NCBI RefSeq assembly: GCF_001940455.1
Contig: NZ_MKQR01000009.1
Span: forward strand, 248,754 to 312,753
DNA from: Actinokineospora bangkokensis
GTDB taxonomy: Bacteria > Actinomycetota > Actinomycetes > Mycobacteriales > Pseudonocardiaceae
Length of the DNA: 64,000 nt
Reading direction: 5' to 3'
Of this stretch, positions 1 to 64,000 are shown one piece after another; positions within the stretch are counted from its first letter, which is position 1; every line of letters starts with the position of its first letter. Made by a program: the position numbers and the translations under genes. Below the pieces are notes generated by a model. That model had not been told where the DNA came from, ran no database searches, and was given only the letters and a program-made list of their open reading frames with translations.

Positions 1-9180
<9,180 letters not shown>

Positions 9181-9191
9181 AACCCCCGACG

Positions 9192-9225
9192 TCGGTCCCG
9201 GGGCTCGTCCCCGCCCCGGGACCGA
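9192..9225 (+). terminator. Hairpin downstream of the PKS gene
   Basis: A perfect 12-bp inverted repeat (TCGGTCCCGGGG at 9192-9203, complement at 9214-9225) with a 10-nt loop begins 12 nt after the PKS stop. No U-tract follows, as is common in actinobacteria. It suggests at least partial termination before the downstream ccr-P450 pair. Confidence 0.55.
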
Positions 9226-9321
9226 CCCTCCCCCCGGGCGCCGCGGCCACCCGCCGCGGCCCGCCCACCGCGCCCACTCGGCGCACCCACCCCGCCCAAC
9301 CCGACCCTTGCAGGAGCCACC

Positions 9322-10077
9322 ATGTCCAAGTCGCTCTACGAGATCGGTGAGATCCCCGCGCTGGGGGAGGTCCCCGACGAGATGTACGCCACCGTCATCC
9401 GCCCGGACCGGTTCGGCGAGCCGGTCAAGGCGATGCAGACCGAGGTCATCGGCATCCCCGAGGTCAAGCCGGGCCAGGTGCTGGTGATGGTGATGGCCGC
9501 GGGCATCAACTACAACAACGTCTGGGCTTCGCTGGGCAAGCCGGTCGACGTCATCGCCGCCCGCCAGCGCGCGGGCAGGCAGATGGAGGACTTCCACATC
9601 GGCGGCTCGGAGGGCTCCGGGGTGGTGTGGGCCGTCGGCGAGGGCGTCACGAGCGTCAAGGTCGGGGATCACATCGTGCTGTCGGGCTGCGTGTGGGACG
9701 AGCACGCCGAGGACATCCGCCTGGGCGCCGAGCCGATGACCTCGTCGTCGCAGTTCGTCTGGGGCTACGAGAACAACTGGGGCAGCTTCGCCCAGTTCAC
9801 CGTGGTCGAGGACTACCAGTGCCACCCCAAGCCCGCCAACCTGACCTGGGAGGCGGCCGCCTGCTACATGCTCACCGGCGCCACCGCCTACCGGCAGCTG
9901 CGCGGGTGGATGCCGAACGTGGTCAACCCCGGCGACCCGGTGCTGATCTGGGGCGGCGCGGGCGGCCTGGGCTCGATGGCGATCCAGATCACCCGGCACT
10001 ACGGCGGCCGCCCGATCGCGGTCGTCTCCAGCCTGACGCCCCGACCGAGAAGGAGAACCCGACCATGTCCACCCTGA
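9322..10077 (+). pseudogene. ccr: Truncated crotonyl-CoA carboxylase/reductase (N-terminal 240 residues)
   Basis: ATG follows a GGAG site (GCAGGAGCCACC). The protein matches CCR enzymes, which reductively carboxylate crotonyl-CoA to ethylmalonyl-CoA, a PKS extender: [21 protein letters not shown] and the nucleotide-binding [12 protein letters not shown] are all present. Homology stops abruptly after IAVVSS (near residue 236), in the middle of the Rossmann fold. The frame then runs through about 15 arginine/proline-rich codons into the start of the P450 gene and stops at 10077. CCRs are normally about 410-450 residues, so roughly 190 C-terminal residues, including the rest of the cofactor and catalytic domains, are missing. 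The segment CTGACGCCCCGACCGAGAAG looks like an original stop codon plus leader, so a clean internal deletion is the simplest reading. It should be inactive as it stands. An assembly error is possible. Confidence 0.88.
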
Positions 10078-11291
10078 CGTCTGGAGGCGCTGTGGCCCCC
10101 GGCACCGAGGCGCCCGCCTACCCCACGGACCGGGGCGGCTGCCCGTTCCGCCAGCCCGCCGGGCTGGCCGAGTTCCGCGACCGGGCGCCGGTGGCCCGCG
10201 CGACGTTCGCCAGCGGCCGGGAGGGGTGGTTGGCCACCGGGCACGCGGAGGTGCGCGCGATCCTGCGCGACCCGCGGTTCAGCGTCCGCATCCCCGGGTC
10301 GCTGCACGAGTCCGCCGACGTGGTCAAGCACCTCCCCGGCCGCGGCAGCCTGCTCTGGCAGGACGGCGAGGAGCACGACAGCGACCGCCGCCTGCTCGCC
10401 CGCGAGTTCACCGTGCGCCGGATGAACCTGCTGCGCCCCAACATCCAGCGCATCGTCGACGAGCACATCGACCGGATGCTGGCCGCGCGGGCCCCGGTCG
10501 ACCTGGTCAAGATGTTCGCCGTGCCGGTGCCCTCCGCGGTGATCTCCGACCTGTTCGGGGTCCCCGAGGACGTCCGCGAGGACTTCCAGTCCGGCGCCGA
10601 GGCGATGATGGCCCTCAACACCGACCCCGAGGCGCTGGCGGCGGCGGGCATGCGGGTCAGCATGATCGTCTACCAGGTCATCCAGCGCAAGCGCGCCGAA
10701 CCGGGCGACGACCTCATCTCCGGCCTGCTCGCCCTGCCCGACCCCGAGGGCGTGCTGACCGACGAGTTCCTGGTCACCATGGCCTCCACGCTGCTCATCG
10801 CCGCGCACGACACCACCGCCTGCATGATCGGCCTGGGCACCGCCCTGCTGCTGGACAACCCCGACCAGCTCGCCCTGCTGCGCGAGCGCCCCGACCTCGT
10901 CCCCGGCGCGGTGGAGGAGATGCTGCGCTACCTCAGCATCGCCCAGCGCGGCGCCGAGCGCGTGGCCGTCGAGGACGTCGAGATCGCGGGCGTCACCATC
11001 AAGGCGGGCGACCAGGTGGCGGTGCACATCCCGGGCGCCAACCTCGACCCGGCCATCTCCGAGGGCGCCGAGGACTTCGACGTCACCCGCCGCCCCACCC
11101 CGCACGTGGCGTTCGGGTTCGGCTCGCACCAGTGCATCGGCCAGCAGCTGGCCCGCATCGAGCTCCAGGTGGTCTTCGAGACCCTGCTGCGCCGCCTGCC
11201 CGGACTGGCCCTGGCCAAGCCCATCGACCAGATCCCCTTCCGGGACGAGATGGTCTTCTACGGCGTGCACGAGCTGCCCGTGACGTTCTGA
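10065..11291 (+). CDS. Cytochrome P450
   Basis: 408 aa, usual length for a soluble bacterial class I P450. Start ATG at 10065 is preceded by AGAAGGAGAA. Visible motifs: I-helix AAHDTT, ExxR as EEMLR, and heme loop [11 protein letters not shown] with the proximal Cys. It overlaps the last 13 nt of the truncated ccr and so is translated from the same message. Position directly after the PKS thioesterase gene argues for a tailoring role, hydroxylation or epoxidation of the released polyketide. The substrate cannot be read from the sequence. It resembles the CYP105/CYP107-like tailoring enzymes. No ferredoxin or reductase gene is adjacent, so redox partners are encoded elsewhere. Confidence 0.93.
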
Positions 11292-11299
11292 CCCCGGCC

Positions 11300-11331
11300 T
11301 GCGCGGGGAGGTCGCCCGACCTCCCCGCGCA
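11300..11331 (+). terminator. Rho-independent-like terminator after P450
   Basis: A perfect 15-bp inverted repeat (TGCGCGGGGAGGTCG at 11300-11314, complement at 11317-11331) lies 8 nt after the P450 stop. It likely closes the PKS-ccr-P450 transcription unit. Confidence 0.8.
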
Positions 11332-11376
11332 CCGTCCTCTGTGGCGGGTTCGGCCCCGCCGTGGTGCAGTGGAGGG

Positions 11377-12264
11377 GTGCACCAGCTGACCACACCGGAC
11401 ACCTCCACCGTCGACCGCGCCGCCCGCCGCTGGCTGGGCGTCGCGGTGGGCAGCGCCCTCGCGCTCGTCGCGGTGTACCTGCTGGCGGTGTGGACCAGAG
11501 CGGGCCAGCGCTTCGAGAACGCCGCACTGCGCGGTGCCGACGAGGCCGGTTCCCCCGCCCTGACCCAGGCCGACGAGGGACTGGGCGACATCACGGTCAC
11601 CTCGCTCGCGGTGGCCATCGCCCTGGTGCTGCTCATCGGGTTGCTGCGCAAGCGCGGTGACCTCGCCCTGGCCGCCGCGGGCGTGATCGTCGCGGGCCAG
11701 GTCGTCACCCAGGTCCTCAAGCGCTTCGTGCTGCCCCGCCCCGCGCTCGTCCCGGTCGACGGCGATTACGGTCACAACAGCCTCCCCAGCGGCCACACCA
11801 CGATCGCCATGACGGTGCTCTTCGCCGTGCTGATCGTCGTCCCGCACCGGTGGCGCGGGGTGGCCCTGTTCTTCCTGCTGTCCTGGGCGGTGGCCATCGG
11901 CGCCTACACCGTGACGGCCAAGTGGCACCGCCTGTCCGACACCCTCGCCGCCGACGCCATCGCCCTCGGCCTCGCCTGCGCCGCGTCCTGGTGGCTGGCC
12001 CGCCGCGGCGCCGTCGCCCCGCACACCGGGCCGCGCCGGGTCCCGCGCGTGCTGATCATCGGCTTCACCGCGGGGGTCGGCGTGCTGTCCCTCGTCCTGG
12101 GCGTGCTGCTGTTCGCCCTGGCCGTCGCGAACGAGGGCGTGCGGGCGACCCTCGACGGCAACCCCTACGTCGTCTACCTCGCCGCCAACTCCTTCGCGTC
12201 CGCGGGCTCGATCGCCGCCGCCCTGGTGTTCCTGTGGACCTGGCGCCGCCTGGAAGTGCCCTGA
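11377..12264 (+). CDS. PAP2-family membrane phosphatase
   Basis: About 295 aa with six hydrophobic segments. The phosphatase signature is present as KRFVLPRP (motif 1), SLPSGHTT (motif 2) and KWHRLSDTLAAD (motif 3 with conserved His and Asp). The family dephosphorylates lipid phosphates such as undecaprenyl pyrophosphate or phosphatidic acid at the membrane. Motif 3 has Lys-Trp where many members have Ser-Arg. The start is uncertain: GTG 11377 directly follows GGAGG with very short spacing, and an in-frame GTG at 11341 would add 12 residues. It follows a terminator and so is an independent unit, not clearly part of the PKS cluster. Confidence 0.85.
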   Translation: MHQLTTPDTSTVDRAARRWLGVAVGSALALVAVYLLAVWTRAGQRFENAALRGADEAGSPALTQADEGLGDITVTSLAVAIALVLLIGLLRKRGDLALAAAGVIVAGQVVTQVLKRFVLPRPALVPVDGDYGHNSLPSGHTTIAMTVLFAVLIVVPHRWRGVALFFLLSWAVAIGAYTVTAKWHRLSDTLAADAIALGLACAASWWLARRGAVAPHTGPRRVPRVLIIGFTAGVGVLSLVLGVLLFALAVANEGVRATLDGNPYVVYLAANSFASAGSIAAALVFLWTWRRLEVP

Positions 12265-12392
12265 CCAGGCCCGACCCGATCACCGCCCAGCCCGGTCGGG
12301 TGAACCCTGAAACGATCTCCGGAGCCCGAGCGACGATGCCGGCGACCGGGCCGGGCACCGCCCGCGCCACCGAGCCGAACCGATGAGGGCGC

Positions 12393-13286
12393 ATGGGCTT
12401 CTTCGACATCTTCCGGCGCAAGGCCACGCCCGCGCCCCCGCGGGCGCCGCACCGCGGACCCACCCCCGAGGGCCCCGGCTTCGCCGTGGTGGACGTCGAG
12501 ACCACCGGCCTGTCCCCGAACACCCACCGCGTCGTTGAACTGGCCATCCTCCGCACCGACGCCGCGGGTCGCGTGGTGGACGAGTGGGTCAGCCGGTTCA
12601 ACCCCGACGGCCCCGTGGGCGCCACGCACGTCCACGGCATCACCGCCGCCGACGTCGCGGGCGCCCCCCGCTTCGCCGAGGTGCTGCCGGAGATCACGAC
12701 CCGGCTGTCCGGCGCGGCGGTCGCGGGCCACAACGTCCGCTTCGACCTCGGCTTCCTGCGCGCGGAGTTCGCGCGGGCCGGGTGGGCGCTGCCCCACCTG
12801 CCCGCCGCGTGCACGCTGGAGCACAGCTGGGACCACCTCCCGCACCTGGACCGCAGGCGCCTGGCGGACTGCTGCGCCGCCACCGGTGTCCGGCACGCGG
12901 GCGCGCACTCCGCCCTCGGGGACGCCCGCGCCACCGCCGCCCTGCTCGCCCACTACCTCGACCCGCGCTCGGGCAGGCCGCCGGCCCGGGAGCTGACCGA
13001 CCTGCCCCAGCAGGGTGCGCTCATCACCTGGCCCACCAAGCCCCGCGGCCCCCGCCCGCAACCGTCCACCCAGGACCACGTCCAGCGCAGGATCGCCGCC
13101 GCCCAGGCCAAGCCGCCCGCCGAGCCGCTGATGGCCCTGCTCCGGAACGCGCCGCTGGCCGACGCGCTCGACGACGGCGCCCCGCCGGGATCCCTCCCGT
13201 ACCTGGAACTGCTGGCCGACGTGCTCGAAGACGGCGTGATCACCGACGCCGAGCGCACCGCCCTGGCCGAACTCGCCGCGCTCTAG
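12393..13286 (+). CDS. DnaQ-like 3'-5' exonuclease, N-terminal part of an interrupted gene
   Basis: 297 aa ending at an in-frame TAG. All three exonuclease motifs are present: ExoI VVDVETTGL, ExoII AGHNVRFDLGFL, and ExoIII HSALGDARAT with His and Asp, typical of DEDDh exonucleases. After the nuclease (about 30-190) comes a linker and a helical region. The C-terminal EDGVITDAERTAL segment looks like the first half of a TerB-like acidic helical domain. The same reading frame continues past the TAG to 13955 with the second half of that domain, a BRCT domain and an Lsr2-type segment, so this was one gene of about 520 codons. Possible roles are DNA end processing or repair. The exonuclease half alone could still be active. 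Confidence 0.85.
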   Translation: MGFFDIFRRKATPAPPRAPHRGPTPEGPGFAVVDVETTGLSPNTHRVVELAILRTDAAGRVVDEWVSRFNPDGPVGATHVHGITAADVAGAPRFAEVLPEITTRLSGAAVAGHNVRFDLGFLRAEFARAGWALPHLPAACTLEHSWDHLPHLDRRRLADCCAATGVRHAGAHSALGDARATAALLAHYLDPRSGRPPARELTDLPQQGALITWPTKPRGPRPQPSTQDHVQRRIAAAQAKPPAEPLMALLRNAPLADALDDGAPPGSLPYLELLADVLEDGVITDAERTALAELAAL

Positions 13287-13955
13287 GACCTGGACGCGGA
13301 CGGGCTCGCCGCCGCCCACCGCGGCTTCCTGCTCGCCCTCGCGCACCTCGCCCTCGACGACGGTCGCGTCACCAAGGCGGAGAAGGCCGAGCTGACCACC
13401 ACCGCCGCCCTGCTCGACGTGCCCGCCACGGCGCTCACGGCCCTGCTCGACGCCGCCGAGACCGCCCGCACCGCCCGCCTTTCCGCAGGCCTGAAGCCCC
13501 TGCCCGCCCAGTGGGCGCACGGCGAACCACTGCGCGTCGGCGACAAGGTCGCCTTCACCGGCGACAGCGAGCTGCGCGACGAACTGGAGCAGCGCGCCGA
13601 ACGGCTGGGCGTCCGGGTGATGGGCAACGTCTCCCGCCGCACCGCGCTGCTCGTCACCTGCGGCGACTTCACCGGCACCAAGGCCAAGAGCGCGGCCTCG
13701 CTCGGCACCCGGTGCGTGCCCCCGGAGGACTTCGCCGTCCTCTTGGAGCACCTGCAACCCGCCGCCCGCCCGACCCCCGCCCCGCAGCGCACCCCCAAGC
13801 TGGCCCCGACCCCGCCCGCGGTCAACGCCGTGGCGGTCCCCACCGTCTCGCCTGCGGAGATGCGCGCGTGGGCGCGCACCAACGGGTACGAGGTGAGCGA
13901 CCGAGGCCGAGTACCCGCCGACGTTGTCGCGGCCTACAAGGAGGCGCACCCCTGA
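13287..13955 (+). pseudogene. BRCT plus Lsr2-like DNA-binding part of the interrupted exonuclease gene
   Basis: This is the same frame as 12393-13286, directly after the TAG at 13284-13286. It encodes DLDADGLAAAHRGF and an acidic EF-like helix (ALDDGRVTKAEKAEL) pairing with the one before the stop. Next is a BRCT domain (about 13530-13750: GDKVAFTGDS to CVPPEDF), a Pro-rich linker, and a C-terminal segment ending RAWARTNGYEVSDRGRVPADVVAAYKEA (in pieces RAWARTNGYEV and RGRVPADVV), very like the Lsr2 AT-hook-type DNA-binding domain. Independent translation could begin at GTG 13419, but no good ribosome site was seen. A single G-to-T change (GAG to TAG) would explain the break. Readthrough or sequencing error are alternatives. 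Confidence 0.8.
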
Positions 13956-14118
13956 CCGCGCCGCGATCGACGCCCTGGCAGGAGGATTGGGTTTGACTGG
14001 ATTTGCCATCCTTCGGAGGGCGATGCACTCCTGTGATCGGTGTAACGCCGTACGGGATGCGGCGATGGTCCAGTCCGAGTGGCCCGCAGGCCACGCGGAG
14101 CGCTGGGGAGGACGTGCG

Positions 14119-15462
14119 GTGGGGTTGTTCGGGAACCGGGAGAACCCGGAGGTCGTGGCGCTGCGCCAGCAGGTCGGTTCGGCCGAGGCGACGATCGCCG
14201 AGCTGCGCGGGTGGGTGGGCCAGTTGCGCGGCGTGGACGCCTCGGCGCGGGAAGCGGAGCTGCGCGCGCTGCGCTCCGCGGTGGATGCGACGCGGCGGGA
14301 GCACGCCGAGGTCGAGCAGCGGACCAGAGACGCTCAGGCCGAGCTGGTCGCAGTGCGCTCCGAGGTCGTCGAGACGCGTGAACTGGCCTTGCTGCAGCAG
14401 GTCGGCGTCTACGACTACGCTCACCCGCTTGAGGACGCGCTGGCCTACAAGAACACCCTTGCGGCGCTGCGCAAGCGGGTCAAGGAGATGGCGCGCACCG
14501 ACGCTGTGTCCTGCCACGTGGACTGGTCTGTCAACGGGTCCGCCAGGGAGGGGCAGAAGCTCGGACGTGACATGGCCAAGCTGATGCTGCGGGCCTACAA
14601 CGCCGAGGCGGACAACGCCGTCCGCGCGGTCAAGCCGCACACCCGCGAGGCGGTCAAGGAACGCCTGTCCAAGACCCGGGAGACCATCGGCAAGCTCGGG
14701 AAGCTGATGTCCATCAGCGTCTCACCCGCCTATCACCGGCTCCGGTTGCAGGAGATCGACCTGACCGCCGACTACCTGGTCAAGGCCGACGAGGAGAAGG
14801 AACAGGCCAGGGCCGAGCGGGAGCGGCTGCGGGAGGAGGCCAAGGTGATGAAGGAGATCGAGCGCGAGCGCGCCAAGTTGGCCAAGGAGCGGGCGCACTT
14901 CGCCACCGTCGTCACCCGCTTGGAGGCCAGCGGTGACGCCGAGGCGCTGGTGAGGGCTCGTGAGCAGTTGGCGGCGGTGGACGACGCTCTCAGCGGGGTC
15001 GACCACCGGGCGGCCAACGTGCGAGCGGGCTACGTGTACGTCATCTCCAACATCGGGGCCTTCGGCCCGGACATGGTGAAGATCGGCATGACCCGTCGGC
15101 TGGAGCCGATGGACCGGGTGCGCGAACTCGGTGACGCCTCGGTGCCGTTCCGCTTCGACACGCACGCCCTGTTCTTCTCCGAGGACGCCGTCGCGCTGGA
15201 GAACGCGCTGCACCACCGCTTGGCCGACCGGCGCGTCAACGTGGTGAACCACCGGCGCGAGTTCTTCTACGCCACCCCGGCCGAGGTCCGCGACCTGCTG
15301 GTGACGCTGGGGGACGACCACGTGCTCGAGTACACCGAGACCGCTGAGGCCCTGGAGTGGCGAGCCTCGTCCCCGGACCGGCGCGCGGCAGGCGCCCCCG
15401 CGCTCGTCGGCGCGGGTGTCGATGCCGGTGGCGACGGCGACCTTTCGGACGACGGCGAATGA
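14119..15462 (+). CDS. DUF4041-type coiled-coil protein with T5orf172 GIY-YIG nuclease domain
   Basis: 447 aa. Start GTG 14119 is chosen because GGGGAGG sits 7 nt upstream and translation begins MGLFGNRENP; upstream in-frame codons lack a ribosome site. The N-terminal 100 residues are heptad-rich coiled coil. A conserved helical region (about 100-280, containing NAEADNAVRAVKPHT, SPAYHRLRLQEI and a second charged coil) matches what is known as DUF4041. The C-terminal 300-400 region (GYVYVISNIGAFG, VKIGMTRR, ALENALHHRLADRRVN, REFF) is a T5orf172/MUG113 GIY-YIG-fold module. This architecture is frequent in phages and mobile defence-linked loci; the biochemical function is unknown. It overlaps the next gene by 4 nt. 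Codon use is slightly less GC-biased than its neighbours. Confidence 0.85.
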   Translation: MGLFGNRENPEVVALRQQVGSAEATIAELRGWVGQLRGVDASAREAELRALRSAVDATRREHAEVEQRTRDAQAELVAVRSEVVETRELALLQQVGVYDYAHPLEDALAYKNTLAALRKRVKEMARTDAVSCHVDWSVNGSAREGQKLGRDMAKLMLRAYNAEADNAVRAVKPHTREAVKERLSKTRETIGKLGKLMSISVSPAYHRLRLQEIDLTADYLVKADEEKEQARAERERLREEAKVMKEIERERAKLAKERAHFATVVTRLEASGDAEALVRAREQLAAVDDALSGVDHRAANVRAGYVYVISNIGAFGPDMVKIGMTRRLEPMDRVRELGDASVPFRFDTHALFFSEDAVALENALHHRLADRRVNVVNHRREFFYATPAEVRDLLVTLGDDHVLEYTETAEALEWRASSPDRRAAGAPALVGAGVDAGGDGDLSDDGE

Positions 15463-16043
15463 CCGGGGCGGCAGCGGGGGGCAACGGCACGGTCGACCGA
15501 CCCGCGGGCTGGCTACCCGATCCGCTGGATGACTCACTGATCCGCTATTGGGACGGTCATCGGTGGACCTTCGAGACTGCGGCGCGACACAGTCCCGCAC
15601 CCCCGCCGCTGCCTGTTGCGCCAGCGGCCGCTGCGCCGGTCCTGCGGGCGGACATCGCCGGAGCGGTGGCTCGCGTGCGCGGTGGCCTGCTGGGCGCCAT
15701 GAAGGAGGTCAAGCTCCTGGCTGAACACCTCATGCCTGATGAGCAGGTGCTCGCGCTCACGGGCGCGCACGGCGACGGCAGCGGGGTGCTGGTTTGCACC
15801 AACCGCAGGCTGCTCTTCTTGTTCATCGGCATAGTTCGGCGCCAGTTCCTCGCCGTCGAGTGGAACGCTGCGAAGGCTGTGGTCTACACCCGGTCGGCCA
15901 GGACGTTGCAGGTGTTCACCACGCGGCCGTCCAAGCGGGCTGTCCCCGCGCTGTCCGTGCGGGTCTACGACATCACCGATGCCGAGGCGATCATCAATGC
16001 GGCCCAGGCCGCCTCTGCCGCGCCCCGCTTGGACGTTGCCTGA
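15459..16043 (+). CDS. DUF2510 plus PH-like domain protein
   Basis: 194 aa. ATG 15459 overlaps the preceding stop (ATGA), so translation is coupled to the DUF4041-GIY-YIG gene. The N-terminus has the DUF2510 pattern GWLPDPLDDSLIRYWDGHRWT (visible as GWLPDP and RYWDGHRWT). The C-terminal half (MPDEQVLALTGAHG, GVLVCTNRRLLFL, QFLAVEWNAAKAVV) resembles the bacterial PH-like YokE family. There is no signal peptide or membrane helix. The tight overlap implies the two proteins work together, possibly as a coiled-coil/nuclease plus adaptor. The role is unknown. Confidence 0.82.
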   Translation: MTGAAAGGNGTVDRPAGWLPDPLDDSLIRYWDGHRWTFETAARHSPAPPPLPVAPAAAAPVLRADIAGAVARVRGGLLGAMKEVKLLAEHLMPDEQVLALTGAHGDGSGVLVCTNRRLLFLFIGIVRRQFLAVEWNAAKAVVYTRSARTLQVFTTRPSKRAVPALSVRVYDITDAEAIINAAQAASAAPRLDVA

Positions 16044-16047
16044 CCTG

Positions 16048-17004
16048 TCAGGTGTTGTCGTCCCACCAGTTCAGGACGCGCTGGGCGTGGAGGGTGAGCC
16101 ACTTGGAGGGGTGGCCGTCCTCGACGTCGACGTCGAACCAGACGGCGCCGGGGAGCTTGCCCTTCTGCGCCCAGGTGCCGTCTGGTCGGCGCAGGGAGCG
16201 GACGTGGGCGATGGCCTCGGCGGCGCGCGGGTCGGGTGGCGTGCCGTCGAGCTGGGAGGCCTGGCGGAAGTAGTCGGTGGCGTTGAGGGTGGTGTAGAGC
16301 CAGCGCATGGGGTAGGGGCAGGCGAAGACCCAGTCCCCGACCGGTTCGCCGGTGGACCTGCGGTGGAGGAGGTGGCGCTCCAGCAGGTACTCCTCGCCCG
16401 CGTGGCGGGCGGCGCGGGTGTCCGGGGTGCCGCCGGTGGCCTGGTCGTGGGCGAGCAGGCCCTTGAGGGAGTTCAGCGTGGAGTGGAAGGACGAGCGGGT
16501 CGAGCCCTCCACCCACTCGCAGTTCCAGCCGCCGTCCGGCAGCCGGTGCTCCACCAGCCAGTCCACGACGCCCCGCACGTCCGCGCCCAGCCACAGCCCG
16601 TTGGCGACCGTCATCGCGTTGATGCAGCAGTCGACCTCACCGTCCCAGTAGGGCAGGTCGTCGTACTCCCAGCGGGCGTTCTCGGCCAGCAGGTCCGCGG
16701 TGCCGCGCAGCGCGGCCGGGTCCAGTCCCCACTCGCGCAGGGTCACCAGCGACCACGTGGTCGCCGTCCACGGCTGACCCTCCACCTCGGGCTTCTCGGC
16801 GGGGAAGTACGCACCGCCCGCCCACTGGCCGTCGGGGTCCTGGTGGGACAGCAGGCGCGCGCCGAAGCCGGTCGTCGCGACCTGGGCGCGCGTCGCCTGC
16901 CACACCTCGGGCGGCGCGCCCAGCAGGTCGCGCTGCACCTGCCAGCGCAGCGCGGGGTCGGAATCCAGCAGCCAGGCCGTCAGTCCCTCGTCCACCGGCC
17001 GCAC
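16048..17004 (-). CDS. Squalene-cyclase/prenyltransferase alpha-toroid family protein
   Basis: 318 aa. Repeated QW-like motifs are spaced through the protein (DPDGQWAGGAYF, PDGGWNCEW, RPDGTWAQKGK), with helical pairs between them, as in the alpha/alpha toroid of terpene cyclases and prenyltransferases. It lacks an obvious DXDD cyclase motif, so it is not a standard squalene-hopene cyclase; many actinobacterial members are described only as prenyltransferase/squalene-oxidase repeat proteins. The stop is 4 nt from the convergent PH-like gene. It may be cotranscribed with the SDR gene 170 bp upstream. That spacer holds two near copies of CCCCTACCCGCC. Confidence 0.8.
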   Translation of the reverse strand: MRPVDEGLTAWLLDSDPALRWQVQRDLLGAPPEVWQATRAQVATTGFGARLLSHQDPDGQWAGGAYFPAEKPEVEGQPWTATTWSLVTLREWGLDPAALRGTADLLAENARWEYDDLPYWDGEVDCCINAMTVANGLWLGADVRGVVDWLVEHRLPDGGWNCEWVEGSTRSSFHSTLNSLKGLLAHDQATGGTPDTRAARHAGEEYLLERHLLHRRSTGEPVGDWVFACPYPMRWLYTTLNATDYFRQASQLDGTPPDPRAAEAIAHVRSLRRPDGTWAQKGKLPGAVWFDVDVEDGHPSKWLTLHAQRVLNWWDDNT

Positions 17005-17173
17005 ACTAGGCGGTGCTCGACGGACCTGCCACCCGCTCCGTTCCCCTACCCGCCACCCGCCCCGGTCCCCCTACCCGCCCCCGCGTCCCCACCCGGCACC
17101 GTCCCCGACCTGACACCACGGCCGCCTGCCCCGCGAGGGGTGCCTCCGGCCGCGCGCCACGGTCGGGGGCGGG

Positions 17174-18028
17174 TCAGAGCGGCCGGTCCGCGGCCGGCTG
17201 CGGCGTGGTGAACTCGACGTCCTCGGTGGTGGCGGCCTCGACGCCCGCCTGGACGCGCGCGGACGGCAGCACCTTGGCCAGGAGCAGTTGCAGCGGCATG
17301 CGCGCGTGGGCCACGGCCACCGCCCAGCGCGGCGTCCAGATCCGGCTGGTGCGCCGGGCGATCCCGCGGTCGAGCGCGTCGATCGCCGTGGCCAGCTCCG
17401 TGGTCGGGGTGAGCGTGCCGCGCGGGCCGAAGAACCGGCGCGCGGCCTCGGTGTCGAAGCCGCGGCTGGTCATCTCGGTGCGCAGCTCCGCGAAGTAGGC
17501 CACGCCCACCCGGGCCCCGGTCGGGGCCAGCTCGATGCGCAGGGTGTCGCCCAGCGCCTCGACGGCGGCCTTGGACGTGCTGTAGGCGCCGAGCAGGGGC
17601 AGGTGGATAGCGGCCGCCATCGATGAGACGAGCAGGGCGTACCCGCCGGGGTGGGCGATGTGGGGGCCCGCCGCGCGCAGCGTGTGCACGGTGCCGAGCA
17701 GGTTCACCCGCAGGGTGGTCTCCAGCACCGATAGGTCGCCGTGCAGCACCGACCACTGCCGGGCGATGCCCGCGTTGGCGACCACGACGTCGAGCCCGCC
17801 CAGCTCCTCGACCAGTTCAGCGACGGCCGTGGAGACCGCCGCGGCGTCGGACACGTCGCACTCGCGCCAGGGCGCGGCGCAGTCGCGGGCCACCCCCGCC
17901 AGCAGCTCCGGCTCCAGGCCGAGCAGCGCGACCTGGTGGCCCGCGGCGTGCAGCCTGCGCGCCAGGGCCGCGCCGATGCCGCGGGCGGCGCCGGTGATGA
18001 GGGTTCGGGTTCCAGGTGACCTCCGCAC
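17174..18028 (-). CDS. Short-chain dehydrogenase/reductase
   Basis: 284 aa from GTG 18028. Classical SDR features: cofactor motif TGAARGIG near the N-terminus, NAG (VVANAGIA), catalytic Ser in SSMAAA and YSTSK for Tyr and Lys. A C-terminal extension of about 70 residues with WTPRWAVAVAHARMPLQLLL suggests a membrane-associated retinol-dehydrogenase-like subgroup; the substrate is probably a lipophilic alcohol or ketone. It is transcribed away from the regulator at 18083; the 54-bp gap between the starts must hold both promoters and contains the palindrome TACGTA. Confidence 0.88.
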   Translation of the reverse strand: MRRSPGTRTLITGAARGIGAALARRLHAAGHQVALLGLEPELLAGVARDCAAPWRECDVSDAAAVSTAVAELVEELGGLDVVVANAGIARQWSVLHGDLSVLETTLRVNLLGTVHTLRAAGPHIAHPGGYALLVSSMAAAIHLPLLGAYSTSKAAVEALGDTLRIELAPTGARVGVAYFAELRTEMTSRGFDTEAARRFFGPRGTLTPTTELATAIDALDRGIARRTSRIWTPRWAVAVAHARMPLQLLLAKVLPSARVQAGVEAATTEDVEFTTPQPAADRPL

Positions 18029-18082
18029 GCCGACAACGCTAGCATCTACGTACACCAGTGTTCGCAAAGCGGGGGTGGGACG

Positions 18083-19012
18083 TTGTACGAGGTGTTGGAG
18101 CCGGACACCGCGCACGGGCGGGTGTACCGCGCCCTGGTCGCGGCCGGGTCGGCTGACCTCGACGAACTCGCGGGCTGCGCGCGGATGGACCCGGACGCCG
18201 TCCGCGCCGTGCTGGACGAGCTGTGCGCCGCCGACGTCGCCAGGGCCGCGGGCGGCACCTGGACGGCGACCTCGCCCGAGCGCACTGTCGCGGCCGTGCT
18301 GGTCGCCGAGGAGCGCAGGCGCTCGCGGATGTGGGAGCTGGCCGGGGCGCTCGACGCCCTGCACGGGCGCAGCGCCCGGTCCTGCGCGGCGGCGGTCGAG
18401 GTGGGCACCGACGCCGAGCTGGTCGAGTGGGTCGACCGGGTGCAGCGCCACGCCGAGCGGGAGGTGCGCTGGCTCGACCGGCCCCCGCACCCCGGCGGCG
18501 CGGCCCGGCTCGCTGACCAGGAGCGGTTGCAGGTGGCGCGGATGAGCGCGGGCGTGCGCTACCGGGTCGTGCACGACCAGCGGGTGACCACCGACCCGGA
18601 CCGGCTCGCCGCCACCGGCAGGCTGGTGGACTGGGGCGAGCAGGCCAGGGTGCTCGCCGCGCTGCCGGTCGGGCTGCTGCTGGCCGACGACCGGATGGGC
18701 CTGCTGGTGCCCGAGCCGGGCCACGGCGGTGCGCTGCTGCTGCACCCGTCCAGCATGCTCACCGCGTTCACCGGGGTGTTCGAGTCGCTGTGGCGGCTGG
18801 CGGTGCCGCTCTCGCCAGCGGGCGCGGTCACCGCCGAGGACCGGTCGATCCTGTCGCTGATGGCCAGCGGCGTGCCCGACGAGGCGATCGCGCGGCGGCT
18901 GGCGCTGTCGCGGCGCACGGTGGTGCGCCGCGTCGCCGCGCTGTTCGAGCGCCTGGGCGCCACCTCCCGCTTCCAAGCAGGGGTCCAAGCGGCGCACCGG
19001 GGGTGGTTGTAG
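18083..19012 (+). CDS. LuxR-type transcriptional regulator with N-terminal winged-helix-like region
   Basis: 309 aa. TTG start at 18083 behind GGGGGTGGGA. The N-terminus (GRVYRALVAAGSADLDELAGCARMD in two parts) resembles a TrmB-like helix-turn-helix; the middle is helical. The C-terminus (about 255-305, LMASGVPDEAIARRLALSRRTVVRRVAALFERLG in pieces LSRRTVVRRV) is a LuxR/GerE-type HTH. Such two-HTH regulators are common and mostly uncharacterised in actinobacteria. It likely controls the divergent SDR and itself. No receiver domain or kinase partner is adjacent. Confidence 0.85.
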   Translation: MYEVLEPDTAHGRVYRALVAAGSADLDELAGCARMDPDAVRAVLDELCAADVARAAGGTWTATSPERTVAAVLVAEERRRSRMWELAGALDALHGRSARSCAAAVEVGTDAELVEWVDRVQRHAEREVRWLDRPPHPGGAARLADQERLQVARMSAGVRYRVVHDQRVTTDPDRLAATGRLVDWGEQARVLAALPVGLLLADDRMGLLVPEPGHGGALLLHPSSMLTAFTGVFESLWRLAVPLSPAGAVTAEDRSILSLMASGVPDEAIARRLALSRRTVVRRVAALFERLGATSRFQAGVQAAHRGWL

Positions 19013-19156
19013 TGGCGCGTCCGGGCGCCCACCCGTGAAGCGGTGCCCACCCGTGAAGCAGTACTGAGCGCGCCACCCCTGGCGCACCTGTGACCGAGCA
19101 CGACGACGCGGAGCACCCCGGGTGGATGGTGGTGCTCCGAGGACCACGGAGGACCC

Positions 19157-20059
19157 ATGAAATTCACAGCACTGGCCGCGGTGGTGGTGGCGGTCGCGGC
19201 GACCGTCACCGCCACCGCGCAGGCGAGCGCCGCGGGCTGCGCGCAGGTCGCGGTCTTCGAGGCCGACGGCTACCGCGGCGGTGAGACCCTGCCGAACTGG
19301 CGGGCGTCGGCGTTCAACCGGAACCCGCCCGCGGGGTACCAGATCATCGAGGTGCCCTACTTCGCGGGCGTGTTCCCGGTCGTCGACCGCATGGCGCTCG
19401 ACGAGTCGGTGGCCGGGGGCGCGGCGAAGATGGAGGCCGCGGTCCGCGCCCACCACGCCGCCTGCCCCGGCACGCACCTGCGGCTCGCAGGCTACTCCGA
19501 GGGCGCGCTGGTGGCCGGTGACGCGCTGGAGAAGTTCGCCAGGACCAACGACATCCCGCACAACCAGATCTCCGGCACCCTCTACGGCAACCCGCGCCGG
19601 TCCTTCGGCGACGGCGGCCTCGGCGGGGTCGCGGGCGGCATCGAGACCAACCTGCCGACCATCCTGCCGGGGGTGACCATGCGCGGCGGCCGCGACTTCC
19701 GCGACGTGGCGGTGCGCGACGTGTGCAACGAGAACGACGGCATCTGCAACTCCACCAACCTGATCACCAACTTCGCCGCGTTCGCCAACGGCCTCTACGG
19801 CTACGCCACCGGCGACCACGGCTACGACCTCAACCCCGCCCGCGACACCGGCTCAGGCCAGACGCTGAACCGGCAGGCGCCCAGGCTCCCCTACGGCCCG
19901 CCGCTGCCGCTGCCGATCGGCACCCCGTGGCAGATCCAGCAGCTGCTCGGCGTGGGGCCGCGCGCGGCGTCGCAGGGCCTGCTGCCGCCCGCGCTGCCCG
20001 CGCAGGTCACCCAGGCGCTCCAGGGCGACCCGTGGTTGCAGCTGATGCTCTCCGCCTGA
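19157..20059 (+). CDS. Secreted cutinase/PE-PPE-type serine esterase
   Basis: 300 aa with a Sec signal peptide (MKFTALAAVVVAVAATVTAT, cleavage near ASA-AG). The mature protein shows alpha/beta-hydrolase cutinase features: nucleophile Ser in GYSEGA, Asp in CNENDGIC flanked by cysteines, and His in GDHGYD. The family cleaves ester bonds in lipids, cutin or polyesters outside the cell. The last 60 residues are Pro-rich. The ribosome site is GAGGACC about 8 nt before ATG. It is monocistronic, followed by a strong terminator. Upstream, GCCCACCCGTGAAGC occurs twice with an 18-bp period (19027 and 19045), of unknown role. Confidence 0.88.
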   Translation: MKFTALAAVVVAVAATVTATAQASAAGCAQVAVFEADGYRGGETLPNWRASAFNRNPPAGYQIIEVPYFAGVFPVVDRMALDESVAGGAAKMEAAVRAHHAACPGTHLRLAGYSEGALVAGDALEKFARTNDIPHNQISGTLYGNPRRSFGDGGLGGVAGGIETNLPTILPGVTMRGGRDFRDVAVRDVCNENDGICNSTNLITNFAAFANGLYGYATGDHGYDLNPARDTGSGQTLNRQAPRLPYGPPLPLPIGTPWQIQQLLGVGPRAASQGLLPPALPAQVTQALQGDPWLQLMLSA

Positions 20060-20083
20060 CCAACACCGCCTGATCGCGGACGA

Positions 20084-20122
20084 GCGCTGAGGGGGCTGCC
20101 CACGCGGCAGCCCCCTCAGCGC
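20084..20122 (+). terminator. Strong bidirectional terminator hairpin
   Basis: A perfect 17-bp inverted repeat (GCGCTGAGGGGGCTGCC at 20084-20100, complement at 20106-20122) with a 5-nt loop lies between the convergent esterase and subtilisin genes. Confidence 0.88.
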
Positions 20123-20186
20123 TTCCCTGGGCAGGGGCGAGACGCCCCACCCGTGCTCAGCGGTGCCAGGTCAGTCAGCGGTCAGG

Positions 20187-21776
20187 TCAGAACGCCAGCG
20201 ACCAGCTGTCGATGGTGCCGGTGTCGTAGGTCCACACGTCGGTCACCCGCAGCTTCCACGCCCCGTTCCGGGCCTCGGACGAGGCGTCGACGGTGAACGT
20301 CTGGTGCACGCCGGTGCTGCTGTTGGCGCCCCCGGCCTGCTTCAGCGCGTACACCCGACCGGACGGGCCCACCAGGTCGATGGCGAGGTCGGCGGTGTAG
20401 GTGTGGCTGATGTCGACCTTCACCGCGGTGGCGGTGGAGGCGTTGCCGGTGCAGTTCGACAGGGTGATCGTCGAGGTGACCGGGGTGTTGTTGTCCGGGA
20501 TGGACGTGGCGGTGGTGTTCGCGCCACCGGTGCAGGTGGGCGTCGGGGTGTCGCCGCCGCCACCGATGAAACCGGTGTAGAGCAGCTTGTTCGGCGAGCC
20601 GGAGCCCGGGTTCTTCACCACGCCGGAGGTCGCGCCGTTGACCAGGGCGTCGCGCACCTGCTGGGGGGTGGCCGACGGGTTGGCCGAAGCGTAGAGCGCG
20701 GCCGCGCCGGTCACGTGCGGGGTGGCCATGGACGTGCCGGACATCGACGTCGTGCCACCGCCGTTGCGGGTGGAGGTGATGCCGGTGCCGGGGGCGAAGA
20801 TGTCCGTGCACGTCCCGTAGTTGGAGAACGACGAGCGGTTGTCCGAGGAGTCGGTGGCGTTCACCGTGATCGCCTCGGGCAGGCGCGCCGGGGAGGTGCC
20901 GCAGGCGTTGGTGTTGTCGTTGCCCGCGGCCACGGCGAAGGTGACGCCGGACTGGATGGCGGCCTTGACCGCGTTGTCCACCGAGGTGTCCGCGCCGCCG
21001 CCCAGGCTCATGTTCGCCACCGCGGGCTTGACGGCGTTGCGCGCCACCCAGTCGATGCCGCTGATGATCTGGGAGTACTGCCCGGAGCCCTGGCAGTTGA
21101 GCACCCGGACGCTGACCAGCTTGACCTTCTTGGCCACGCCGTAGGTGGCCGACCCGACCGTGCCCGCCACGTGCGTCCCGTGGCCCTGGCAGTCCGAGGC
21201 GTCGGCGTCGCCGTCGATGAAGTCGTAGCCGTCCTTGGCCCGGCCGCCGAACTCGGGGTGCGCCTTGTAGATGCCGGTGTCCAGGATGTACGCGGTCACG
21301 TTGGACGCCCCGGTGGTGGGGTAGGTGTACTTGCCGTCGAGCGGCAGGTTCTTCTGGTCCACCCGGTCCAGGCCCCAGGTCGCGCCGGTCTGGGTGTCGC
21401 TCGCCCTGGCGATGCCGTCCTGCTGGACGTAGGCCACGGCCGGGTCGGCGGCGAGCCTGCGCGCGCCCGCCTCGTCCAGCCGCACCGCGAAGCCGCGCAG
21501 CGTCGCGGTGTAGGTGGCGCGCACGGTGCCGCCGTACTTGCCCGCCAGCGCCTGCGCCGCCCCGGTCGTCGCCGCGGCGGTGGCCGCGCCGTCCTTGAGG
21601 ACCACCACGTAGCTGCCCGCCACCGGGTTCGCCGCGGCCAGCACGGTCCCGGTCGGCGCGGGTGCGGTCGGCGCCGTCGGCTGCGCGGTCGCCGGGGCGG
21701 CCAGGCCCGCCACCGCGGCCAGCGCGCCGCAGACCACGGCGGTGGCCCTGGCGCGGGTGTCGCGATCGTGTCGCAT
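20187..21776 (-). CDS. Secreted S8 subtilisin-like protease with P-domain
   Basis: 529 aa from ATG 21776. Order: signal peptide (hydrophobic AVVCGALAAVAGLAA), I9-type propeptide (GSYVVVLKDG to AYVQQD), S8 catalytic domain with Asp in AYILDTGI, His in CQGHGTHVAG, oxyanion Asn in AAGNDN, and Ser in SGTSMATPHV, then a short GGGG linker and a C-terminal proprotein-convertase P domain (TCTGGANTT to DSWSLAF). The family is an extracellular, usually calcium-stabilised endopeptidase of the proteinase K type. It stands alone, with its own promoter in the 340-bp spacer shared with the LAL regulator. No inhibitor gene is adjacent. Confidence 0.94.
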   Translation of the reverse strand: MRHDRDTRARATAVVCGALAAVAGLAAPATAQPTAPTAPAPTGTVLAAANPVAGSYVVVLKDGAATAAATTGAAQALAGKYGGTVRATYTATLRGFAVRLDEAGARRLAADPAVAYVQQDGIARASDTQTGATWGLDRVDQKNLPLDGKYTYPTTGASNVTAYILDTGIYKAHPEFGGRAKDGYDFIDGDADASDCQGHGTHVAGTVGSATYGVAKKVKLVSVRVLNCQGSGQYSQIISGIDWVARNAVKPAVANMSLGGGADTSVDNAVKAAIQSGVTFAVAAGNDNTNACGTSPARLPEAITVNATDSSDNRSSFSNYGTCTDIFAPGTGITSTRNGGGTTSMSGTSMATPHVTGAAALYASANPSATPQQVRDALVNGATSGVVKNPGSGSPNKLLYTGFIGGGGDTPTPTCTGGANTTATSIPDNNTPVTSTITLSNCTGNASTATAVKVDISHTYTADLAIDLVGPSGRVYALKQAGGANSSTGVHQTFTVDASSEARNGAWKLRVTDVWTYDTGTIDSWSLAF

Positions 21777-21952
21777 CGTCGGTATCTCCACTTCGGCAGC
21801 GCCGGTGGTGCTCGACCCCGGCGGAGGGCCGCCGGGCAGGGAGGCGAAGGCTGGCGGCCACTCGGGATTCACCCTCCGTTGAGCGTCCGCGGCGGACAAT
21901 CCGGGTTTCGGTAGGTAGGGCTACGCGACTTTCACCCCGCCCTGGTCAAGGG

Positions 21953-22000
21953 CCCGCCACCCACCCTGTGTCCTCTCCCGCCACCCACCCTGCGTCCTCT
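21953..22000. repeat. Two tandem 24-bp repeats upstream of LAL regulator
   Basis: Units 21953-21976 and 21977-22000 (beginning CCCGCCACCCACCCTG, ending TCCTCT) differ at one base; a partial third copy (CCCGCC) follows. They lie in the 341-bp gap (21777-22117) between the divergent protease and regulator starts. Apart from these repeats and GGTAGGTAGGG at 21911 nothing recognisable was seen there. Confidence 0.7.
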
Positions 22001-22117
22001 CCCGCCCCCGCGCCACGGCTGCCCGGCACGACGACGGACGAGCTGGCGCCACCCTCCGGGGGGGCTGGCCCTAGGATCGAATCCCTGGTTCGCCACCGCG
22101 CCGCGCCGGGAGGTGCC

Positions 22118-25045
22118 TTGACACGACCGCAGCGCCCGCTGCCCGCCCACGCCAGACCCGGTCCGCCGGTGCCCGCCCACCCCCGGGTCCGCACCAGCTC
22201 CCCGGTGCTGGTCGGCCGCGACGAGCAGTTCGGCGTGCTGCGCTCGGTCGCCGCCCTGCACCCGGCGGTGGTGCTGGTCGAGGGCGAGGCGGGCATCGGC
22301 AAGAGCAGGCTGCTGGCCGAGCTGCTGGCCGGTGACCTCGGGCCGGTGCTGCCGCTGGTCGGCACCTGCGCCCAGGTCGGGGAGCCGTTCCCGTACGGGG
22401 CGGTGCTGGAGGCGCTGCGCGGGGCCGGGCCGCGGCTGGCCAGGCTCTCGGCACCCAACCCGGTCACCGGCGCGCTCGCGCCGCTGCTGCCGGAGATCGC
22501 CGAGCACCTGCCGCCGCTGCCGGTGCCCATCGGCGACCCGCGCGCCGAGCGGCACCGGCTGTTCCGCGCGGTGCGCGAGCTGCTGCGGGCGGTGGGCCCG
22601 GTGCTGCTGGTCGTGGAGGACCTGCAGTGGGCCGACGACGGCACCCGCCAGCTGCTGCGGTTCCTCATGAGCGACCCGCCCCCCAGCCTGTCCACGGTGG
22701 TGACCTACCGCCGCGAGGACCTGCCCGGCGGGCTGCCGCTCGGTGCGGCGTACCGGCCGCCGACCGGGGTGGTCAGCGTGCTGCTGGAGGTCGCGCCGCT
22801 GGGCGTGGCGGACGTGCGGGCGCTGGCCGAGGCCATCCTGGGCGCGCAGACGGTGTCGGCGGACTTCGCCGCCCGCCTGCACGAGCGCACCGCGGGCATC
22901 CCGTTCGTCATCGAGGAGACGCTGCGGACCCTGCGCAACCCCACCGGCTCCGTGCGCGCCGACGGCGCCACCGCGCGCAGGCTGCTCGACTCGGTGGAGG
23001 CGCCGGTGCTGCTGCGCGACGCCATGGCCGAGCGGCTGGGCAGGCTGCCCGCCGACGCGACCAGGGTCGTGCACGCCGCGGCGGTGCTGGGCGCCCCGGC
23101 GACCGCCGAGCTGCTGCGGGAGGTCTCCGGCATCCCCGAGCAGCGGCTGCGCCCGGCGCTGACGCACGCGCTGAGCGGGCACGTGCTGCACGAGGTCGGC
23201 GCCGACCGCTACGGCTTCCGGCACACCCTGGCCCGCCAGGCGGTCTACGACACCCTGCCCGCCCCGGACCGCACGCACCTGCACGGCAGGGCGGTCGACG
23301 CGCTCGACGCGCTGCGCCCGCGGCCGCTGGTGCAGCTGGTGGAGCACAGCGAGCGGGCGGGCCGGTTCACCGAGTGGCTGCACTACGGCGAGTCCGCCGC
23401 CGACCGGTCCACCGAGATCGGGGACGCCGCCACCGCCACCTCGCTGCTGCAACGGCTGCTGCGCGCACCCGCCCTGCCCGCCGAGCACGTCGACCGGCTC
23501 GCCACGAAGCTCGGCGCCAACGCCTACACCGGCCTGGACCAGCGCGACCCGGCCGAGCTGCTCGAACGCCTGCTGGACGACCCGCGCCTGTCGCTGTCGG
23601 CGCGCGGGGAGGTGCGCCTCTACCGCGGGTTGTTGCTGCTGCGCTCGGCAGGGGAGCTGGGCTCGGCGCGCGCGGAGATCGAGCGGGCCGTCACCGACCT
23701 CATGCCCGACCGGCCCGACCTCGCCGCGCGCGGCACCGCCGTGCTCGCCCAGCCCTACATCGGCACGGTGCCGCTGTCGGAGGTCGAGCCGTGGCTGGAC
23801 GAGGCGGACAAGTACCGGGCGGCCACCGACAACCGGGAGCTGTGGCTGTCGCTGATGGCCAACGAGCTCGGCTCCAAGCTGCACACCGGCGCCCCCGGGG
23901 TCACCGACCGGCTGGCCGAGCTGCCCGAGGTGGTCGACACCGTGGGCGAGCAGCGCCAGCTCGCCCGCTGCCGCTGCAACGTCGGCGACGCCGCCGCCTA
24001 CACCGGGCACCTGCGCCTGGCCGACGAGCAGCTGCGCGCGGGCCTGCGGCTGGCCGCGGACTGCAAGGCCACCTTCGTCATGTCCACCGCCCGCGCCACC
24101 CGGGCCCGGCTGGACTGGCTGGTGGGGGAGTGGGACGGGCTGGCCGAGCGCACCGCCCGCAGGCTCGACGAGTACCGCGACCTCTACCCGGTGGCCAGCG
24201 AGCTGGCGCTGGTCCTGGGCTCGCTGGCGGTGGCGCGCGGGGAGTGGGCGGAGGCGACCAGCTGGTTCACCGAGACCGGCGCGTTCGCCCCGGAGGAGGC
24301 CATCACCCAGGTCGCCGTCGCAGGCTGCGCGGGGCTGGCGTGGAACGCGCTGCACCAGGACGACGCCGAGCGCGCCTGCGTGGACGCCGACCGCGGGCTG
24401 GCGGTGCTGCGGGTCAAGGGGATCTGGGCGTGGGCCGGGGAGATCGCGCCGGTCGGGGTCGCCGCGCTGCTGGCCGCGGGCCGGGTCGAGGACGCGGCGG
24501 CGGTCGTGGTGGAGGTGGCCGACGGCATCGCCGGGCGCGACACCCCGCTCGCCGCCGCCGCGCTCGCCCAGTGCCGGGGCCGGGTGGCCGAGCACGCGGG
24601 CGACCTGGTGGCCGCTGCCGCGCACTACGCCGACGCCATCGACCGCTACACCGCCCTGCCCGCCCCGCACCACGCCGCCACCGTCGCCGAGCGCCGCGCG
24701 GTCTGCCTGCTGCCCACCGACCCCGAGGAGGGCACGCGGCTGCTGTCGGCGCAGGTCGACGTGTTCGACGGCCTCGGCGCCACCCGGGACGCCGCCCGCT
24801 GCCGCCACCTGCTGCGCGAAGCGGGCGGCGGCAAGCCCTCCCGCCGCGGCAGGCGCGGGTATGGCAACGAGCTGTCGCCGCGGGAGTTGGAGGTCGCGCG
24901 GTTGCTGGCCGCGGGGCACACCAACCGGGAGATCGCGGAGGTGCTGTTCCTGTCCCCGCGCACGGTGGAGCAGCACGCCGCCCGCGTCCTGCGCAAGCTG
25001 GGCGTCGGCTCGCGCGCGCACTTGCAGGCGGAGGACCTGCGCTGA
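22118..25045 (+). CDS. LAL-family (large ATP-binding LuxR) transcriptional regulator
   Basis: 975 aa. TTG start at 22118 has GGGAGG 4 nt upstream; frames further upstream have no ribosome site. N-terminal AAA-type ATPase: Walker A GEAGIGKS near residues 57-64, Walker B LLVVEDLQWADD near 167. A long alpha-helical TPR-like middle follows, and a C-terminal LuxR HTH (LSPRELEVARLLAAGHTNREI in parts LSPRELEVA, HTNREIAEV, SPRTVEQHAARVLRKLG). LAL proteins are often activators of polyketide clusters. It is 11 kb from the PKS end with unrelated genes between, so control of the PKS is only a possibility. It is convergent with the LysR gene. Confidence 0.92.
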   Translation: MTRPQRPLPAHARPGPPVPAHPRVRTSSPVLVGRDEQFGVLRSVAALHPAVVLVEGEAGIGKSRLLAELLAGDLGPVLPLVGTCAQVGEPFPYGAVLEALRGAGPRLARLSAPNPVTGALAPLLPEIAEHLPPLPVPIGDPRAERHRLFRAVRELLRAVGPVLLVVEDLQWADDGTRQLLRFLMSDPPPSLSTVVTYRREDLPGGLPLGAAYRPPTGVVSVLLEVAPLGVADVRALAEAILGAQTVSADFAARLHERTAGIPFVIEETLRTLRNPTGSVRADGATARRLLDSVEAPVLLRDAMAERLGRLPADATRVVHAAAVLGAPATAELLREVSGIPEQRLRPALTHALSGHVLHEVGADRYGFRHTLARQAVYDTLPAPDRTHLHGRAVDALDALRPRPLVQLVEHSERAGRFTEWLHYGESAADRSTEIGDAATATSLLQRLLRAPALPAEHVDRLATKLGANAYTGLDQRDPAELLERLLDDPRLSLSARGEVRLYRGLLLLRSAGELGSARAEIERAVTDLMPDRPDLAARGTAVLAQPYIGTVPLSEVEPWLDEADKYRAATDNRELWLSLMANELGSKLHTGAPGVTDRLAELPEVVDTVGEQRQLARCRCNVGDAAAYTGHLRLADEQLRAGLRLAADCKATFVMSTARATRARLDWLVGEWDGLAERTARRLDEYRDLYPVASELALVLGSLAVARGEWAEATSWFTETGAFAPEEAITQVAVAGCAGLAWNALHQDDAERACVDADRGLAVLRVKGIWAWAGEIAPVGVAALLAAGRVEDAAAVVVEVADGIAGRDTPLAAAALAQCRGRVAEHAGDLVAAAAHYADAIDRYTALPAPHHAATVAERRAVCLLPTDPEEGTRLLSAQVDVFDGLGATRDAARCRHLLREAGGGKPSRRGRRGYGNELSPRELEVARLLAAGHTNREIAEVLFLSPRTVEQHAARVLRKLGVGSRAHLQAEDLR

Positions 25046-25180
25046 CCCACCCCGCTCGTAGTGGTCACCCCACAACGGGGGATCGGCTGCTCACGGGGGG
25101 TAGGTCAACCGTCCGAAGAGGACGAACACCACGGCTGTGATTCCCTGCTCCACAGCGACGGCGTGAGGACGGCTTGGGCG

Positions 25181-26077
25181 TCAGCGGCTCAGCTCGTGGG
25201 GTGGCAGGGTGCGGACGAAGTCCAGGAAGCGCGCCGCCGCTGGTGTCAGGTCACCGCCGGTGCGCCACGTCAGGCCGACCGTGCGGCGCGCCGCCGCCGT
25301 GGTGAGGGGGATGCCGACCGTCCCGGACAGGCCCGCGAACGGCTCCGGCAGCAGGGCCACGCCCAGCCCGGCGGCCACCAGGCCCTCGATCGTGGCCAGG
25401 TCGGCGCTCTCGAACGAGATCGCGGGGGCGATGCCCGCCTCGGCGAACAGGCCCTCCAGCAGCGCCCGGAACCCGAAGCCCTGCGGGGTGGTGATGAACT
25501 CCTCCGCCGCCAGCTCCGCCAGCGCCACCCGATCGCGGTCGCGCAGCGGGTGCACCGGCGGCACCACCAGCAGCAGCCGCTCGTCCTGGAGCGGGATCCA
25601 CCCGTGCCCACCCGGCGGGCGCGGGGAGGTGATGGCGAACTCCGCGGCCCCCGAGCGCAGGTCGTCGAGGATGACGTGGCCGGGCTCCTGGCGCAGCACC
25701 ACCCGCAGCCGGGGCGCGTGGGCGTGGAAGGCCCGCAGCAGGGCGGGCACCAGCGAGGTCGCCATGGAGTCGAGGAAGGCCAGCCGCACCACACCGGTGT
25801 CCGGGTCGAGCCTGCCCGCCAGCTCGGTGCGCAGCTGCTCGTAGCGGGCGGTCAGCTCGCGGGCGGCGGTCACCACGAGCGCGCCGTGCGGGTTGGGCAC
25901 GACGCCGGTGGGCAGCCGCTCGAACAGCCGGGTGCCCAGCTCCGCCTCGACCCGCGCCAGCGCCCGCGACAGCGTCGGCTGCGCCACACCCAGCGTGGCC
26001 GCGGTGTCGGTGAGGTGGCCGAGGTCGGCCAGCGCGGTGATCCAGGCCAGGTCGCGGAGCAGCACGCCGCGCATCAT
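25181..26077 (-). CDS. LysR-family transcriptional regulator
   Basis: 298 aa (ATG 26077, or the adjacent ATG 26074). N-terminal wHTH with the classic pattern HLTDTAATLGVAQPTLSRALARVEAELG (seen as GVAQPTLSRAL and ELGTRLFER), followed by a periplasmic-binding-like effector domain (VVRLAFLDSMATSL, GHVILDDLRSG, FITTPQGFGFR). It is divergently transcribed from an MFS transporter with a 72-bp intergenic region, the standard layout for a LysR regulator controlling an efflux gene in response to its substrate. Confidence 0.93.
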   Translation of the reverse strand: MMRGVLLRDLAWITALADLGHLTDTAATLGVAQPTLSRALARVEAELGTRLFERLPTGVVPNPHGALVVTAARELTARYEQLRTELAGRLDPDTGVVRLAFLDSMATSLVPALLRAFHAHAPRLRVVLRQEPGHVILDDLRSGAAEFAITSPRPPGGHGWIPLQDERLLLVVPPVHPLRDRDRVALAELAAEEFITTPQGFGFRALLEGLFAEAGIAPAISFESADLATIEGLVAAGLGVALLPEPFAGLSGTVGIPLTTAAARRTVGLTWRTGGDLTPAAARFLDFVRTLPPHELSR

Positions 26078-26149
26078 ACGTGGCGTGCATGCAGATCCGC
26101 CGGTTCCCACATTGGACGCATGACCGCTGATGGGGGGAGGGTGTTCGGC
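26078..26149. promoter_or_regulatory. Divergent LysR/MFS promoter region
   Basis: The 72-bp gap between the LysR and MFS starts contains the palindrome TGCATGCA (26086-26093) and the MFS ribosome site GGGGGGAGG (26132-26140). A LysR operator is expected here by family rule; the exact site is not certain. Confidence 0.4.
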
Positions 26150-27367
26150 GTGACAGCGCTCCTGGAGTCCCCCGCAGACCTCGGGCACAAGCCCGGCAGC
26201 CGCCCCTACCGCCGCGTGCTCGGCGCGCTGTTCGCCGCCGGGGTGGCCACCTTCGCCCTGATGTACAGCACGCAGGCGCTGCTGCCCGAGTTCGCCGCCG
26301 CGTTCGGCGTCTCCAGCGCGCAGAGCACCCTCGCCCAGTCGCTGACCACCGTCGGCCTCGGCGTCGCGCTGCTGGTCGCGGGCCCGGTGTCGGACGTCGT
26401 CGGCCGGACCCGGCTGATCCACCTGTCGCTGGCCGCCTCCGCCGCCGTGGCCGCCGCGTGCGCGATCGCCCCGAACTGGGGGACGCTGCTGGTGCTGCGG
26501 CTGCTGCAAGGGGTGGCGCTCGCGGGGCTGCCCGCGGTGGCCACCGCCTACCTGCGCGAGGAACTGCACCCGGACAGCCACGCCAGGGCGGCGGGGCTCT
26601 ACGTCGGCGGCACCGCGCTCGGCGGCATGGCGGGCAGGCTCGTCACCGGCTACTTCGGCGAGGTCGCGGGCTGGCGGTGGGCGCTCGGCGCCGCGGCGGC
26701 CCTCGGGGTGGCGTGCGCGGTGGTGGTGGCCGTCCTGCTGCCCGCGTCGCGCCGCTTCGTCCCCGCTCCGACCGCGCCGCGCTCGCTGGCGCGGATGGCC
26801 CGCCTCGCCCTCACCGACCGGCGCCTGCTGGCCCTCTACGGCATCGGGATGGGCGCCTCGGGGGCGTTCGTCGGGGTGTTCAACGCGCTCGGCTTCCGGC
26901 TCACCAGCGCCCCCTTCGACCTCGGGCTGGGCGCGACCAGCCTGGTGTTCCTCGTCTACGTCCTGGGCAGCTTCGCCAGCACCGGCGCGGGCCGCCTCGC
27001 GGACGCCCTCGGCCGCCGCCGCGTCCTGCCGCCCGCCGCGCTGCTGGCCGTCGCTGGGGTGGCGCTGACGCTGAGCTCGTCGCTGCCGCTGACCATCGCG
27101 GGCGTCGCCGTGCTGACGGCGGGCTTCTTCGGCGTGCACTCGGTGGCGAGCGGCTGGGTGCCCGCCCGCGCGCACGCCGCGGGCACCACCACGGCGCAGG
27201 CCGCCTCGCTCTACCTGTTCGCCTACTACGCGGGCTCGTCGGTGTTCGGCAGCCTCGCGGGCCAGGTGTGGACGACCTGGGCGTGGCCCGGTGTGGTGGT
27301 CATGTCCGCGGCCCTGCTGCTCGTCGTCGGCGGCCTCGGCCTGGGGTTGCGCCGCCCGGCAAGGTGA
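26150..27367 (+). CDS. MFS transporter (drug/metabolite efflux, YnfM-like)
   Basis: 405 aa from GTG 26150, chosen for the GGGGGGAGG 9 nt upstream; ATG 26120 would add 10 residues but lacks a ribosome site. Twelve hydrophobic segments, with the motif A-like loop between TM2 and TM3 (GPVSDVVGRTRL) and its repeat in the second half (GRLADALGRRRVL). It resembles MFS proteins such as YnfM that pair with LysR regulators. It probably exports a small molecule under control of the divergent regulator. Confidence 0.9.
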   Translation: MTALLESPADLGHKPGSRPYRRVLGALFAAGVATFALMYSTQALLPEFAAAFGVSSAQSTLAQSLTTVGLGVALLVAGPVSDVVGRTRLIHLSLAASAAVAAACAIAPNWGTLLVLRLLQGVALAGLPAVATAYLREELHPDSHARAAGLYVGGTALGGMAGRLVTGYFGEVAGWRWALGAAAALGVACAVVVAVLLPASRRFVPAPTAPRSLARMARLALTDRRLLALYGIGMGASGAFVGVFNALGFRLTSAPFDLGLGATSLVFLVYVLGSFASTGAGRLADALGRRRVLPPAALLAVAGVALTLSSSLPLTIAGVAVLTAGFFGVHSVASGWVPARAHAAGTTTAQAASLYLFAYYAGSSVFGSLAGQVWTTWAWPGVVVMSAALLLVVGGLGLGLRRPAR

Positions 27368-27439
27368 AACGACCTCCCCTTCCCCGGTCGCGGCGGTATC
27401 TTCGCGATCGGCTTCTCGACCACCGGAGGAGGGGGACGG

Positions 27440-27808
27440 GTGGAGGCACCCAACGCCGAGCAGCGCGCCCTCGCGGCGTTCTGCGGATCGCTGCCGCGGC
27501 TGCGCGAGCAGGCCGCGGCCGGGTACTGGGCGGACCGGCTGGACATGCACGTCGAGGAGGTCGAGGCGGGTGGCTCCGCGCTGGCCGCCTGCGCCGAGCT
27601 GGGCCTGGTCACCGACGAGCGCGGCTACACCATGCGCGGCGACGGCAACCTCGCCGCCGCCTCCGTCGACTGGTTGCGCGCGGCCAGCGTCGTCGGCGAC
27701 TACGGCTGCCCGCTGGGCCGCTGCGCCCGCCGCGCGACCCGCGACGACGCGGGCAGGCCGCCCCGCTGCGACCTCACCGGCGAGCGGATGCGGTTCCGCT
27801 CGGCATGA
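27440..27808 (+). CDS. Unrecognised small protein, cotranscribed with membrane protein
   Basis: 122 aa from GTG 27440 behind GGAGGAGGGGGACGG. I do not recognise the family. It is soluble, with a helical N-terminus (RALAAFCGSLPRLREQAAAGYW), a wing-like strand pair near GLVTDERGYTMRGDG, and a C-terminal cysteine cluster ([17 protein letters not shown]) that could bind a metal with incomplete ligands. The stop overlaps the next start by 4 nt (ATGA), so the two proteins are made in step. No signal peptide. Confidence 0.7.
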   Translation: MEAPNAEQRALAAFCGSLPRLREQAAAGYWADRLDMHVEEVEAGGSALAACAELGLVTDERGYTMRGDGNLAAASVDWLRAASVVGDYGCPLGRCARRATRDDAGRPPRCDLTGERMRFRSA

Positions 27809-28650
27809 CCACCCTGATCAGCGAGCTGACCAAGCGGCTGCCGGACCGCTGGCTCGCGGGCGCGCTGGGCCCCGGCCTGCTCTGGCTGGTGCTCGCCGTC
27901 GTCGCGGGCGCCCTCGGCCACGGCCGCCCCTTCGACACCCGGCGGGTGGCGGACCTGGCCCAGCGGGCGGGCGAGCTGATCAACCGCAGGCCCGCGGAGG
28001 CCGTCGTCCTCGGCGCGCTGGGGATCGCCGCGGCCCTGCTGATGAGCGCGCTCGCCCGGGTGTTCGGCTCGGCCGCCCGAGCCGTCTGGCACGGCCGGTG
28101 GCGCGGTCCGGCCGCCCCGGCCGGTCGGTGGTGGGCGGGGGTCCGGGCCCGGCGCGCGGCCCGGTCGCTGACCCGCGCGGGCACCACCCTGCCGAAGGCG
28201 TACCTGCCCACCACGCCGACGTGGATCGGTGACCGCCTCCAGCTCGCGGACACCCGGGTGGACGCCCAGTACGGGCTGTCCCTGGCCCTGGTGTGGCCGC
28301 GGCTGTGGCAGGTGCTCGACGCCGACACCCGCGCGCTGGTGCAGCAGGCCAGGGCCCGCGTCGACCTCGCGAGCACGCTCGCGGGCTGGTCGGTGTGCGT
28401 GCTGGCGCTGTCCGCGCTCTGGTGGCCCGCGGCCGTCGCCGGGGTGGTGCTGCTGGTGGCTTCCTGGCAGCGCGCCCGCACAGCCGCGGACGTGTTCGCC
28501 GCGACCGTGGAGTCCACTGTGGATGTCCATCACCGGGCGCTCGCCACCGCACTGGGCTTCTCCCTGGTCGAGGGAGAACCGCTGTCCCCGGAGGCCGCCG
28601 ACGCCATCAACGACCAGTTGGACAAGGGTGCCACACCGCAGCCGCGCTAA
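27805..28650 (+). CDS. Unrecognised membrane protein with two pairs of hydrophobic segments
   Basis: 281 aa. ATG 27805 overlaps the upstream stop. The sequence shows a hydrophobic helix near residues 18-40 (GLLWLVLAVVAGALG), another near 70-90 (VVLGALGIAAALLMSAL), a basic Trp/Arg-rich loop, a central soluble region (TWIGDRLQLADTRVDAQYGL, VWPRLWQVLDADTRA), and two close helices near 192-232 (SVCVLALSALWWPAAVAGVVLL), then a soluble tail. No family recognised. Together with the preceding Cys-containing protein it forms a two-gene operon. Confidence 0.72.
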   Translation: MTTLISELTKRLPDRWLAGALGPGLLWLVLAVVAGALGHGRPFDTRRVADLAQRAGELINRRPAEAVVLGALGIAAALLMSALARVFGSAARAVWHGRWRGPAAPAGRWWAGVRARRAARSLTRAGTTLPKAYLPTTPTWIGDRLQLADTRVDAQYGLSLALVWPRLWQVLDADTRALVQQARARVDLASTLAGWSVCVLALSALWWPAAVAGVVLLVASWQRARTAADVFAATVESTVDVHHRALATALGFSLVEGEPLSPEAADAINDQLDKGATPQPR

Positions 28651-28734
28651 CGCGTGTTCCACAAGCCCGCCACCCAACAGGCACGAAGACGAACGAGCTG
28701 ATCCCGTCCCCTCCGGTGGGGCAGGCCCCAGTGC

Positions 28735-29301
28735 TCAGACCCGCGCCGCGACGGTGGAAACCCACAGCATCGAGGCCGCCGCGCCGACGGCGATGGTGAC
28801 CGACCCCCACGCGCCACCGGACATCGCCCACAGGTCACCCAACGCCATCGCCGCCCCGGCCACGACCGACAGCGCCGCGCTCCCACGCGCACCCGCCCGG
28901 CGGAACCGCCGCGCCAGGATGAAGCACGTGGCCGCCAGCGAGGCGAAAGACGCCGTCCCGGCCGCCATGTGCAGGTAGCTGTGCCAGGTCAGCACGGTGC
29001 CCGCGTCCATCGGGAACACCCCCGCGGCCGCCAACCCGACCCCGTTGACGCGCATCAGCCGCACCGGCCACACCCCGGGCAGGGCGGACGCTCCCAGGAA
29101 CGTCAACACCCCCGCGACCAGGAAGTTCAGCACCTGCACCCACCCCGCGGGGCCGAGGCTGAGCATGCTCAGCGGTGCGGTGCCCAGGTCGAACCCGTCG
29201 CGCGTCGCCGCCTGGGCGAACGACACCGCCACCCAGAGCGGTCCCGCGGCCGTCAGCAGGTGGGCCGGGGTGAGGCGAGCGGGGGAGAGGGTGGCGGTCA
29301 T
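28735..29301 (-). CDS. DUF998-family membrane protein
   Basis: 188 aa from ATG 29301 (GGAG-like site just upstream). Six hydrophobic segments and the family hallmarks: an N-terminal helix with AAGPLWVAVSFAQAATRDGFDL in parts, the SMLSLGPAGWVQVLNF loop, and the GVFPMDAG and HSYLHMAAG motifs. DUF998 proteins are integral membrane proteins of unknown function. It is divergent from the DGPF gene across a spacer containing a perfect palindrome (29356-29383). Confidence 0.87.
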   Translation of the reverse strand: MTATLSPARLTPAHLLTAAGPLWVAVSFAQAATRDGFDLGTAPLSMLSLGPAGWVQVLNFLVAGVLTFLGASALPGVWPVRLMRVNGVGLAAAGVFPMDAGTVLTWHSYLHMAAGTASFASLAATCFILARRFRRAGARGSAALSVVAGAAMALGDLWAMSGGAWGSVTIAVGAAASMLWVSTVAARV

Positions 29302-29355
29302 CGTCTGCTCCTTCGGGGGTCTGGACTGCTTGCACCCCACGTCGGTGCCGAGCTG

Positions 29356-29383
29356 CGACAGGGAATCACTCCATTCCCTGTCG
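29356..29383. promoter_or_regulatory. 11-bp perfect inverted repeat in divergent promoter
   Basis: CGACAGGGAAT (29356-29366) and its exact complement (29373-29383) flank a 6-nt spacer. It lies 55 nt from each start of the divergent DUF998 and DGPF genes. It has the size of a dimeric repressor operator; no adjacent repressor gene is present, so the binding protein is unknown. Confidence 0.65.
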
Positions 29384-29437
29384 GATAGGCTGCGCGACGT
29401 CTGGGCGAGAGCAGTTCCGATCCACCGAGGAGCGACC

Positions 29438-29758
29438 ATGCAGTTCCTGATGACGATGAAGCCCACCGACGCCGCCCCGGACGAGGACCTGATCGTCCGG
29501 ATGGGCGAGTTCATCGCGGAGGTCACCGCGGCGGGCGTGCTCATCGCCACCGGTGGGCTGGAGCCCGGCGGCACGGTGGTCACCTCCGCGGGCGACGAGG
29601 TGACCGTCACCGACGGGCCGTTCACCGAGGCCAAGGAGGCCATCGCCGGGTTCGCGCTGGTCGAGTGCGCCGACCGGGAGCAGGCCATCGAGCTGACCAC
29701 GCGGTTCCGCAGGATCGTGGGCGACGGCGAGAGCCGCGTCCAGCAGGTCTTCGCCTGA
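29438..29758 (+). CDS. YCII/DGPF-domain protein
   Basis: 106 aa from ATG 29438 behind GAGGAGCGACC. The hallmark motif is present as VTVTDGPFTEAKEAIAGFAL, with N-terminal MQFLMTMKP. The family is a small ferredoxin-like-fold protein of the YCII superfamily. Such DGPF proteins are known to be encoded next to ECF42-group sigma factors, exactly as here: the sigma gene starts 13 nt downstream, so they form one operon. Confidence 0.93.
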   Translation: MQFLMTMKPTDAAPDEDLIVRMGEFIAEVTAAGVLIATGGLEPGGTVVTSAGDEVTVTDGPFTEAKEAIAGFALVECADREQAIELTTRFRRIVGDGESRVQQVFA

Positions 29759-29771
29759 GCCGAGCCGACCG

Positions 29772-31721
29772 GTGACCGACCCCGCGCGCGTCCTCCAGGC
29801 GGTCTGGGCGCAGGAGTCCGCCCGGGTCGTCGGCGCGCTCGTGCGGGTGGTGCGCGACGTCGGGCTGGCCGAGGAGCTGGCCCAGGACGCGCTGGAGTCC
29901 GCCCTGCGCCAGTGGCCGGAGGGGGGCGTGCCGGACAACCCCGGCGCCTGGCTCGTCGCGGTGGCCAAGCGCCGGGCGGTCGACCACCTGCGCCGCGCAG
30001 GCCGCGACGAGCGGGCCGCCGCGCGCGTGGCCGAGCGGCCGGAGCACGTCGACACCTCCGACGACGTGCTCCGGCTGGTGTTCCTGACCTGCCACCCCGC
30101 CCTGCCCGCCGCCGCCCGCGTGGCGCTGACCCTGCGGCTGGTCGCGGGCTTGACCACCGCCGAGATCGCCCGCGCGCACCTGGTCCCCGAACCCCTGGTC
30201 ACCCAGCGCGTCGCCGACGCCAAGCGCACCCTGGCGGGCGTCGGCGTCGAGCTGCCCGAGGGCGACGAGCTGCGCACCCGGCTGGCGTCGGTGCTGGAGG
30301 TCGTCTACCTCGTGTTCAACGAGGGCTACTCCGCCACGGCGGGCGACGACCTGCTGCGGCCTGCGCTCTGCGCCCAAGCCCTGCGCCTGGGCGGGCTGCT
30401 CGCGGAACTCGCGCCGCACGAGGCGGAGGTGCACGGCCTCGTCGCCCTCATGCACGTCCAGCAGTCCCGGGCCGCCGCCCGCACCGGCCCGCGCGGCGAA
30501 CCCGTGCGCCTGCACGAGCAGGACCGGGCGCTGTGGGACCCGCTGTCGATCCGCGCGGGCTTCGCCGCGATGCTGCGGGCGCGCGCGGCGGGCGGCGCCC
30601 CCGGGCCGTACGTGCTGCAAGCGGCGATCGCGGTGTGCCACGCCCAGGCCGCGTCGGCCGAAACGACCGACTGGGCCCGCATCGCCGCCCTCTACGAGGC
30701 GTTGGCGGTGCTGCTGCCGACACCGGTGGTGCGGCTCAACCACGCGGTCGCGGTGAGCCGCGCGGTGGGGCCGGAGGCGGCGCTGGCCCTGGTCGACCCG
30801 CTCACCCGCGACCCGGGTCTGCGGGACTACCACCTGCTGCCCAGCGTGCGCGGCGACCTGCTGCTCTCGCTCGGGCGCGGAGCCGAGGCCAGGGTGGAGC
30901 TGGAGCGCGCGGCCGGTCTGACCCGCAACCAGGCGGAGCGCGCCTTCCTGCTGCGCCGCGCCGCCGACCTGCCCGCCTCCGGTGCCCGCACGTTCGGTGC
31001 GGCGTGCGCGGAGTTCCTGGCGCAGGCGGGCGTGCGGCCGTCCACTGTGCGCTCGTACCGGCAGACCTTGGACCGCCTCCGGCGCGCGCTCGGGGACGGG
31101 GTGGCTCTGTCCGATGTGGATGCCGCACGGGTCGCGGCGGCCTTCGCGGCGTGGGACTCGGCCGCTGCGAGGACGTGGAACCGCCACCGCGCGGCACTGC
31201 GCTCGTTCGCGGTGTGGGCCGGGGTGGACTGGCACGAGGTCGTGCCGTTCCGCGACGAGCCACCGGTGGTGGTCCGGGAGGTGGACCTCGCCGCGCTGTG
31301 GGCGCTGGACGTCCCGGTGCGGGAGAAGGCGTTGTGGCGCTTGCTGCACGAGTCGGGCGCACCCGTTTCCGCGGTGCTGGGGTTGAACGTGCAGGACCTG
31401 GACCAGGACGACCGCCGCGCCCACTCCGGCGACCGGTGGATCAGTTGGCGCGCAGGCACCGCCGCCCTGCTCCCCGAGCTGATCGGTGACCGCGTCCACG
31501 GCCCGCTGTTCCTGACCGATCGCCGCGCCACCCGTCCCGGGCCCCTTGAGGACGTGTGCCCGGTGTCCGGTCGCCACCGGTTGTCCTACGAACGCGCCGA
31601 ATACCTGTTCAAGCAAGCCACGCGGCCCCTGGACCCGGATGGGCGCGGCTATACCCTGACAAACCTCAAACCGAAGTCTTACAGAAAAGCATCCGGACCC
31701 GTGGCACAGTCGAAGGCATGA
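29772..31721 (+). CDS. ECF42-type sigma factor fused to a degenerate tyrosine-recombinase segment
   Basis: 649 aa in one open frame from GTG 29772. Residues 1-400 are a complete ECF42-like sigma factor: sigma-2 (EELAQDALESALRQWP, NPGAWLVAVAKRRAVDHLRR), sigma-4 (ALTLRLVAGLTTAEIARAHLV), and the long C-terminal extension with VVYLVFNEGYSA and HEAEVHGLVALM. These normally end near LLRRAADL at about 400. Here the frame continues into a site-specific recombinase: SAM-like core-binding domain (FLAQAGVRPSTVRSYRQTLDRL) and the start of a catalytic domain (LWRLLHESGAPVSAVLGLNVQDLD, LFLTDRR, RLSYERAEYLFKQAT, GYTL). The first catalytic Arg appears replaced, and sequence ends before the LRH box and Tyr. 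The recombinase half is thus non-catalytic, possibly a DNA-binding add-on or junk from a deletion. The stop overlaps the next start (ATGA). Confidence 0.85.
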   Translation: MTDPARVLQAVWAQESARVVGALVRVVRDVGLAEELAQDALESALRQWPEGGVPDNPGAWLVAVAKRRAVDHLRRAGRDERAAARVAERPEHVDTSDDVLRLVFLTCHPALPAAARVALTLRLVAGLTTAEIARAHLVPEPLVTQRVADAKRTLAGVGVELPEGDELRTRLASVLEVVYLVFNEGYSATAGDDLLRPALCAQALRLGGLLAELAPHEAEVHGLVALMHVQQSRAAARTGPRGEPVRLHEQDRALWDPLSIRAGFAAMLRARAAGGAPGPYVLQAAIAVCHAQAASAETTDWARIAALYEALAVLLPTPVVRLNHAVAVSRAVGPEAALALVDPLTRDPGLRDYHLLPSVRGDLLLSLGRGAEARVELERAAGLTRNQAERAFLLRRAADLPASGARTFGAACAEFLAQAGVRPSTVRSYRQTLDRLRRALGDGVALSDVDAARVAAAFAAWDSAAARTWNRHRAALRSFAVWAGVDWHEVVPFRDEPPVVVREVDLAALWALDVPVREKALWRLLHESGAPVSAVLGLNVQDLDQDDRRAHSGDRWISWRAGTAALLPELIGDRVHGPLFLTDRRATRPGPLEDVCPVSGRHRLSYERAEYLFKQATRPLDPDGRGYTLTNLKPKSYRKASGPVAQSKA

Positions 31722-32869
31722 ACGTCTGCACCGAACGCCGGGTGGGGGCCGCGGTCGGGGCGTTGCTCGCCGCGCTCCTGCTCGTCTCCTGCGCCAACAC
31801 CACGTCCGCCACATCCACCACGCCTGCCGCGTCCGCTACGTCCGCCACCGCGCCGACCAGCCACCCCAGCGGCGCGGAGGTGCTCATCAGCGCCGCGACG
31901 GTGCCGACCCCGGCAGGGCTCCCGGAGGGCACACGGGTCGACCGCATCACCTACCGCTCGACCTCGCCCACAGGCCAACCGATCACCGTCAGCGGCGTGA
32001 CCCTCGTCCCCGCCCGACCCGCGCCGGGCAGGCCCGTCCTGGCCTGGGCGCACGGCACGACCGGCATCGGGGACGCCTGCGCCCCCTCCGCGGACCCGCG
32101 GCTCGCCGGGTACGAGGACCTGTTCAGCGCGTTCCTGGGGCAGGGCTACGCCATCACCGCCACCGACTACGAGGGCCTGGGCACCCCGGGCGACCACCCG
32201 TACCTGATCACCGCGTCGGCCGGGCGTTCCGTGGTGGACTCCGTGCAGGCCCTGCGGGACCTGCGCCCGGAGCTCGGTGACCGGTGGGTCGCCATCGGCC
32301 ACTCCCAGGGCGGGCACGCCGCGCTGGCCGCCGCCGAGATCGGTGGTCCGGGGCTCGTCGGCGCCGTCGCTTACGCGCCCGCCCCGAACATGACCGACAA
32401 CGTCGACTCCCTCGCGCAGGCGGTCCCCGCTGAGCAGGCGCTCTACACGATGATGCTGGTCGGCCTGCGCAGCCAGCACCCCGACCTCGACTACGGCGAC
32501 TACCTGGGGTCGCGGGCGCAGCAGTTGGTCGAGCCCGCCCGGACGGAGTGCATCGACGCCTTGGTGGGGACGTTCAGCAAGGCCAACCTGCCCGGCAGCG
32601 AGTACCAGCCGCGCAGCGCGGAGGCGGCCGAGCGGTTGCGCGGCTGGTTCGCCGCCAACGAGCTCGCCCGCCGCCCCACCGCGGTGCCGGTCCTGGTCGC
32701 CCAGGGCGACGCGGACGAGGTGGTGCTGCCGGAGTACACCGACGCGCTGGTCAAGCAGGCCAGGGCCCAGGGCTCGGCGGTCGACCTGCGCACCTACCCC
32801 GGCGCCAGCCACGGCGGGGTGCTCCAGGCCTCGGCCCGGGACGTGGCGCAGTGGCTGGGCGAGCGGTGA
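31718..32869 (+). CDS. Secretory-lipase-type alpha/beta hydrolase lipoprotein
   Basis: 383 aa from ATG 31718. Lipoprotein signal with basic start (TERR), hydrophobic core (GALLAALLL) and lipobox LVSC, then a Ser/Thr/Ala-rich linker. The hydrolase domain shows AWAHGTTGIGDACAPS, TDYEGLGTPG, nucleophile GHSQGG, and C-terminal Asp (AQGDADEVV) and His (PGASHGGVL), matching the fungal-like secretory lipase (LIP) family. It likely hydrolyses lipid esters at the outer face of the membrane. The start overlaps the sigma-recombinase stop; the unusually AT-rich 31650-31700 with CTGACA at 31656 could be its own promoter. Confidence 0.88.
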   Translation: MNVCTERRVGAAVGALLAALLLVSCANTTSATSTTPAASATSATAPTSHPSGAEVLISAATVPTPAGLPEGTRVDRITYRSTSPTGQPITVSGVTLVPARPAPGRPVLAWAHGTTGIGDACAPSADPRLAGYEDLFSAFLGQGYAITATDYEGLGTPGDHPYLITASAGRSVVDSVQALRDLRPELGDRWVAIGHSQGGHAALAAAEIGGPGLVGAVAYAPAPNMTDNVDSLAQAVPAEQALYTMMLVGLRSQHPDLDYGDYLGSRAQQLVEPARTECIDALVGTFSKANLPGSEYQPRSAEAAERLRGWFAANELARRPTAVPVLVAQGDADEVVLPEYTDALVKQARAQGSAVDLRTYPGASHGGVLQASARDVAQWLGER

Positions 32870-32881
32870 CCCCGGTGCCGG

Positions 32882-34036
32882 TCAGAGCCTGCCTGCGGGG
32901 AGTCGACCGGCCTCGAACGCGGCGACCTGCTCCGGGGTGAACGGCGGGGTGAACAGGGTCTCGGCCACCGCGTAGCAGCGGAACATGTCCGCGATGTAGT
33001 GCATCCGGTCCGGCAGGTCCGCCCAGTCGGCCGCCGCCGTGCCGACCAGGCTGTCCGGCGTGGGGTCGACCTGGCCGAGCAGGGCCAGCAGGTCGGGGTT
33101 GGTCAGCTCGCGCAGCTCCGCCGGGTAGGCGGCCGTGAGGTCGTCGCTGAGGTCCAGGGCGGAGTCGTCCGGCAGGGCCAGCGCCATCAGCACCGTGGTG
33201 ATCGCGCGCCGGGTGACCAGCCTGGCGACCTCGGCCACGGCGCCGACCACCACGCCCAGCAGGGGCGTCCTGTCGAGCACCGGGCGCAGCAGCGGCAGGC
33301 GCTCCAGCAGGTCGCGCTCGACCTCGCGCGGGTCGAGCACGGGGGCGTTGAGGGCGTCGGCGATCTCCGGCTGCAAGCGGGTCTGCTCGTGCAGGCCGAT
33401 CAGCACGTTGCCCAGCAGCAGGAGCTCGGCGCGGTCCTTCGGGTCGGCGGTGAAGCGGGCGCGGTAGTAGGCGGCGAACGCCCGGCGCAGGTACTCCTGC
33501 CCCGATGGCGGCGGGCCCGCCCGCAGGGTCGCGAGGAAGGCGCCGATCCGCTGCTCGTCGAACTCCTCCTCGTCGGTGAAGGCGTCGAGGAACTGGGCCA
33601 CCTCGTGCGCGATCTCCGCGAAGACCTTCAGGTTGCCGCGCGCCCCCGCCTCGCTGGCCGCGTCGAGGCGGGCCAGCGTGGCGATGGAGCGGTGCACGAG
33701 CCGCTCGACGCCCGTGCGCGCCTCGGCGGGCAGCGCCCGCCGAGCCAGCCCCGCGACCGCCCTGGCCAGCGCGGGGGAGGTGGCGAGCACCCGCTCGACG
33801 AACCGGCGCGCGTCCTCCTGCCGGATCGTCTGGCCGACCTGCTTGGACGCCCACACCGCGAAGGTGCACCAGTTGGCCGCGGCCCCGGTGAACCGGGACA
33901 GCGCCGTGGACAGCTCGTGGTAGCAGTGCGTGATCGCGAGGTTGCGCAGCACCGGGTCCGCGACGGCCGCGATGCGCGCCACCTGGGCCGGGGACGGCAC
34001 CGGGCGGGTGGTGACCTGCTCGGCCGTGAGCGCCAT
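32882..34036 (-). CDS. Unrecognised all-helical protein
   Basis: 384 aa from ATG 34036 (GGGAGC 6 nt upstream). No signal peptide; predicted mostly helical, with features THCYHELSTALSRFTGAAANWCTFAVWASKQVGQTIR in its N-terminal third (seen as YHELSTALS, ANWCTFAVWAS), a polar centre (DAFTDEEEFDEQR, AYYRARF, LGNVLIGLHEQTRLQP) and a semi-hydrophobic stretch near 265-280. Similar proteins of about 380-400 residues occur in actinobacteria without known function. It is divergent from the Ser/Thr kinase with a 205-bp spacer holding an operator-like palindrome. A kinase-substrate relation is only a guess. Confidence 0.75.
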   Translation of the reverse strand: MALTAEQVTTRPVPSPAQVARIAAVADPVLRNLAITHCYHELSTALSRFTGAAANWCTFAVWASKQVGQTIRQEDARRFVERVLATSPALARAVAGLARRALPAEARTGVERLVHRSIATLARLDAASEAGARGNLKVFAEIAHEVAQFLDAFTDEEEFDEQRIGAFLATLRAGPPPSGQEYLRRAFAAYYRARFTADPKDRAELLLLGNVLIGLHEQTRLQPEIADALNAPVLDPREVERDLLERLPLLRPVLDRTPLLGVVVGAVAEVARLVTRRAITTVLMALALPDDSALDLSDDLTAAYPAELRELTNPDLLALLGQVDPTPDSLVGTAAADWADLPDRMHYIADMFRCYAVAETLFTPPFTPEQVAAFEAGRLPAGRL

Positions 34037-34165
34037 CGGGCGTGCTCCCTTCGATTCGGAAATCCGCTGGTGGAATCGTGGATTACCGGGCCGGTGTCAG
34101 GGGTAACCGCCGATTCGGCGGGCGCGCCCGGGCCCCGCTACCACCGAGGCAGGACGAGGACCCCT

Positions 34166-34188
34166 TGACATCCCCCACTGGGATGTCA
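34166..34188. promoter_or_regulatory. Palindrome TGACATCCC-N5-GGGATGTCA
   Basis: A perfect 9-bp inverted repeat (34166-34174 and 34180-34188) with a 5-nt spacer, 53 bp before the kinase start. TTGACA at 34165 overlaps the left arm, so a regulator binding here would block or position RNA polymerase. Confidence 0.6.
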
Positions 34189-34241
34189 CCCGAGCGGGTA
34201 CTGTGGACGGGCCTTGGCGACATCGCGAGGAGGCGGTGGGT

Positions 34242-35441
34242 GTGGAACTGGTGGCGGGGCGGTACCGGTTGGTCGAACCGCTGGGCGTCGGCTCGACCGC
34301 CGACGTCCACCTCGCGCACGACACCCTGCTGGACCGGCCGGTGGCGTTGAAGCTGCTCACCGGCACCGCGGAGATCGCCGACCCGCGCCGGTTCGCCAAC
34401 GAGGTGCGGGCGCTGTCGGGGCTGTCGCACCCGAACCTGGTGCAGGTGCTCGACGCGGGCACCGACGGGCGCACCCCGTACGTCGTGCTCAGCCTGGTGC
34501 GCGGTCGCACCCTGTCCTCCCGCCTGGTCGAGGAGGGGCGGCTGGAGGTGGCCGAGGTCCGCCACCTCGGCGCGCTGCTGGCGGACGTGCTCGCCCACGT
34601 GCACGAGCGCGGGGTGGTCCACCGCGACGTCAAGCCGTCGAACATCCTGCTCGACCACGACGAGCAGCCGCACCTGGCCGACTTCGGGCTGGCCCTGCTC
34701 ACCGGCGGCACCCGCTTCACGCGCAGTGACCGGATGGTGGGCACCGCCGCCTACCTCTCGCCCGAGCAGGTGCGCGGCGACCAGGTCGGGCCGGTCGCCG
34801 ACGTCTACGCCCTGGGCCTGGTGCTGCTGGAGTGCCTGACCGGCAAGCGCGAGTACCCGGGCAGCGAGGTCGAGACCGCGGTCGCCCGCCTGCACCGCCC
34901 GCCCCAGGTGCCCGACGACCTCCCGCCCGACCTCGTCCGGCTGCTGACCCTGATGACCTCGCTGACCCCGCGCCGCCGGCCGTCGGCGGCCGACTGCGCC
35001 CGGGCCCTGCGCACCCCGACGGCCATCCTCGTCGTCCCGCAGCGCGAGCGCCGCAAGCGCACCCCCCTCGTCGCCGCGGGCCTCGGCCTCGTCGCGGCGG
35101 TCGCGACCACGGCCGCGGTCCTGGGCAGCACCACCTCCCAGGGCACCGCACCACCCGCCGCGGAGACCCCCGCCACCTCCGTCCCCGCGGGCACCGACTC
35201 CGCCGCCCCGACCGCGACGACGGGTCAGGTCGAGCAGGCCGCGGTCGTCCCCACCCAGACCACCACCGACGACCAGCGCGGCCGCGGTGGGCCCGGCGCC
35301 GACCCCAAGGTCAAGCAGGCGGGTCCGGGCCCCGCTGCGGCGGGCCCGGCCGCGGACAACCCCAACAAGGGCAAGGGCGTCAACAGCGGCAAGCCCGCCG
35401 AGAAGAAGCCCGAGAAGGTCCCCGCCCCCGGCAAGGGCTGA
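34242..35441 (+). CDS. Membrane-anchored Ser/Thr protein kinase (Hanks type, no PASTA)
   Basis: 399 aa. GTG 34242 chosen because GAGGAGG ends 8 nt upstream; GTG 34236 is too close. Kinase domain residues about 5-265: Gly loop LGVGSTADVHLAHD, ATP-binding Lys in VALKLL, catalytic HRDVKPSN, metal-binding DFG (LADFGLAL), activation/P+1 GTAAYLSPEQ, and RRPSAADC near the end. A basic juxtamembrane segment and one TM helix (LVAAGLGLVAAVATTAAVLG) follow, then an extracellular low-complexity Thr/Pro/Lys-rich tail without PASTA repeats. It likely signals cell-surface state. Its stop codon directly abuts the opposing XRE gene's stop. Confidence 0.93.
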   Translation: MELVAGRYRLVEPLGVGSTADVHLAHDTLLDRPVALKLLTGTAEIADPRRFANEVRALSGLSHPNLVQVLDAGTDGRTPYVVLSLVRGRTLSSRLVEEGRLEVAEVRHLGALLADVLAHVHERGVVHRDVKPSNILLDHDEQPHLADFGLALLTGGTRFTRSDRMVGTAAYLSPEQVRGDQVGPVADVYALGLVLLECLTGKREYPGSEVETAVARLHRPPQVPDDLPPDLVRLLTLMTSLTPRRRPSAADCARALRTPTAILVVPQRERRKRTPLVAAGLGLVAAVATTAAVLGSTTSQGTAPPAAETPATSVPAGTDSAAPTATTGQVEQAAVVPTQTTTDDQRGRGGPGADPKVKQAGPGPAAAGPAADNPNKGKGVNSGKPAEKKPEKVPAPGKG

Positions 35442-36260
35442 TCAGCGCCTGCGGGCGGTGGTGGCCAGCAGGGCCAGGGACTGCTCGTCGCGGCTGCCCG
35501 GCTTGGCGTGCAGGACGGTCAGCACCTGGCCGTCGGCCAGCGGCATCGCGTGGAAGCGCAGGCTCAGCACGCCGACCTCCGGGTGGCGCATCCGCTTGGA
35601 CCCGGCGGTGGTGGTGTGCACGTCGTGGCGCGCCCAGAGGTCGCGGAACTCCTGGCTGTGCAGGGACAGGTCCCCGATGAGGGTGGTCAACTCCGGGTCG
35701 TGGGTGTCGGTGCCGATGCGGGCCCGGAAGTTGGCGACCGTCTCCGCCGCCGCGTGCTCCCGGTCGACGTGGTGGTCCTCAGCGGCGCCGTCGAGGAACA
35801 GCGAGCGCAGCAGGTTGGTGCCCGGGGTGTAGCAGGGGGCCAGCTCGCAGGCCAGGGCGTTCGCCCCGACGACGGTCATCCGCCGGTTCGTCACCGTCGC
35901 GGGGGTCATCGTCCAGGCGTCCAGCATCTCCTGCACCAGGTCGGTGACGCGCTCGGTGGTGCGCGCCGCGCCGCCGGGGGCCGGGCGGGCGAGCGCGTAC
36001 AGGTGCTCGACCAGCTCACCCTCCAGCCGCAGGGCGCGGGCCAGCGAGTCCAGCACGCTGTCGGAGGGCCGGTGGCCGCGCCCCTGCTCCAGGCGGACGT
36101 AGTAGTCGGCGCTGACCCCGGCGAGCATCGCCAGCTCCTCGCGGCGCAGGCCCTCCACCCGGCGGCGGGTGTCGGAGGTCGCCTCGGGCAGACCCACGTC
36201 CTGCGGCCGGACCAAGGCCCGGCGGGCGCGGAGGAACTCGGCGAGCGCGGCGTTGTCCAC
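35442..36260 (-). CDS. XRE-family regulator with MmyB-like ligand-binding domain
   Basis: 272 aa from GTG 36260. N-terminal HTH (GLRREELAMLAGVSADYYVRLEQGR in parts GLRREELA, GVSADYYVRLEQG) followed by the MmyB-like C-terminal PAS-type domain (RMTVVGANALACEL, NLLRSLFLD, NFRARIGT, DLWARHDV, HPEVGVLSLRFHAMPL). These regulators frequently sit divergent to an oxidoreductase gene and repress it; here the partner is the alcohol dehydrogenase at 36410. The promoter gap contains an inverted repeat at 36353-36379. Confidence 0.92.
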   Translation of the reverse strand: MDNAALAEFLRARRALVRPQDVGLPEATSDTRRRVEGLRREELAMLAGVSADYYVRLEQGRGHRPSDSVLDSLARALRLEGELVEHLYALARPAPGGAARTTERVTDLVQEMLDAWTMTPATVTNRRMTVVGANALACELAPCYTPGTNLLRSLFLDGAAEDHHVDREHAAAETVANFRARIGTDTHDPELTTLIGDLSLHSQEFRDLWARHDVHTTTAGSKRMRHPEVGVLSLRFHAMPLADGQVLTVLHAKPGSRDEQSLALLATTARRR

Positions 36261-36352
36261 GTCCCGACCGTACGCGGGCGGTGCCGGGCGAGGGTGGCCC
36301 TGCGGTTCCCAGGCTCGCGCCACCGATGGTGCGCCATCCGGCCCGGCGGCAG

Positions 36353-36379
36353 GGTCGGTCGTGTTCGGACGGACCGACC
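36353..36379. promoter_or_regulatory. Inverted repeat GGTCGGTC-N11-GACCGACC
   Basis: Perfect 8-bp arms (36353-36360, 36372-36379) in the 149-bp XRE/ADH divergent region, about 30 bp before the ADH start. A plausible operator for the divergent XRE regulator. Confidence 0.5.
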
Positions 36380-36409
36380 GGGATGGAGTTGGACGTGCAG
36401 CAGGGCCGG

Positions 36410-37444
36410 ATGACGACGGGGTGGGCGGCGCAGGCACCGGGTGAGCCGCTGCGGCCGTGGCGGTTCGCCCGCCGCGAGCTGCGGCCGACGGACGTGGCGG
36501 TACGGGTGACCCACGCGGGGGTGTGCTTCACCGACCTCGACCACGTGCGCCCCGAGCCGGGGCAGGAGCGCCCGGAGCTGTTCCCCCTGGTGCCGGGGCA
36601 CGAGATCGTCGGGGAGGTCACCGAGGTGGGGTCCGCGGTGGACCGCTTCGCCGCGGGCGACGCCGTGTGCGTGGGCAACATCGTCGACTCCTGCGGGCGC
36701 TGTCCGGCCTGCCTCGGCGGTGACCAGGAGTTCTGCCGCGAGTTCCCCACCCTCACCTACGGCGGCCACGACCGGGTGGACGGGTCGATGACCCAGGGCG
36801 GGTTCGCCGACGAGTACGTCGTCGACCAGGCGTTCGCCTACCACCGCCCGGCCGCGCTCGACCCCGCCGCCGTGGCGCCGCTGATGTGCGCCGGGGTCAC
36901 CTGCTGGGTGCCGCTGCGCACCTGGGGCGTCGAGGCGGGGCAGACCGTGGGCGTGATCGGCATCGGCGGCCTCGGCCACCTCGCTGTCAAGCTGGCCAAG
37001 GGGCTGGGCGCCGAGGTCGTGGCGTTCACGTCGTCGCCCGGCAAGGCCGCCGCGGCCCTGGAGCTGGGCGCGGACGAGGTGGTGGTGTCCTCCGACGAAG
37101 AGGCCGTGGCGGCCCAGCGGGAGCGGTTCGACCTCATCCTCGACACCGTGCCGCGCCCGCACGACCTCTCCCCGTACCTGACCGCGCTGCGCTTCGACCG
37201 CACGCTCTGCTCGCTGGGCATCCAGTCACCCATGCTGTTCGACCCGCAGGCGCTGCGGTTCGGCCGCAAGCGGCTCGCGGGCGCGGGGTCCGGCGGCATC
37301 GCCGCGACCCGGGAGCTGCTGGACTTCTGCGGTGAGCGGGGCATCGGCGCCGAGGTGGAGGTGCTGCCCGCGGCCGAGGTGGGCACCGCGCTCGACCGGC
37401 TCGCCGCCAACGACGTGCGGTACAGGTTCGTGCTGCGGATGTGA
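36410..37444 (+). CDS. Zinc-dependent NAD(P) alcohol dehydrogenase (YahK/CAD-like)
   Basis: 344 aa from ATG 36410 (MTTGWAAQ, the start usual for the family); ATG 36383 would add 9 residues. Catalytic zinc ligands: Cys in HAGVCFTDL and GHE. Structural zinc Cys cluster CGRCPACLGGDQEFC. Rossmann motif GIGGLGHLAVKLAKGLGAEVV (seen as GIGGLGH). It belongs to the cinnamyl-alcohol/aldehyde reductase group (YahK, AdhC), reducing aldehydes broadly. It is 41 nt upstream of the acyl-CoA carboxylase and probably cotranscribed, and divergent from its likely XRE repressor. Confidence 0.93.
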   Translation: MTTGWAAQAPGEPLRPWRFARRELRPTDVAVRVTHAGVCFTDLDHVRPEPGQERPELFPLVPGHEIVGEVTEVGSAVDRFAAGDAVCVGNIVDSCGRCPACLGGDQEFCREFPTLTYGGHDRVDGSMTQGGFADEYVVDQAFAYHRPAALDPAAVAPLMCAGVTCWVPLRTWGVEAGQTVGVIGIGGLGHLAVKLAKGLGAEVVAFTSSPGKAAAALELGADEVVVSSDEEAVAAQRERFDLILDTVPRPHDLSPYLTALRFDRTLCSLGIQSPMLFDPQALRFGRKRLAGAGSGGIAATRELLDFCGERGIGAEVEVLPAAEVGTALDRLAANDVRYRFVLRM

Positions 37445-37485
37445 GCCGCGGCGCCCGGCGGGCGCGCTGTGCGACGATCGCCCGC

Positions 37486-40400
37486 ATGGGTGAGAGCCGG
37501 GCGAGGGTGCTGGTGGCCAACCGCGGGGAGATCGCCGTCCGGGTCGCCCGGGCCGCCGCGTCGATCGGGGTGGGCAGCGTCGCGGTCTTCACCGGCGACG
37601 ACCGCGACGCCCGGCACACCCGCGTCGCCGACGAGGCGCACCCGGTGCCCGACTACCTCGACGTGGACGCCCTGCTGGCGGTGGCCGAGCGGTCCGGGGC
37701 GGGGCTGGTCCACCCCGGGTACGGCTTCCTTAGCGAGAGCGCGGAGTTCGCCCAGCGCTGCGCCGACGCCGGGCTGGTGTTCGCGGGCCCGGCGCCGCGG
37801 GTGCTGCGGCTGCTCGGGGACAAGGCGCGGGCCCGGGAGCTGGCGGCCGGGCTCGGCGTCCCCGTCCTGCCCGCCACCCCGGGCGGTGTCGACCCGCGGG
37901 AGGCCGCCGGGTTCGCCGCGGGCGGCAGCGTCGTCGTCAAGGCCGTGGCCGGGGGCGGCGGGCGCGGGATGCGGGTCGTCCACCCCGGGGAGGACCTGGC
38001 CTTCGCCATGGACCGGTGCCGCTCGGAGGCCGAGCGGGCCTTCGGCGGCGGTGAGCTGTACCTGGAGCGCTACCTGCCCGACGCCCGACACGTCGAGGTG
38101 CAGGTGGTGGGCGACGGGCGCGACGTGGTGCACGTGGGGGACCGGGAGTGCTCGGTGCAGCGGCGGCACCAGAAGCTCATCGAGGTCGCGCCGTGCACCA
38201 CCGTCCCCGACGACGTGCGCGAGCAGCTGTTCGACGCCGCCCTGCGCATCGCCGGCGAGACCGCCTACTCGGGCCTGGGCACGGTGGAGTTCCTGGTGGC
38301 GGGCCGGGAATGGTACTTCCTGGAGGTCAACCCGCGCGTGCAGGTCGAGCACACCGTGACCGAGGCGGTGACCGGGCTGGACCTGGTGGCCGCGCAGCTC
38401 GGGATCGCGCTCGGCGGCTCGCTCGCCGACGTCGGCGTCACCCCGGTGCCGCCGCCGCGGGGGCTGGCGGTGCAGTGCCGGGTGAACCTGGAGGAACCGC
38501 AGGCGGACGGCTCCGCGCGCGCCACCAGCGGCGTCCTGGACGAGTTCGAGGTGCCCACCGGCCCCGGGGTGCGGGTCGACACCGGTGCCCACCGCGGCGC
38601 CCGGACGACCGCGCGCTACGACTCCCTGCTGGCCAAGGTGGTCACGCACGTGCCGCACACCGACCTGGCGCGGGCGGCGGACGCGGCGGGCGCCGCGCTC
38701 GCGGACTTCCGCGTCGCCGGGCCGGGCACGAACCTGGGGTTCCTGCGCGCGGTGCTGCGCCACCCGGTCTTTTGCGCGGGGCAGTGGACCACCACCACGC
38801 TCGACGCGCTCGCCGCCGAGCTGGTGCCGCACGGTGCGAGCGCCGCCTCGGCGGACCTGGTGGCGCCGTTCGCGGGCAGCGTCGTGGACGTGCCCGCCCG
38901 GGTCGGCGCGCACGTGGCGGCGGGGCAACCGCTGGTGGTGGTCGAGGCGATGAAGATGGAGCACGTCCTAGTCGCCGGGGTGTCCGGCACGGTGGTGGAG
39001 GTGCGGCCCGCGGCGGGGACCGCGGTGGCCGACGGGGACCTGCTCGTCCGCCTCGACGCCGACGACGAGCAGGCCGAGGCCGTCGCCACCGAGGAGGCCG
39101 TGGACGTGGCCGCGGTGCGCGCCGACCTCGCGGAGGTGCTGGAGCGGCACCGGGTCGGGTTGGACGAGGCGCGCGGGGAGGCGGTGGCCAGGCGCCACGC
39201 CACCGGGCACCGCACGGCCCGGGAGAACGTCGCGGACCTGTGCGACGACGGCACGTTCGTCGAGTACGGGGCGCTGGCCGTCGCCGCGCAGCGGCAGCGC
39301 CGCACGGTCGAGGAGCTGATCGCCAAGAGCCCCGCGGACGGCATGGTGACCGGCGTCGGGGAGGTCGGGGGAGTGCGCTGCGCTGTCCTCGCCTACGACT
39401 ACACCGTCTTCGCGGGCACGCAGGGCGTGATGAACCACCGCAAGACCGATCGGCTGCTCGACCTCGCCGCCGCGCAGCGCTTGCCGGTGGTGCTGTTCGC
39501 GGAGGGCGGTGGCGGGCGCCCCGGCGACACCGACACCACGTCGGTGTCCGCGTTGGACGTCCCCACGTTCGCCACGATGGCGCGCCTCAACGGCGTGGTG
39601 CCCTCGGTCGGCATCGCCTCCGGGCGCTGCTTCGCGGGCAACGCCGCCCTGCTCGGCTGCTGCGACGTGGTGGTCGCGACCGCCGACGCCACCATCGGCA
39701 TGGGGGGACCCGCCATGATCGAGGGCGGTGGGCTGGGCGTGTTCGCCCCGGAGGAGGTCGGCCCGGTGGCGGTCCAGGTGCCGAACGGGGTGGTGGACGT
39801 GCTGGTCGAGGACGAGGCGGCGGCGGTCGCCGTCGCGAAGCGGTACCTGTCGTACTTCCGCGGCCCCGACCCCACCTGGGAGTGCGCCGACCAGCGCGAG
39901 CTGCGCCACGTCGTGCCGGAGAACCGGGTGCGGGCCTACGACGTGCGGCGCGTGCTGCACCTGCTCGCGGACACCGGTTCCGTGCTGGAGCTGCGCCCGT
40001 CCTACGGCGTGGGCGTCCTGACGGCGCTGGCCCGCGTGGAGGGGCGCCCGGTGGGGGTCATCGCCAACAACCCCGGGCACCTCGGTGGCGCCATCGACGC
40101 GCCCGCGGCGGACAAGGCGGCCCGCTTCCTCCAGCTCTGCGACGCCCACGGCCTGCCCGTGCTGTCGCTGTGCGACACCCCGGGGTTCATGGTCGGCCCC
40201 GACGCCGAGCGCACCGCGACCGTCCGGCGCTTCAGCCGCTTGTTCGTCACCGGCGCCAACCTGTCCGTGCCGGTGCTGGGGGTGGTGCTGCGCAAGGCCT
40301 ACGGCTTGGGCGCGATGGCGATGCTGGGCGGCAGCGTCCACGTCCCCGTCGCGACCCTGGCCTGGCCCACCGGTGAGGTCGGCGGCATGGGCCTGGAAGG

Positions 40401-40635
40401 CGCGGTGCGCTTGGCGTTCCGGCGCGAGCTGGCGGCCATCGAGGACCCGGCGGCGCGCCAAGAGGCCTACGACGCGATCCTGGCCGAGGCCTACCGGCGC
40501 GGGAAGGCGGTGAACGCCGCCTCCGTGCTGGAGCTCGACGACGTCATCGACCCGGCGGACACCCGCCGCTGGATCACCCGGGCGCTCCCGCCCACCGACC
40601 GCCCGGCGGCGCCCCGGCGCGTCGACCCGTGGTGA
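37486..40635 (+). CDS. Single-chain biotin-dependent acyl-CoA carboxylase (BC-BCCP-CT)
   Basis: 1049 aa from ATG 37486. Biotin carboxylase residues about 5-450 (VLVANRGEIAVRV, ATP-grasp glycine loop KAVAGGGGRGMR, EVNPRVQVEHTVTE), biotinyl domain about 465-533 with Lys490 in VEAMKMEH, then a complete carboxyltransferase (about 560-1040: HRTARENVADLCDDGTF, ALGYVYTVFAGTQG-like DYTVFAGTQGVMNH, NPGHLGGAIDAPAADKAARF in parts). All three activities in one chain resemble the single-polypeptide acyl-CoA carboxylases of some bacteria rather than the split actinobacterial AccA/PccB type. The acyl substrate cannot be read off; it could supply malonyl-type units or work in degradation of the aldehyde/acid made by the ADH upstream. 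Confidence 0.94.
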   Translation: MGESRARVLVANRGEIAVRVARAAASIGVGSVAVFTGDDRDARHTRVADEAHPVPDYLDVDALLAVAERSGAGLVHPGYGFLSESAEFAQRCADAGLVFAGPAPRVLRLLGDKARARELAAGLGVPVLPATPGGVDPREAAGFAAGGSVVVKAVAGGGGRGMRVVHPGEDLAFAMDRCRSEAERAFGGGELYLERYLPDARHVEVQVVGDGRDVVHVGDRECSVQRRHQKLIEVAPCTTVPDDVREQLFDAALRIAGETAYSGLGTVEFLVAGREWYFLEVNPRVQVEHTVTEAVTGLDLVAAQLGIALGGSLADVGVTPVPPPRGLAVQCRVNLEEPQADGSARATSGVLDEFEVPTGPGVRVDTGAHRGARTTARYDSLLAKVVTHVPHTDLARAADAAGAALADFRVAGPGTNLGFLRAVLRHPVFCAGQWTTTTLDALAAELVPHGASAASADLVAPFAGSVVDVPARVGAHVAAGQPLVVVEAMKMEHVLVAGVSGTVVEVRPAAGTAVADGDLLVRLDADDEQAEAVATEEAVDVAAVRADLAEVLERHRVGLDEARGEAVARRHATGHRTARENVADLCDDGTFVEYGALAVAAQRQRRTVEELIAKSPADGMVTGVGEVGGVRCAVLAYDYTVFAGTQGVMNHRKTDRLLDLAAAQRLPVVLFAEGGGGRPGDTDTTSVSALDVPTFATMARLNGVVPSVGIASGRCFAGNAALLGCCDVVVATADATIGMGGPAMIEGGGLGVFAPEEVGPVAVQVPNGVVDVLVEDEAAAVAVAKRYLSYFRGPDPTWECADQRELRHVVPENRVRAYDVRRVLHLLADTGSVLELRPSYGVGVLTALARVEGRPVGVIANNPGHLGGAIDAPAADKAARFLQLCDAHGLPVLSLCDTPGFMVGPDAERTATVRRFSRLFVTGANLSVPVLGVVLRKAYGLGAMAMLGGSVHVPVATLAWPTGEVGGMGLEGAVRLAFRRELAAIEDPAARQEAYDAILAEAYRRGKAVNAASVLELDDVIDPADTRRWITRALPPTDRPAAPRRVDPW

Positions 40636-40727
40636 GGTCACCCGATCAGCGCACGCGGCGCGCACCGGTCGCGGGATGACGGTCCACGGTGGATAGTGGC
40701 CGCACCCCGACCGAGAGGAGACCGAGC

Positions 40728-41153
40728 GTGGCCACGACCCGCACCGCGACGACCACCTGGCAGGGCGAGCTGCTCAAGGGCAGCGGGACGGTGACCTTCG
40801 ACAGCAGCGGCACCGGGACCTTCCCCGTGTCCTGGCCCTCGCGCGCCGAGCAGGCCAACGGCAGGACCAGCCCCGAGGAGCTGATCGCCGCGGCCCACTC
40901 GTCCTGCTTCTCCATGGCGCTCGCCCACGGCCTGACCGGCGCCGGGACGCCGCCGACCGAGCTGCGGGTGAGCGCGGAGGTGGCGTTCCAGCCGGGGACC
41001 GGCATCACGGGGATCCACCTCACCGCGCGCGGGTCCGTCCCCGGGGTGGACGCGGACGGCTTCGCCAAGGCCGTGGACGAGGCGAAGGCCCACTGCCCGG
41101 TCAGCGTGGCGCTCGCCGGGACGACGATCACCGCCTCGGCCGAGCTGGTGTGA
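40728..41153 (+). CDS. OsmC-family peroxiredoxin
   Basis: 141 aa from GTG 40728 behind GAGAGGAG. Two redox cysteines in the OsmC positions: SSCFSMAL (about 61) and AHCPVSVAL (about 125), plus the SPEELIAAAHSSC motif. OsmC enzymes reduce organic hydroperoxides in the cytosol with lipoylated or thiol cofactors. Its last three codons (GAG CTG GTG) and stop lie inside the left arm of a long terminator hairpin shared with the convergent SDR gene. Confidence 0.93.
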   Translation: MATTRTATTTWQGELLKGSGTVTFDSSGTGTFPVSWPSRAEQANGRTSPEELIAAAHSSCFSMALAHGLTGAGTPPTELRVSAEVAFQPGTGITGIHLTARGSVPGVDADGFAKAVDEAKAHCPVSVALAGTTITASAELV

Positions 41154-41208
41154 CCACCGACCCCCGGCCTCCCCCCGGAGGGCCGGGGGGCGGTGGTCAC
41201 ACCAGCTC
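41142..41208. terminator. Bidirectional terminator overlapping the 3' ends of two convergent genes
   Basis: Outer arms GAGCTGGTGTGACCACCG (41142-41159) and its exact complement (41191-41208) are a perfect 18-bp repeat; an inner C/G-rich repeat (41161-41171 with 41177-41190) extends the stem. Both stop codons (41151-41153 on + and 41197-41199 on -) are in the stem, and both proteins therefore end in Glu-Leu-Val. Confidence 0.9.
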
Positions 41209-42120
41209 GCTGAGGCGGGTGCCCGTCAGGTCCTCCGACACCGCCCACAGCCGCGCGTTCGCCTCGGTGTCGCGGGCCTTGGGGGTGGGCTTCTCCAGGG
41301 TCGTCTCACCGACGAGGCGGAAGCGGCCGCCGGGGCCGTAGTACCCGCCCTGCACCACGCCGGGGTCCGCGGTGGCGAACAGCAGCGGCTCCGCGCCGGT
41401 CTCGACCTCCTGCGACGGGAGCAGCCCGACGCGGGTGAACCAGCTCTCGGTGGTCTTGTCGCGGCCGAGGCTCGCGCCCGCGGTCTGCAGGTTCGTCCTG
41501 GTGTAGCCGGGGTGGGCGGCGAGGCTGAGCAGGGACCAGCCGCGGGTCTCGGCGAGGGCGGCGAGGTGCTGGGCGAAGGCGAGGTTTGCCAGCTTGGACT
41601 GGGCGTAGGTGGCCATGCCGCGGTAGCGGCGGCGCTCGTGCTGGAGGTCGTCGAAGCGCAGCCTGCCGAAGGCGGCCATCCCGCTGCTCATGGTGACGAC
41701 CCGGGGGGCGGGGGCGGCCAGCAGCAGGGGCAGCAGGTCGACGGTGAGGGCGAAGTGGCCCAGGTGGTTGCCGCCGAACTGGAGCTCGAAGCCGTCGGCG
41801 GTGGTCATCCGCCGGGGCGGGGCCATCACGCCCGCGTTGTTGACCAGCGCGTCGAGCGGGGTGCCCTCGGCGGTCAGCGCCGCGGCGAAGGCGTGCACCG
41901 AGGCGAGGTCGGCCAGGTCGACCCGGCGCACGCGCAGGTCGGCGCCCGGGTGCTGGGCCAGGATCTCGGCCTTGGCCGCCTCGCCCTTCTCCGGGGTGCG
42001 CACGGCCAGCACCACCCTGGCCCCGGCCCCGGCGAGCCGCCGCGCGGCCTCCTTGCCGGTGCCGCTGTTGGCGCCGGTCACCACGATGAGCTTGCCGGTC
42101 TGGTCGGGCACGGCGTACAT
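41197..42120 (-). CDS. Short-chain dehydrogenase (retinol-dehydrogenase/WWOX-like)
   Basis: 307 aa from ATG 42120 with a near-consensus AGGAGGAAGC site. Cofactor motif [15 protein letters not shown] (Thr in place of the usual Ile in GIG), NNAG ([10 protein letters not shown]), Asn in [11 protein letters not shown], catalytic Ser in TMSSGMAAF and Tyr/Lys in YAQSKLANL. The long form with HPGYTRTNL and a C-terminal GYYGPGG segment is typical of the light-dependent-reductase/RDH-like SDRs. It is divergent from a TetR gene across three operator-like palindromes, so probably repressed by it. Confidence 0.93.
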
Positions 42121-42147
42121 GCTTCCTCCTGGGTCCGAGCGGTTAAA

Positions 42148-42212
42148 AGACCGCTGGTCTGTTGAACCCAAGCTAACAGACCACCGGTCTGATGACAAGA
42201 GACCGGCGGTCT
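42148..42212. promoter_or_regulatory. Three TetR-type operators AGACC-N3-GGTCT
   Basis: The 105-bp region between the SDR and TetR starts contains AGACCGCTGGTCT (42148-42160), AGACCACCGGTCT (42178-42190) and AGACCGGCGGTCT (42200-42212), each a 13-bp palindrome with 5-bp arms, centres 30 and 22 bp apart. The third is 13 bp before the TetR start, the first about 28 bp before the SDR start, suiting joint repression of both genes. Confidence 0.85.
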
Positions 42213-42225
42213 GTAGACTCTGCCC

Positions 42226-42897
42226 ATGACGTCGTTCAAGCGGGCGCGCAGCGAGGAGCAGCGGGCCAAGCGCAGGCAGGCCATCCTCGACACCGCGGCG
42301 GCGATGGTCGAGCAGGTCCCGGTCGCCGACGTCACCCTCAACGAGCTGAGCAGGCGGGTGTGCCTGGCCAAGTCGAACGTGCTGCGCTACTTCGAGTCGC
42401 GCGAGGCGATCCTGCTCGAACTGCTCGACGCCGGGACCCGCGAGTGGGTCGAGGCGATCGGGCCCGGGCTGCGCGCAGTGGACGTCGAGGCGTCACCCGA
42501 CGCGCGGGTGGACCTCGTCGCGCAGGTGCTCGCCGGGTCCCTGGCCGAGCGGCCGGTGCTGTGCGACCTGTTCGGCAACCAGGCGGCGGTGCTGGAGCGC
42601 AACGTCTCCACCGAGGTCGCCATCACCTACAAGCGCACCACGATCGCCAACCTCGGCGCCCTGGCCGACCTCGTCACCACCGCGCTGCCGGAGCTGGCGC
42701 CGGAGCCCGCGCGCGAGTTCAGCGCGGCACTGCTGCTCATGGCGGGTGGGTTGTGGGCGCACTCCCGCCCGACCCCGGCCATGCTGGCCGCGTACGAGGC
42801 CCACCCCGAGCTCCAGGTGATGCGCGTGGAGTTCGCCGCCACCGCCCGCCGGGCCTTCGAGGTCATGCTGAGCGGCTTCCTCGCCCGCCAGCCCTGA
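42226..42897 (+). CDS. TetR-family transcriptional regulator
   Basis: 223 aa from ATG 42226. N-terminal TetR HTH ([43 protein letters not shown] in parts) with the usual Tyr-Phe before the recognition-helix end; C-terminal ligand domain with [19 protein letters not shown]. It lies divergent from an SDR gene and right behind three matching palindromes, so it most likely represses both until a small-molecule inducer binds. Confidence 0.95.
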
Positions 42898-42899
42898 AC

Positions 42900-42927
42900 C
42901 CTCGTCACCCGAGCCTCGTCACCCGAG
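42900..42927. repeat. 14-bp tandem duplication at a gene end
   Basis: CCTCGTCACCCGAG occurs twice in tandem (42900-42913, 42914-42927), covering the methyltransferase stop codon (42919-42921). Each unit carries a TCA, so the duplication duplicates the stop. Confidence 0.7.
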
Positions 42928-43545
42928 CCGCCGCGCGACCACCACGTTGTCGGTGACCACGGCCGTCTGCCCGCTCACGTGCCGGGCCTCCCGCCGCGGC
43001 GCCGCGCACCGCAGCACCTCCCACCCGTCCCCGACCCCCAGCGAGGCCACCAGTTCCTCCGGCGCCGGGAACCGCACGTCCTCGCCCGCCCGCCACGACC
43101 ACGGCGCGAGCGAGGCGTGGTCGACCACGACCAGCACCCCGCCCGCCGCCACCGCGCCTGCCGCCAGTCGCAGCGCCGCGTCCCGGTCCACCTCGACCGG
43201 CGTGTGGAAGTAGCTGGCGCAGACCAGGTCGAACTCCCCGTCCGGGAACGTCTCCGGCAGGTCGTGCTGCTCGGTCCGCACCAGCCCGCCCAGCCCCGCG
43301 GCCGCCGCCCGCTCGGCGACCCGGCCCAACGCCACGCTCGAAGCGTCGACCGCCACCACGTCCCACCCCCGACCGGCCAGCCACAGGGCGTCCCCGCCGT
43401 GGCCGCACCCCAACTCCAGCGCCCGTCCCGCCACGGGCGCGAACCGCTCCACCAGCTCCGCCAACACCACGTTGACCCGCGTGCCCCACTCCGGGTCAGC
43501 GCCCCGGTAGTGCTCCTCCCAGAACTCCACATTGGCCGAACCCAC
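42919..43545 (-). CDS. Class I SAM-dependent methyltransferase
   Basis: 208 aa from GTG 43545. SAM-binding motif I is LELGCGHGGDALWLAGRGWDVVAVDAS (seen as LELGCGHGGDALWLA), followed by FDLVCASYFHTPVEVDRD as the acidic post-motif strands and GGVLVVVDHAS. It resembles the UbiE/TehB-like group; N-terminal FWEEHYRGADPEWGTRVN is common in this subgroup. The substrate is unknown. It stands between a convergent TetR gene and the DUF4268 gene, 70 bp downstream of the latter, on the same strand and possibly cotranscribed. Confidence 0.9.
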   Translation of the reverse strand: MGSANVEFWEEHYRGADPEWGTRVNVVLAELVERFAPVAGRALELGCGHGGDALWLAGRGWDVVAVDASSVALGRVAERAAAAGLGGLVRTEQHDLPETFPDGEFDLVCASYFHTPVEVDRDAALRLAAGAVAAGGVLVVVDHASLAPWSWRAGEDVRFPAPEELVASLGVGDGWEVLRCAAPRREARHVSGQTAVVTDNVVVARRLG

Positions 43546-43614
43546 CGCAGACCCCTCTCGCTCGAAGACCCTTCGATGGTCCGGCGCACTGCCCGCTAAC
43601 GGCAAGGAAGTTGC

Positions 43615-44601
43615 TCATTCGGCAAGTCCGACCCCGCGCTTGAGGAGCGCCGCCTGCTCGCGCAGGGTGCCGTCGAGGTGCCGGTGCAGCCCGATCGCCC
43701 GCTCCGCGCTCCACTCGACCGCCTCGTCGCGGGTGGCCTCGTCCGCCTGGAGCAGGTCGAACCCCGGCAGTGAGGCCCAGATCCGGCTGCTGCGGTTCTC
43801 GTCGGTGCGGTCCCACTCCAGGGCGAACCCGACGGCGGCCTCGATCTCCTCCCGCCGGGCGCGCAGCCCGTCGTAGAGGGCCTTCGTCGTCCGCCGCTCC
43901 TGCGTGTCCAGGAAGACCTCCACCCGGTACCCGGCCCGGCTGAAGGTGAGGCAGTAGTAGCCGAACGGGCCCGAGGCGAAGCTGATCCAGTTTCCGGGCT
44001 GGGTCTTGGGCGGCTGGATCGCGGGGTACCTGGTCGTCACCAGGCCGAACACGTCGTCGTAGAACGCCATCCTGGCCTGCTGGAGGTCCGAGGTCGCGGC
44101 GTTCGCCGTCTTCTTCGTCGCCCGCGCCCACTCGTTCGGCTCGACCACCACGTCGAGCACGGGCGCGGGCACCGAGTCGCCGATGCGCGCCAGCGACAGC
44201 TCGACCCCGAAGGCCCGCACGCCCGCGTCGGTGCGCTCGTTGAGCCAGGTCAGCGCGCTGCGGTGGTCCTCGCGCAGCCGGGTGGTGATCCACACCGCGG
44301 TCGCGGCCTCCAGCCCGCTGGCGTAGACCAGCAGCTGCCCCAGGTGGCTGTGGTCGCTGGGGCCCAACTGGTTCTCGATGACGACCGCCTGGCCGTCGGC
44401 GTCGACGGCGTGGATGTCGAGCCGGAACTCCCCGACGGCGACCTCCTGCGCCACGACGGTCAGCGGCAGCCCGATGGCGTCGCTGAGCACGTCGATGTTC
44501 TCGGCCAGCCACGGCGTGAAGTCCACCGCCTCGTCGGGCCACACCTCGCGCACCCCGCCGAGCCGCTCCAGCCTGCCCAACCCGTACCCGTCCGTGCTCA
44601 C
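43615..44601 (-). CDS. DUF4268 nuclease-fold protein
   Basis: 328 aa from GTG 44601; TTG 44607 is an equally possible start. The N-terminal half has a PD-(D/E)XK-like core: EFRLDIHAVDADGQAVVIENQLG (in parts FRLDIHAVD, VVIENQLG) followed by DHSHLGQLLVYASGL. The C-terminal half (QQARMAFYDDVFGLV, WISFASGPFGYYCLTFSRAGYRVEVFLD, DRTDENRSSRIW) matches DUF4268. Members occur beside restriction-modification or as solitary nuclease-like proteins. No methylase or helicase of an R-M system is next to it here, so a solitary or orphan role is likely. Confidence 0.82.
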   Translation of the reverse strand: MSTDGYGLGRLERLGGVREVWPDEAVDFTPWLAENIDVLSDAIGLPLTVVAQEVAVGEFRLDIHAVDADGQAVVIENQLGPSDHSHLGQLLVYASGLEAATAVWITTRLREDHRSALTWLNERTDAGVRAFGVELSLARIGDSVPAPVLDVVVEPNEWARATKKTANAATSDLQQARMAFYDDVFGLVTTRYPAIQPPKTQPGNWISFASGPFGYYCLTFSRAGYRVEVFLDTQERRTTKALYDGLRARREEIEAAVGFALEWDRTDENRSSRIWASLPGFDLLQADEATRDEAVEWSAERAIGLHRHLDGTLREQAALLKRGVGLAE

Positions 44602-44764
44602 GATCAACGTCTAGCACACCCCCCGACGGGCGGCGCGACGCCCGGTGGCGGGGGTACCGGGGGAGGGGAGTCGTGGGTGGGGAAGAACCTGCGGGCCGCG
44701 GTGGTCACCCGGAGTGGTGAACCGGGGCGGGAACAGCCACCACCGCCGCGGTGTTGCACGCGGC

Positions 44765-45196
44765 ATGACCGACAACAACGCGGAGTTCAGCCCCGAGGAC
44801 TGGGTGCGCGAGCAGACCAAGCGCGTCCTGGAGACCGGCACCACCGAGGGCATCGAGATCCAGGGCTCGCCCATCGTCCTGATGACCCTGCGCGGGGCGA
44901 AGTCGGGCAAGTTGCGCTACACCCCGGTCATGCGGGTGGAGCACGACGGCCGGTACGCCGTGGTCGCCTCCAAGGGGGGCGCCCCCGAGCACCCGAACTG
45001 GTACCACAACATCGTGGCCCACCCGGAGTTCCCGCTCCAGGACGGCACGGTGACCAAGACCTACCGCGCCCGCCAGGTCGAGGGGGACGAGCGCGCCGAG
45101 TGGTGGGAGCGCGCCGTGGCCGCCTACCCCGCCTACGCCGAGTACCAGGAGAAGACCGACCGCACGATCCCGGTCTTCGTGCTCGACCCGGCCTGA
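44765..45196 (+). CDS. F420-dependent deazaflavin nitroreductase family protein (Ddn-like)
   Basis: 143 aa from ATG 44765. It matches the DUF385/Ddn split beta-barrel family: [43 protein letters not shown] and HPEFPLQDG (given in parts). These small enzymes use coenzyme F420H2 to reduce quinones or nitro compounds. It is convergent with two more split-barrel proteins on the other strand, separated by a strong terminator. Confidence 0.93.
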
Positions 45197-45229
45197 TCAC
45201 CGGGACCCCCACCCCACCCGCGTGCGAGC

Positions 45230-45265
45230 ACCGCGCCCCCGGCCACCCGCGACCGGGGGCGCGGT
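45230..45265. terminator. Bidirectional terminator hairpin
   Basis: Perfect 13-bp arms ACCGCGCCCCCGG (45230-45242) and complement (45253-45265), loop 10 nt, between convergent genes ending at 45196 and 45271. Confidence 0.85.
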
Positions 45266-45270
45266 CGCGT

Positions 45271-45786
45271 TCAGGAGAAGTCGCCGGTGAGCCAGCGGTC
45301 GGGGCGGACCTCGACGACCTCCGGGGTGCCGTTGGCGTTCTGGCCGCCCGCCTCCCAGGCCACCCAGCCGTCCAGGTCCGCCGCGGGCAGGTAGCGGGCG
45401 CCGATGCGGCGCAGGTCGGCCTCGGTGGCCGGTTCCTGGCGCACGACGGTGCCCTCCACGGTGACGTACCGGTAGGGCACCTCGGGGCGCTGGACGGACA
45501 GCGACAGCACCCCCGCCCGCCGGATCAACCGGGACTTGCGGCGGCCCTGCCTGGTCACCACCGTCAGGGTGCCGCCGGGTTCGTAGGCGTACCAGGTGGG
45601 CAGGGTCGACGGCGGGCGGTCGCCCTCGCTGACCACGCTGAGCACCGCCACGCGCGGTTCGGCCAGGAAGGCCTCGCGCTCCGCCCTGCCCAGCTTGCCC
45701 GGCTTGCCGGTGTCGTCCCGCGTGTCCTGCTGCTCGGTGTCCTGCTGCTTGATGTCCTGCTGCTCGGTGTCTTGCTGCTTGCCCAT
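45271..45786 (-). CDS. PPOX-class F420-dependent split-barrel oxidoreductase with N-terminal QQD repeats
   Basis: 171 aa from ATG 45786. After the start comes a low-complexity segment of four pentapeptide units (QQDTE, QQDIK, QQDTE, QQDTR), encoded by a 15-bp tandem repeat. The PPOX/PNPOx-like split barrel follows: FLAEPRVAVLSVVSE, PSTLPTWYAYEPGG, RKSRLIRRAGVLSLSVQ, YVTVEGTVV. The family binds F420 or FMN and reduces varied small molecules. A second paralogue starts 73 bp upstream on the same strand. Confidence 0.9.
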   Translation of the reverse strand: MGKQQDTEQQDIKQQDTEQQDTRDDTGKPGKLGRAEREAFLAEPRVAVLSVVSEGDRPPSTLPTWYAYEPGGTLTVVTRQGRRKSRLIRRAGVLSLSVQRPEVPYRYVTVEGTVVRQEPATEADLRRIGARYLPAADLDGWVAWEAGGQNANGTPEVVEVRPDRWLTGDFS

Positions 45787-45858
45787 GTGGTCCTCCCAGT
45801 CCCAGGACACCAGTGAACCGCAGCGGACCGACAAGACGGCCCGCGTCCCACGTCCCGG

Positions 45859-46284
45859 TCAGTCGGCGATGCCGGTGAAGCCGACCACGGAGTCGATGCG
45901 GGCCCGCACCAGGTACTCGCCGGGCACGGAGTTGCGGGCCCCGTACTCCTCGGCCCGGTCGGCGCCCATGTAGCGGGCGCCGATGCGGGTGGCCCACTCG
46001 CGCACGACGGCGAGGTCGTCGACGAAGGTGGGCGTCGCGGTGATCGTCACGTAGGAGTACGGGGGTTCCTGGTCGTCGACGCAGACGCTGAGCCGGTTCT
46101 CCCGGCGCAGCGCGCGGTACTTCACCGAGTCCGACCACGTGGTGAACACGAGGTCGTCGCCGTCGACGAGGAACCAGATCGGCGTGACGTGCGGGGAGCC
46201 GTCGCGGCGCACCACGGCGAGCTTGCCGGTGCGGGTCCCCGCGCCCGCGAACGGGCGCCACTGCTCGTCGGTCATCCTGGGCAT
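45859..46284 (-). CDS. PPOX-class F420-dependent oxidoreductase (TIGR-type split barrel)
   Basis: 141 aa from ATG 46284 (GGAGGAC just upstream). Split-barrel motifs: TRTGKLAVVRRDGSPHVTPIWFLVDGDDLVFTT in parts, SDSVKYRALRRENRLSVCVDD and YVTITATPTF. It fits the F420-dependent PPOX family acting as a reductase. It is 80 bp downstream of the biosynthetic operon ending with the Asp-hydroxylase-like gene; an imperfect hairpin at 46305-46342 in that gap makes cotranscription uncertain. Confidence 0.9.
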   Translation of the reverse strand: MPRMTDEQWRPFAGAGTRTGKLAVVRRDGSPHVTPIWFLVDGDDLVFTTWSDSVKYRALRRENRLSVCVDDQEPPYSYVTITATPTFVDDLAVVREWATRIGARYMGADRAEEYGARNSVPGEYLVRARIDSVVGFTGIAD

Positions 46285-46364
46285 GTCGTCCTCCGGGACG
46301 CGGCTGTGCGGCGGACCCCCGCGCCCGGGGGCCCGCCACACTGTCGCACGGGTCGAGGCGCGGG

Positions 46365-47363
46365 TTACAGCGCCCGCGCCGGGACGGTCAGCTCGCGCAC
46401 GGCGGTGCCCACGCGGGTCCGCAGGGTCACGGTGGGGGAGTCGCCCGCGGGGTCGATGGTGATGGTGCGCTCGTCGGTCCAGCCCGCGAAGCGGAACTCG
46501 CCGCCGCCGGTGTGGATGAGCTTGGCCGTCGGCTTGCCCGCCACGGTCAGCACCAGCGCGCCGTCGACGACCGAGGCGGTGGCGGGCGCCTGCTCCTGCG
46601 GCTGGAGGAACTGACCGTCCTCCTCCTCCCAGGAGGGGAACGACACCGGGATGTCGAACGCCACCGAGTGCGCCGCCAACCCCTCGGCCGACAGCGGGAC
46701 CCGCCGCTTGTTGACCAGCACGTCGTCGCGGTCGAGGTCGGCCAGGTACTCGTCGGGGAACAGCTCCAGCAGCTCCTCCGACACCAGCGCGTCGATCACC
46801 ATGTGCACGCGCGGCACGGTGTCGGTGTTCTCCACCTGGTGCATTCGGGAGAAGTCGCCGAACCAGAACTCCCCGGGCTGCCACTGGTGCAGCGTGCCCT
46901 CCATGAACAGCTTGGCGCCGGGACAGGTGGTGACCGGCACGTGCAGCCGGGCGTTGCCCCAGGCCGGGCCGTACTTGGTGTCGTTGTGCAGCCAGCTCTT
47001 CGCGCCGGGGCCCAGCGAGAGCAGCCGCACCGCGCGCAGCTCGGCCGGGATGTCGGCCAGCAGCGCGGAGAAGTAGGGCGCCTTCTCCCGCCACACGGTG
47101 TCCTCGTGCTCCAGCAGGCCGGGGCCGCCGGGGTCGGTGCGCTCCAGGTTGGCGCCCGCGCTGCGCAGCGACAGGCAGCGCCAGTCGATCTCGGCCTCGG
47201 TGACGGTGCCGTCGTCGGCGTAGCTGCGCTGCAGGCTCCACACGTGCTCGCTGAGCGTGCGCAGGTCGTCCTGCAGGCGGGCGGCGTCGTACTCGCGCTT
47301 GAGCTTGGCCGCGGGCGGCACGGTGGTGGTCGCGGTGGGCGGGAGCGGGTTGTCGATGGACAC
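46365..47363 (-). CDS. Aspartyl/asparaginyl beta-hydroxylase-type Fe/2OG oxygenase
   Basis: 332 aa from GTG 47363. The core is of the Asp/Asn beta-hydroxylase family: LLSLGPGAKSWLHNDTKYG, iron ligands likely His141 (ARLHVPV) and His175 (SRMHQVEN), and 2-oxoglutarate-binding Arg185 (VPRVHMVID). The two-His, no-carboxylate arrangement is typical of the family. A further C-terminal beta-rich part of about 100 residues (QEQAPATASVVDGALVLTV onward) is unusual. Last gene of the seven-gene leftward cluster operon, 30 bp after the ATP-grasp gene. It likely hydroxylates an amino acid, free or in the assembled product. Confidence 0.88.
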   Translation of the reverse strand: MSIDNPLPPTATTTVPPAAKLKREYDAARLQDDLRTLSEHVWSLQRSYADDGTVTEAEIDWRCLSLRSAGANLERTDPGGPGLLEHEDTVWREKAPYFSALLADIPAELRAVRLLSLGPGAKSWLHNDTKYGPAWGNARLHVPVTTCPGAKLFMEGTLHQWQPGEFWFGDFSRMHQVENTDTVPRVHMVIDALVSEELLELFPDEYLADLDRDDVLVNKRRVPLSAEGLAAHSVAFDIPVSFPSWEEEDGQFLQPQEQAPATASVVDGALVLTVAGKPTAKLIHTGGGEFRFAGWTDERTITIDPAGDSPTVTLRTRVGTAVRELTVPARAL

Positions 47364-47393
47364 GTCAGGCCTCTCGGTGGTGGTGGTCGGTGA

Positions 47394-48686
47394 TCAGGGG
47401 GTGGGCGCCAGCGCCGCGCGGTCGGCGCCGCGCACGCCCGCCAGCGCCACGTCGACGTCGGCCCGCACCCGCGGGGTGAGGAAGCCGTGCCGCGCGGTCA
47501 GCTCGTCCAGCACGGCGCCCAGCCGGGGCACGTCGGCGTACTCGCAGGTGATGACCATGTTGGCGTAGCGGACGCCGTCGACGGTGAAGCTGCTGGAGCG
47601 CACCACGTCCAGGGCGGCCCTGGCGTCGGCGTCGGCGGCCGGGCTCATCGGGGCGGTGGGCACCTGCAGGGCCACCCGGCGCGCGGCGCCGGAACCCCGG
47701 TCGTGGCGGGTGCCCCACTCGCCGAAGAGGATGTCCACCATGGACACGTAGGTGTTGAGCCCGGAGGCCGCGATCGACAGCGAGGTCGACCCGGACACCC
47801 GGGGGTTGATCTCGATGACCTCGAAGCGGTCGCCGTGGTGGATCATCTCCACCTCGACCGACCCGGACAGCTCCAGCGCCGCGCACAGCCCGCGCAGCTT
47901 CTCGGCCACCGGGGCGAACAGCGCGTCGGCGTCGGGGCGGGGCGCGGTGTAGCGCACGGTGCTGAAGGCGAAGGTCGGCTCGCCGCCGGTGGGCCCCTTC
48001 CACAGCAGCGGCTGGACCACGTAGTCGCCCGCCGAGCCCACCAGCTCCACCGAGCACAGCTCCCCGGTGAGGCAGCGCTCCAGCACCACGTTGCCGTCGT
48101 AGGGCTCGTCCAGGTAGCGGTCGAGCTCGGCGGGGCCCGCGATGAGCCGGATGCCGTTGCCCAGGCAGTCCCACAGCGGCTTGCTCAGCAGCGGGTAGCC
48201 CAGCTCGGCGGCGCGCTCACCCAGGTAGTTGCGGTAGGCGGGCACCGGGACGGTGCGGTCGTTGAGCAGGTCGCCGTCGACCAGGATGCCCTCGGGGGTG
48301 TCCAGGCCGTGCGCGCGGACCAGCTGCTTGGTCTCCCACTTGTTCGCCATGAGCCCGGTCGCGGCGGCGCTGTGCATCACGGTCGGGATGCCGTCGGCGG
48401 CCAGCCGCTCGCACACCAGCGCGTCGCGCAGCGCGTTCTCGTCCGGGATGGACAGCGACACCACGCCGTCGGCGCCCCAGGCGCGGATGCGGTCCAGGGT
48501 CTGCGCCACCGACACACCCGCGGGCAGCTTCTCCGACTCGCCGGGGAACTCGTCCGGGCCGCACTCGCCGTCGGTGTAGAACAGCTTGCCGACCACGCCC
48601 CGCGCGCGCAGCGCCGCGCCCAGCTCCACCAGGTAGGGGACCGTCTGCTGGATCTCGATGGACCGCAGGAAGGCGATCTTCCTCAT
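47394..48686 (-). CDS. ATP-grasp amino acid/peptide ligase (first of pair)
   Basis: 430 aa from ATG 48686, overlapping the upstream ATP-grasp gene by 4 nt. ATP-grasp features: LMANKWETKQLVRAHGLDTP (start of the lid helix), LSKPLWDCLGNGIRL, glutamates in GNVVLERCLTGELCSVELV, and metal-binding EVEMIHHGDRFEVIEINPRVSGS. The EINPR pattern and overall length fit carboxylate-amine ligases such as carnosine-synthase-like or L-amino acid ligases, which make peptide bonds through acyl phosphates. Placed between another ligase and a hydroxylase, it probably forms an amide in the cluster's product. Confidence 0.9.
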   Translation of the reverse strand: MRKIAFLRSIEIQQTVPYLVELGAALRARGVVGKLFYTDGECGPDEFPGESEKLPAGVSVAQTLDRIRAWGADGVVSLSIPDENALRDALVCERLAADGIPTVMHSAAATGLMANKWETKQLVRAHGLDTPEGILVDGDLLNDRTVPVPAYRNYLGERAAELGYPLLSKPLWDCLGNGIRLIAGPAELDRYLDEPYDGNVVLERCLTGELCSVELVGSAGDYVVQPLLWKGPTGGEPTFAFSTVRYTAPRPDADALFAPVAEKLRGLCAALELSGSVEVEMIHHGDRFEVIEINPRVSGSTSLSIAASGLNTYVSMVDILFGEWGTRHDRGSGAARRVALQVPTAPMSPAADADARAALDVVRSSSFTVDGVRYANMVITCEYADVPRLGAVLDELTARHGFLTPRVRADVDVALAGVRGADRAALAPTP

Positions 48687-49921
48687 CTCGGGTCGACCTC
48701 GACGGTGATGGCCCCGACGACGTCGTTGGCCAGCTCGTTGGCCTCGGTGGTCGACCCGCCGGTGACGATGACGTAGCCGACCCTGGCGACGTTGTCGGTG
48801 GCCGCGCCCAGCTCCTTGCCCGGCTCGGCGTAGACCTCGGCCTCGACGACCTGCTCGCTGTCCGGGATGCCGCGCACGCCGCGGAACACCCCGGCCCGCG
48901 GCGGGGTCAGGAAGCGGATCGCGGCGGCGCGCTGCTCGGTGCGCTCCAGGTCGGGGGTGCGGCCCAGGGCGATCTGGATGTAGGCGGCGGCCTCGCTGAC
49001 CCCGGTGGCCAGGCGCACCAGCTTCATGATGTGGTCGCCGGGCGGGCGGGCGCCGATCTCGATGATGCGGGCGGTGCCGGGGGAGACGAGCTTGATCTCC
49101 GCGTGCGCGATGCCGTGCCGGAAGCCCAGCGCCGCCAGCCCCGCCGCGGACGCGGCGAGCAGGGTGGCGCGGTCGTCGGAGGACAGCTCGGCGGGCACGG
49201 TGTGGCCCAGCTCGGCGCGGCTGTCGTCGGCGGTGGTGAACTTCTGCGTGATCGCCAGCTCGCGCACCCGCCCGTCGACCACCGCGGACTCGACGCTGAA
49301 CTCCACGCCGCCGACGTACTCCTGGGCCAGCACGGAGTTGTCCAGCGGGGTGCCGTGCGGGAACTCGAACGGCCAGCCCTGGGCGAACTCCACCGCGCGG
49401 GCCAGGTCGTCGGCCGAGCGGACCACGGTGACCCCGATCGACCCCGCGTTCTCGGCGGGCTTGACCACCAGCGGGTACTCGATGCCCGCGGCGGCGACCA
49501 GCTCGGCCAGCTCCTCGGCGGTGGCCGCCGAGACGGTGCGCGGCGCCGGGGCGCCCGCCCGCTCGAACGCCTCGGCCATCGCCCGCTTGTTGCGGGTGGC
49601 CAGGGCCAGCTCCGGGTCGTGCGACGGCAGGCCGAGGTCGGCGGCGACCTGGGTGGCCAGGCCGGAGAAGAACTCCCAGCCGGTGATGACGCCCTCGACG
49701 CCCTCCTCGCGGCCGTAGGCGACCAGCGCCTTGCGCGCCAGCTCCAGGTCGGAGAAGTCGGTGAACACCGTGCCCGCGATCAGGTCCTTGCTGCTGGGCG
49801 GGTAGTTGTCGTAGAGGTCGGCGTGCGTGGCCACCAGGGTCCGCACCCCCAGCGCGGCGGCGGCCCGCAGCAGGTCCTCCCCGGCGTTGCCGTTCGCCTC
49901 GATCAACAGCAGCTTCGTCAT
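48683..49921 (-). CDS. ATP-grasp amino acid/peptide ligase (second of pair)
   Basis: 412 aa from ATG 49921 with GAGGTC upstream. N-terminal Rossmann-like MTKLLLIEANGNAGEDLL, ATP-grasp core with ATRNKRAMAEAFERAGAP, YPLVVKPAENAGSIGV, VLAQEYVGGVEFSVE, and EIKLVSPGTARIIEIGARPPGDHIM. The last motif is typical of L-amino acid ligases of the BacD/carnosine-synthase-like class. It is only distantly related to its neighbour, so the pair probably makes two different bonds rather than being a recent duplicate. 45 bp downstream of the MFS gene. Confidence 0.91.
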   Translation of the reverse strand: MTKLLLIEANGNAGEDLLRAAAALGVRTLVATHADLYDNYPPSSKDLIAGTVFTDFSDLELARKALVAYGREEGVEGVITGWEFFSGLATQVAADLGLPSHDPELALATRNKRAMAEAFERAGAPAPRTVSAATAEELAELVAAAGIEYPLVVKPAENAGSIGVTVVRSADDLARAVEFAQGWPFEFPHGTPLDNSVLAQEYVGGVEFSVESAVVDGRVRELAITQKFTTADDSRAELGHTVPAELSSDDRATLLAASAAGLAALGFRHGIAHAEIKLVSPGTARIIEIGARPPGDHIMKLVRLATGVSEAAAYIQIALGRTPDLERTEQRAAAIRFLTPPRAGVFRGVRGIPDSEQVVEAEVYAEPGKELGAATDNVARVGYVIVTGGSTTEANELANDVVGAITVEVDPR

Positions 49922-49966
49922 CGTGACCTCTCGTGTGGTGACTGGGGTGGGTGTCCGGGGGACGGG

Positions 49967-51235
49967 TCAGGCGGTGGGCGCGGGGGCGGCGCGCAGGGAC
50001 AGCAGCGTGGTGGAGAGCAGGCTCAGCGCGGCCAGCACCGCCCACGGCCACACCCGCCCCCACGACAGCAGGGTGGTGAACAGGGCGGGGGCCAGCGCGC
50101 CGCCGACGTTCCAGGACAGCATCTGGAACACCGCCAGGTACCGGCCGCGCAGCGCGGGCGGGGCGAGCGCGACCGACAGCGAGCTCACCGCGGGCGACTG
50201 CACGACCTCGGCCAGGGTGTAGACGAGCATCGCCGCGGTGAGCGCCGCGATGGCGAGCCAGCCGGGCACCAGGCCCGCGGCGGCGAAGGCGGCGAACGCC
50301 ACGGCGTTGAGCACCGCGGCCAGCGCGATCACCCGGTGGGGCCGGTGCCGCTCGACCCACGCGCTGACGCTGGTCTGGGTGAGCGACACCAGGACGGTGT
50401 TCACCGTCAGCAGCACGCCCGCCAGCCAGATGATGCCCGGCACGGTGCGCTCGATGTAGATCGCCAGCAGCACGCTGAGCACCATGGCGTCGAGCACGAA
50501 CACGAAGTTGACCGCGACGAGCCGCAGGAACGCCCGGTCGCGCAGCACGACCCCGTAGCCGACCTTCGCCGCCGCCGGTGCCTCGTCGTCGGCCACCGCC
50601 GCCGGGGCCTCCTGGGGCACCGGGCGCCAGCTGATCAGCAGCCAGGACGCGAAGGCGTAGGACACGGCGTTGGCCACCAGCAGCCAGTGCAGCCACCCGG
50701 TGCCGCCGACGCCGACCACGACGGCCGCGATCGCCCCGCCGAGCCCGACCCCCGCGTTGCGCAGCGCCTGCATCAGCCCGAACCACCGGGTCCGGTTGTC
50801 CTCCGTGGACGCCAAGGCGACCAGCGAGCCGTAGGAGGTCCAGTAGCCGCTGATGCCCACCTGCACCAGCAGGCCCAGGACGGCGACGTGCCAGAACTGC
50901 TCCGCCAGCAGGTAGGACAGGAACCCGATGCCCGCGACGAGGTTGCTCACCGCGGCCACCAGCCGCGGGCCGAACCGGTCCACGAGCCCGCCGAACAGCG
51001 CGGGCGCGGGGATCGCGAGCAGCTGGGCGACCGTCAGCGCGAAGCCGACCTGCACCAACGACATCGACGTCGTCCTGGCGAAGTAGACGACCTGGAAGGC
51101 GAACAGCAGCCCGCTGCCCAGGCTGTCGATGGCGCCCGCGGTCAGGAAGCGGGCGTTGCCGCCGATCTCCGGCAGGCCCCAGCGCGAGCGCGGCCCCCGG
51201 TCGTCGGGTGCGGTGGTGGTGGTCGGTTCAGACAT
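49967..51235 (-). CDS. MFS exporter of the cryptic nucleotide/amino-acid cluster
   Basis: 422 aa from ATG 51235. Twelve hydrophobic segments; loop 2-3 with GGLVDRFGPRLVAA, and a charged central loop (VPQEAPAAVADDEAPAAAK). Similar to MFS permeases often found in antibiotic clusters. Embedded in the middle of the seven-gene operon (56 bp after the IPNS-like gene, 45 bp before the ligase), which points to export of, and self-protection from, the product. Confidence 0.9.
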   Translation of the reverse strand: MSEPTTTTAPDDRGPRSRWGLPEIGGNARFLTAGAIDSLGSGLLFAFQVVYFARTTSMSLVQVGFALTVAQLLAIPAPALFGGLVDRFGPRLVAAVSNLVAGIGFLSYLLAEQFWHVAVLGLLVQVGISGYWTSYGSLVALASTEDNRTRWFGLMQALRNAGVGLGGAIAAVVVGVGGTGWLHWLLVANAVSYAFASWLLISWRPVPQEAPAAVADDEAPAAAKVGYGVVLRDRAFLRLVAVNFVFVLDAMVLSVLLAIYIERTVPGIIWLAGVLLTVNTVLVSLTQTSVSAWVERHRPHRVIALAAVLNAVAFAAFAAAGLVPGWLAIAALTAAMLVYTLAEVVQSPAVSSLSVALAPPALRGRYLAVFQMLSWNVGGALAPALFTTLLSWGRVWPWAVLAALSLLSTTLLSLRAAPAPTA

Positions 51236-51291
51236 GGGTGTCCGCGTCCTGTCCTGTCATGCCGGGTCCTGGGTCCGCGCGGTCGGGCCTG

Positions 51292-52332
51292 CTACAGGCC
51301 GTAGGCGCGGCGGAACTTCTCGAGGATGTACTCGCCGGAGCGCACCGGGGCGTGCCGCGGCGGGTCCTGCAGGGAGGTGCAGGTGGGGATGCACTCGATG
51401 AGCGCGTCGAAGTTGGGCTGGTGGAAGAACGGCACCGAGTACCGCTCCCGCGTCGCCACCTCCGGCGCCGGGTTGACCACCCGGTGCACCGTGCTGACCC
51501 AGCGGTTGTTGGTCCACACCGCCATGAGGTCACCGATGTTGACCACGAACGAGCCCTCGATCGCGGGCACGTCCACCCACTCGCCCGCCTTGTCCAGCAC
51601 CTGCAGGCCGCCGGGGGCGTCGTCCTGGTAGAGGATCGTCAGGCTGCCCCAGTCGCTGTGCTGGCCCTTGCGCAGCTGGCCCGGCTTGGGCGGCACGAGC
51701 TGGGCCGGGTAGTAGTTCGCGGTCAGGTTCGTCATGTGCTCGTCGACCTTGTCGTCGAACCAGCCCTCGGGCAGGTCCAGGGCGAGGGCGAACAGCCGCA
51801 TCAGCTCCAGCGCCAGCTCCTGCATGCTCGCGTAGTAGGCGCGGTAGGCGGCGGCGAACCCGGGCAGGTCCGGCCAGTGGTTCGGCGTGGTGAGCAGCGG
51901 GTCGGACCCGGCGGGCAGCGCGGGCGCGTCCGGCTCGCCCAGCCGGTTGTAGGTGTAGGTCTGCGACAGGTCCGGCAGGTCGCGCTCGTCGGCCACCGAG
52001 GCGTCGGTGTTCGACGCGGCCAGGCTGCCCGCGCGGCCGAACCCGCGCATCAGCGGGTCGTCCGGCGCGGCCTGCAGGGCCAGCTTGGCCGCGTCGGGCA
52101 GGGCGAAGAACTCCCGGGTGGCCCGGTACATCGCCGCGATGCGCTCGGCGGGCACGCCGTGGCCGACGATGGCGAGGAACCCGCTGGTCTCGCACACCCG
52201 GCCGAGGGTCTTGGCCACCAGCTCGCGGGCGGCCGGGTCGCCGGAGCGGGCGCTGGAGATGTCGATGACCGGCACGTAGCCGTCGACCAGGGTGACCGGT
52301 GCGGTGCGGGTGTCGACTGGTGAGAGGGTCAT
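51292..52332 (-). CDS. Isopenicillin-N-synthase-like Fe(II)/2OG oxygenase
   Basis: 346 aa from ATG 52332, overlapping the LOG gene by 4 nt. N-terminal DIOX_N part (VPVIDISS, ETSGFLAIVGHGVP), then the 2OG-Fe(II) double-stranded beta helix with iron ligands His225 and Asp227 (GQHSDWGSLTIL) and His283 (TVHRVVNP), and 2OG-binding Arg297/Ser299 (RYS). RxS indicates a 2OG-using enzyme rather than true IPNS. Homologues hydroxylate, desaturate or ring-close amino acid, nucleoside or beta-lactam substrates. Confidence 0.93.
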   Translation of the reverse strand: MTLSPVDTRTAPVTLVDGYVPVIDISSARSGDPAARELVAKTLGRVCETSGFLAIVGHGVPAERIAAMYRATREFFALPDAAKLALQAAPDDPLMRGFGRAGSLAASNTDASVADERDLPDLSQTYTYNRLGEPDAPALPAGSDPLLTTPNHWPDLPGFAAAYRAYYASMQELALELMRLFALALDLPEGWFDDKVDEHMTNLTANYYPAQLVPPKPGQLRKGQHSDWGSLTILYQDDAPGGLQVLDKAGEWVDVPAIEGSFVVNIGDLMAVWTNNRWVSTVHRVVNPAPEVATRERYSVPFFHQPNFDALIECIPTCTSLQDPPRHAPVRSGEYILEKFRRAYGL

Positions 52333-52937
52333 GCTCGGACTTCCTGTCTCGTTCCTGCTGGGGTGGCGCCGGGCGCGGGGGCCCAGCGGGGTGGTGGCGG
52401 GGTCCAGTCCCGCACCGCGGCGGTGAACCCCGCGGCCCCCGACACCGGGACCAGGGAGTGCCGCTCGGCCGGGCGCAGGAAGCCGTGGCGGGCCATCCGC
52501 GCCGCCACCTCGACCAGCGGGGCCCAGTAGCCGTCCACGTCGAGCAGCAGCAGCGGCTTGCTGTGGTGGCCGAGTACCAGCGCGGCCCACACCTCGAACA
52601 GCTCCTCCAGGGTGCCGACGCCGCCGGGGACGGCGACGATCGCGTCACCGAGCTCGGCCAGCTGCCGCTTGCGCTCGTGCATGGTGTCCACCACGCGCAG
52701 CTCGGTCAGCCCGGGGTGGGCCACCTCGGCGTCGACCAGCTCGCGCGGGATGACGCCGATGACCTCCGCGCCCGCGGCCAGCGCGCGGTCGGCGACCACG
52801 CCCATCAGCCCGGTGCTGCCGCCGCCGTAGGCGAACCCGGCGCCGTCCGCGGCCAGCTCCTCGACGAAGCGGCCGACCGCCTCCGCGAAGGCGGGGGAGT
52901 CCCCGCTGGCCGACCCGGCGTAGACGGTGACGCGCAT
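52329..52937 (-). CDS. LOG-family nucleotide phosphoribohydrolase
   Basis: 202 aa from ATG 52937, which overlaps the thyX-like stop by 1 nt (TGATG). LOG/TIGR00730 motifs: YGGGSTGLMG (37-46), MHERK (86-90) and catalytic PGGVGTLEE (104-112). The family hydrolyses nucleoside 5'-monophosphates to free base and ribose 5-phosphate; known relatives include cytokinin-activating LOG, and MilB-type CMP hydrolases in antibiotic pathways. Sitting immediately after a ThyX-family gene in one translationally coupled unit, it most likely cleaves the C5-modified pyrimidine nucleotide. A Pro-rich C-terminal tail is unusual. Confidence 0.93.
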   Translation of the reverse strand: MRVTVYAGSASGDSPAFAEAVGRFVEELAADGAGFAYGGGSTGLMGVVADRALAAGAEVIGVIPRELVDAEVAHPGLTELRVVDTMHERKRQLAELGDAIVAVPGGVGTLEELFEVWAALVLGHHSKPLLLLDVDGYWAPLVEVAARMARHGFLRPAERHSLVPVSGAAGFTAAVRDWTPPPPRWAPAPGATPAGTRQEVRA

Positions 52938-53698
52938 CAGGGGGCCACGCGGCCGAAGGTCTCGAACGCCGCGTGCGTGATCGGCATCAGCTCGCGCCAC
53001 TGCCGCTCCATCTCCTCGGCCACCACGGCGATCTCGTGCTGCGGGTGCGAGGGGTAGGTGGCGTCCTGGCGGTGGGTGCGCAGGCTGAGGAAGTGCATCA
53101 GCGAGCGGGCGTTGCAGGTGGCGTAGAGCGAGGAGTAGGTGGCCGTGGGCAGCACGATGCGGGCGATCTCGCGGGCCACGCCCCGCTCGATCAGCTCGTT
53201 GTACCCGGCGTAGGCCGCGCCGTAGGACTCCTTGGCGATCTCCACCAGCCGGTCGTGGTCGCCCTCGGCGCCCGGGACGTACTGGTAGTGGCCCGGCTTG
53301 CCCACCTGGCGCAGCAGCCGGTCGGCGTCGGGGACGTAGAACACCGGGCGCACCTCGCGGTAGCGGGCGCTCTCCTCGTTGAACGACCACGTGCGGTGGC
53401 GCATCATGTGCCGCACGGTGAAGATCGGCGCGGTGACCAGGAAGGTCAGGTAGTTGTGCTCGAACGGGCTGCCGTGCCGCGACTTCATCAGGTACTTGAG
53501 CATCCCCTCGACGTAGCCGTCGGAGCGCGTCTCGGTCTGCGCGATCTCCCCGACCGTGGACACCCGGGCGGCCCGCACCACGCCGAGGTCGCTGGCCTGG
53601 TGGTCGACGAGCTGCACGGTGATCTCGCTGCGGAACTCGATCTCGGGGTCGACGGCCGCGACGGCGGCGCCCTCCGGGCGGATCAGCTGGCTGGTCAC
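52937..53698 (-). CDS. ThyX-family flavin-dependent thymidylate synthase-like enzyme
   Basis: 253 aa from GTG 53698 (ATG 53713 is an alternative; neither has a strong ribosome site). The ThyX signature RHRTWSFNEESAR is complete at residues 100-112; other family segments are ASDLGVVRAARVST, LMKSRHGSPFEHN, TATYSSLYATCNARSLMHF and HPQHEIAVVAEEME. ThyX methylates dUMP at C5 using methylenetetrahydrofolate, FAD and NADPH; a ThyX homologue in polyoxin biosynthesis (PolB) acts on UMP. First gene of the operon and behind a SARP-type repeat array, so a dedicated biosynthetic role is favoured over housekeeping dTMP synthesis, which cannot be excluded without the rest of the genome. Confidence 0.93.
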   Translation of the reverse strand: MTSQLIRPEGAAVAAVDPEIEFRSEITVQLVDHQASDLGVVRAARVSTVGEIAQTETRSDGYVEGMLKYLMKSRHGSPFEHNYLTFLVTAPIFTVRHMMRHRTWSFNEESARYREVRPVFYVPDADRLLRQVGKPGHYQYVPGAEGDHDRLVEIAKESYGAAYAGYNELIERGVAREIARIVLPTATYSSLYATCNARSLMHFLSLRTHRQDATYPSHPQHEIAVVAEEMERQWRELMPITHAAFETFGRVAP

Positions 53699-53854
53699 GT
53701 GTGGTGGTCCCATCTGGTCGTTGGTGGCGGCACCCGGACCCGGACCGGGGGGTGCCGCGGCACGCCTCGCCACCCGGCCCCCCCGGGTGGCGCCTGCCCG
53801 CGCCGCCGGTGTGGCGCGGCGGTGGGCCTGTGCCGACCAGTCAACCCGGCGGTG

Positions 53855-53884
53855 TTATCGCAGCCTTATCGCAGGGATATCGAC
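53855..53884 (-). promoter_or_regulatory. SARP-type heptamer repeat array facing the thyX-led operon
   Basis: On the + strand TTATCGCA (53855), TTATCGCA (53866) and ATATCGAC (53877) recur with exact 11-bp period; read leftward the core is (G/T)CGATA. Direct heptamers at 11-bp spacing are the known SARP binding layout. The array ends 157 bp before the thyX-like start. The divergently read sister array is at 53899. Confidence 0.75.
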
Positions 53885-53898
53885 GCGGGCACCCCACC

Positions 53899-53942
53899 GC
53901 GATAGTCCGCGATAGTGCCGGGATATCGCCCGCGGCTAACGT
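53899..53942 (+). promoter_or_regulatory. Second SARP-type repeat array with -10 box, facing right
   Basis: GCGATAG (53899), GCGATAG (53909) and GGGATAT (53920) are spaced 10 and 11 bp; TAACGT (53937-53942) follows 10 bp after the last repeat, matching the usual distance from SARP repeats to a -10 element. It points away from the operon, toward a possible small gene at 54012. Confidence 0.65.
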
Positions 53943-54011
53943 TTTCCCCTGGCGGCCACGACGTCCGCTGCGGGGGGACGACCCCCGGGCCGGAGAGGAA
54001 GAGCGCTGATC

Positions 54012-54095
54012 ATGAGGGGGAGCACGGTCGTGACGAGGACGCCGAGGGCCACCGCACCGCCCACCGCGGCACCGGACACCCCGTGGGGGAAGTGA
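54012..54095 (+). CDS. Possible 27-residue peptide gene
   Basis: ATG 54012 follows AGAGGAAG with about 9-nt spacing and opens a 27-codon frame beginning MRGSTVV and ending PDTPWGK, rich in Thr, Pro, Arg and Ala. It lies 70 bp downstream of the TAACGT -10 of a rightward SARP-type promoter and 10 bp before a hairpin, so it is the only plausible product of that short transcript. No known peptide family is recognised. It might be a substrate or signal peptide of the cluster, or the transcript might act as RNA only. Confidence 0.35.
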   Translation: MRGSTVVTRTPRATAPPTAAPDTPWGK

Positions 54096-54105
54096 CGGGG
54101 TGATC

Positions 54106-54138
54106 CGGCGGGTGGCGCGCGTGGCGTGCCACCCGCCG
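54106..54138. terminator. Hairpin after the small peptide frame
   Basis: Perfect 11-bp arms CGGCGGGTGGC (54106-54116) and complement (54128-54138) with an 11-nt loop, between the rightward small unit and the 3' end of the convergent SARP gene. Confidence 0.6.
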
Positions 54139-54220
54139 CGGTTCGTCCGCCCGTGCTGGTTGCAGCGCAGCGGGACCGGGCGCCCGCGTCGTCGAACTCC
54201 CCGCTGTGGCGGGGAAGCGC

Positions 54221-57163
54221 TCAGCGCCCGCTGGTCAACGTGTCCAGCACCAGCGAATCCACGGTCAACCGGGCCGCTCCCACCACCGGCGGCGCGGCCT
54301 CGCGCTCCGCGCGCTCACCGAGCACCGCCTCCAGTTCCCGCTGGATCCCGTCCACCGGGATCGCGGCCGCCGCCTGCCCCGCCAGGTCCAGCGCCTCGCG
54401 CAGCACCTGCGCCGCCGCGGCCCGGTCGCCCAGCACCGCGTGCACGGCCCCCAACCGCTCCAGCACCCGCACCTGCCCCATGAGGTCCCGGCTCGATCGC
54501 ACGGTGTCGAGCAACCCGCGCAACAGCTCGGCGGCGTGCTGGTAGCGCGCCTGGCGCACCAGCAGTTCGCTGAGCCGGAAGCGCAGCTGGTTCTCCACCC
54601 GCTTGCTGCCCTCCGGCGGGCACAGCGCCAGCGCGTGCAGCAGGTGCTGCTCGGCGCGGGCGATGTCGCCGGATTCCAGCTCCAGGGCCACGATCTGCAC
54701 CCACACGTGGGCCTGGCCGACCACGTCGCCCACCGCGGCGAACTCCCGCGAGGCCTGCTCGTAGCCGCGCAGCGCGCTGTCGTCCTCGCCGCGCATCTGG
54801 TCCACCAGCGCCAGGTTCCGCCGCGCGATGGCCGTGCCGTGCGCGTCGCCCAGCCGGGTGAAGGTCGCCAGCGCCGGGTGCAGCAGCTCGCGCGCCAGGG
54901 CCAGCCTGCGCCCGCTCAGGTGCATCGATCCCAGCGAGCACAGCAGCGCCGCCTCGCCGCGCTCGTGCCCGGCGGCGCGCACCGCCTCCAGCGCCCGCTC
55001 GTGCGTGCGCTCCCAGTCGTCGTGGTACAGCCTCGCCTCGAACAGCGCCACGAGCGTGACGGCCAGGTCCCAGGCGTGCTCGTCCAACCCGGAGTCCGCG
55101 GCCATGTCCACCGCGCCGCACAGGCAATCCCGCTCGAACTCCAGCCACGCCAGCGGGTCCTCCTTGACCTGCCGCACCAGGTCTGCGGGCAGCTCGGGGC
55201 GCTCCACACCGCTGTGCAGCACGGTGCTGCCGTCCCGGCCGTAGAGGGTGGTGTGCGCGGTGCGGGCCAGTTCCAACCACCGCGCGACGACGCGCGCCAC
55301 GGCGTGGTGGGCGCCGTCGTCCTCGACCTCCGAGCGCTCCCGCGCGAACAGCCACAGCAGCCCGTGGAACCGGTAGCGCGGCGCGGACCCCGCGCCCGCC
55401 GGGGCGATCTCGATCATCTGCATGTCGACCAGGTGCTCCAGCAGCGCCGATCCCCGGTCGACGCCGACGTCGAGCAGCACGCCCGCCACCCACGCCGGGA
55501 ACGTCGCGCAGCGCAGCGCGCTGAGCAGCCGCAGCAACCGGCGCGCCTGCGGGTCGAGGCTGTCGTAGGTGAGCGCGACGCTGGCCCGCACCACCAGTTC
55601 GCCGTGCGAGAGCTCGTCGAGCCTGCGCTTCTCATCGGACAACCGCTCCAGCATCCACGACAGCGTCAGCGTGGGGCGGGCGGCCAAGCGCGCCGAGACG
55701 ATCCGCAGCGCCAGCGGCAACCGGTCCACCAAGCGCACCAGGGCCTCCGCGGCCGCGCGCTCGGCGGCCACCCGCTCCTGCCCGATCACCCGCACCAGCA
55801 GCTGCACGGCCTGCGCGGGCTCCAGCACGTCGACCTCGAACACCCGCCCGCCCGCCAACCCGGTGAGCCGCACCCGGCTGGTGACCAGCACCGCGCAGCG
55901 GCTGTTGCCCGGCAGCAGGTGCGCCACCTGCGACTCCGAGGCCGCGTCGTCGAGCACCACCAGCAGCCTGCGGTCGGAGATCAGGTGCCGGAACAGCGCC
56001 GCGCGCTCGCCCAGGCTGTCCGGGATGCCCTCCACCAGCACGCCCAGCGCGCGCAGGAAGCGCCCCAGCACGTCCGAGGGCGAGACCGGGGACGGCCCGG
56101 TGCCGCCCAGCTCGCAGTAGAGCTGGCCGTCGGGGAAGTCGTGCTCGCACACCCGGTGCGCCACGTGCGCGGCCAGCGCGCTCTTGCCCACGCCCGGCTT
56201 GCCCGCCAGCACCACGACGTTCGCCGCGCGCGGGGCCTCCCGGTCGAGCAGCACCCGGCGCAGCGTGGCCACGAGCTCGGCGTGCCCGGTGAAGTCCGCG
56301 ATGTCGGCGGGCAGCTGGTGCGGGGCGCGCGGCGTCCTGTGGTCATCGGATGACCGCGCCTGCACCGGAACCGCCGCGGGCCGCGGCGGGAGCAGCTGGT
56401 CGGCGTCGGAGAGCATCGCCGCCTCCAGCTCGCGCAGCTCCGCGCCGGGCTCCATGCCCAGCTCCTCGATCATCAGCTCCCGGCCGACCCGGTAGACCTC
56501 CAGCGCCTCCGCGCGCCGCCCGGAGCGGTAGAGCGCGAGCATGTACTGCCCGCGCAGGCGTTCGCGCAGCGGGTGCTCGGCCAGCAGCGCCGCGACGCCG
56601 CCGATGGCCGTGCGGTGGTCGCCGAGCCGGATCGCCAGGTCGAACGAGGTCTCCTTGGCCTGGAGCAGGCTCTCGTCGAGCTGGGCGGCGCGCGCCCGCA
56701 CCAGCCTGCTGTGGATGCCGTCGAGCGCGGGCCCGCGCCACAGCGCGATCGCCCGGCGCAGCAGCGCCGCGGCCGCGGTGAGCTTGCCCTGCGCGGCCAG
56801 CACGTCGGCGTCGGCGGTCATCCGCGCGAACAGCTTGGCGTCGACCTGCTCCTCGGGGACCTGGAGCAGGTAGCCCGAGGCCCGGGTGACCAGCGCGTCG
56901 GCCCACCCGGAGCCGCGCAGCACGTTGCGCAGCGCCGACACGCAGATCTGCACCTGCGCGCGGGCGGTGGCGGGTGGCGCGCCGTCCCAGATCGCGTCGA
57001 TGAGCCGGTTCGTCGCGACCACCCGGTTGGCCTCCAGCACCAGCATGGTCAGCACGATCTCCTGGCGACCGGGGGAGAGCCGGGACGACTCGGCGACGCG
57101 GACCTCCAGCGGCCCCAGGACGCGGAACGCGGGCTCCTCGCCCGCCGCACGGTTCTGGTCCAC
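54221..57163 (-). CDS. Large SARP-family transcriptional activator (wHTH-BTAD-NB-ARC-TPR)
   Basis: 980 aa from GTG 57163, preferred for spacing to AGGGGAGA; GTG 57169 adds two residues. Domains: OmpR-type winged helix (FRVLGPLEVRVAESSRLSPGRQE to SGYLLQVP), BTAD (LFARMTADADVLAAQG to GRELMIEELGMEPGAELREL), NB-ARC ATPase (Walker A VVLAGKPGVGKSALA near 320; LLVVLDDAASE; DLEPA-like DVLEPAQAVQLL), then TPR-like helices to the end. AfsR-like SARPs activate antibiotic clusters by binding heptamer repeats next to -10 boxes. Two such arrays lie at 53855-53942, between this gene and the operon, so it is the likely cluster-situated activator. Confidence 0.94.
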   Translation of the reverse strand: MDQNRAAGEEPAFRVLGPLEVRVAESSRLSPGRQEIVLTMLVLEANRVVATNRLIDAIWDGAPPATARAQVQICVSALRNVLRGSGWADALVTRASGYLLQVPEEQVDAKLFARMTADADVLAAQGKLTAAAALLRRAIALWRGPALDGIHSRLVRARAAQLDESLLQAKETSFDLAIRLGDHRTAIGGVAALLAEHPLRERLRGQYMLALYRSGRRAEALEVYRVGRELMIEELGMEPGAELRELEAAMLSDADQLLPPRPAAVPVQARSSDDHRTPRAPHQLPADIADFTGHAELVATLRRVLLDREAPRAANVVVLAGKPGVGKSALAAHVAHRVCEHDFPDGQLYCELGGTGPSPVSPSDVLGRFLRALGVLVEGIPDSLGERAALFRHLISDRRLLVVLDDAASESQVAHLLPGNSRCAVLVTSRVRLTGLAGGRVFEVDVLEPAQAVQLLVRVIGQERVAAERAAAEALVRLVDRLPLALRIVSARLAARPTLTLSWMLERLSDEKRRLDELSHGELVVRASVALTYDSLDPQARRLLRLLSALRCATFPAWVAGVLLDVGVDRGSALLEHLVDMQMIEIAPAGAGSAPRYRFHGLLWLFARERSEVEDDGAHHAVARVVARWLELARTAHTTLYGRDGSTVLHSGVERPELPADLVRQVKEDPLAWLEFERDCLCGAVDMAADSGLDEHAWDLAVTLVALFEARLYHDDWERTHERALEAVRAAGHERGEAALLCSLGSMHLSGRRLALARELLHPALATFTRLGDAHGTAIARRNLALVDQMRGEDDSALRGYEQASREFAAVGDVVGQAHVWVQIVALELESGDIARAEQHLLHALALCPPEGSKRVENQLRFRLSELLVRQARYQHAAELLRGLLDTVRSSRDLMGQVRVLERLGAVHAVLGDRAAAAQVLREALDLAGQAAAAIPVDGIQRELEAVLGERAEREAAPPVVGAARLTVDSLVLDTLTSGR

Positions 57164-57294
57164 GCGCACGTTCTCCCCTGGTCAGCTGCTGCCGGGTCAC
57201 CGGACCGGTCGCGACAAGTGGTCCACTGTAGCGAAACCGCGATCCAGCATAGAGATTTTGCGGGAATGGACCAGCAGTTCCAGGAGGCGAAACC

Positions 57295-57705
57295 ATGACC
57301 GATCCGATCCCCGCCATCCGTTCCCTCTGCCTGCCCTTTCCCGGCTGCGCCGAACGGCTCAGCCACGGTGAGCCCGCTTGGTTCGCCGGTGCCCGGCGCA
57401 GGTTCGTCACCTACGCGGGGATCCGGCACTGCGCCCGGCCCGCGATCTGGTGCGCCGCCCCGCCCGGCGCCCAGGAAGCCCTGGTCGCGGCCGATCCGGT
57501 GCGCTTCTTCCGCCCGCCCTACGTCGGCCACCGCGGCTGGCTCGGCGTCTACCTCGACGTCGCCGTCGACCCCGCTGAACTGGCCGAGATCATCACCGAC
57601 GCCTACCGCCAGGTGGCCCCGCCCACCCTGTTGGCCCAGCTCGACGCCGCACCCGCCCACCCCGCCGCGACGCCCCGTGAACTCCCGGGAACGCGCCGGG
57701 GCTGA
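57295..57705 (+). CDS. MmcQ/YjbR-family protein
   Basis: 136 aa from ATG 57295 with CAGGAGGCG upstream. Family features: LPFPGCAERLSHGEPAWFAG, RRFVTYAG, and the C-terminal PPYVGHRGWLGVYLD with YRQVAPPTLLAQLD. These are small cytosolic proteins with a double-wing fold, annotated as possible DNA binding, function unproven. Divergent from the SARP gene (131-bp gap). Confidence 0.9.
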   Translation: MTDPIPAIRSLCLPFPGCAERLSHGEPAWFAGARRRFVTYAGIRHCARPAIWCAAPPGAQEALVAADPVRFFRPPYVGHRGWLGVYLDVAVDPAELAEIITDAYRQVAPPTLLAQLDAAPAHPAATPRELPGTRRG

Positions 57706-58102
57706 CAAATGGTAATTCCGCCCACCCTCCGGAAAATTCCCCGAAGAGGCCGAGGACGTGCTAACGCGCCCGCTGACGTGAATACGTCTCAGCCGCATTC
57801 CACGGCCGCGGACCACCGCATTCCCCCTGGTCGGCACCCGACAACCGCAGCCGGGACGCCGGGGGAGACGCGCGAGCGCCGCTCCGTCGGAACCCTTTCA
57901 CGCGATAACCACCCTTCCGGGGGGAGAGTGCCGATAACCGTGCCGGAGGAATCCAACGAACCCCCTTTCCTGGCCGCCAATCCCCGACCCGCCGTACTGG
58001 GGACACCAGGTTCCTCGTTCACGGCGAATCGGACGTTAGCGGTCCGCAACGGACAATCCGATCGTGGCGGTGAGAAACTGACACACAAAGAGATCGGCCC
58101 GG
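57706..58102. other. 397-bp non-coding spacer
   Basis: Less GC-rich than the flanking genes, with several ATTCC/GGAAT-type stretches (for example CCGGAAAATTCC near 57728 and separated CCGATC/GATCGG near 58058 and 58090). No convincing gene, RNA element or regular repeat was recognised. It separates the MmcQ gene from the 3' end of a leftward gene, so promoters are not required here. Confidence 0.5.
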
Positions 58103-58402
58103 TTATTCCCCGTCCAATTCCCGCAACCCCGCCACCCACCGCTCCCGCCGCTCGGCCGAACTCGCCTCCCACCACGGCACCCCGCGCTCACCCAACGCCA
58201 CCTTCGCCACCTGCACCCGCCCCCGCGCCACCCGCTCCCCCTCGGCGTCCCCGGCCCGCACCGCCACCCCCACGGCCCGCCGAGCCGCCATCAAGTGCTT
58301 CCGCAACGCCGCCGCCGCGTCCTCCGGCACCTCCGGGTCGGTCGCCCGCCACCGCCGTCCCTCCACCACCACGTACCGCCCATCCGGCGTCCGCTCGACC
58401 AC
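58103..58402 (-). CDS. Small conserved actinobacterial protein
   Basis: 99 aa from GTG 58402 with GAGGAGGGGCGA just upstream. The sequence begins VERTPDGRYVVVEGRRWRATDP, and has the AARRAVGVAVRAGDAEGE and RVQVAKVALGERGVPWWE segments seen in a widespread family of short actinobacterial proteins of unknown function. Charged, helical, no signal peptide. The frame on the opposite strand is only a Pro/Arg-rich shadow. Confidence 0.8.
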   Translation of the reverse strand: MVERTPDGRYVVVEGRRWRATDPEVPEDAAAALRKHLMAARRAVGVAVRAGDAEGERVARGRVQVAKVALGERGVPWWEASSAERRERWVAGLRELDGE

Positions 58403-58599
58403 TCGCCCCTCCTCGCGCTCCCGGTGTGGCCACGGAGTGCCCTCGCGGTCGCGGCGTCAATCCCACCGAACGGTGGGTGCGGTGGGCCAATTGATACGGG
58501 TCCACTACGGATTGTTCCGGTGTTCACGGTCACTTCACACTTCGGGGCGTGGTCGGGTGTCCCCCCGGCCGCGCACCCTGCAAGCAGAGGAGAGCGCTC

Positions 58600-59319
58600 G
58601 TGAGGACGATGTTGGCCGCTGTGGCGGTGGCGCTGGGGGCGGTCGTGGTGGCGGCGCCGGTGGCGGGGGCGAAGCCGGGGCCGCCGGTGGGGGAGGCGCC
58701 GCCGTCGACGCAGATCATCGACGGGGGGTACTACAACCAGAGCGCGCCGTGGGCGGCTCGGCTGTTCCTCAACGGGCAGCAGAACTGCACGGCGACGTTG
58801 ATCTCCTCGCAGTACGTGCTGACGGCGCGGCACTGCGTGGGCGGGTCGTTGTCGTTCCGGATCGGGAGCCTGGACCAGAGCAGCGGGGGGTACGTGGCCT
58901 ACGGGGCGCAGACGACCACCCACCCGTCGGCGGACCTGGCGCTGGTGCGGCTGGACCGCAGCATCCGCACGACCTACTCGCCGCTGGGCACCTCCACCGA
59001 CGTGGCGCCGGGGCGGTACGCGGTCGTGCTGGGGTGGGGGGCCACCTGCACGGACCAGGCGGAGATCAACTGCCAGTCGCGGTACCTCAAGTACGCCGAC
59101 GTGACCGTTTCCACCGTCGCCGACCGGGACTACTTCGGCGGGGTGGCGATCGGCGCCCGGTACTACAACGGGATCACCGCCGGGGGTGACTCCGGGGGGC
59201 CGATGTTCGCCAACGGCCGCCAGGTGGGGGTCGCGTCGACGAGCAACCGGTACGACTACACCTCCTACACCAACATCACCCGCTACCGGTCCTGGATCAG
59301 CTCCATCGCCGGTGTGTGA
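58600..59319 (+). CDS. Secreted trypsin-like serine protease (S1)
   Basis: 239 aa from GTG 58600 with AGAGGAG 10 nt upstream. Signal peptide (MLAAVAVALGAVVVAAPVAGA), short propeptide, then an S1 domain: His in TARHC, Asp in ADLALVRL, Ser in GDSGGP, with GWGATC and paired cysteines. The N-terminus after cleavage would be IIDGG, near the canonical IVGG. The residue six before the active Ser lies in YYNGITAGGDSGGP, not the Asp typical of trypsin, so specificity is probably not tryptic. Monocistronic. Confidence 0.93.
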   Translation: MRTMLAAVAVALGAVVVAAPVAGAKPGPPVGEAPPSTQIIDGGYYNQSAPWAARLFLNGQQNCTATLISSQYVLTARHCVGGSLSFRIGSLDQSSGGYVAYGAQTTTHPSADLALVRLDRSIRTTYSPLGTSTDVAPGRYAVVLGWGATCTDQAEINCQSRYLKYADVTVSTVADRDYFGGVAIGARYYNGITAGGDSGGPMFANGRQVGVASTSNRYDYTSYTNITRYRSWISSIAGV

Positions 59320-59384
59320 CCCCGTCCCGCGTCCGCGCGTCAGGCGCGGGCGCGGGGCGGTCCCCGTGGTTTGATCAAGCGGAG

Positions 59385-59402
59385 GTACCCCGGTCGGGGT
59401 AC
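59385..59402. promoter_or_regulatory. Palindrome GTACCCCG-N2-CGGGGTAC
   Basis: A perfect 8-bp inverted repeat 10 bp before the YihY gene start; it may be an operator or a leader hairpin. Confidence 0.4.
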
Positions 59403-59411
59403 ACATTCCGG

Positions 59412-60440
59412 GTGAGCGCGGAGGCGTCGGGGACACGGGTGGGGTGGGCGCAGCGGTGGCGCCGGGCACGGGTGCGGTACCGGTGGCTAGACCACCTCGT
59501 CCGGGCGGTGGACCGCTACATCGAGCACAGCGGGTACCAGTACGTCGGCGCGATCACCTACTTCAGCGTGCTGTCGGTGGTGCCCATCATGATGGTGGGG
59601 TTCTCCACCGCCGGGTTCGTGCTCGCGGGCAGCCCGGACCTGCTCACCCAGTTGCGCATCGGGGTGGGCAACGTGGTGCCCCGGCCGCTGGTGGGCGAGG
59701 TGGGCACGCTGGTTGACGGGCTGATCGACCAGCGCACCCACATCGGCGTCCTCGGCCTGGTCGTCGGGCTCTACTCCGGCTGGAACTGGATGAACGCCCT
59801 GCGCGACGCGCTCACCGCCATGTGGGACCAGCACCGGGTCGACCAACCGCTGCTGCGGGTGGTGGTGCGCGACGGGCTCGCGCTGCTCGGGCTGGTGCCC
59901 GCCATCGCGGTGTCGTTCGGGCTCACCGCGGTCGGCGGCAGCGTCGGCGGCTGGCTGCTGCGGTTGGCGGGCATCGAGGACACCCTGGGCGCGACCGTGC
60001 TGCTGCGGCTGTCCACGGTCGTGCTCGCCCTCACCGCCGACTGGCTGGTGTTCCTGTGGGTGCTCACCAAGCTGCCGCGCCGCCCGGTGGGCCTGCGCAG
60101 CGCCGTGCGTGGCGCCGCCGCGGCGGCGGTCGGGTTCGAGGCGCTCAAGCTCGCGGGCAACGTCTACCTGGGCATCATCGGCGGCTCGCCCACCGGGGTC
60201 GCCTTCGGGTCGGTGATCGGTCTGCTCGTGTTCATCTCGCTGGTCTCCCGGCTGCTGATCTTCATCGCCGCCTGGACCGCGACCGGGTCGGACACCGCCG
60301 CCCGCCAGCCCGTCGCGCCGCCTGGCCCGGCGGTCATCCGGGTGACCGCCGCCGAGCGCGCCAACCCGCTCGTGCCCGCTGCGGTCGGCGCGGCCTTCGG
60401 GGCGCTGCTCACGACCGTGTTCCGGCGCAAGCGGAAATGA
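59412..60440 (+). CDS. YihY/BrkB-family inner membrane protein
   Basis: 342 aa from GTG 59412. Family features: DHLVRAVDRYIEHSGYQYVGAITYFSVLSVVPIMMV in parts (GYQYVGAITYFSVLS), a second helix pair GVLGLVVGLYSGWNWMNALRDALTAMWDQ, and GFEALKLAGNVYLGIIGGSPTGVAFGSVIGLLVFISLVSR in the last third. About six TM helices and a C-terminal basic tail (RRKRK). YihY proteins are conserved membrane proteins with no settled function (earlier misannotated as RNase BN). Confidence 0.92.
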   Translation: MSAEASGTRVGWAQRWRRARVRYRWLDHLVRAVDRYIEHSGYQYVGAITYFSVLSVVPIMMVGFSTAGFVLAGSPDLLTQLRIGVGNVVPRPLVGEVGTLVDGLIDQRTHIGVLGLVVGLYSGWNWMNALRDALTAMWDQHRVDQPLLRVVVRDGLALLGLVPAIAVSFGLTAVGGSVGGWLLRLAGIEDTLGATVLLRLSTVVLALTADWLVFLWVLTKLPRRPVGLRSAVRGAAAAAVGFEALKLAGNVYLGIIGGSPTGVAFGSVIGLLVFISLVSRLLIFIAAWTATGSDTAARQPVAPPGPAVIRVTAAERANPLVPAAVGAAFGALLTTVFRRKRK

Positions 60441-60463
60441 CCTCGTCGGTCCTCACCGGACCG

Positions 60464-61264
60464 TCAGCAGGTGCTCTCCGTCGCCATCGGGGCCGCGGGG
60501 TCGAACGCGTCCCGCTCGGCATCTCCCGCGTCGAGGTCCGGCTTTCCGCCCTTGCCCAGGCTGGGGGCGAGGAAACCCGCCTCGGCGGCGGCGCAGTCGA
60601 CGGAGTAGGAGTACGACGACCAGTCCAGCGCCGTCAACCCGGTCGCGTCCCACCGGTCGTCGTAGAAGCCGTACTGGGTGCGCACCCGCACGACGCTGAT
60701 GATGTGCAGCGGGTCGTTGACCCGCTCGGGGTCGGGGGGCCGGAACGCGTAGGCGAAGGCGTAGGACGTGTCGACGAGCAGTTCGCCCGGTCTGCCCGCC
60801 TTCGCGGTCATGGTGCCCGCGACCTTGGCAGGAACGCCCAGCAGCGTGCTCCCCGGGGCGATCGCGGTGCGGTACCCCTTGTTGGTGTGGACGTCCGCCC
60901 GGTCGCGCTCGGAGAAGCGGGCCGCGAGCCGGTCGAGGTCGTGCCCGTAGAGCACCTCGGGGTCGAGCCGAGCGGTGATGAGCACGTCGCGGACCTGGGT
61001 GAGCGCGCCCGCCACCTGCTCCGCCGAGAAGCCCGCCAGCGGTGTCGGCACGGGCACCACGACCCCCGCGGCACCGTCCTGCCAGCCGGCCGCCGCCGTC
61101 CCCGCGAAGGGTTGCGCGAGGTCCACCCGGCGCACCTCGGTCTGCGTGGTGGCGGTCGTGCTGGGCGCGCCCGTGAGCCCGGAGTCGGTGGCGCCGCGGT
61201 CCACGCTCCCGACCACCACCACGCTCGCCGCGAGCACCACCACGACCCCACCGGTGCTCAGCAC
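60464..61264 (-). CDS. Unrecognised membrane-anchored extracytoplasmic protein
   Basis: 266 aa if started at GTG 61264. It begins with one TM helix (VVVVLAASVVVVG) followed by a Thr/Ser-rich linker and a globular domain (GFSAEQVAGALTQVRDVLITARLDPEVLYG, RFSERDRADVHTNKGYRTAIAPGS, RVRTQYGFYDDRW in parts) ending MATESTC. No family recognised. The same frame is open upstream to a TAA near 61436 and encodes a plausible cytoplasmic N-terminus (ELFAGVGDDIFDHPDLRGPEW, then basic PKRRPRRRGPGFFARHRAAV) but contains no ATG, GTG or TTG; CTG at 61423 may be the true start. Two similar C-terminal cysteines (DCAAAEAG, STC) could pair. Confidence 0.7.
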   Translation of the reverse strand: MLSTGGVVVVLAASVVVVGSVDRGATDSGLTGAPSTTATTQTEVRRVDLAQPFAGTAAAGWQDGAAGVVVPVPTPLAGFSAEQVAGALTQVRDVLITARLDPEVLYGHDLDRLAARFSERDRADVHTNKGYRTAIAPGSTLLGVPAKVAGTMTAKAGRPGELLVDTSYAFAYAFRPPDPERVNDPLHIISVVRVRTQYGFYDDRWDATGLTALDWSSYSYSVDCAAAEAGFLAPSLGKGGKPDLDAGDAERDAFDPAAPMATESTC

Positions 61265-61488
61265 GGCGGCCCGGTGCCGGGCGAAGAACCCCGGGCCGCG
61301 CCGCCGCGGTCGCCGCTTGGGCGCCTTGACCCGGTCGAGCTCCTTGCCGAGCCGGTCCCACTCCGGGCCGCGCAGGTCCGGGTGGTCGAAGATGTCGTCC
61401 CCTACGCCTGCGAATAGCTCCAGGCGGGCCCCGCGTTACACCTCCTGGAGGGGTGGCGGTGGGGGCGGCCGCCCCCACCGCCACGCGG

Positions 61489-62721
61489 CTACCAGGTGAC
61501 CGGGAGCTCGTAGGCGCCGTAGATGCCCGCGTCGGTCTTGAACGGGATGTCGTCGACCGGGGCGGCCAGGCGCAGGGTGGGGATCCGGCGGAACAGGGTC
61601 TCGAAGACGATCTCCAGTTCCAGCCGGGCGAGGTTCTGGCCGAGGCACTGGTGGGGGCCGAAGCCGAACGCGATGTGGTGGCGGGCGCCGCGCTGGACGT
61701 CGAGGCGGTCGGGGTCGGGGAAGACCGCGGGGTCCCAGTCGGCCGACAGGCCCGAGACGATGATGCCCTCGCCCGCGCGGATGGTGACCCCCGCCAGCTC
61801 CACGTCCTCGGTGGCGACCCGGGCGGTGACGGACTCGACGATGGTGAAGTAGCGCAGCAGCTCCTCCACCGCCAGCGGGAGCTTCGTCGGGTCGGCCGTG
61901 ACCAGGGCGAGCTGGTCGGGGTTGTCCAGCAGGCCGACCACGCCGAGGGAGATCATGTTGGCGGTGGTCTCGTGGCCCGCGACCAGCAGCAGGAACGCCA
62001 GGCTGACCATGGCGCCGCGGTCGAAGGTGCCGTCGGCGGTGCGCGCGGCGATCTGGCGGCTGAACAGGTCGTCGCCGGGCTCGTCGACCTTGCGGTCGAT
62101 CAGCGTGCCGAGGTAGTCGCGCAGCGCGTCGACCGCGGCCGCCCGCTCGCCCGGTGCGGCGTTGCGGCGGACCAGGACCGAGGTGTGCTCCTGGAAGAAG
62201 TCGTGGTCGGCGTAGGGGACGCCGAGCAGCTCGCAGATGACCAGCGACGGCACCGGCAGCGACAGCGCCCGCACCAGGTCCACCGGCTGCCCCGGGGCGG
62301 CGAGCAGGTCGTCGACGCACCCGTCCACGATCTGCTGGATGCGCGGGCGCAGCGCGGCGACCCGCTTGACGGTGAACTCCGCGATCACCGCGCGGCGGGC
62401 GGTGGCGTGCTCGGCGCCGTCCATGCTGATCATCGAGGGCGGCTGGGTGCGGAACCGCTCCCGGATGCTCTGGTCGGTGCTGGGGATGGGGAACCCGTCG
62501 AGCCTGCGGTCGGAGGAGAAGCGCTTGTCGGCGAGCACCGCGCGGCCCTCCCGGTGCCCCGACACCCACCAGACCTCGTCGCCCCCGGTGATGCGCACGC
62601 GGCTGATCGGCGCCTGCTCGCGGCGCTCGGTGTACTCGGCGGGCGCGCTGAACGGGCACCGGCGGTCGACCGGGTACTCGGTGCCCTGCTGCTCGACGCG
62701 CTCCACGACGGCCTCGGTCAC
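61489..62721 (-). CDS. Cytochrome P450 (CYP105-like)
   Basis: 410 aa from GTG 62721 (GGGGGTGG upstream). Motifs: I-helix VAGHETTAN, ExxR as EELLRY, heme loop FGFGPHQCLGQ. N-terminal YPVDRRCPFSAPAEY and RRAVIAEFTVKR match class I actinobacterial P450s. It is divergent from a TetR regulator across a long imperfect palindrome, so probably induced by a substrate sensed by that repressor. No ferredoxin gene is adjacent. It is not part of the PKS cluster at the left end. Confidence 0.95.
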   Translation of the reverse strand: MTEAVVERVEQQGTEYPVDRRCPFSAPAEYTERREQAPISRVRITGGDEVWWVSGHREGRAVLADKRFSSDRRLDGFPIPSTDQSIRERFRTQPPSMISMDGAEHATARRAVIAEFTVKRVAALRPRIQQIVDGCVDDLLAAPGQPVDLVRALSLPVPSLVICELLGVPYADHDFFQEHTSVLVRRNAAPGERAAAVDALRDYLGTLIDRKVDEPGDDLFSRQIAARTADGTFDRGAMVSLAFLLLVAGHETTANMISLGVVGLLDNPDQLALVTADPTKLPLAVEELLRYFTIVESVTARVATEDVELAGVTIRAGEGIIVSGLSADWDPAVFPDPDRLDVQRGARHHIAFGFGPHQCLGQNLARLELEIVFETLFRRIPTLRLAAPVDDIPFKTDAGIYGAYELPVTW

Positions 62722-62745
62722 GGGCCACCCCCATCTCGGCGGATC

Positions 62746-62805
62746 ATGTGGATGATTTTCTTCCGGTTGCCCCAGAGTAGCTAACCGGAAGGAATTCGTC
62801 CACAT
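62746..62805. promoter_or_regulatory. Long inverted repeat between P450 and TetR genes
   Basis: Arms 62746-62768 and 62783-62805 are 23 nt each, complementary at 20 positions, with a 14-nt spacer; the inner TTCCGGTT/AACCGGAA and outer ATGTGGA/TCCACAT parts are perfect. It covers the P450 promoter (25 bp before its start) and lies 105 bp before the TetR start, as expected for the TetR operator. Confidence 0.75.
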
Positions 62806-62909
62806 CCGCCGATCGGGTGACGCCGTCCCCGCCCCCACCGGTGCGGAATCGCCCGTGAGGTGCGAAAATGCCCGCTCCAGCCGGGACGACGACGAGCAGG
62901 GGGTGCGCG

Positions 62910-63626
62910 GTGGGGGACAAGGGCGGGACGCCACCGGCGCTGCGGGCCGACGCGCGGCGCAACCGCGCGCAGATCATCGACGCCGCCAGGGCGCTGTTCC
63001 TGCGGGTGGGCGTGGACGTGCCGATGGAGGAGATCGCCAAGGCCGCGGGCGTCGGGGTGGGCACCCTCTACCGCCGCTTCCCCGACCGCGCCGAGCTGAT
63101 CAAGGCCGTCAGCCTGGACAACTTCGCCCGCCTCGTGGAGCTGGCCGAGCGGGTGGAGGGCGCCGAGCCGGACCCGGCCCAGGCGCTGACGACCCTGCTG
63201 CGCTCGGCGCTGGAGCTGCGCCTGGGCATCACGATGACGGCGCTGTCCGACCGCGCCTACCGGGCCATCCAGAGCTCGCCGGAGATCGACGAGCTGCGCG
63301 ACCGGGTCATGGCCGTCGCCCAGCGGCTGCTCGGCCGCGCGCAGGCGGCGGGCACCATCCGCGCGGACATCGAGATCGGCGACACCATGCTGGCGCTGGT
63401 GCTCGTGTCCCGGCTCGTGCCGCCCGCGGGCGACGACCTCGCGGAGATGGTGTTCCAGCGGCTGTTCGCGCTGGTGGTCGACGGGTTGCGGGCCATCCCC
63501 GGCACCCCCATGCCCGGGCGGCCGGTGACCTACGAGGACATCAACGAGCTGCGCCGCTCCGGCGGGCTCGGCGGCTTCGGCAAGTTCGCCCCCGCCGACC
63601 CGGACGAGTCCCAGCGCGCCCGCTAG
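62910..63626 (+). CDS. TetR-family regulator, divergent from P450
   Basis: 238 aa. GTG 62910 chosen because GCAGGGGG sits 6-7 nt upstream; ATG 62868 would add 14 residues. TetR HTH: RRNRAQIIDAARALFL, MEEIAKAAGVGVGTLYRRFPDRAELI (in parts GVGVGTLYRRFPDR). C-terminal ligand domain of the SACE_7040/AcrR-like kind (ALSDRAYRAI, RAQAAGTIRADIEIGD). It likely represses the P450. Its stop TAG shares the palindrome CTAG (63623-63626) with the stop of the convergent MFS gene. Confidence 0.93.
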   Translation: MGDKGGTPPALRADARRNRAQIIDAARALFLRVGVDVPMEEIAKAAGVGVGTLYRRFPDRAELIKAVSLDNFARLVELAERVEGAEPDPAQALTTLLRSALELRLGITMTALSDRAYRAIQSSPEIDELRDRVMAVAQRLLGRAQAAGTIRADIEIGDTMLALVLVSRLVPPAGDDLAEMVFQRLFALVVDGLRAIPGTPMPGRPVTYEDINELRRSGGLGGFGKFAPADPDESQRAR

Positions 63627-64000
63627 GGCCTGTCCACTGTGGTCCGAACGGGTGGGCGCGCTGCCGCTTCCGCGCCCACCTCCGGCACCCCCCGCACCGC
63701 CAGCGCGCCCGCGACCCCGAGCAGTGCCAGGAAGCCGAAGAACGCCGGGTATCCGCCCATGCCCAGCAGCAGCGGCGCCGACAGCGGGACGAGCGACTGC
63801 GGCAGCGTGTTCGCGATGGCCACGATGCCCAGGTCCTGGCCCGCCGTGGCGCCGTCGGGCAGCACCCGCACGCACATCGCCAGGTCCACGGCCAGGAACG
63901 TGCCCATCCCGATCCCGAGGACGCCGCCTGCGGCGAGCACGACCGGGATCGAGGGCGCGGTGGCGAGCAGCAGCATGGCCACCACCCCGATCACGGCCGA
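63623..64000 (-). CDS. MFS transporter, C-terminal part (5' end outside window)
   Basis: The frame is open to the end of the window, so only the last 125 codons are visible. Four hydrophobic segments with GVLGIGMGTFLAVDLAMCVRVLPD, IVAIANTLPQSLVPLSAPLLL, and YPAFFGFLALLGVAGAL resemble the last TM helices of MFS sugar/drug permeases. The last codons (RTTVDRP) are coded by the TCCACTGTGG element at 63633-63642. Confidence 0.82.
   Translation of the reverse strand, partial: SAVIGVVAMLLLATAPSIPVVLAAGGVLGIGMGTFLAVDLAMCVRVLPDGATAGQDLGIVAIANTLPQSLVPLSAPLLLGMGGYPAFFGFLALLGVAGALAVRGVPEVGAEAAARPPVRTTVDRP

Follow-up and report, generated by a model that had tools for sequence, protein, structure and literature searches.

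Polyoxin biosynthesis employs PolB, a ThyX-type UMP C5-methylase in which Y126 and Y99 matter for UMP (PMC5003785). The same account places the oxidation of the resulting methyl group outside the polyoxin cluster; coexpression of a thymine-7-hydroxylase (T7H) homologue from Streptomyces avermitilis with the polyoxin cluster yielded 5-hydroxymethyl polyoxin A (PMC5003785). The T7H of the fungus N. crassa carries out three oxidations; changing its R190 to K or A nearly abolished activity, N87 and E122 are needed mainly for the later oxidations, and F or W is tolerated at Y217 (PMC4787775). In the mildiomycin and bacimethrin pathways (MilA-MilB, BcmA), a C5-modified pyrimidine nucleotide is made and N-glycosidic cleavage then gives the free base. 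For the CMP 5-hydroxymethylase MilA, K133 and A176 denote a ribose substrate, while position 186 denotes the base (D for cytosine, N for uracil) (PMC5175136).

Here we describe a locus in a 64,000-nucleotide stretch of the Actinokineospora bangkokensis genome (the window) in which a PolB-type ThyX, a LOG-type hydrolase and a T7H-like oxygenase lie beside two ATP-grasp ligases. We believe, with somewhat more confidence than doubt, that this cluster makes a small peptide-like conjugate of an oxidized pyrimidine base.

A compact gene set and its distribution

Gene calls and profile searches placed the seven leftward genes (53698 to 46365, minus strand) and the neighboring SARP regulator gene where a preliminary description of this DNA had put them. 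The seven genes are tightly packed, with intergenic gaps, from thyX downstream, of −1, −4, 56, 45, −4, and 30 nt, and they are conserved as a set across relatives. The thyX gene more likely starts at the GTG at 53698 than at the ATG at 53713, because in the aligned sequence of the related locus L037 a stop codon interrupts the frame that opens at the corresponding ATG, and the GTG is retained.

The 18 loci compared were found by ATPg2 (the second ATP-grasp ligase) or T7H queries and include near-copies (L139/L038, L089/L042, and L041/L093), so that they are not independent draws. In all 18, ThyX, LOG, and T7H are encoded on one strand within 2.4 to 3.6 kb, and both ligases, ATPg1 and ATPg2, are present in 16, a co-occurrence that the preliminary description had left to be checked. 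Every one of the seven loci found by T7H alone (one of them L041 again) has ThyX and LOG, whereas neither occurs in any of six loci, about 20 kb each, around more distant T7H homologues (42 to 48% identity). With the trio in 18 of 18 loci versus 0 of 6, the association is more than chance.

The trio is not tied to the ligases, since L091 and L094 carry it without the ATP-grasp pair; in L094 an AMP-binding acyl-CoA ligase gene adjoins that for LOG, and two KASIII proteins are encoded. Nor does the pair alone imply a pyrimidine, since 16 of 28 Streptomycetaceae loci have ATPg1-ATPg2 with a radical SAM gene and without the ThyX module. The distribution of the cluster is sporadic: of the 397 genomes from the order, 3 have a strong ATPg2 match, one of the three with a MilA-type module (described below). 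Searches of the literature, in which ThyX or uracil combined with ATP-grasp ligase gave no paper, found no description of the cluster, and in the papers and genomes covered the ligases and oxygenases matched no known cluster of another product class. The trio offers a ready probe for genome mining.

ThyX is of the PolB type

The cluster ThyX (52937 to 53698, minus strand) belongs to the FAD-dependent ThyX family (Thy1, 164 bits; TIGR02170, 178.3 bits against a cut-off of 87.9). Its best solved relative by far is 4p5a (352 bits; the next scores 125), the structure of PolB with 5-Br-UMP, and it is 67% identical to PolB. The PolB residues Y99, Y124, and Y126 and the substrate contacts are all identical in the window protein (14 of 14 positions). 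H83, Y99, Y124, and Y126 are found in 18 of 18 cluster ThyX proteins, and the 19 other actinobacterial ThyX proteins compared all have E83 and F126. On the strength of these residues and of its clade, the cluster enzyme is predicted to methylate UMP at C5.

Enzymes of the PolB type are also able to form dTMP and to complement a thyX mutant (PMC5003785), as would suit a role in nucleotide salvage or spare thymidylate synthesis and not in a special metabolite. We give that reading very little credence. A second ThyX of another type, about 27% identical, is encoded on contig C7, so that the gene is not the only thyX of the genome, and we reject a housekeeping role for it. The neighboring genes for two ligases, an exporter, and a SARP also speak against salvage, as does the sporadic occurrence of the cluster.

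A LOG-type hydrolase points to a free base

The LOG-type 5′-monophosphate phosphoribohydrolase (52329 to 52937, minus strand) scores 143.2 bits with TIGR00730 (cut-off, 96.35), carries the PGGxGTxxE motif as PGGVGTLEE, but falls under the equivalog cut-off for cytokinin LOG (114.9 versus 300 bits). From its family and its constant partnership with ThyX, we infer that it hydrolyzes 5-methyl-UMP. Its comparison with MilB in the preliminary description is apt by function, but the two proteins belong to different families. We count a RutG-like pyrimidine permease, encoded in 12 of the 18 loci, as support for free-base chemistry.

These genes bear on the idea of a polyoxin-like peptidyl nucleoside, whose C5-methyl group would be oxidized with the sugar retained, on a nucleotide or nucleoside, while LOG acts elsewhere. 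The pathway that PolB serves does lead to nucleosides, and 5-methyl-UMP undergoes the oxidation in the scheme proposed for polyoxin (PMC5003785). This idea seems to us quite improbable in view of the LOG-type enzyme in 18 of 18 loci, the frequent permease, and an N-hydrolase in the replacement module described below; no sugar-modifying or enolpyruvyl transferase gene was seen among the scanned cluster proteins. As reported earlier, neither an enolpyruvyl transferase nor a radical SAM enzyme was found among the ten proteins scanned at 43615 to 57169 (the rest of the window was scanned in part). The window cluster shares with polyoxin the PolB-type enzyme, and the methyl group of polyoxin can be oxidized by a T7H homologue; the window cluster differs in having its own oxygenase, two ATP-grasp ligases, and a LOG-type hydrolase that is always present.

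The oxygenase resembles thymine-7-hydroxylase

The protein encoded at 51292 to 52332 (minus strand), an Fe/2-oxoglutarate (2OG) oxygenase described earlier as IPNS-like, has DIOX_N and 2OG-FeII_Oxy domains. Its best solved relative is the thymine dioxygenase 5c3p, the fungal T7H (153 bits), with the ethylene-forming-enzyme type nearly as high in the PDB (148 bits). In all 15 oxygenases compared, the HxD...H iron site and the 2OG residues Y194, R286, and S288 are kept, as is the base sandwich of F292 and W217 (aromatic at 217). However, every one of the 15 has M, T, T, and Q where the fungal enzyme has N87, E122, R190, and N294, the region around E122 being gapped in the alignment. Because R190, N87, and E122 are not kept, the enzyme, which is bacterial and encoded in a biosynthetic cluster, is T7H-like and not T7H proper. 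Some of the same replaced residues are shared by distant T7H homologues without ThyX or LOG neighbors. Its family, its neighbors, and the replacement module suggest that it most likely takes the methyl group to 5-hydroxymethyluracil.

An unrelated module replaces the trio in two relatives

Two distant relatives, L045 (from Glycomyces) and L046 (from a metagenome bin), keep the MFS-ATPg1-ATPg2 genes and encode, instead of ThyX, LOG, and T7H, a ThyA-family protein and a Nuc_deoxyrib_tr protein. The ThyA-family protein is nearest to MilA. In both loci it has the landmarks E68, C155, H216, and Y218, keeps the ribose residues K133 and A176, and has the uracil residue N at position 186, which predicts UMP as its substrate. 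The nearest solved relative of the Nuc_deoxyrib_tr protein is DNPH1/Rcl, a 5-hydroxymethyl-dUMP N-hydrolase, in whose place the window has LOG. MilA-MilB-type genes are absent from A. bangkokensis in so far as the whole genome lacks ThyA (PF00303) and the cluster proteins lack PF05014, both of which are present in L045. The window parallels the mildiomycin and bacimethrin pathways with unrelated enzymes (ThyX, LOG, and an oxygenase) and a base predicted to be uracil, not cytosine. The trio of the window and the MilA-like/N-hydrolase set both point to free 5-hydroxymethyluracil.

The replacement module also bears on how far oxidation goes. Thymine might be taken on to 5-carboxyuracil, an acid that an ATP-grasp ligase would then activate and amidate. 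ATP-grasp ligases require a carboxylate, and in L094 the acyl-CoA ligase beside LOG and two KASIII proteins looks as if an acid were activated. The three oxidations of the fungal T7H (PMC4787775) would also fit, yet the residues needed there mainly for the later ones are not kept here, a MilA-type module would end at the hydroxymethyl stage, and no dehydrogenase is conserved with the cluster. We consider 5-carboxyuracil unlikely and take 5-hydroxymethyluracil as the base in what follows.

It is possible, although we hold it at slightly less than an even chance, that these loci define a natural-product family in which free 5-hydroxymethyluracil is joined to amino acids by the ATP-grasp pair. 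To supply the base, unrelated enzymes would have been brought together on no fewer than two occasions (ThyX, LOG, and T7H-like in one case; MilA-like UMP hydroxymethylase and DNPH1-like hydrolase in the other), each time next to one and the same set of ligase, ligase, and exporter genes, and the trio would be portable, also feeding KASIII-type pathways (L091 and L094). The ligases of the MilA-type loci lie far from the others, on a branch of 1.51, which makes a single product class a less secure assumption. The two unlike modules allow the testable prediction that both supply the same base.

Ligases, exporter, and proposed pathway

ATPg1 (48683 to 49921, minus strand) has ATP-grasp_4 and LAL_C2 domains, the latter (PF18603, 63.5 bits against a cut-off of 29.4) in ATPg1 only. 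Its best solved relative is 3vot, and it resembles L-amino acid ligases (BL00235, BacD, and DdaF). Unlike these, it is paired with the divergent ATPg2 and falls far under the equivalog cut-offs (BacD, 50.7 of 850; DdaF, 44 of 840). Its plasmid homologues, 299 records, are all below 60% identity and are generic ligases. ATPg2 (47394 to 48686, minus strand) matches ATP-grasp_3 and carries ANKWETK and SLSIPDEN motifs. A fold search with its structure model (pLDDT, 88.2) returned the ATP-grasp fold only and pointed to no substrate, biotin carboxylases coming first and the L-amino acid ligase 3vot_B ranking fifth. The predicted exporter (49967 to 51235, minus strand) matches MFS_1 and is conserved.

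AspH (46365 to 47363, minus strand), an Asp_Arg_Hydrox-type oxygenase, is above threshold in 6 of 18 loci, and L040, L042, and L089 have an isoleucine-dioxygenase-type 2OG enzyme in its place. It is thus a lineage-specific accessory gene and not the core gene implied earlier. It had no solved relative at E 0.001, and its structure model has a mean pLDDT of 57.7, from five alignment rows.

We propose that ThyX would convert UMP to 5-methyl-UMP, which LOG would split into free thymine and ribose 5-phosphate; the T7H-like oxygenase would then convert thymine, most likely, to 5-hydroxymethyluracil. To judge from their family, the two ligases would couple the oxidized base unit and amino acids through amide or ester bonds. 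AspH probably hydroxylates one amino acid, and the MFS protein would export the product, probably an unknown antibiotic-like molecule. The C5-modified pyrimidine unit of the preliminary description is thus supported by the PolB residues, the solved T7H relative, and the replacement module; the reactions, the product, its ligation, and the number of amino acids remain predictions. If correct, this scheme would provide bacteria with a pathway devoted to 5-hydroxymethyluracil, or a base oxidized further, in free form, with the T7H-like enzyme inside the cluster, and a nucleobase-peptide product class of which we found no description in the literature.

Accessory gene and regulation

An eighth gene (45859 to 46284, minus strand) encodes an F420-type PPOX oxidoreductase (TIGR03618, 116.9 bits against a cut-off of 79). 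It is present in 8 of the 18 loci and probably belongs to the cluster as an accessory gene. A DUF1152 protein had no solved relative at E 0.1, and no Rfam match reached its gathering score at 43000 to 60000.

The large AfsR/SARP-type regulator (54221 to 57169, minus strand) has BTAD, NB-ARC, and TPR domains and scores 541.7 bits with the AfsR model, under its cut-off of 1430. L036 and L037 have orthologues (60% and 77%, respectively) upstream of their clusters, but a SARP is above threshold in only 3 of the 18 loci. SARP control as a general feature is therefore not supported: the gene is lineage specific, and we reject a core role.

Five of the window's six GCGATA hexamers fall at 53856 to 53929, in 10- to 11-bp repeats about 160 to 230 bp upstream of the thyX start, and the paired pattern has 3 matches against 0.02 expected. 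L036 has four CGATA within 70 bp before thyX. We treat the repeats as a candidate SARP operator only tentatively, because L037 has no such tandem pair before thyX and only two CGATA there. If the candidate holds, these GCGATA repeats are the probable site of SARP action ahead of thyX.

Organization of the cluster

The cluster occupies the minus strand, where seven genes, thyX (53698-52937), a LOG-type phosphoribohydrolase gene (52937-52329), a 2OG oxygenase gene (52332-51292), an MFS gene (51235-49967), the ATP-grasp ligase genes ATPg1 (49921-48683) and ATPg2 (48686-47394) and an Asp_Arg_Hydrox-type oxygenase gene (AspH; 47363-46365), are separated by −1, −4, 56, 45, −4 and 30 nt. A gene for a 982-amino-acid SARP (57169-54221, minus strand) precedes thyX. 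The genes, families and spacing of this set are as the preliminary description had given them. Five of the window's six GCGATA hexamers lie before thyX at 53856-53929, spaced at 10- to 11-bp periods, and these repeats are a likely SARP site; the pattern is partially echoed in the Saccharothrix locus (L036) and absent from the related locus L037. An F420-type PPOX gene (46284-45859, minus strand) lies beyond the AspH gene. Directly after it is a second PPOX-type gene (45271-45834), which was not found in loci L036 to L039 and whose product, as called, has repeated QQDT/TEQQ stretches at its N terminus.

The cluster ThyX resembles PolB

The cluster thyX had been assigned to pyrimidine antibiotic chemistry, and it is not the only copy in the genome and hence not a housekeeping gene. 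The genome has two Thy1 matches, one on contig C7 (81107-81694; 203 bits) and the cluster ThyX (165 bits), and no match to the ThyA family. Because the C7 protein belongs to another type and is only distantly related to the cluster ThyX (about 27% identity), the two copies do not reflect a recent duplication. The best solved relative of the cluster ThyX, at 352 bits (the next scored 125 bits), is 4p5a, which is PolB with bound 5-Br-UMP. As described in PMC5003785, PolB methylates both UMP and dUMP, the normal ThyX of the same organism does not use UMP, and the Y126F and Y99F substitutions impair the use of UMP by PolB. All 14 PolB positions checked are present in the window's ThyX, and H83, Y99, Y124 and Y126 are conserved at all 18 cluster loci, whereas E83 and F126 were found in 19 of 19 control ThyX loci (the best-scoring 19 of 161 matching genomes). 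The genome also has three LOG-family matches, the cluster LOG and two on contig C28; the latter, for which both loci yielded the same stretch in the comparison, are 47% identical to the window's LOG, versus 56 to 79% for the 17 other cluster LOGs.

A thymine-7-hydroxylase-like oxygenase

The best solved relative of the 2OG oxygenase was the Neurospora crassa thymine dioxygenase (153 bits), with an ethylene-forming-enzyme entry close behind (148 bits). All 15 cluster oxygenases compared retain the stacking F292 of the fungal thymine-7-hydroxylase (T7H) together with its iron ligands and Y194, R286 and S288; they carry W in place of Y217, and M, T, T and Q in place of N87, E122, R190 and N294. 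In the fungal mutant data of PMC4787775, N87A and E122A mainly impaired the oxidation steps that start from 5-hydroxymethyl- and 5-formyluracil, N294A was without effect, and mutation of R190 cost the enzyme its activity toward every substrate. Taken with these mutant effects, the residue pattern marks the cluster oxygenase as T7H-like and makes it plausible that oxidation would halt at the hydroxymethyl stage. There is a bacterial precedent, although the substrate there may be a nucleotide: coexpression of a Streptomyces avermitilis T7H homologue with the polyoxin cluster, as reported in PMC5003785, gave polyoxin A, the 5-hydroxymethyl form.

Conservation of the pathway genes

An ATPg2 alignment scan of genome contigs from 84,980 species, in which 62 stretches matched a pattern, gave 11 loci. 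Eight of these carry ThyX, LOG and T7H (the trio), two (Glycomyces L045 and metagenome bin L046) carry another supply module, and one (Streptomyces pathocidini L043) lies on a 10-kb contig without either module. On the L043 contig, which has no pyrimidine genes, the gene for the ATPg2 relative shares an overlap with one resembling shikimate dehydrogenase, and a penicillin-binding-protein transpeptidase is encoded downstream (2646-7705). Among 397 genomes of the window's order, 43 had an ATPg2 match at an E value of 0.001 and only three exceeded 300 bits: the window's, the Saccharothrix of L036 and the Glycomyces of L045. When 392 Streptomyces genomes were searched with the oxygenase, 12 of them gave matches, at 13 places in all: 7 at 68 to 73% identity, all adjoined by ThyX and LOG, and 6 at 45 to 51%, none with these neighbors in the fetched surroundings.

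Combining the ATPg2 scan, the oxygenase search and the Streptomycetaceae ATPg2 loci gave 18 loci in 17 genomes, some of them near-copies. By score thresholds that we set, and with genes beyond a fetched stretch missed (that of L089 ends before the PPOX place), the trio was present at 18 of 18 loci, both ligases at 16, MFS and a RutG-like pyrimidine permease at 12 each, PPOX at 8, AspH at 6 and SARP at 3. The earlier reading largely stands in sharper form: the predicted C5-modified pyrimidine unit is upheld, and SARP control as a general feature and AspH as a core component are not.

Two unlike modules may supply the same base

L045 and L046 retain MFS-ATPg1-ATPg2 at 43 to 49% identity, with a ThyA-family protein and a Nuc_deoxyrib_tr protein in place of the trio; neither genome had an oxygenase match at an E value of 1e-60. 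The ThyA-family protein has the CMP 5-hydroxymethylase MilA as its nearest relative, at 112 bits compared with about 50 for ordinary thymidylate synthases. In the account of PMC5175136, MilA residues K133 and A176 accompany ribose substrates, and D186 accompanies cytosine, with N in uracil enzymes. Since these positions are K, A and N in both loci, the protein is predicted to be a UMP 5-hydroxymethylase. In L046, this gene is divided between two frames (3476-4578; record coverage, 2.75). For the Nuc_deoxyrib_tr protein, the nearest relative was DNPH1/Rcl, which bears the name 5-hydroxymethyl-dUMP N-hydrolase. Free 5-hydroxymethyluracil is the end product predicted here, as it is for the trio. 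Of the hints at a shared unit, this convergence is the strongest, though the distance of the L045 and L046 ligases from the others (branch, 1.51) weakens it.

Other settings of the ligases and of the trio

ATPg1 belongs to the L-amino-acid-ligase type; ATPg2 had no close solved relative, and its structure model gives a confident ATP-grasp fold. ATPg2 occurs in 28 of 394 Streptomycetaceae genomes: 8 of the 28 loci have the trio, 16 have a HemN-like radical SAM gene and DUF1152 without it, and 4 (L133, L136, L143 and L144) have neither module, L144 having DUF1152. In L119 to L132, L134 and L135, ATPg1-ATPg2, usually with MFS, lies beside a DUF1152 gene and a divergent HemN-like radical SAM gene, and ThyX, LOG and T7H gave no match. 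Judged by gene neighborhood, radical SAM and DUF1152 make up a putative third supply module. With three such settings, ATPg1-ATPg2-MFS is a cassette combined with three or more supply modules, and finding it does not by itself prove a pyrimidine. Conversely, the trio adjoins KASIII-like genes without the ATP-grasp pair in L091 (6416-11027) and L094 (6550-15508), the latter also having an acyl-CoA ligase, an enoyl-CoA hydratase and an SDR. At these loci, a second product class may draw on the trio, with 5-carboxyuracil-CoA as a possible starter.

Proposed pathway

In the proposed pathway, ThyX would convert UMP to 5-methyl-UMP, LOG would release thymine from it, and the oxygenase would yield 5-hydroxymethyluracil, which ATPg1 and ATPg2 would couple to amino acids for export by MFS. 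An amino acid is probably hydroxylated by the AspH-type protein or, in L040, L042 and L089, by an isoleucine-dioxygenase-type protein. PPOX is found at ligase-type and KASIII-type loci alike, which leads us to guess that the base may be its substrate, perhaps in a reduction. The enzyme families of the cluster are already known; our literature searches found no description of the gene combination, of in-cluster thymine oxidation or of the two unlike supply modules. The same window also holds a separate biosynthetic cluster at 85-11291, comprising the terminal part of a modular type I polyketide synthase (KS, AT, KR, ACP and thioesterase) followed by a P450 gene.
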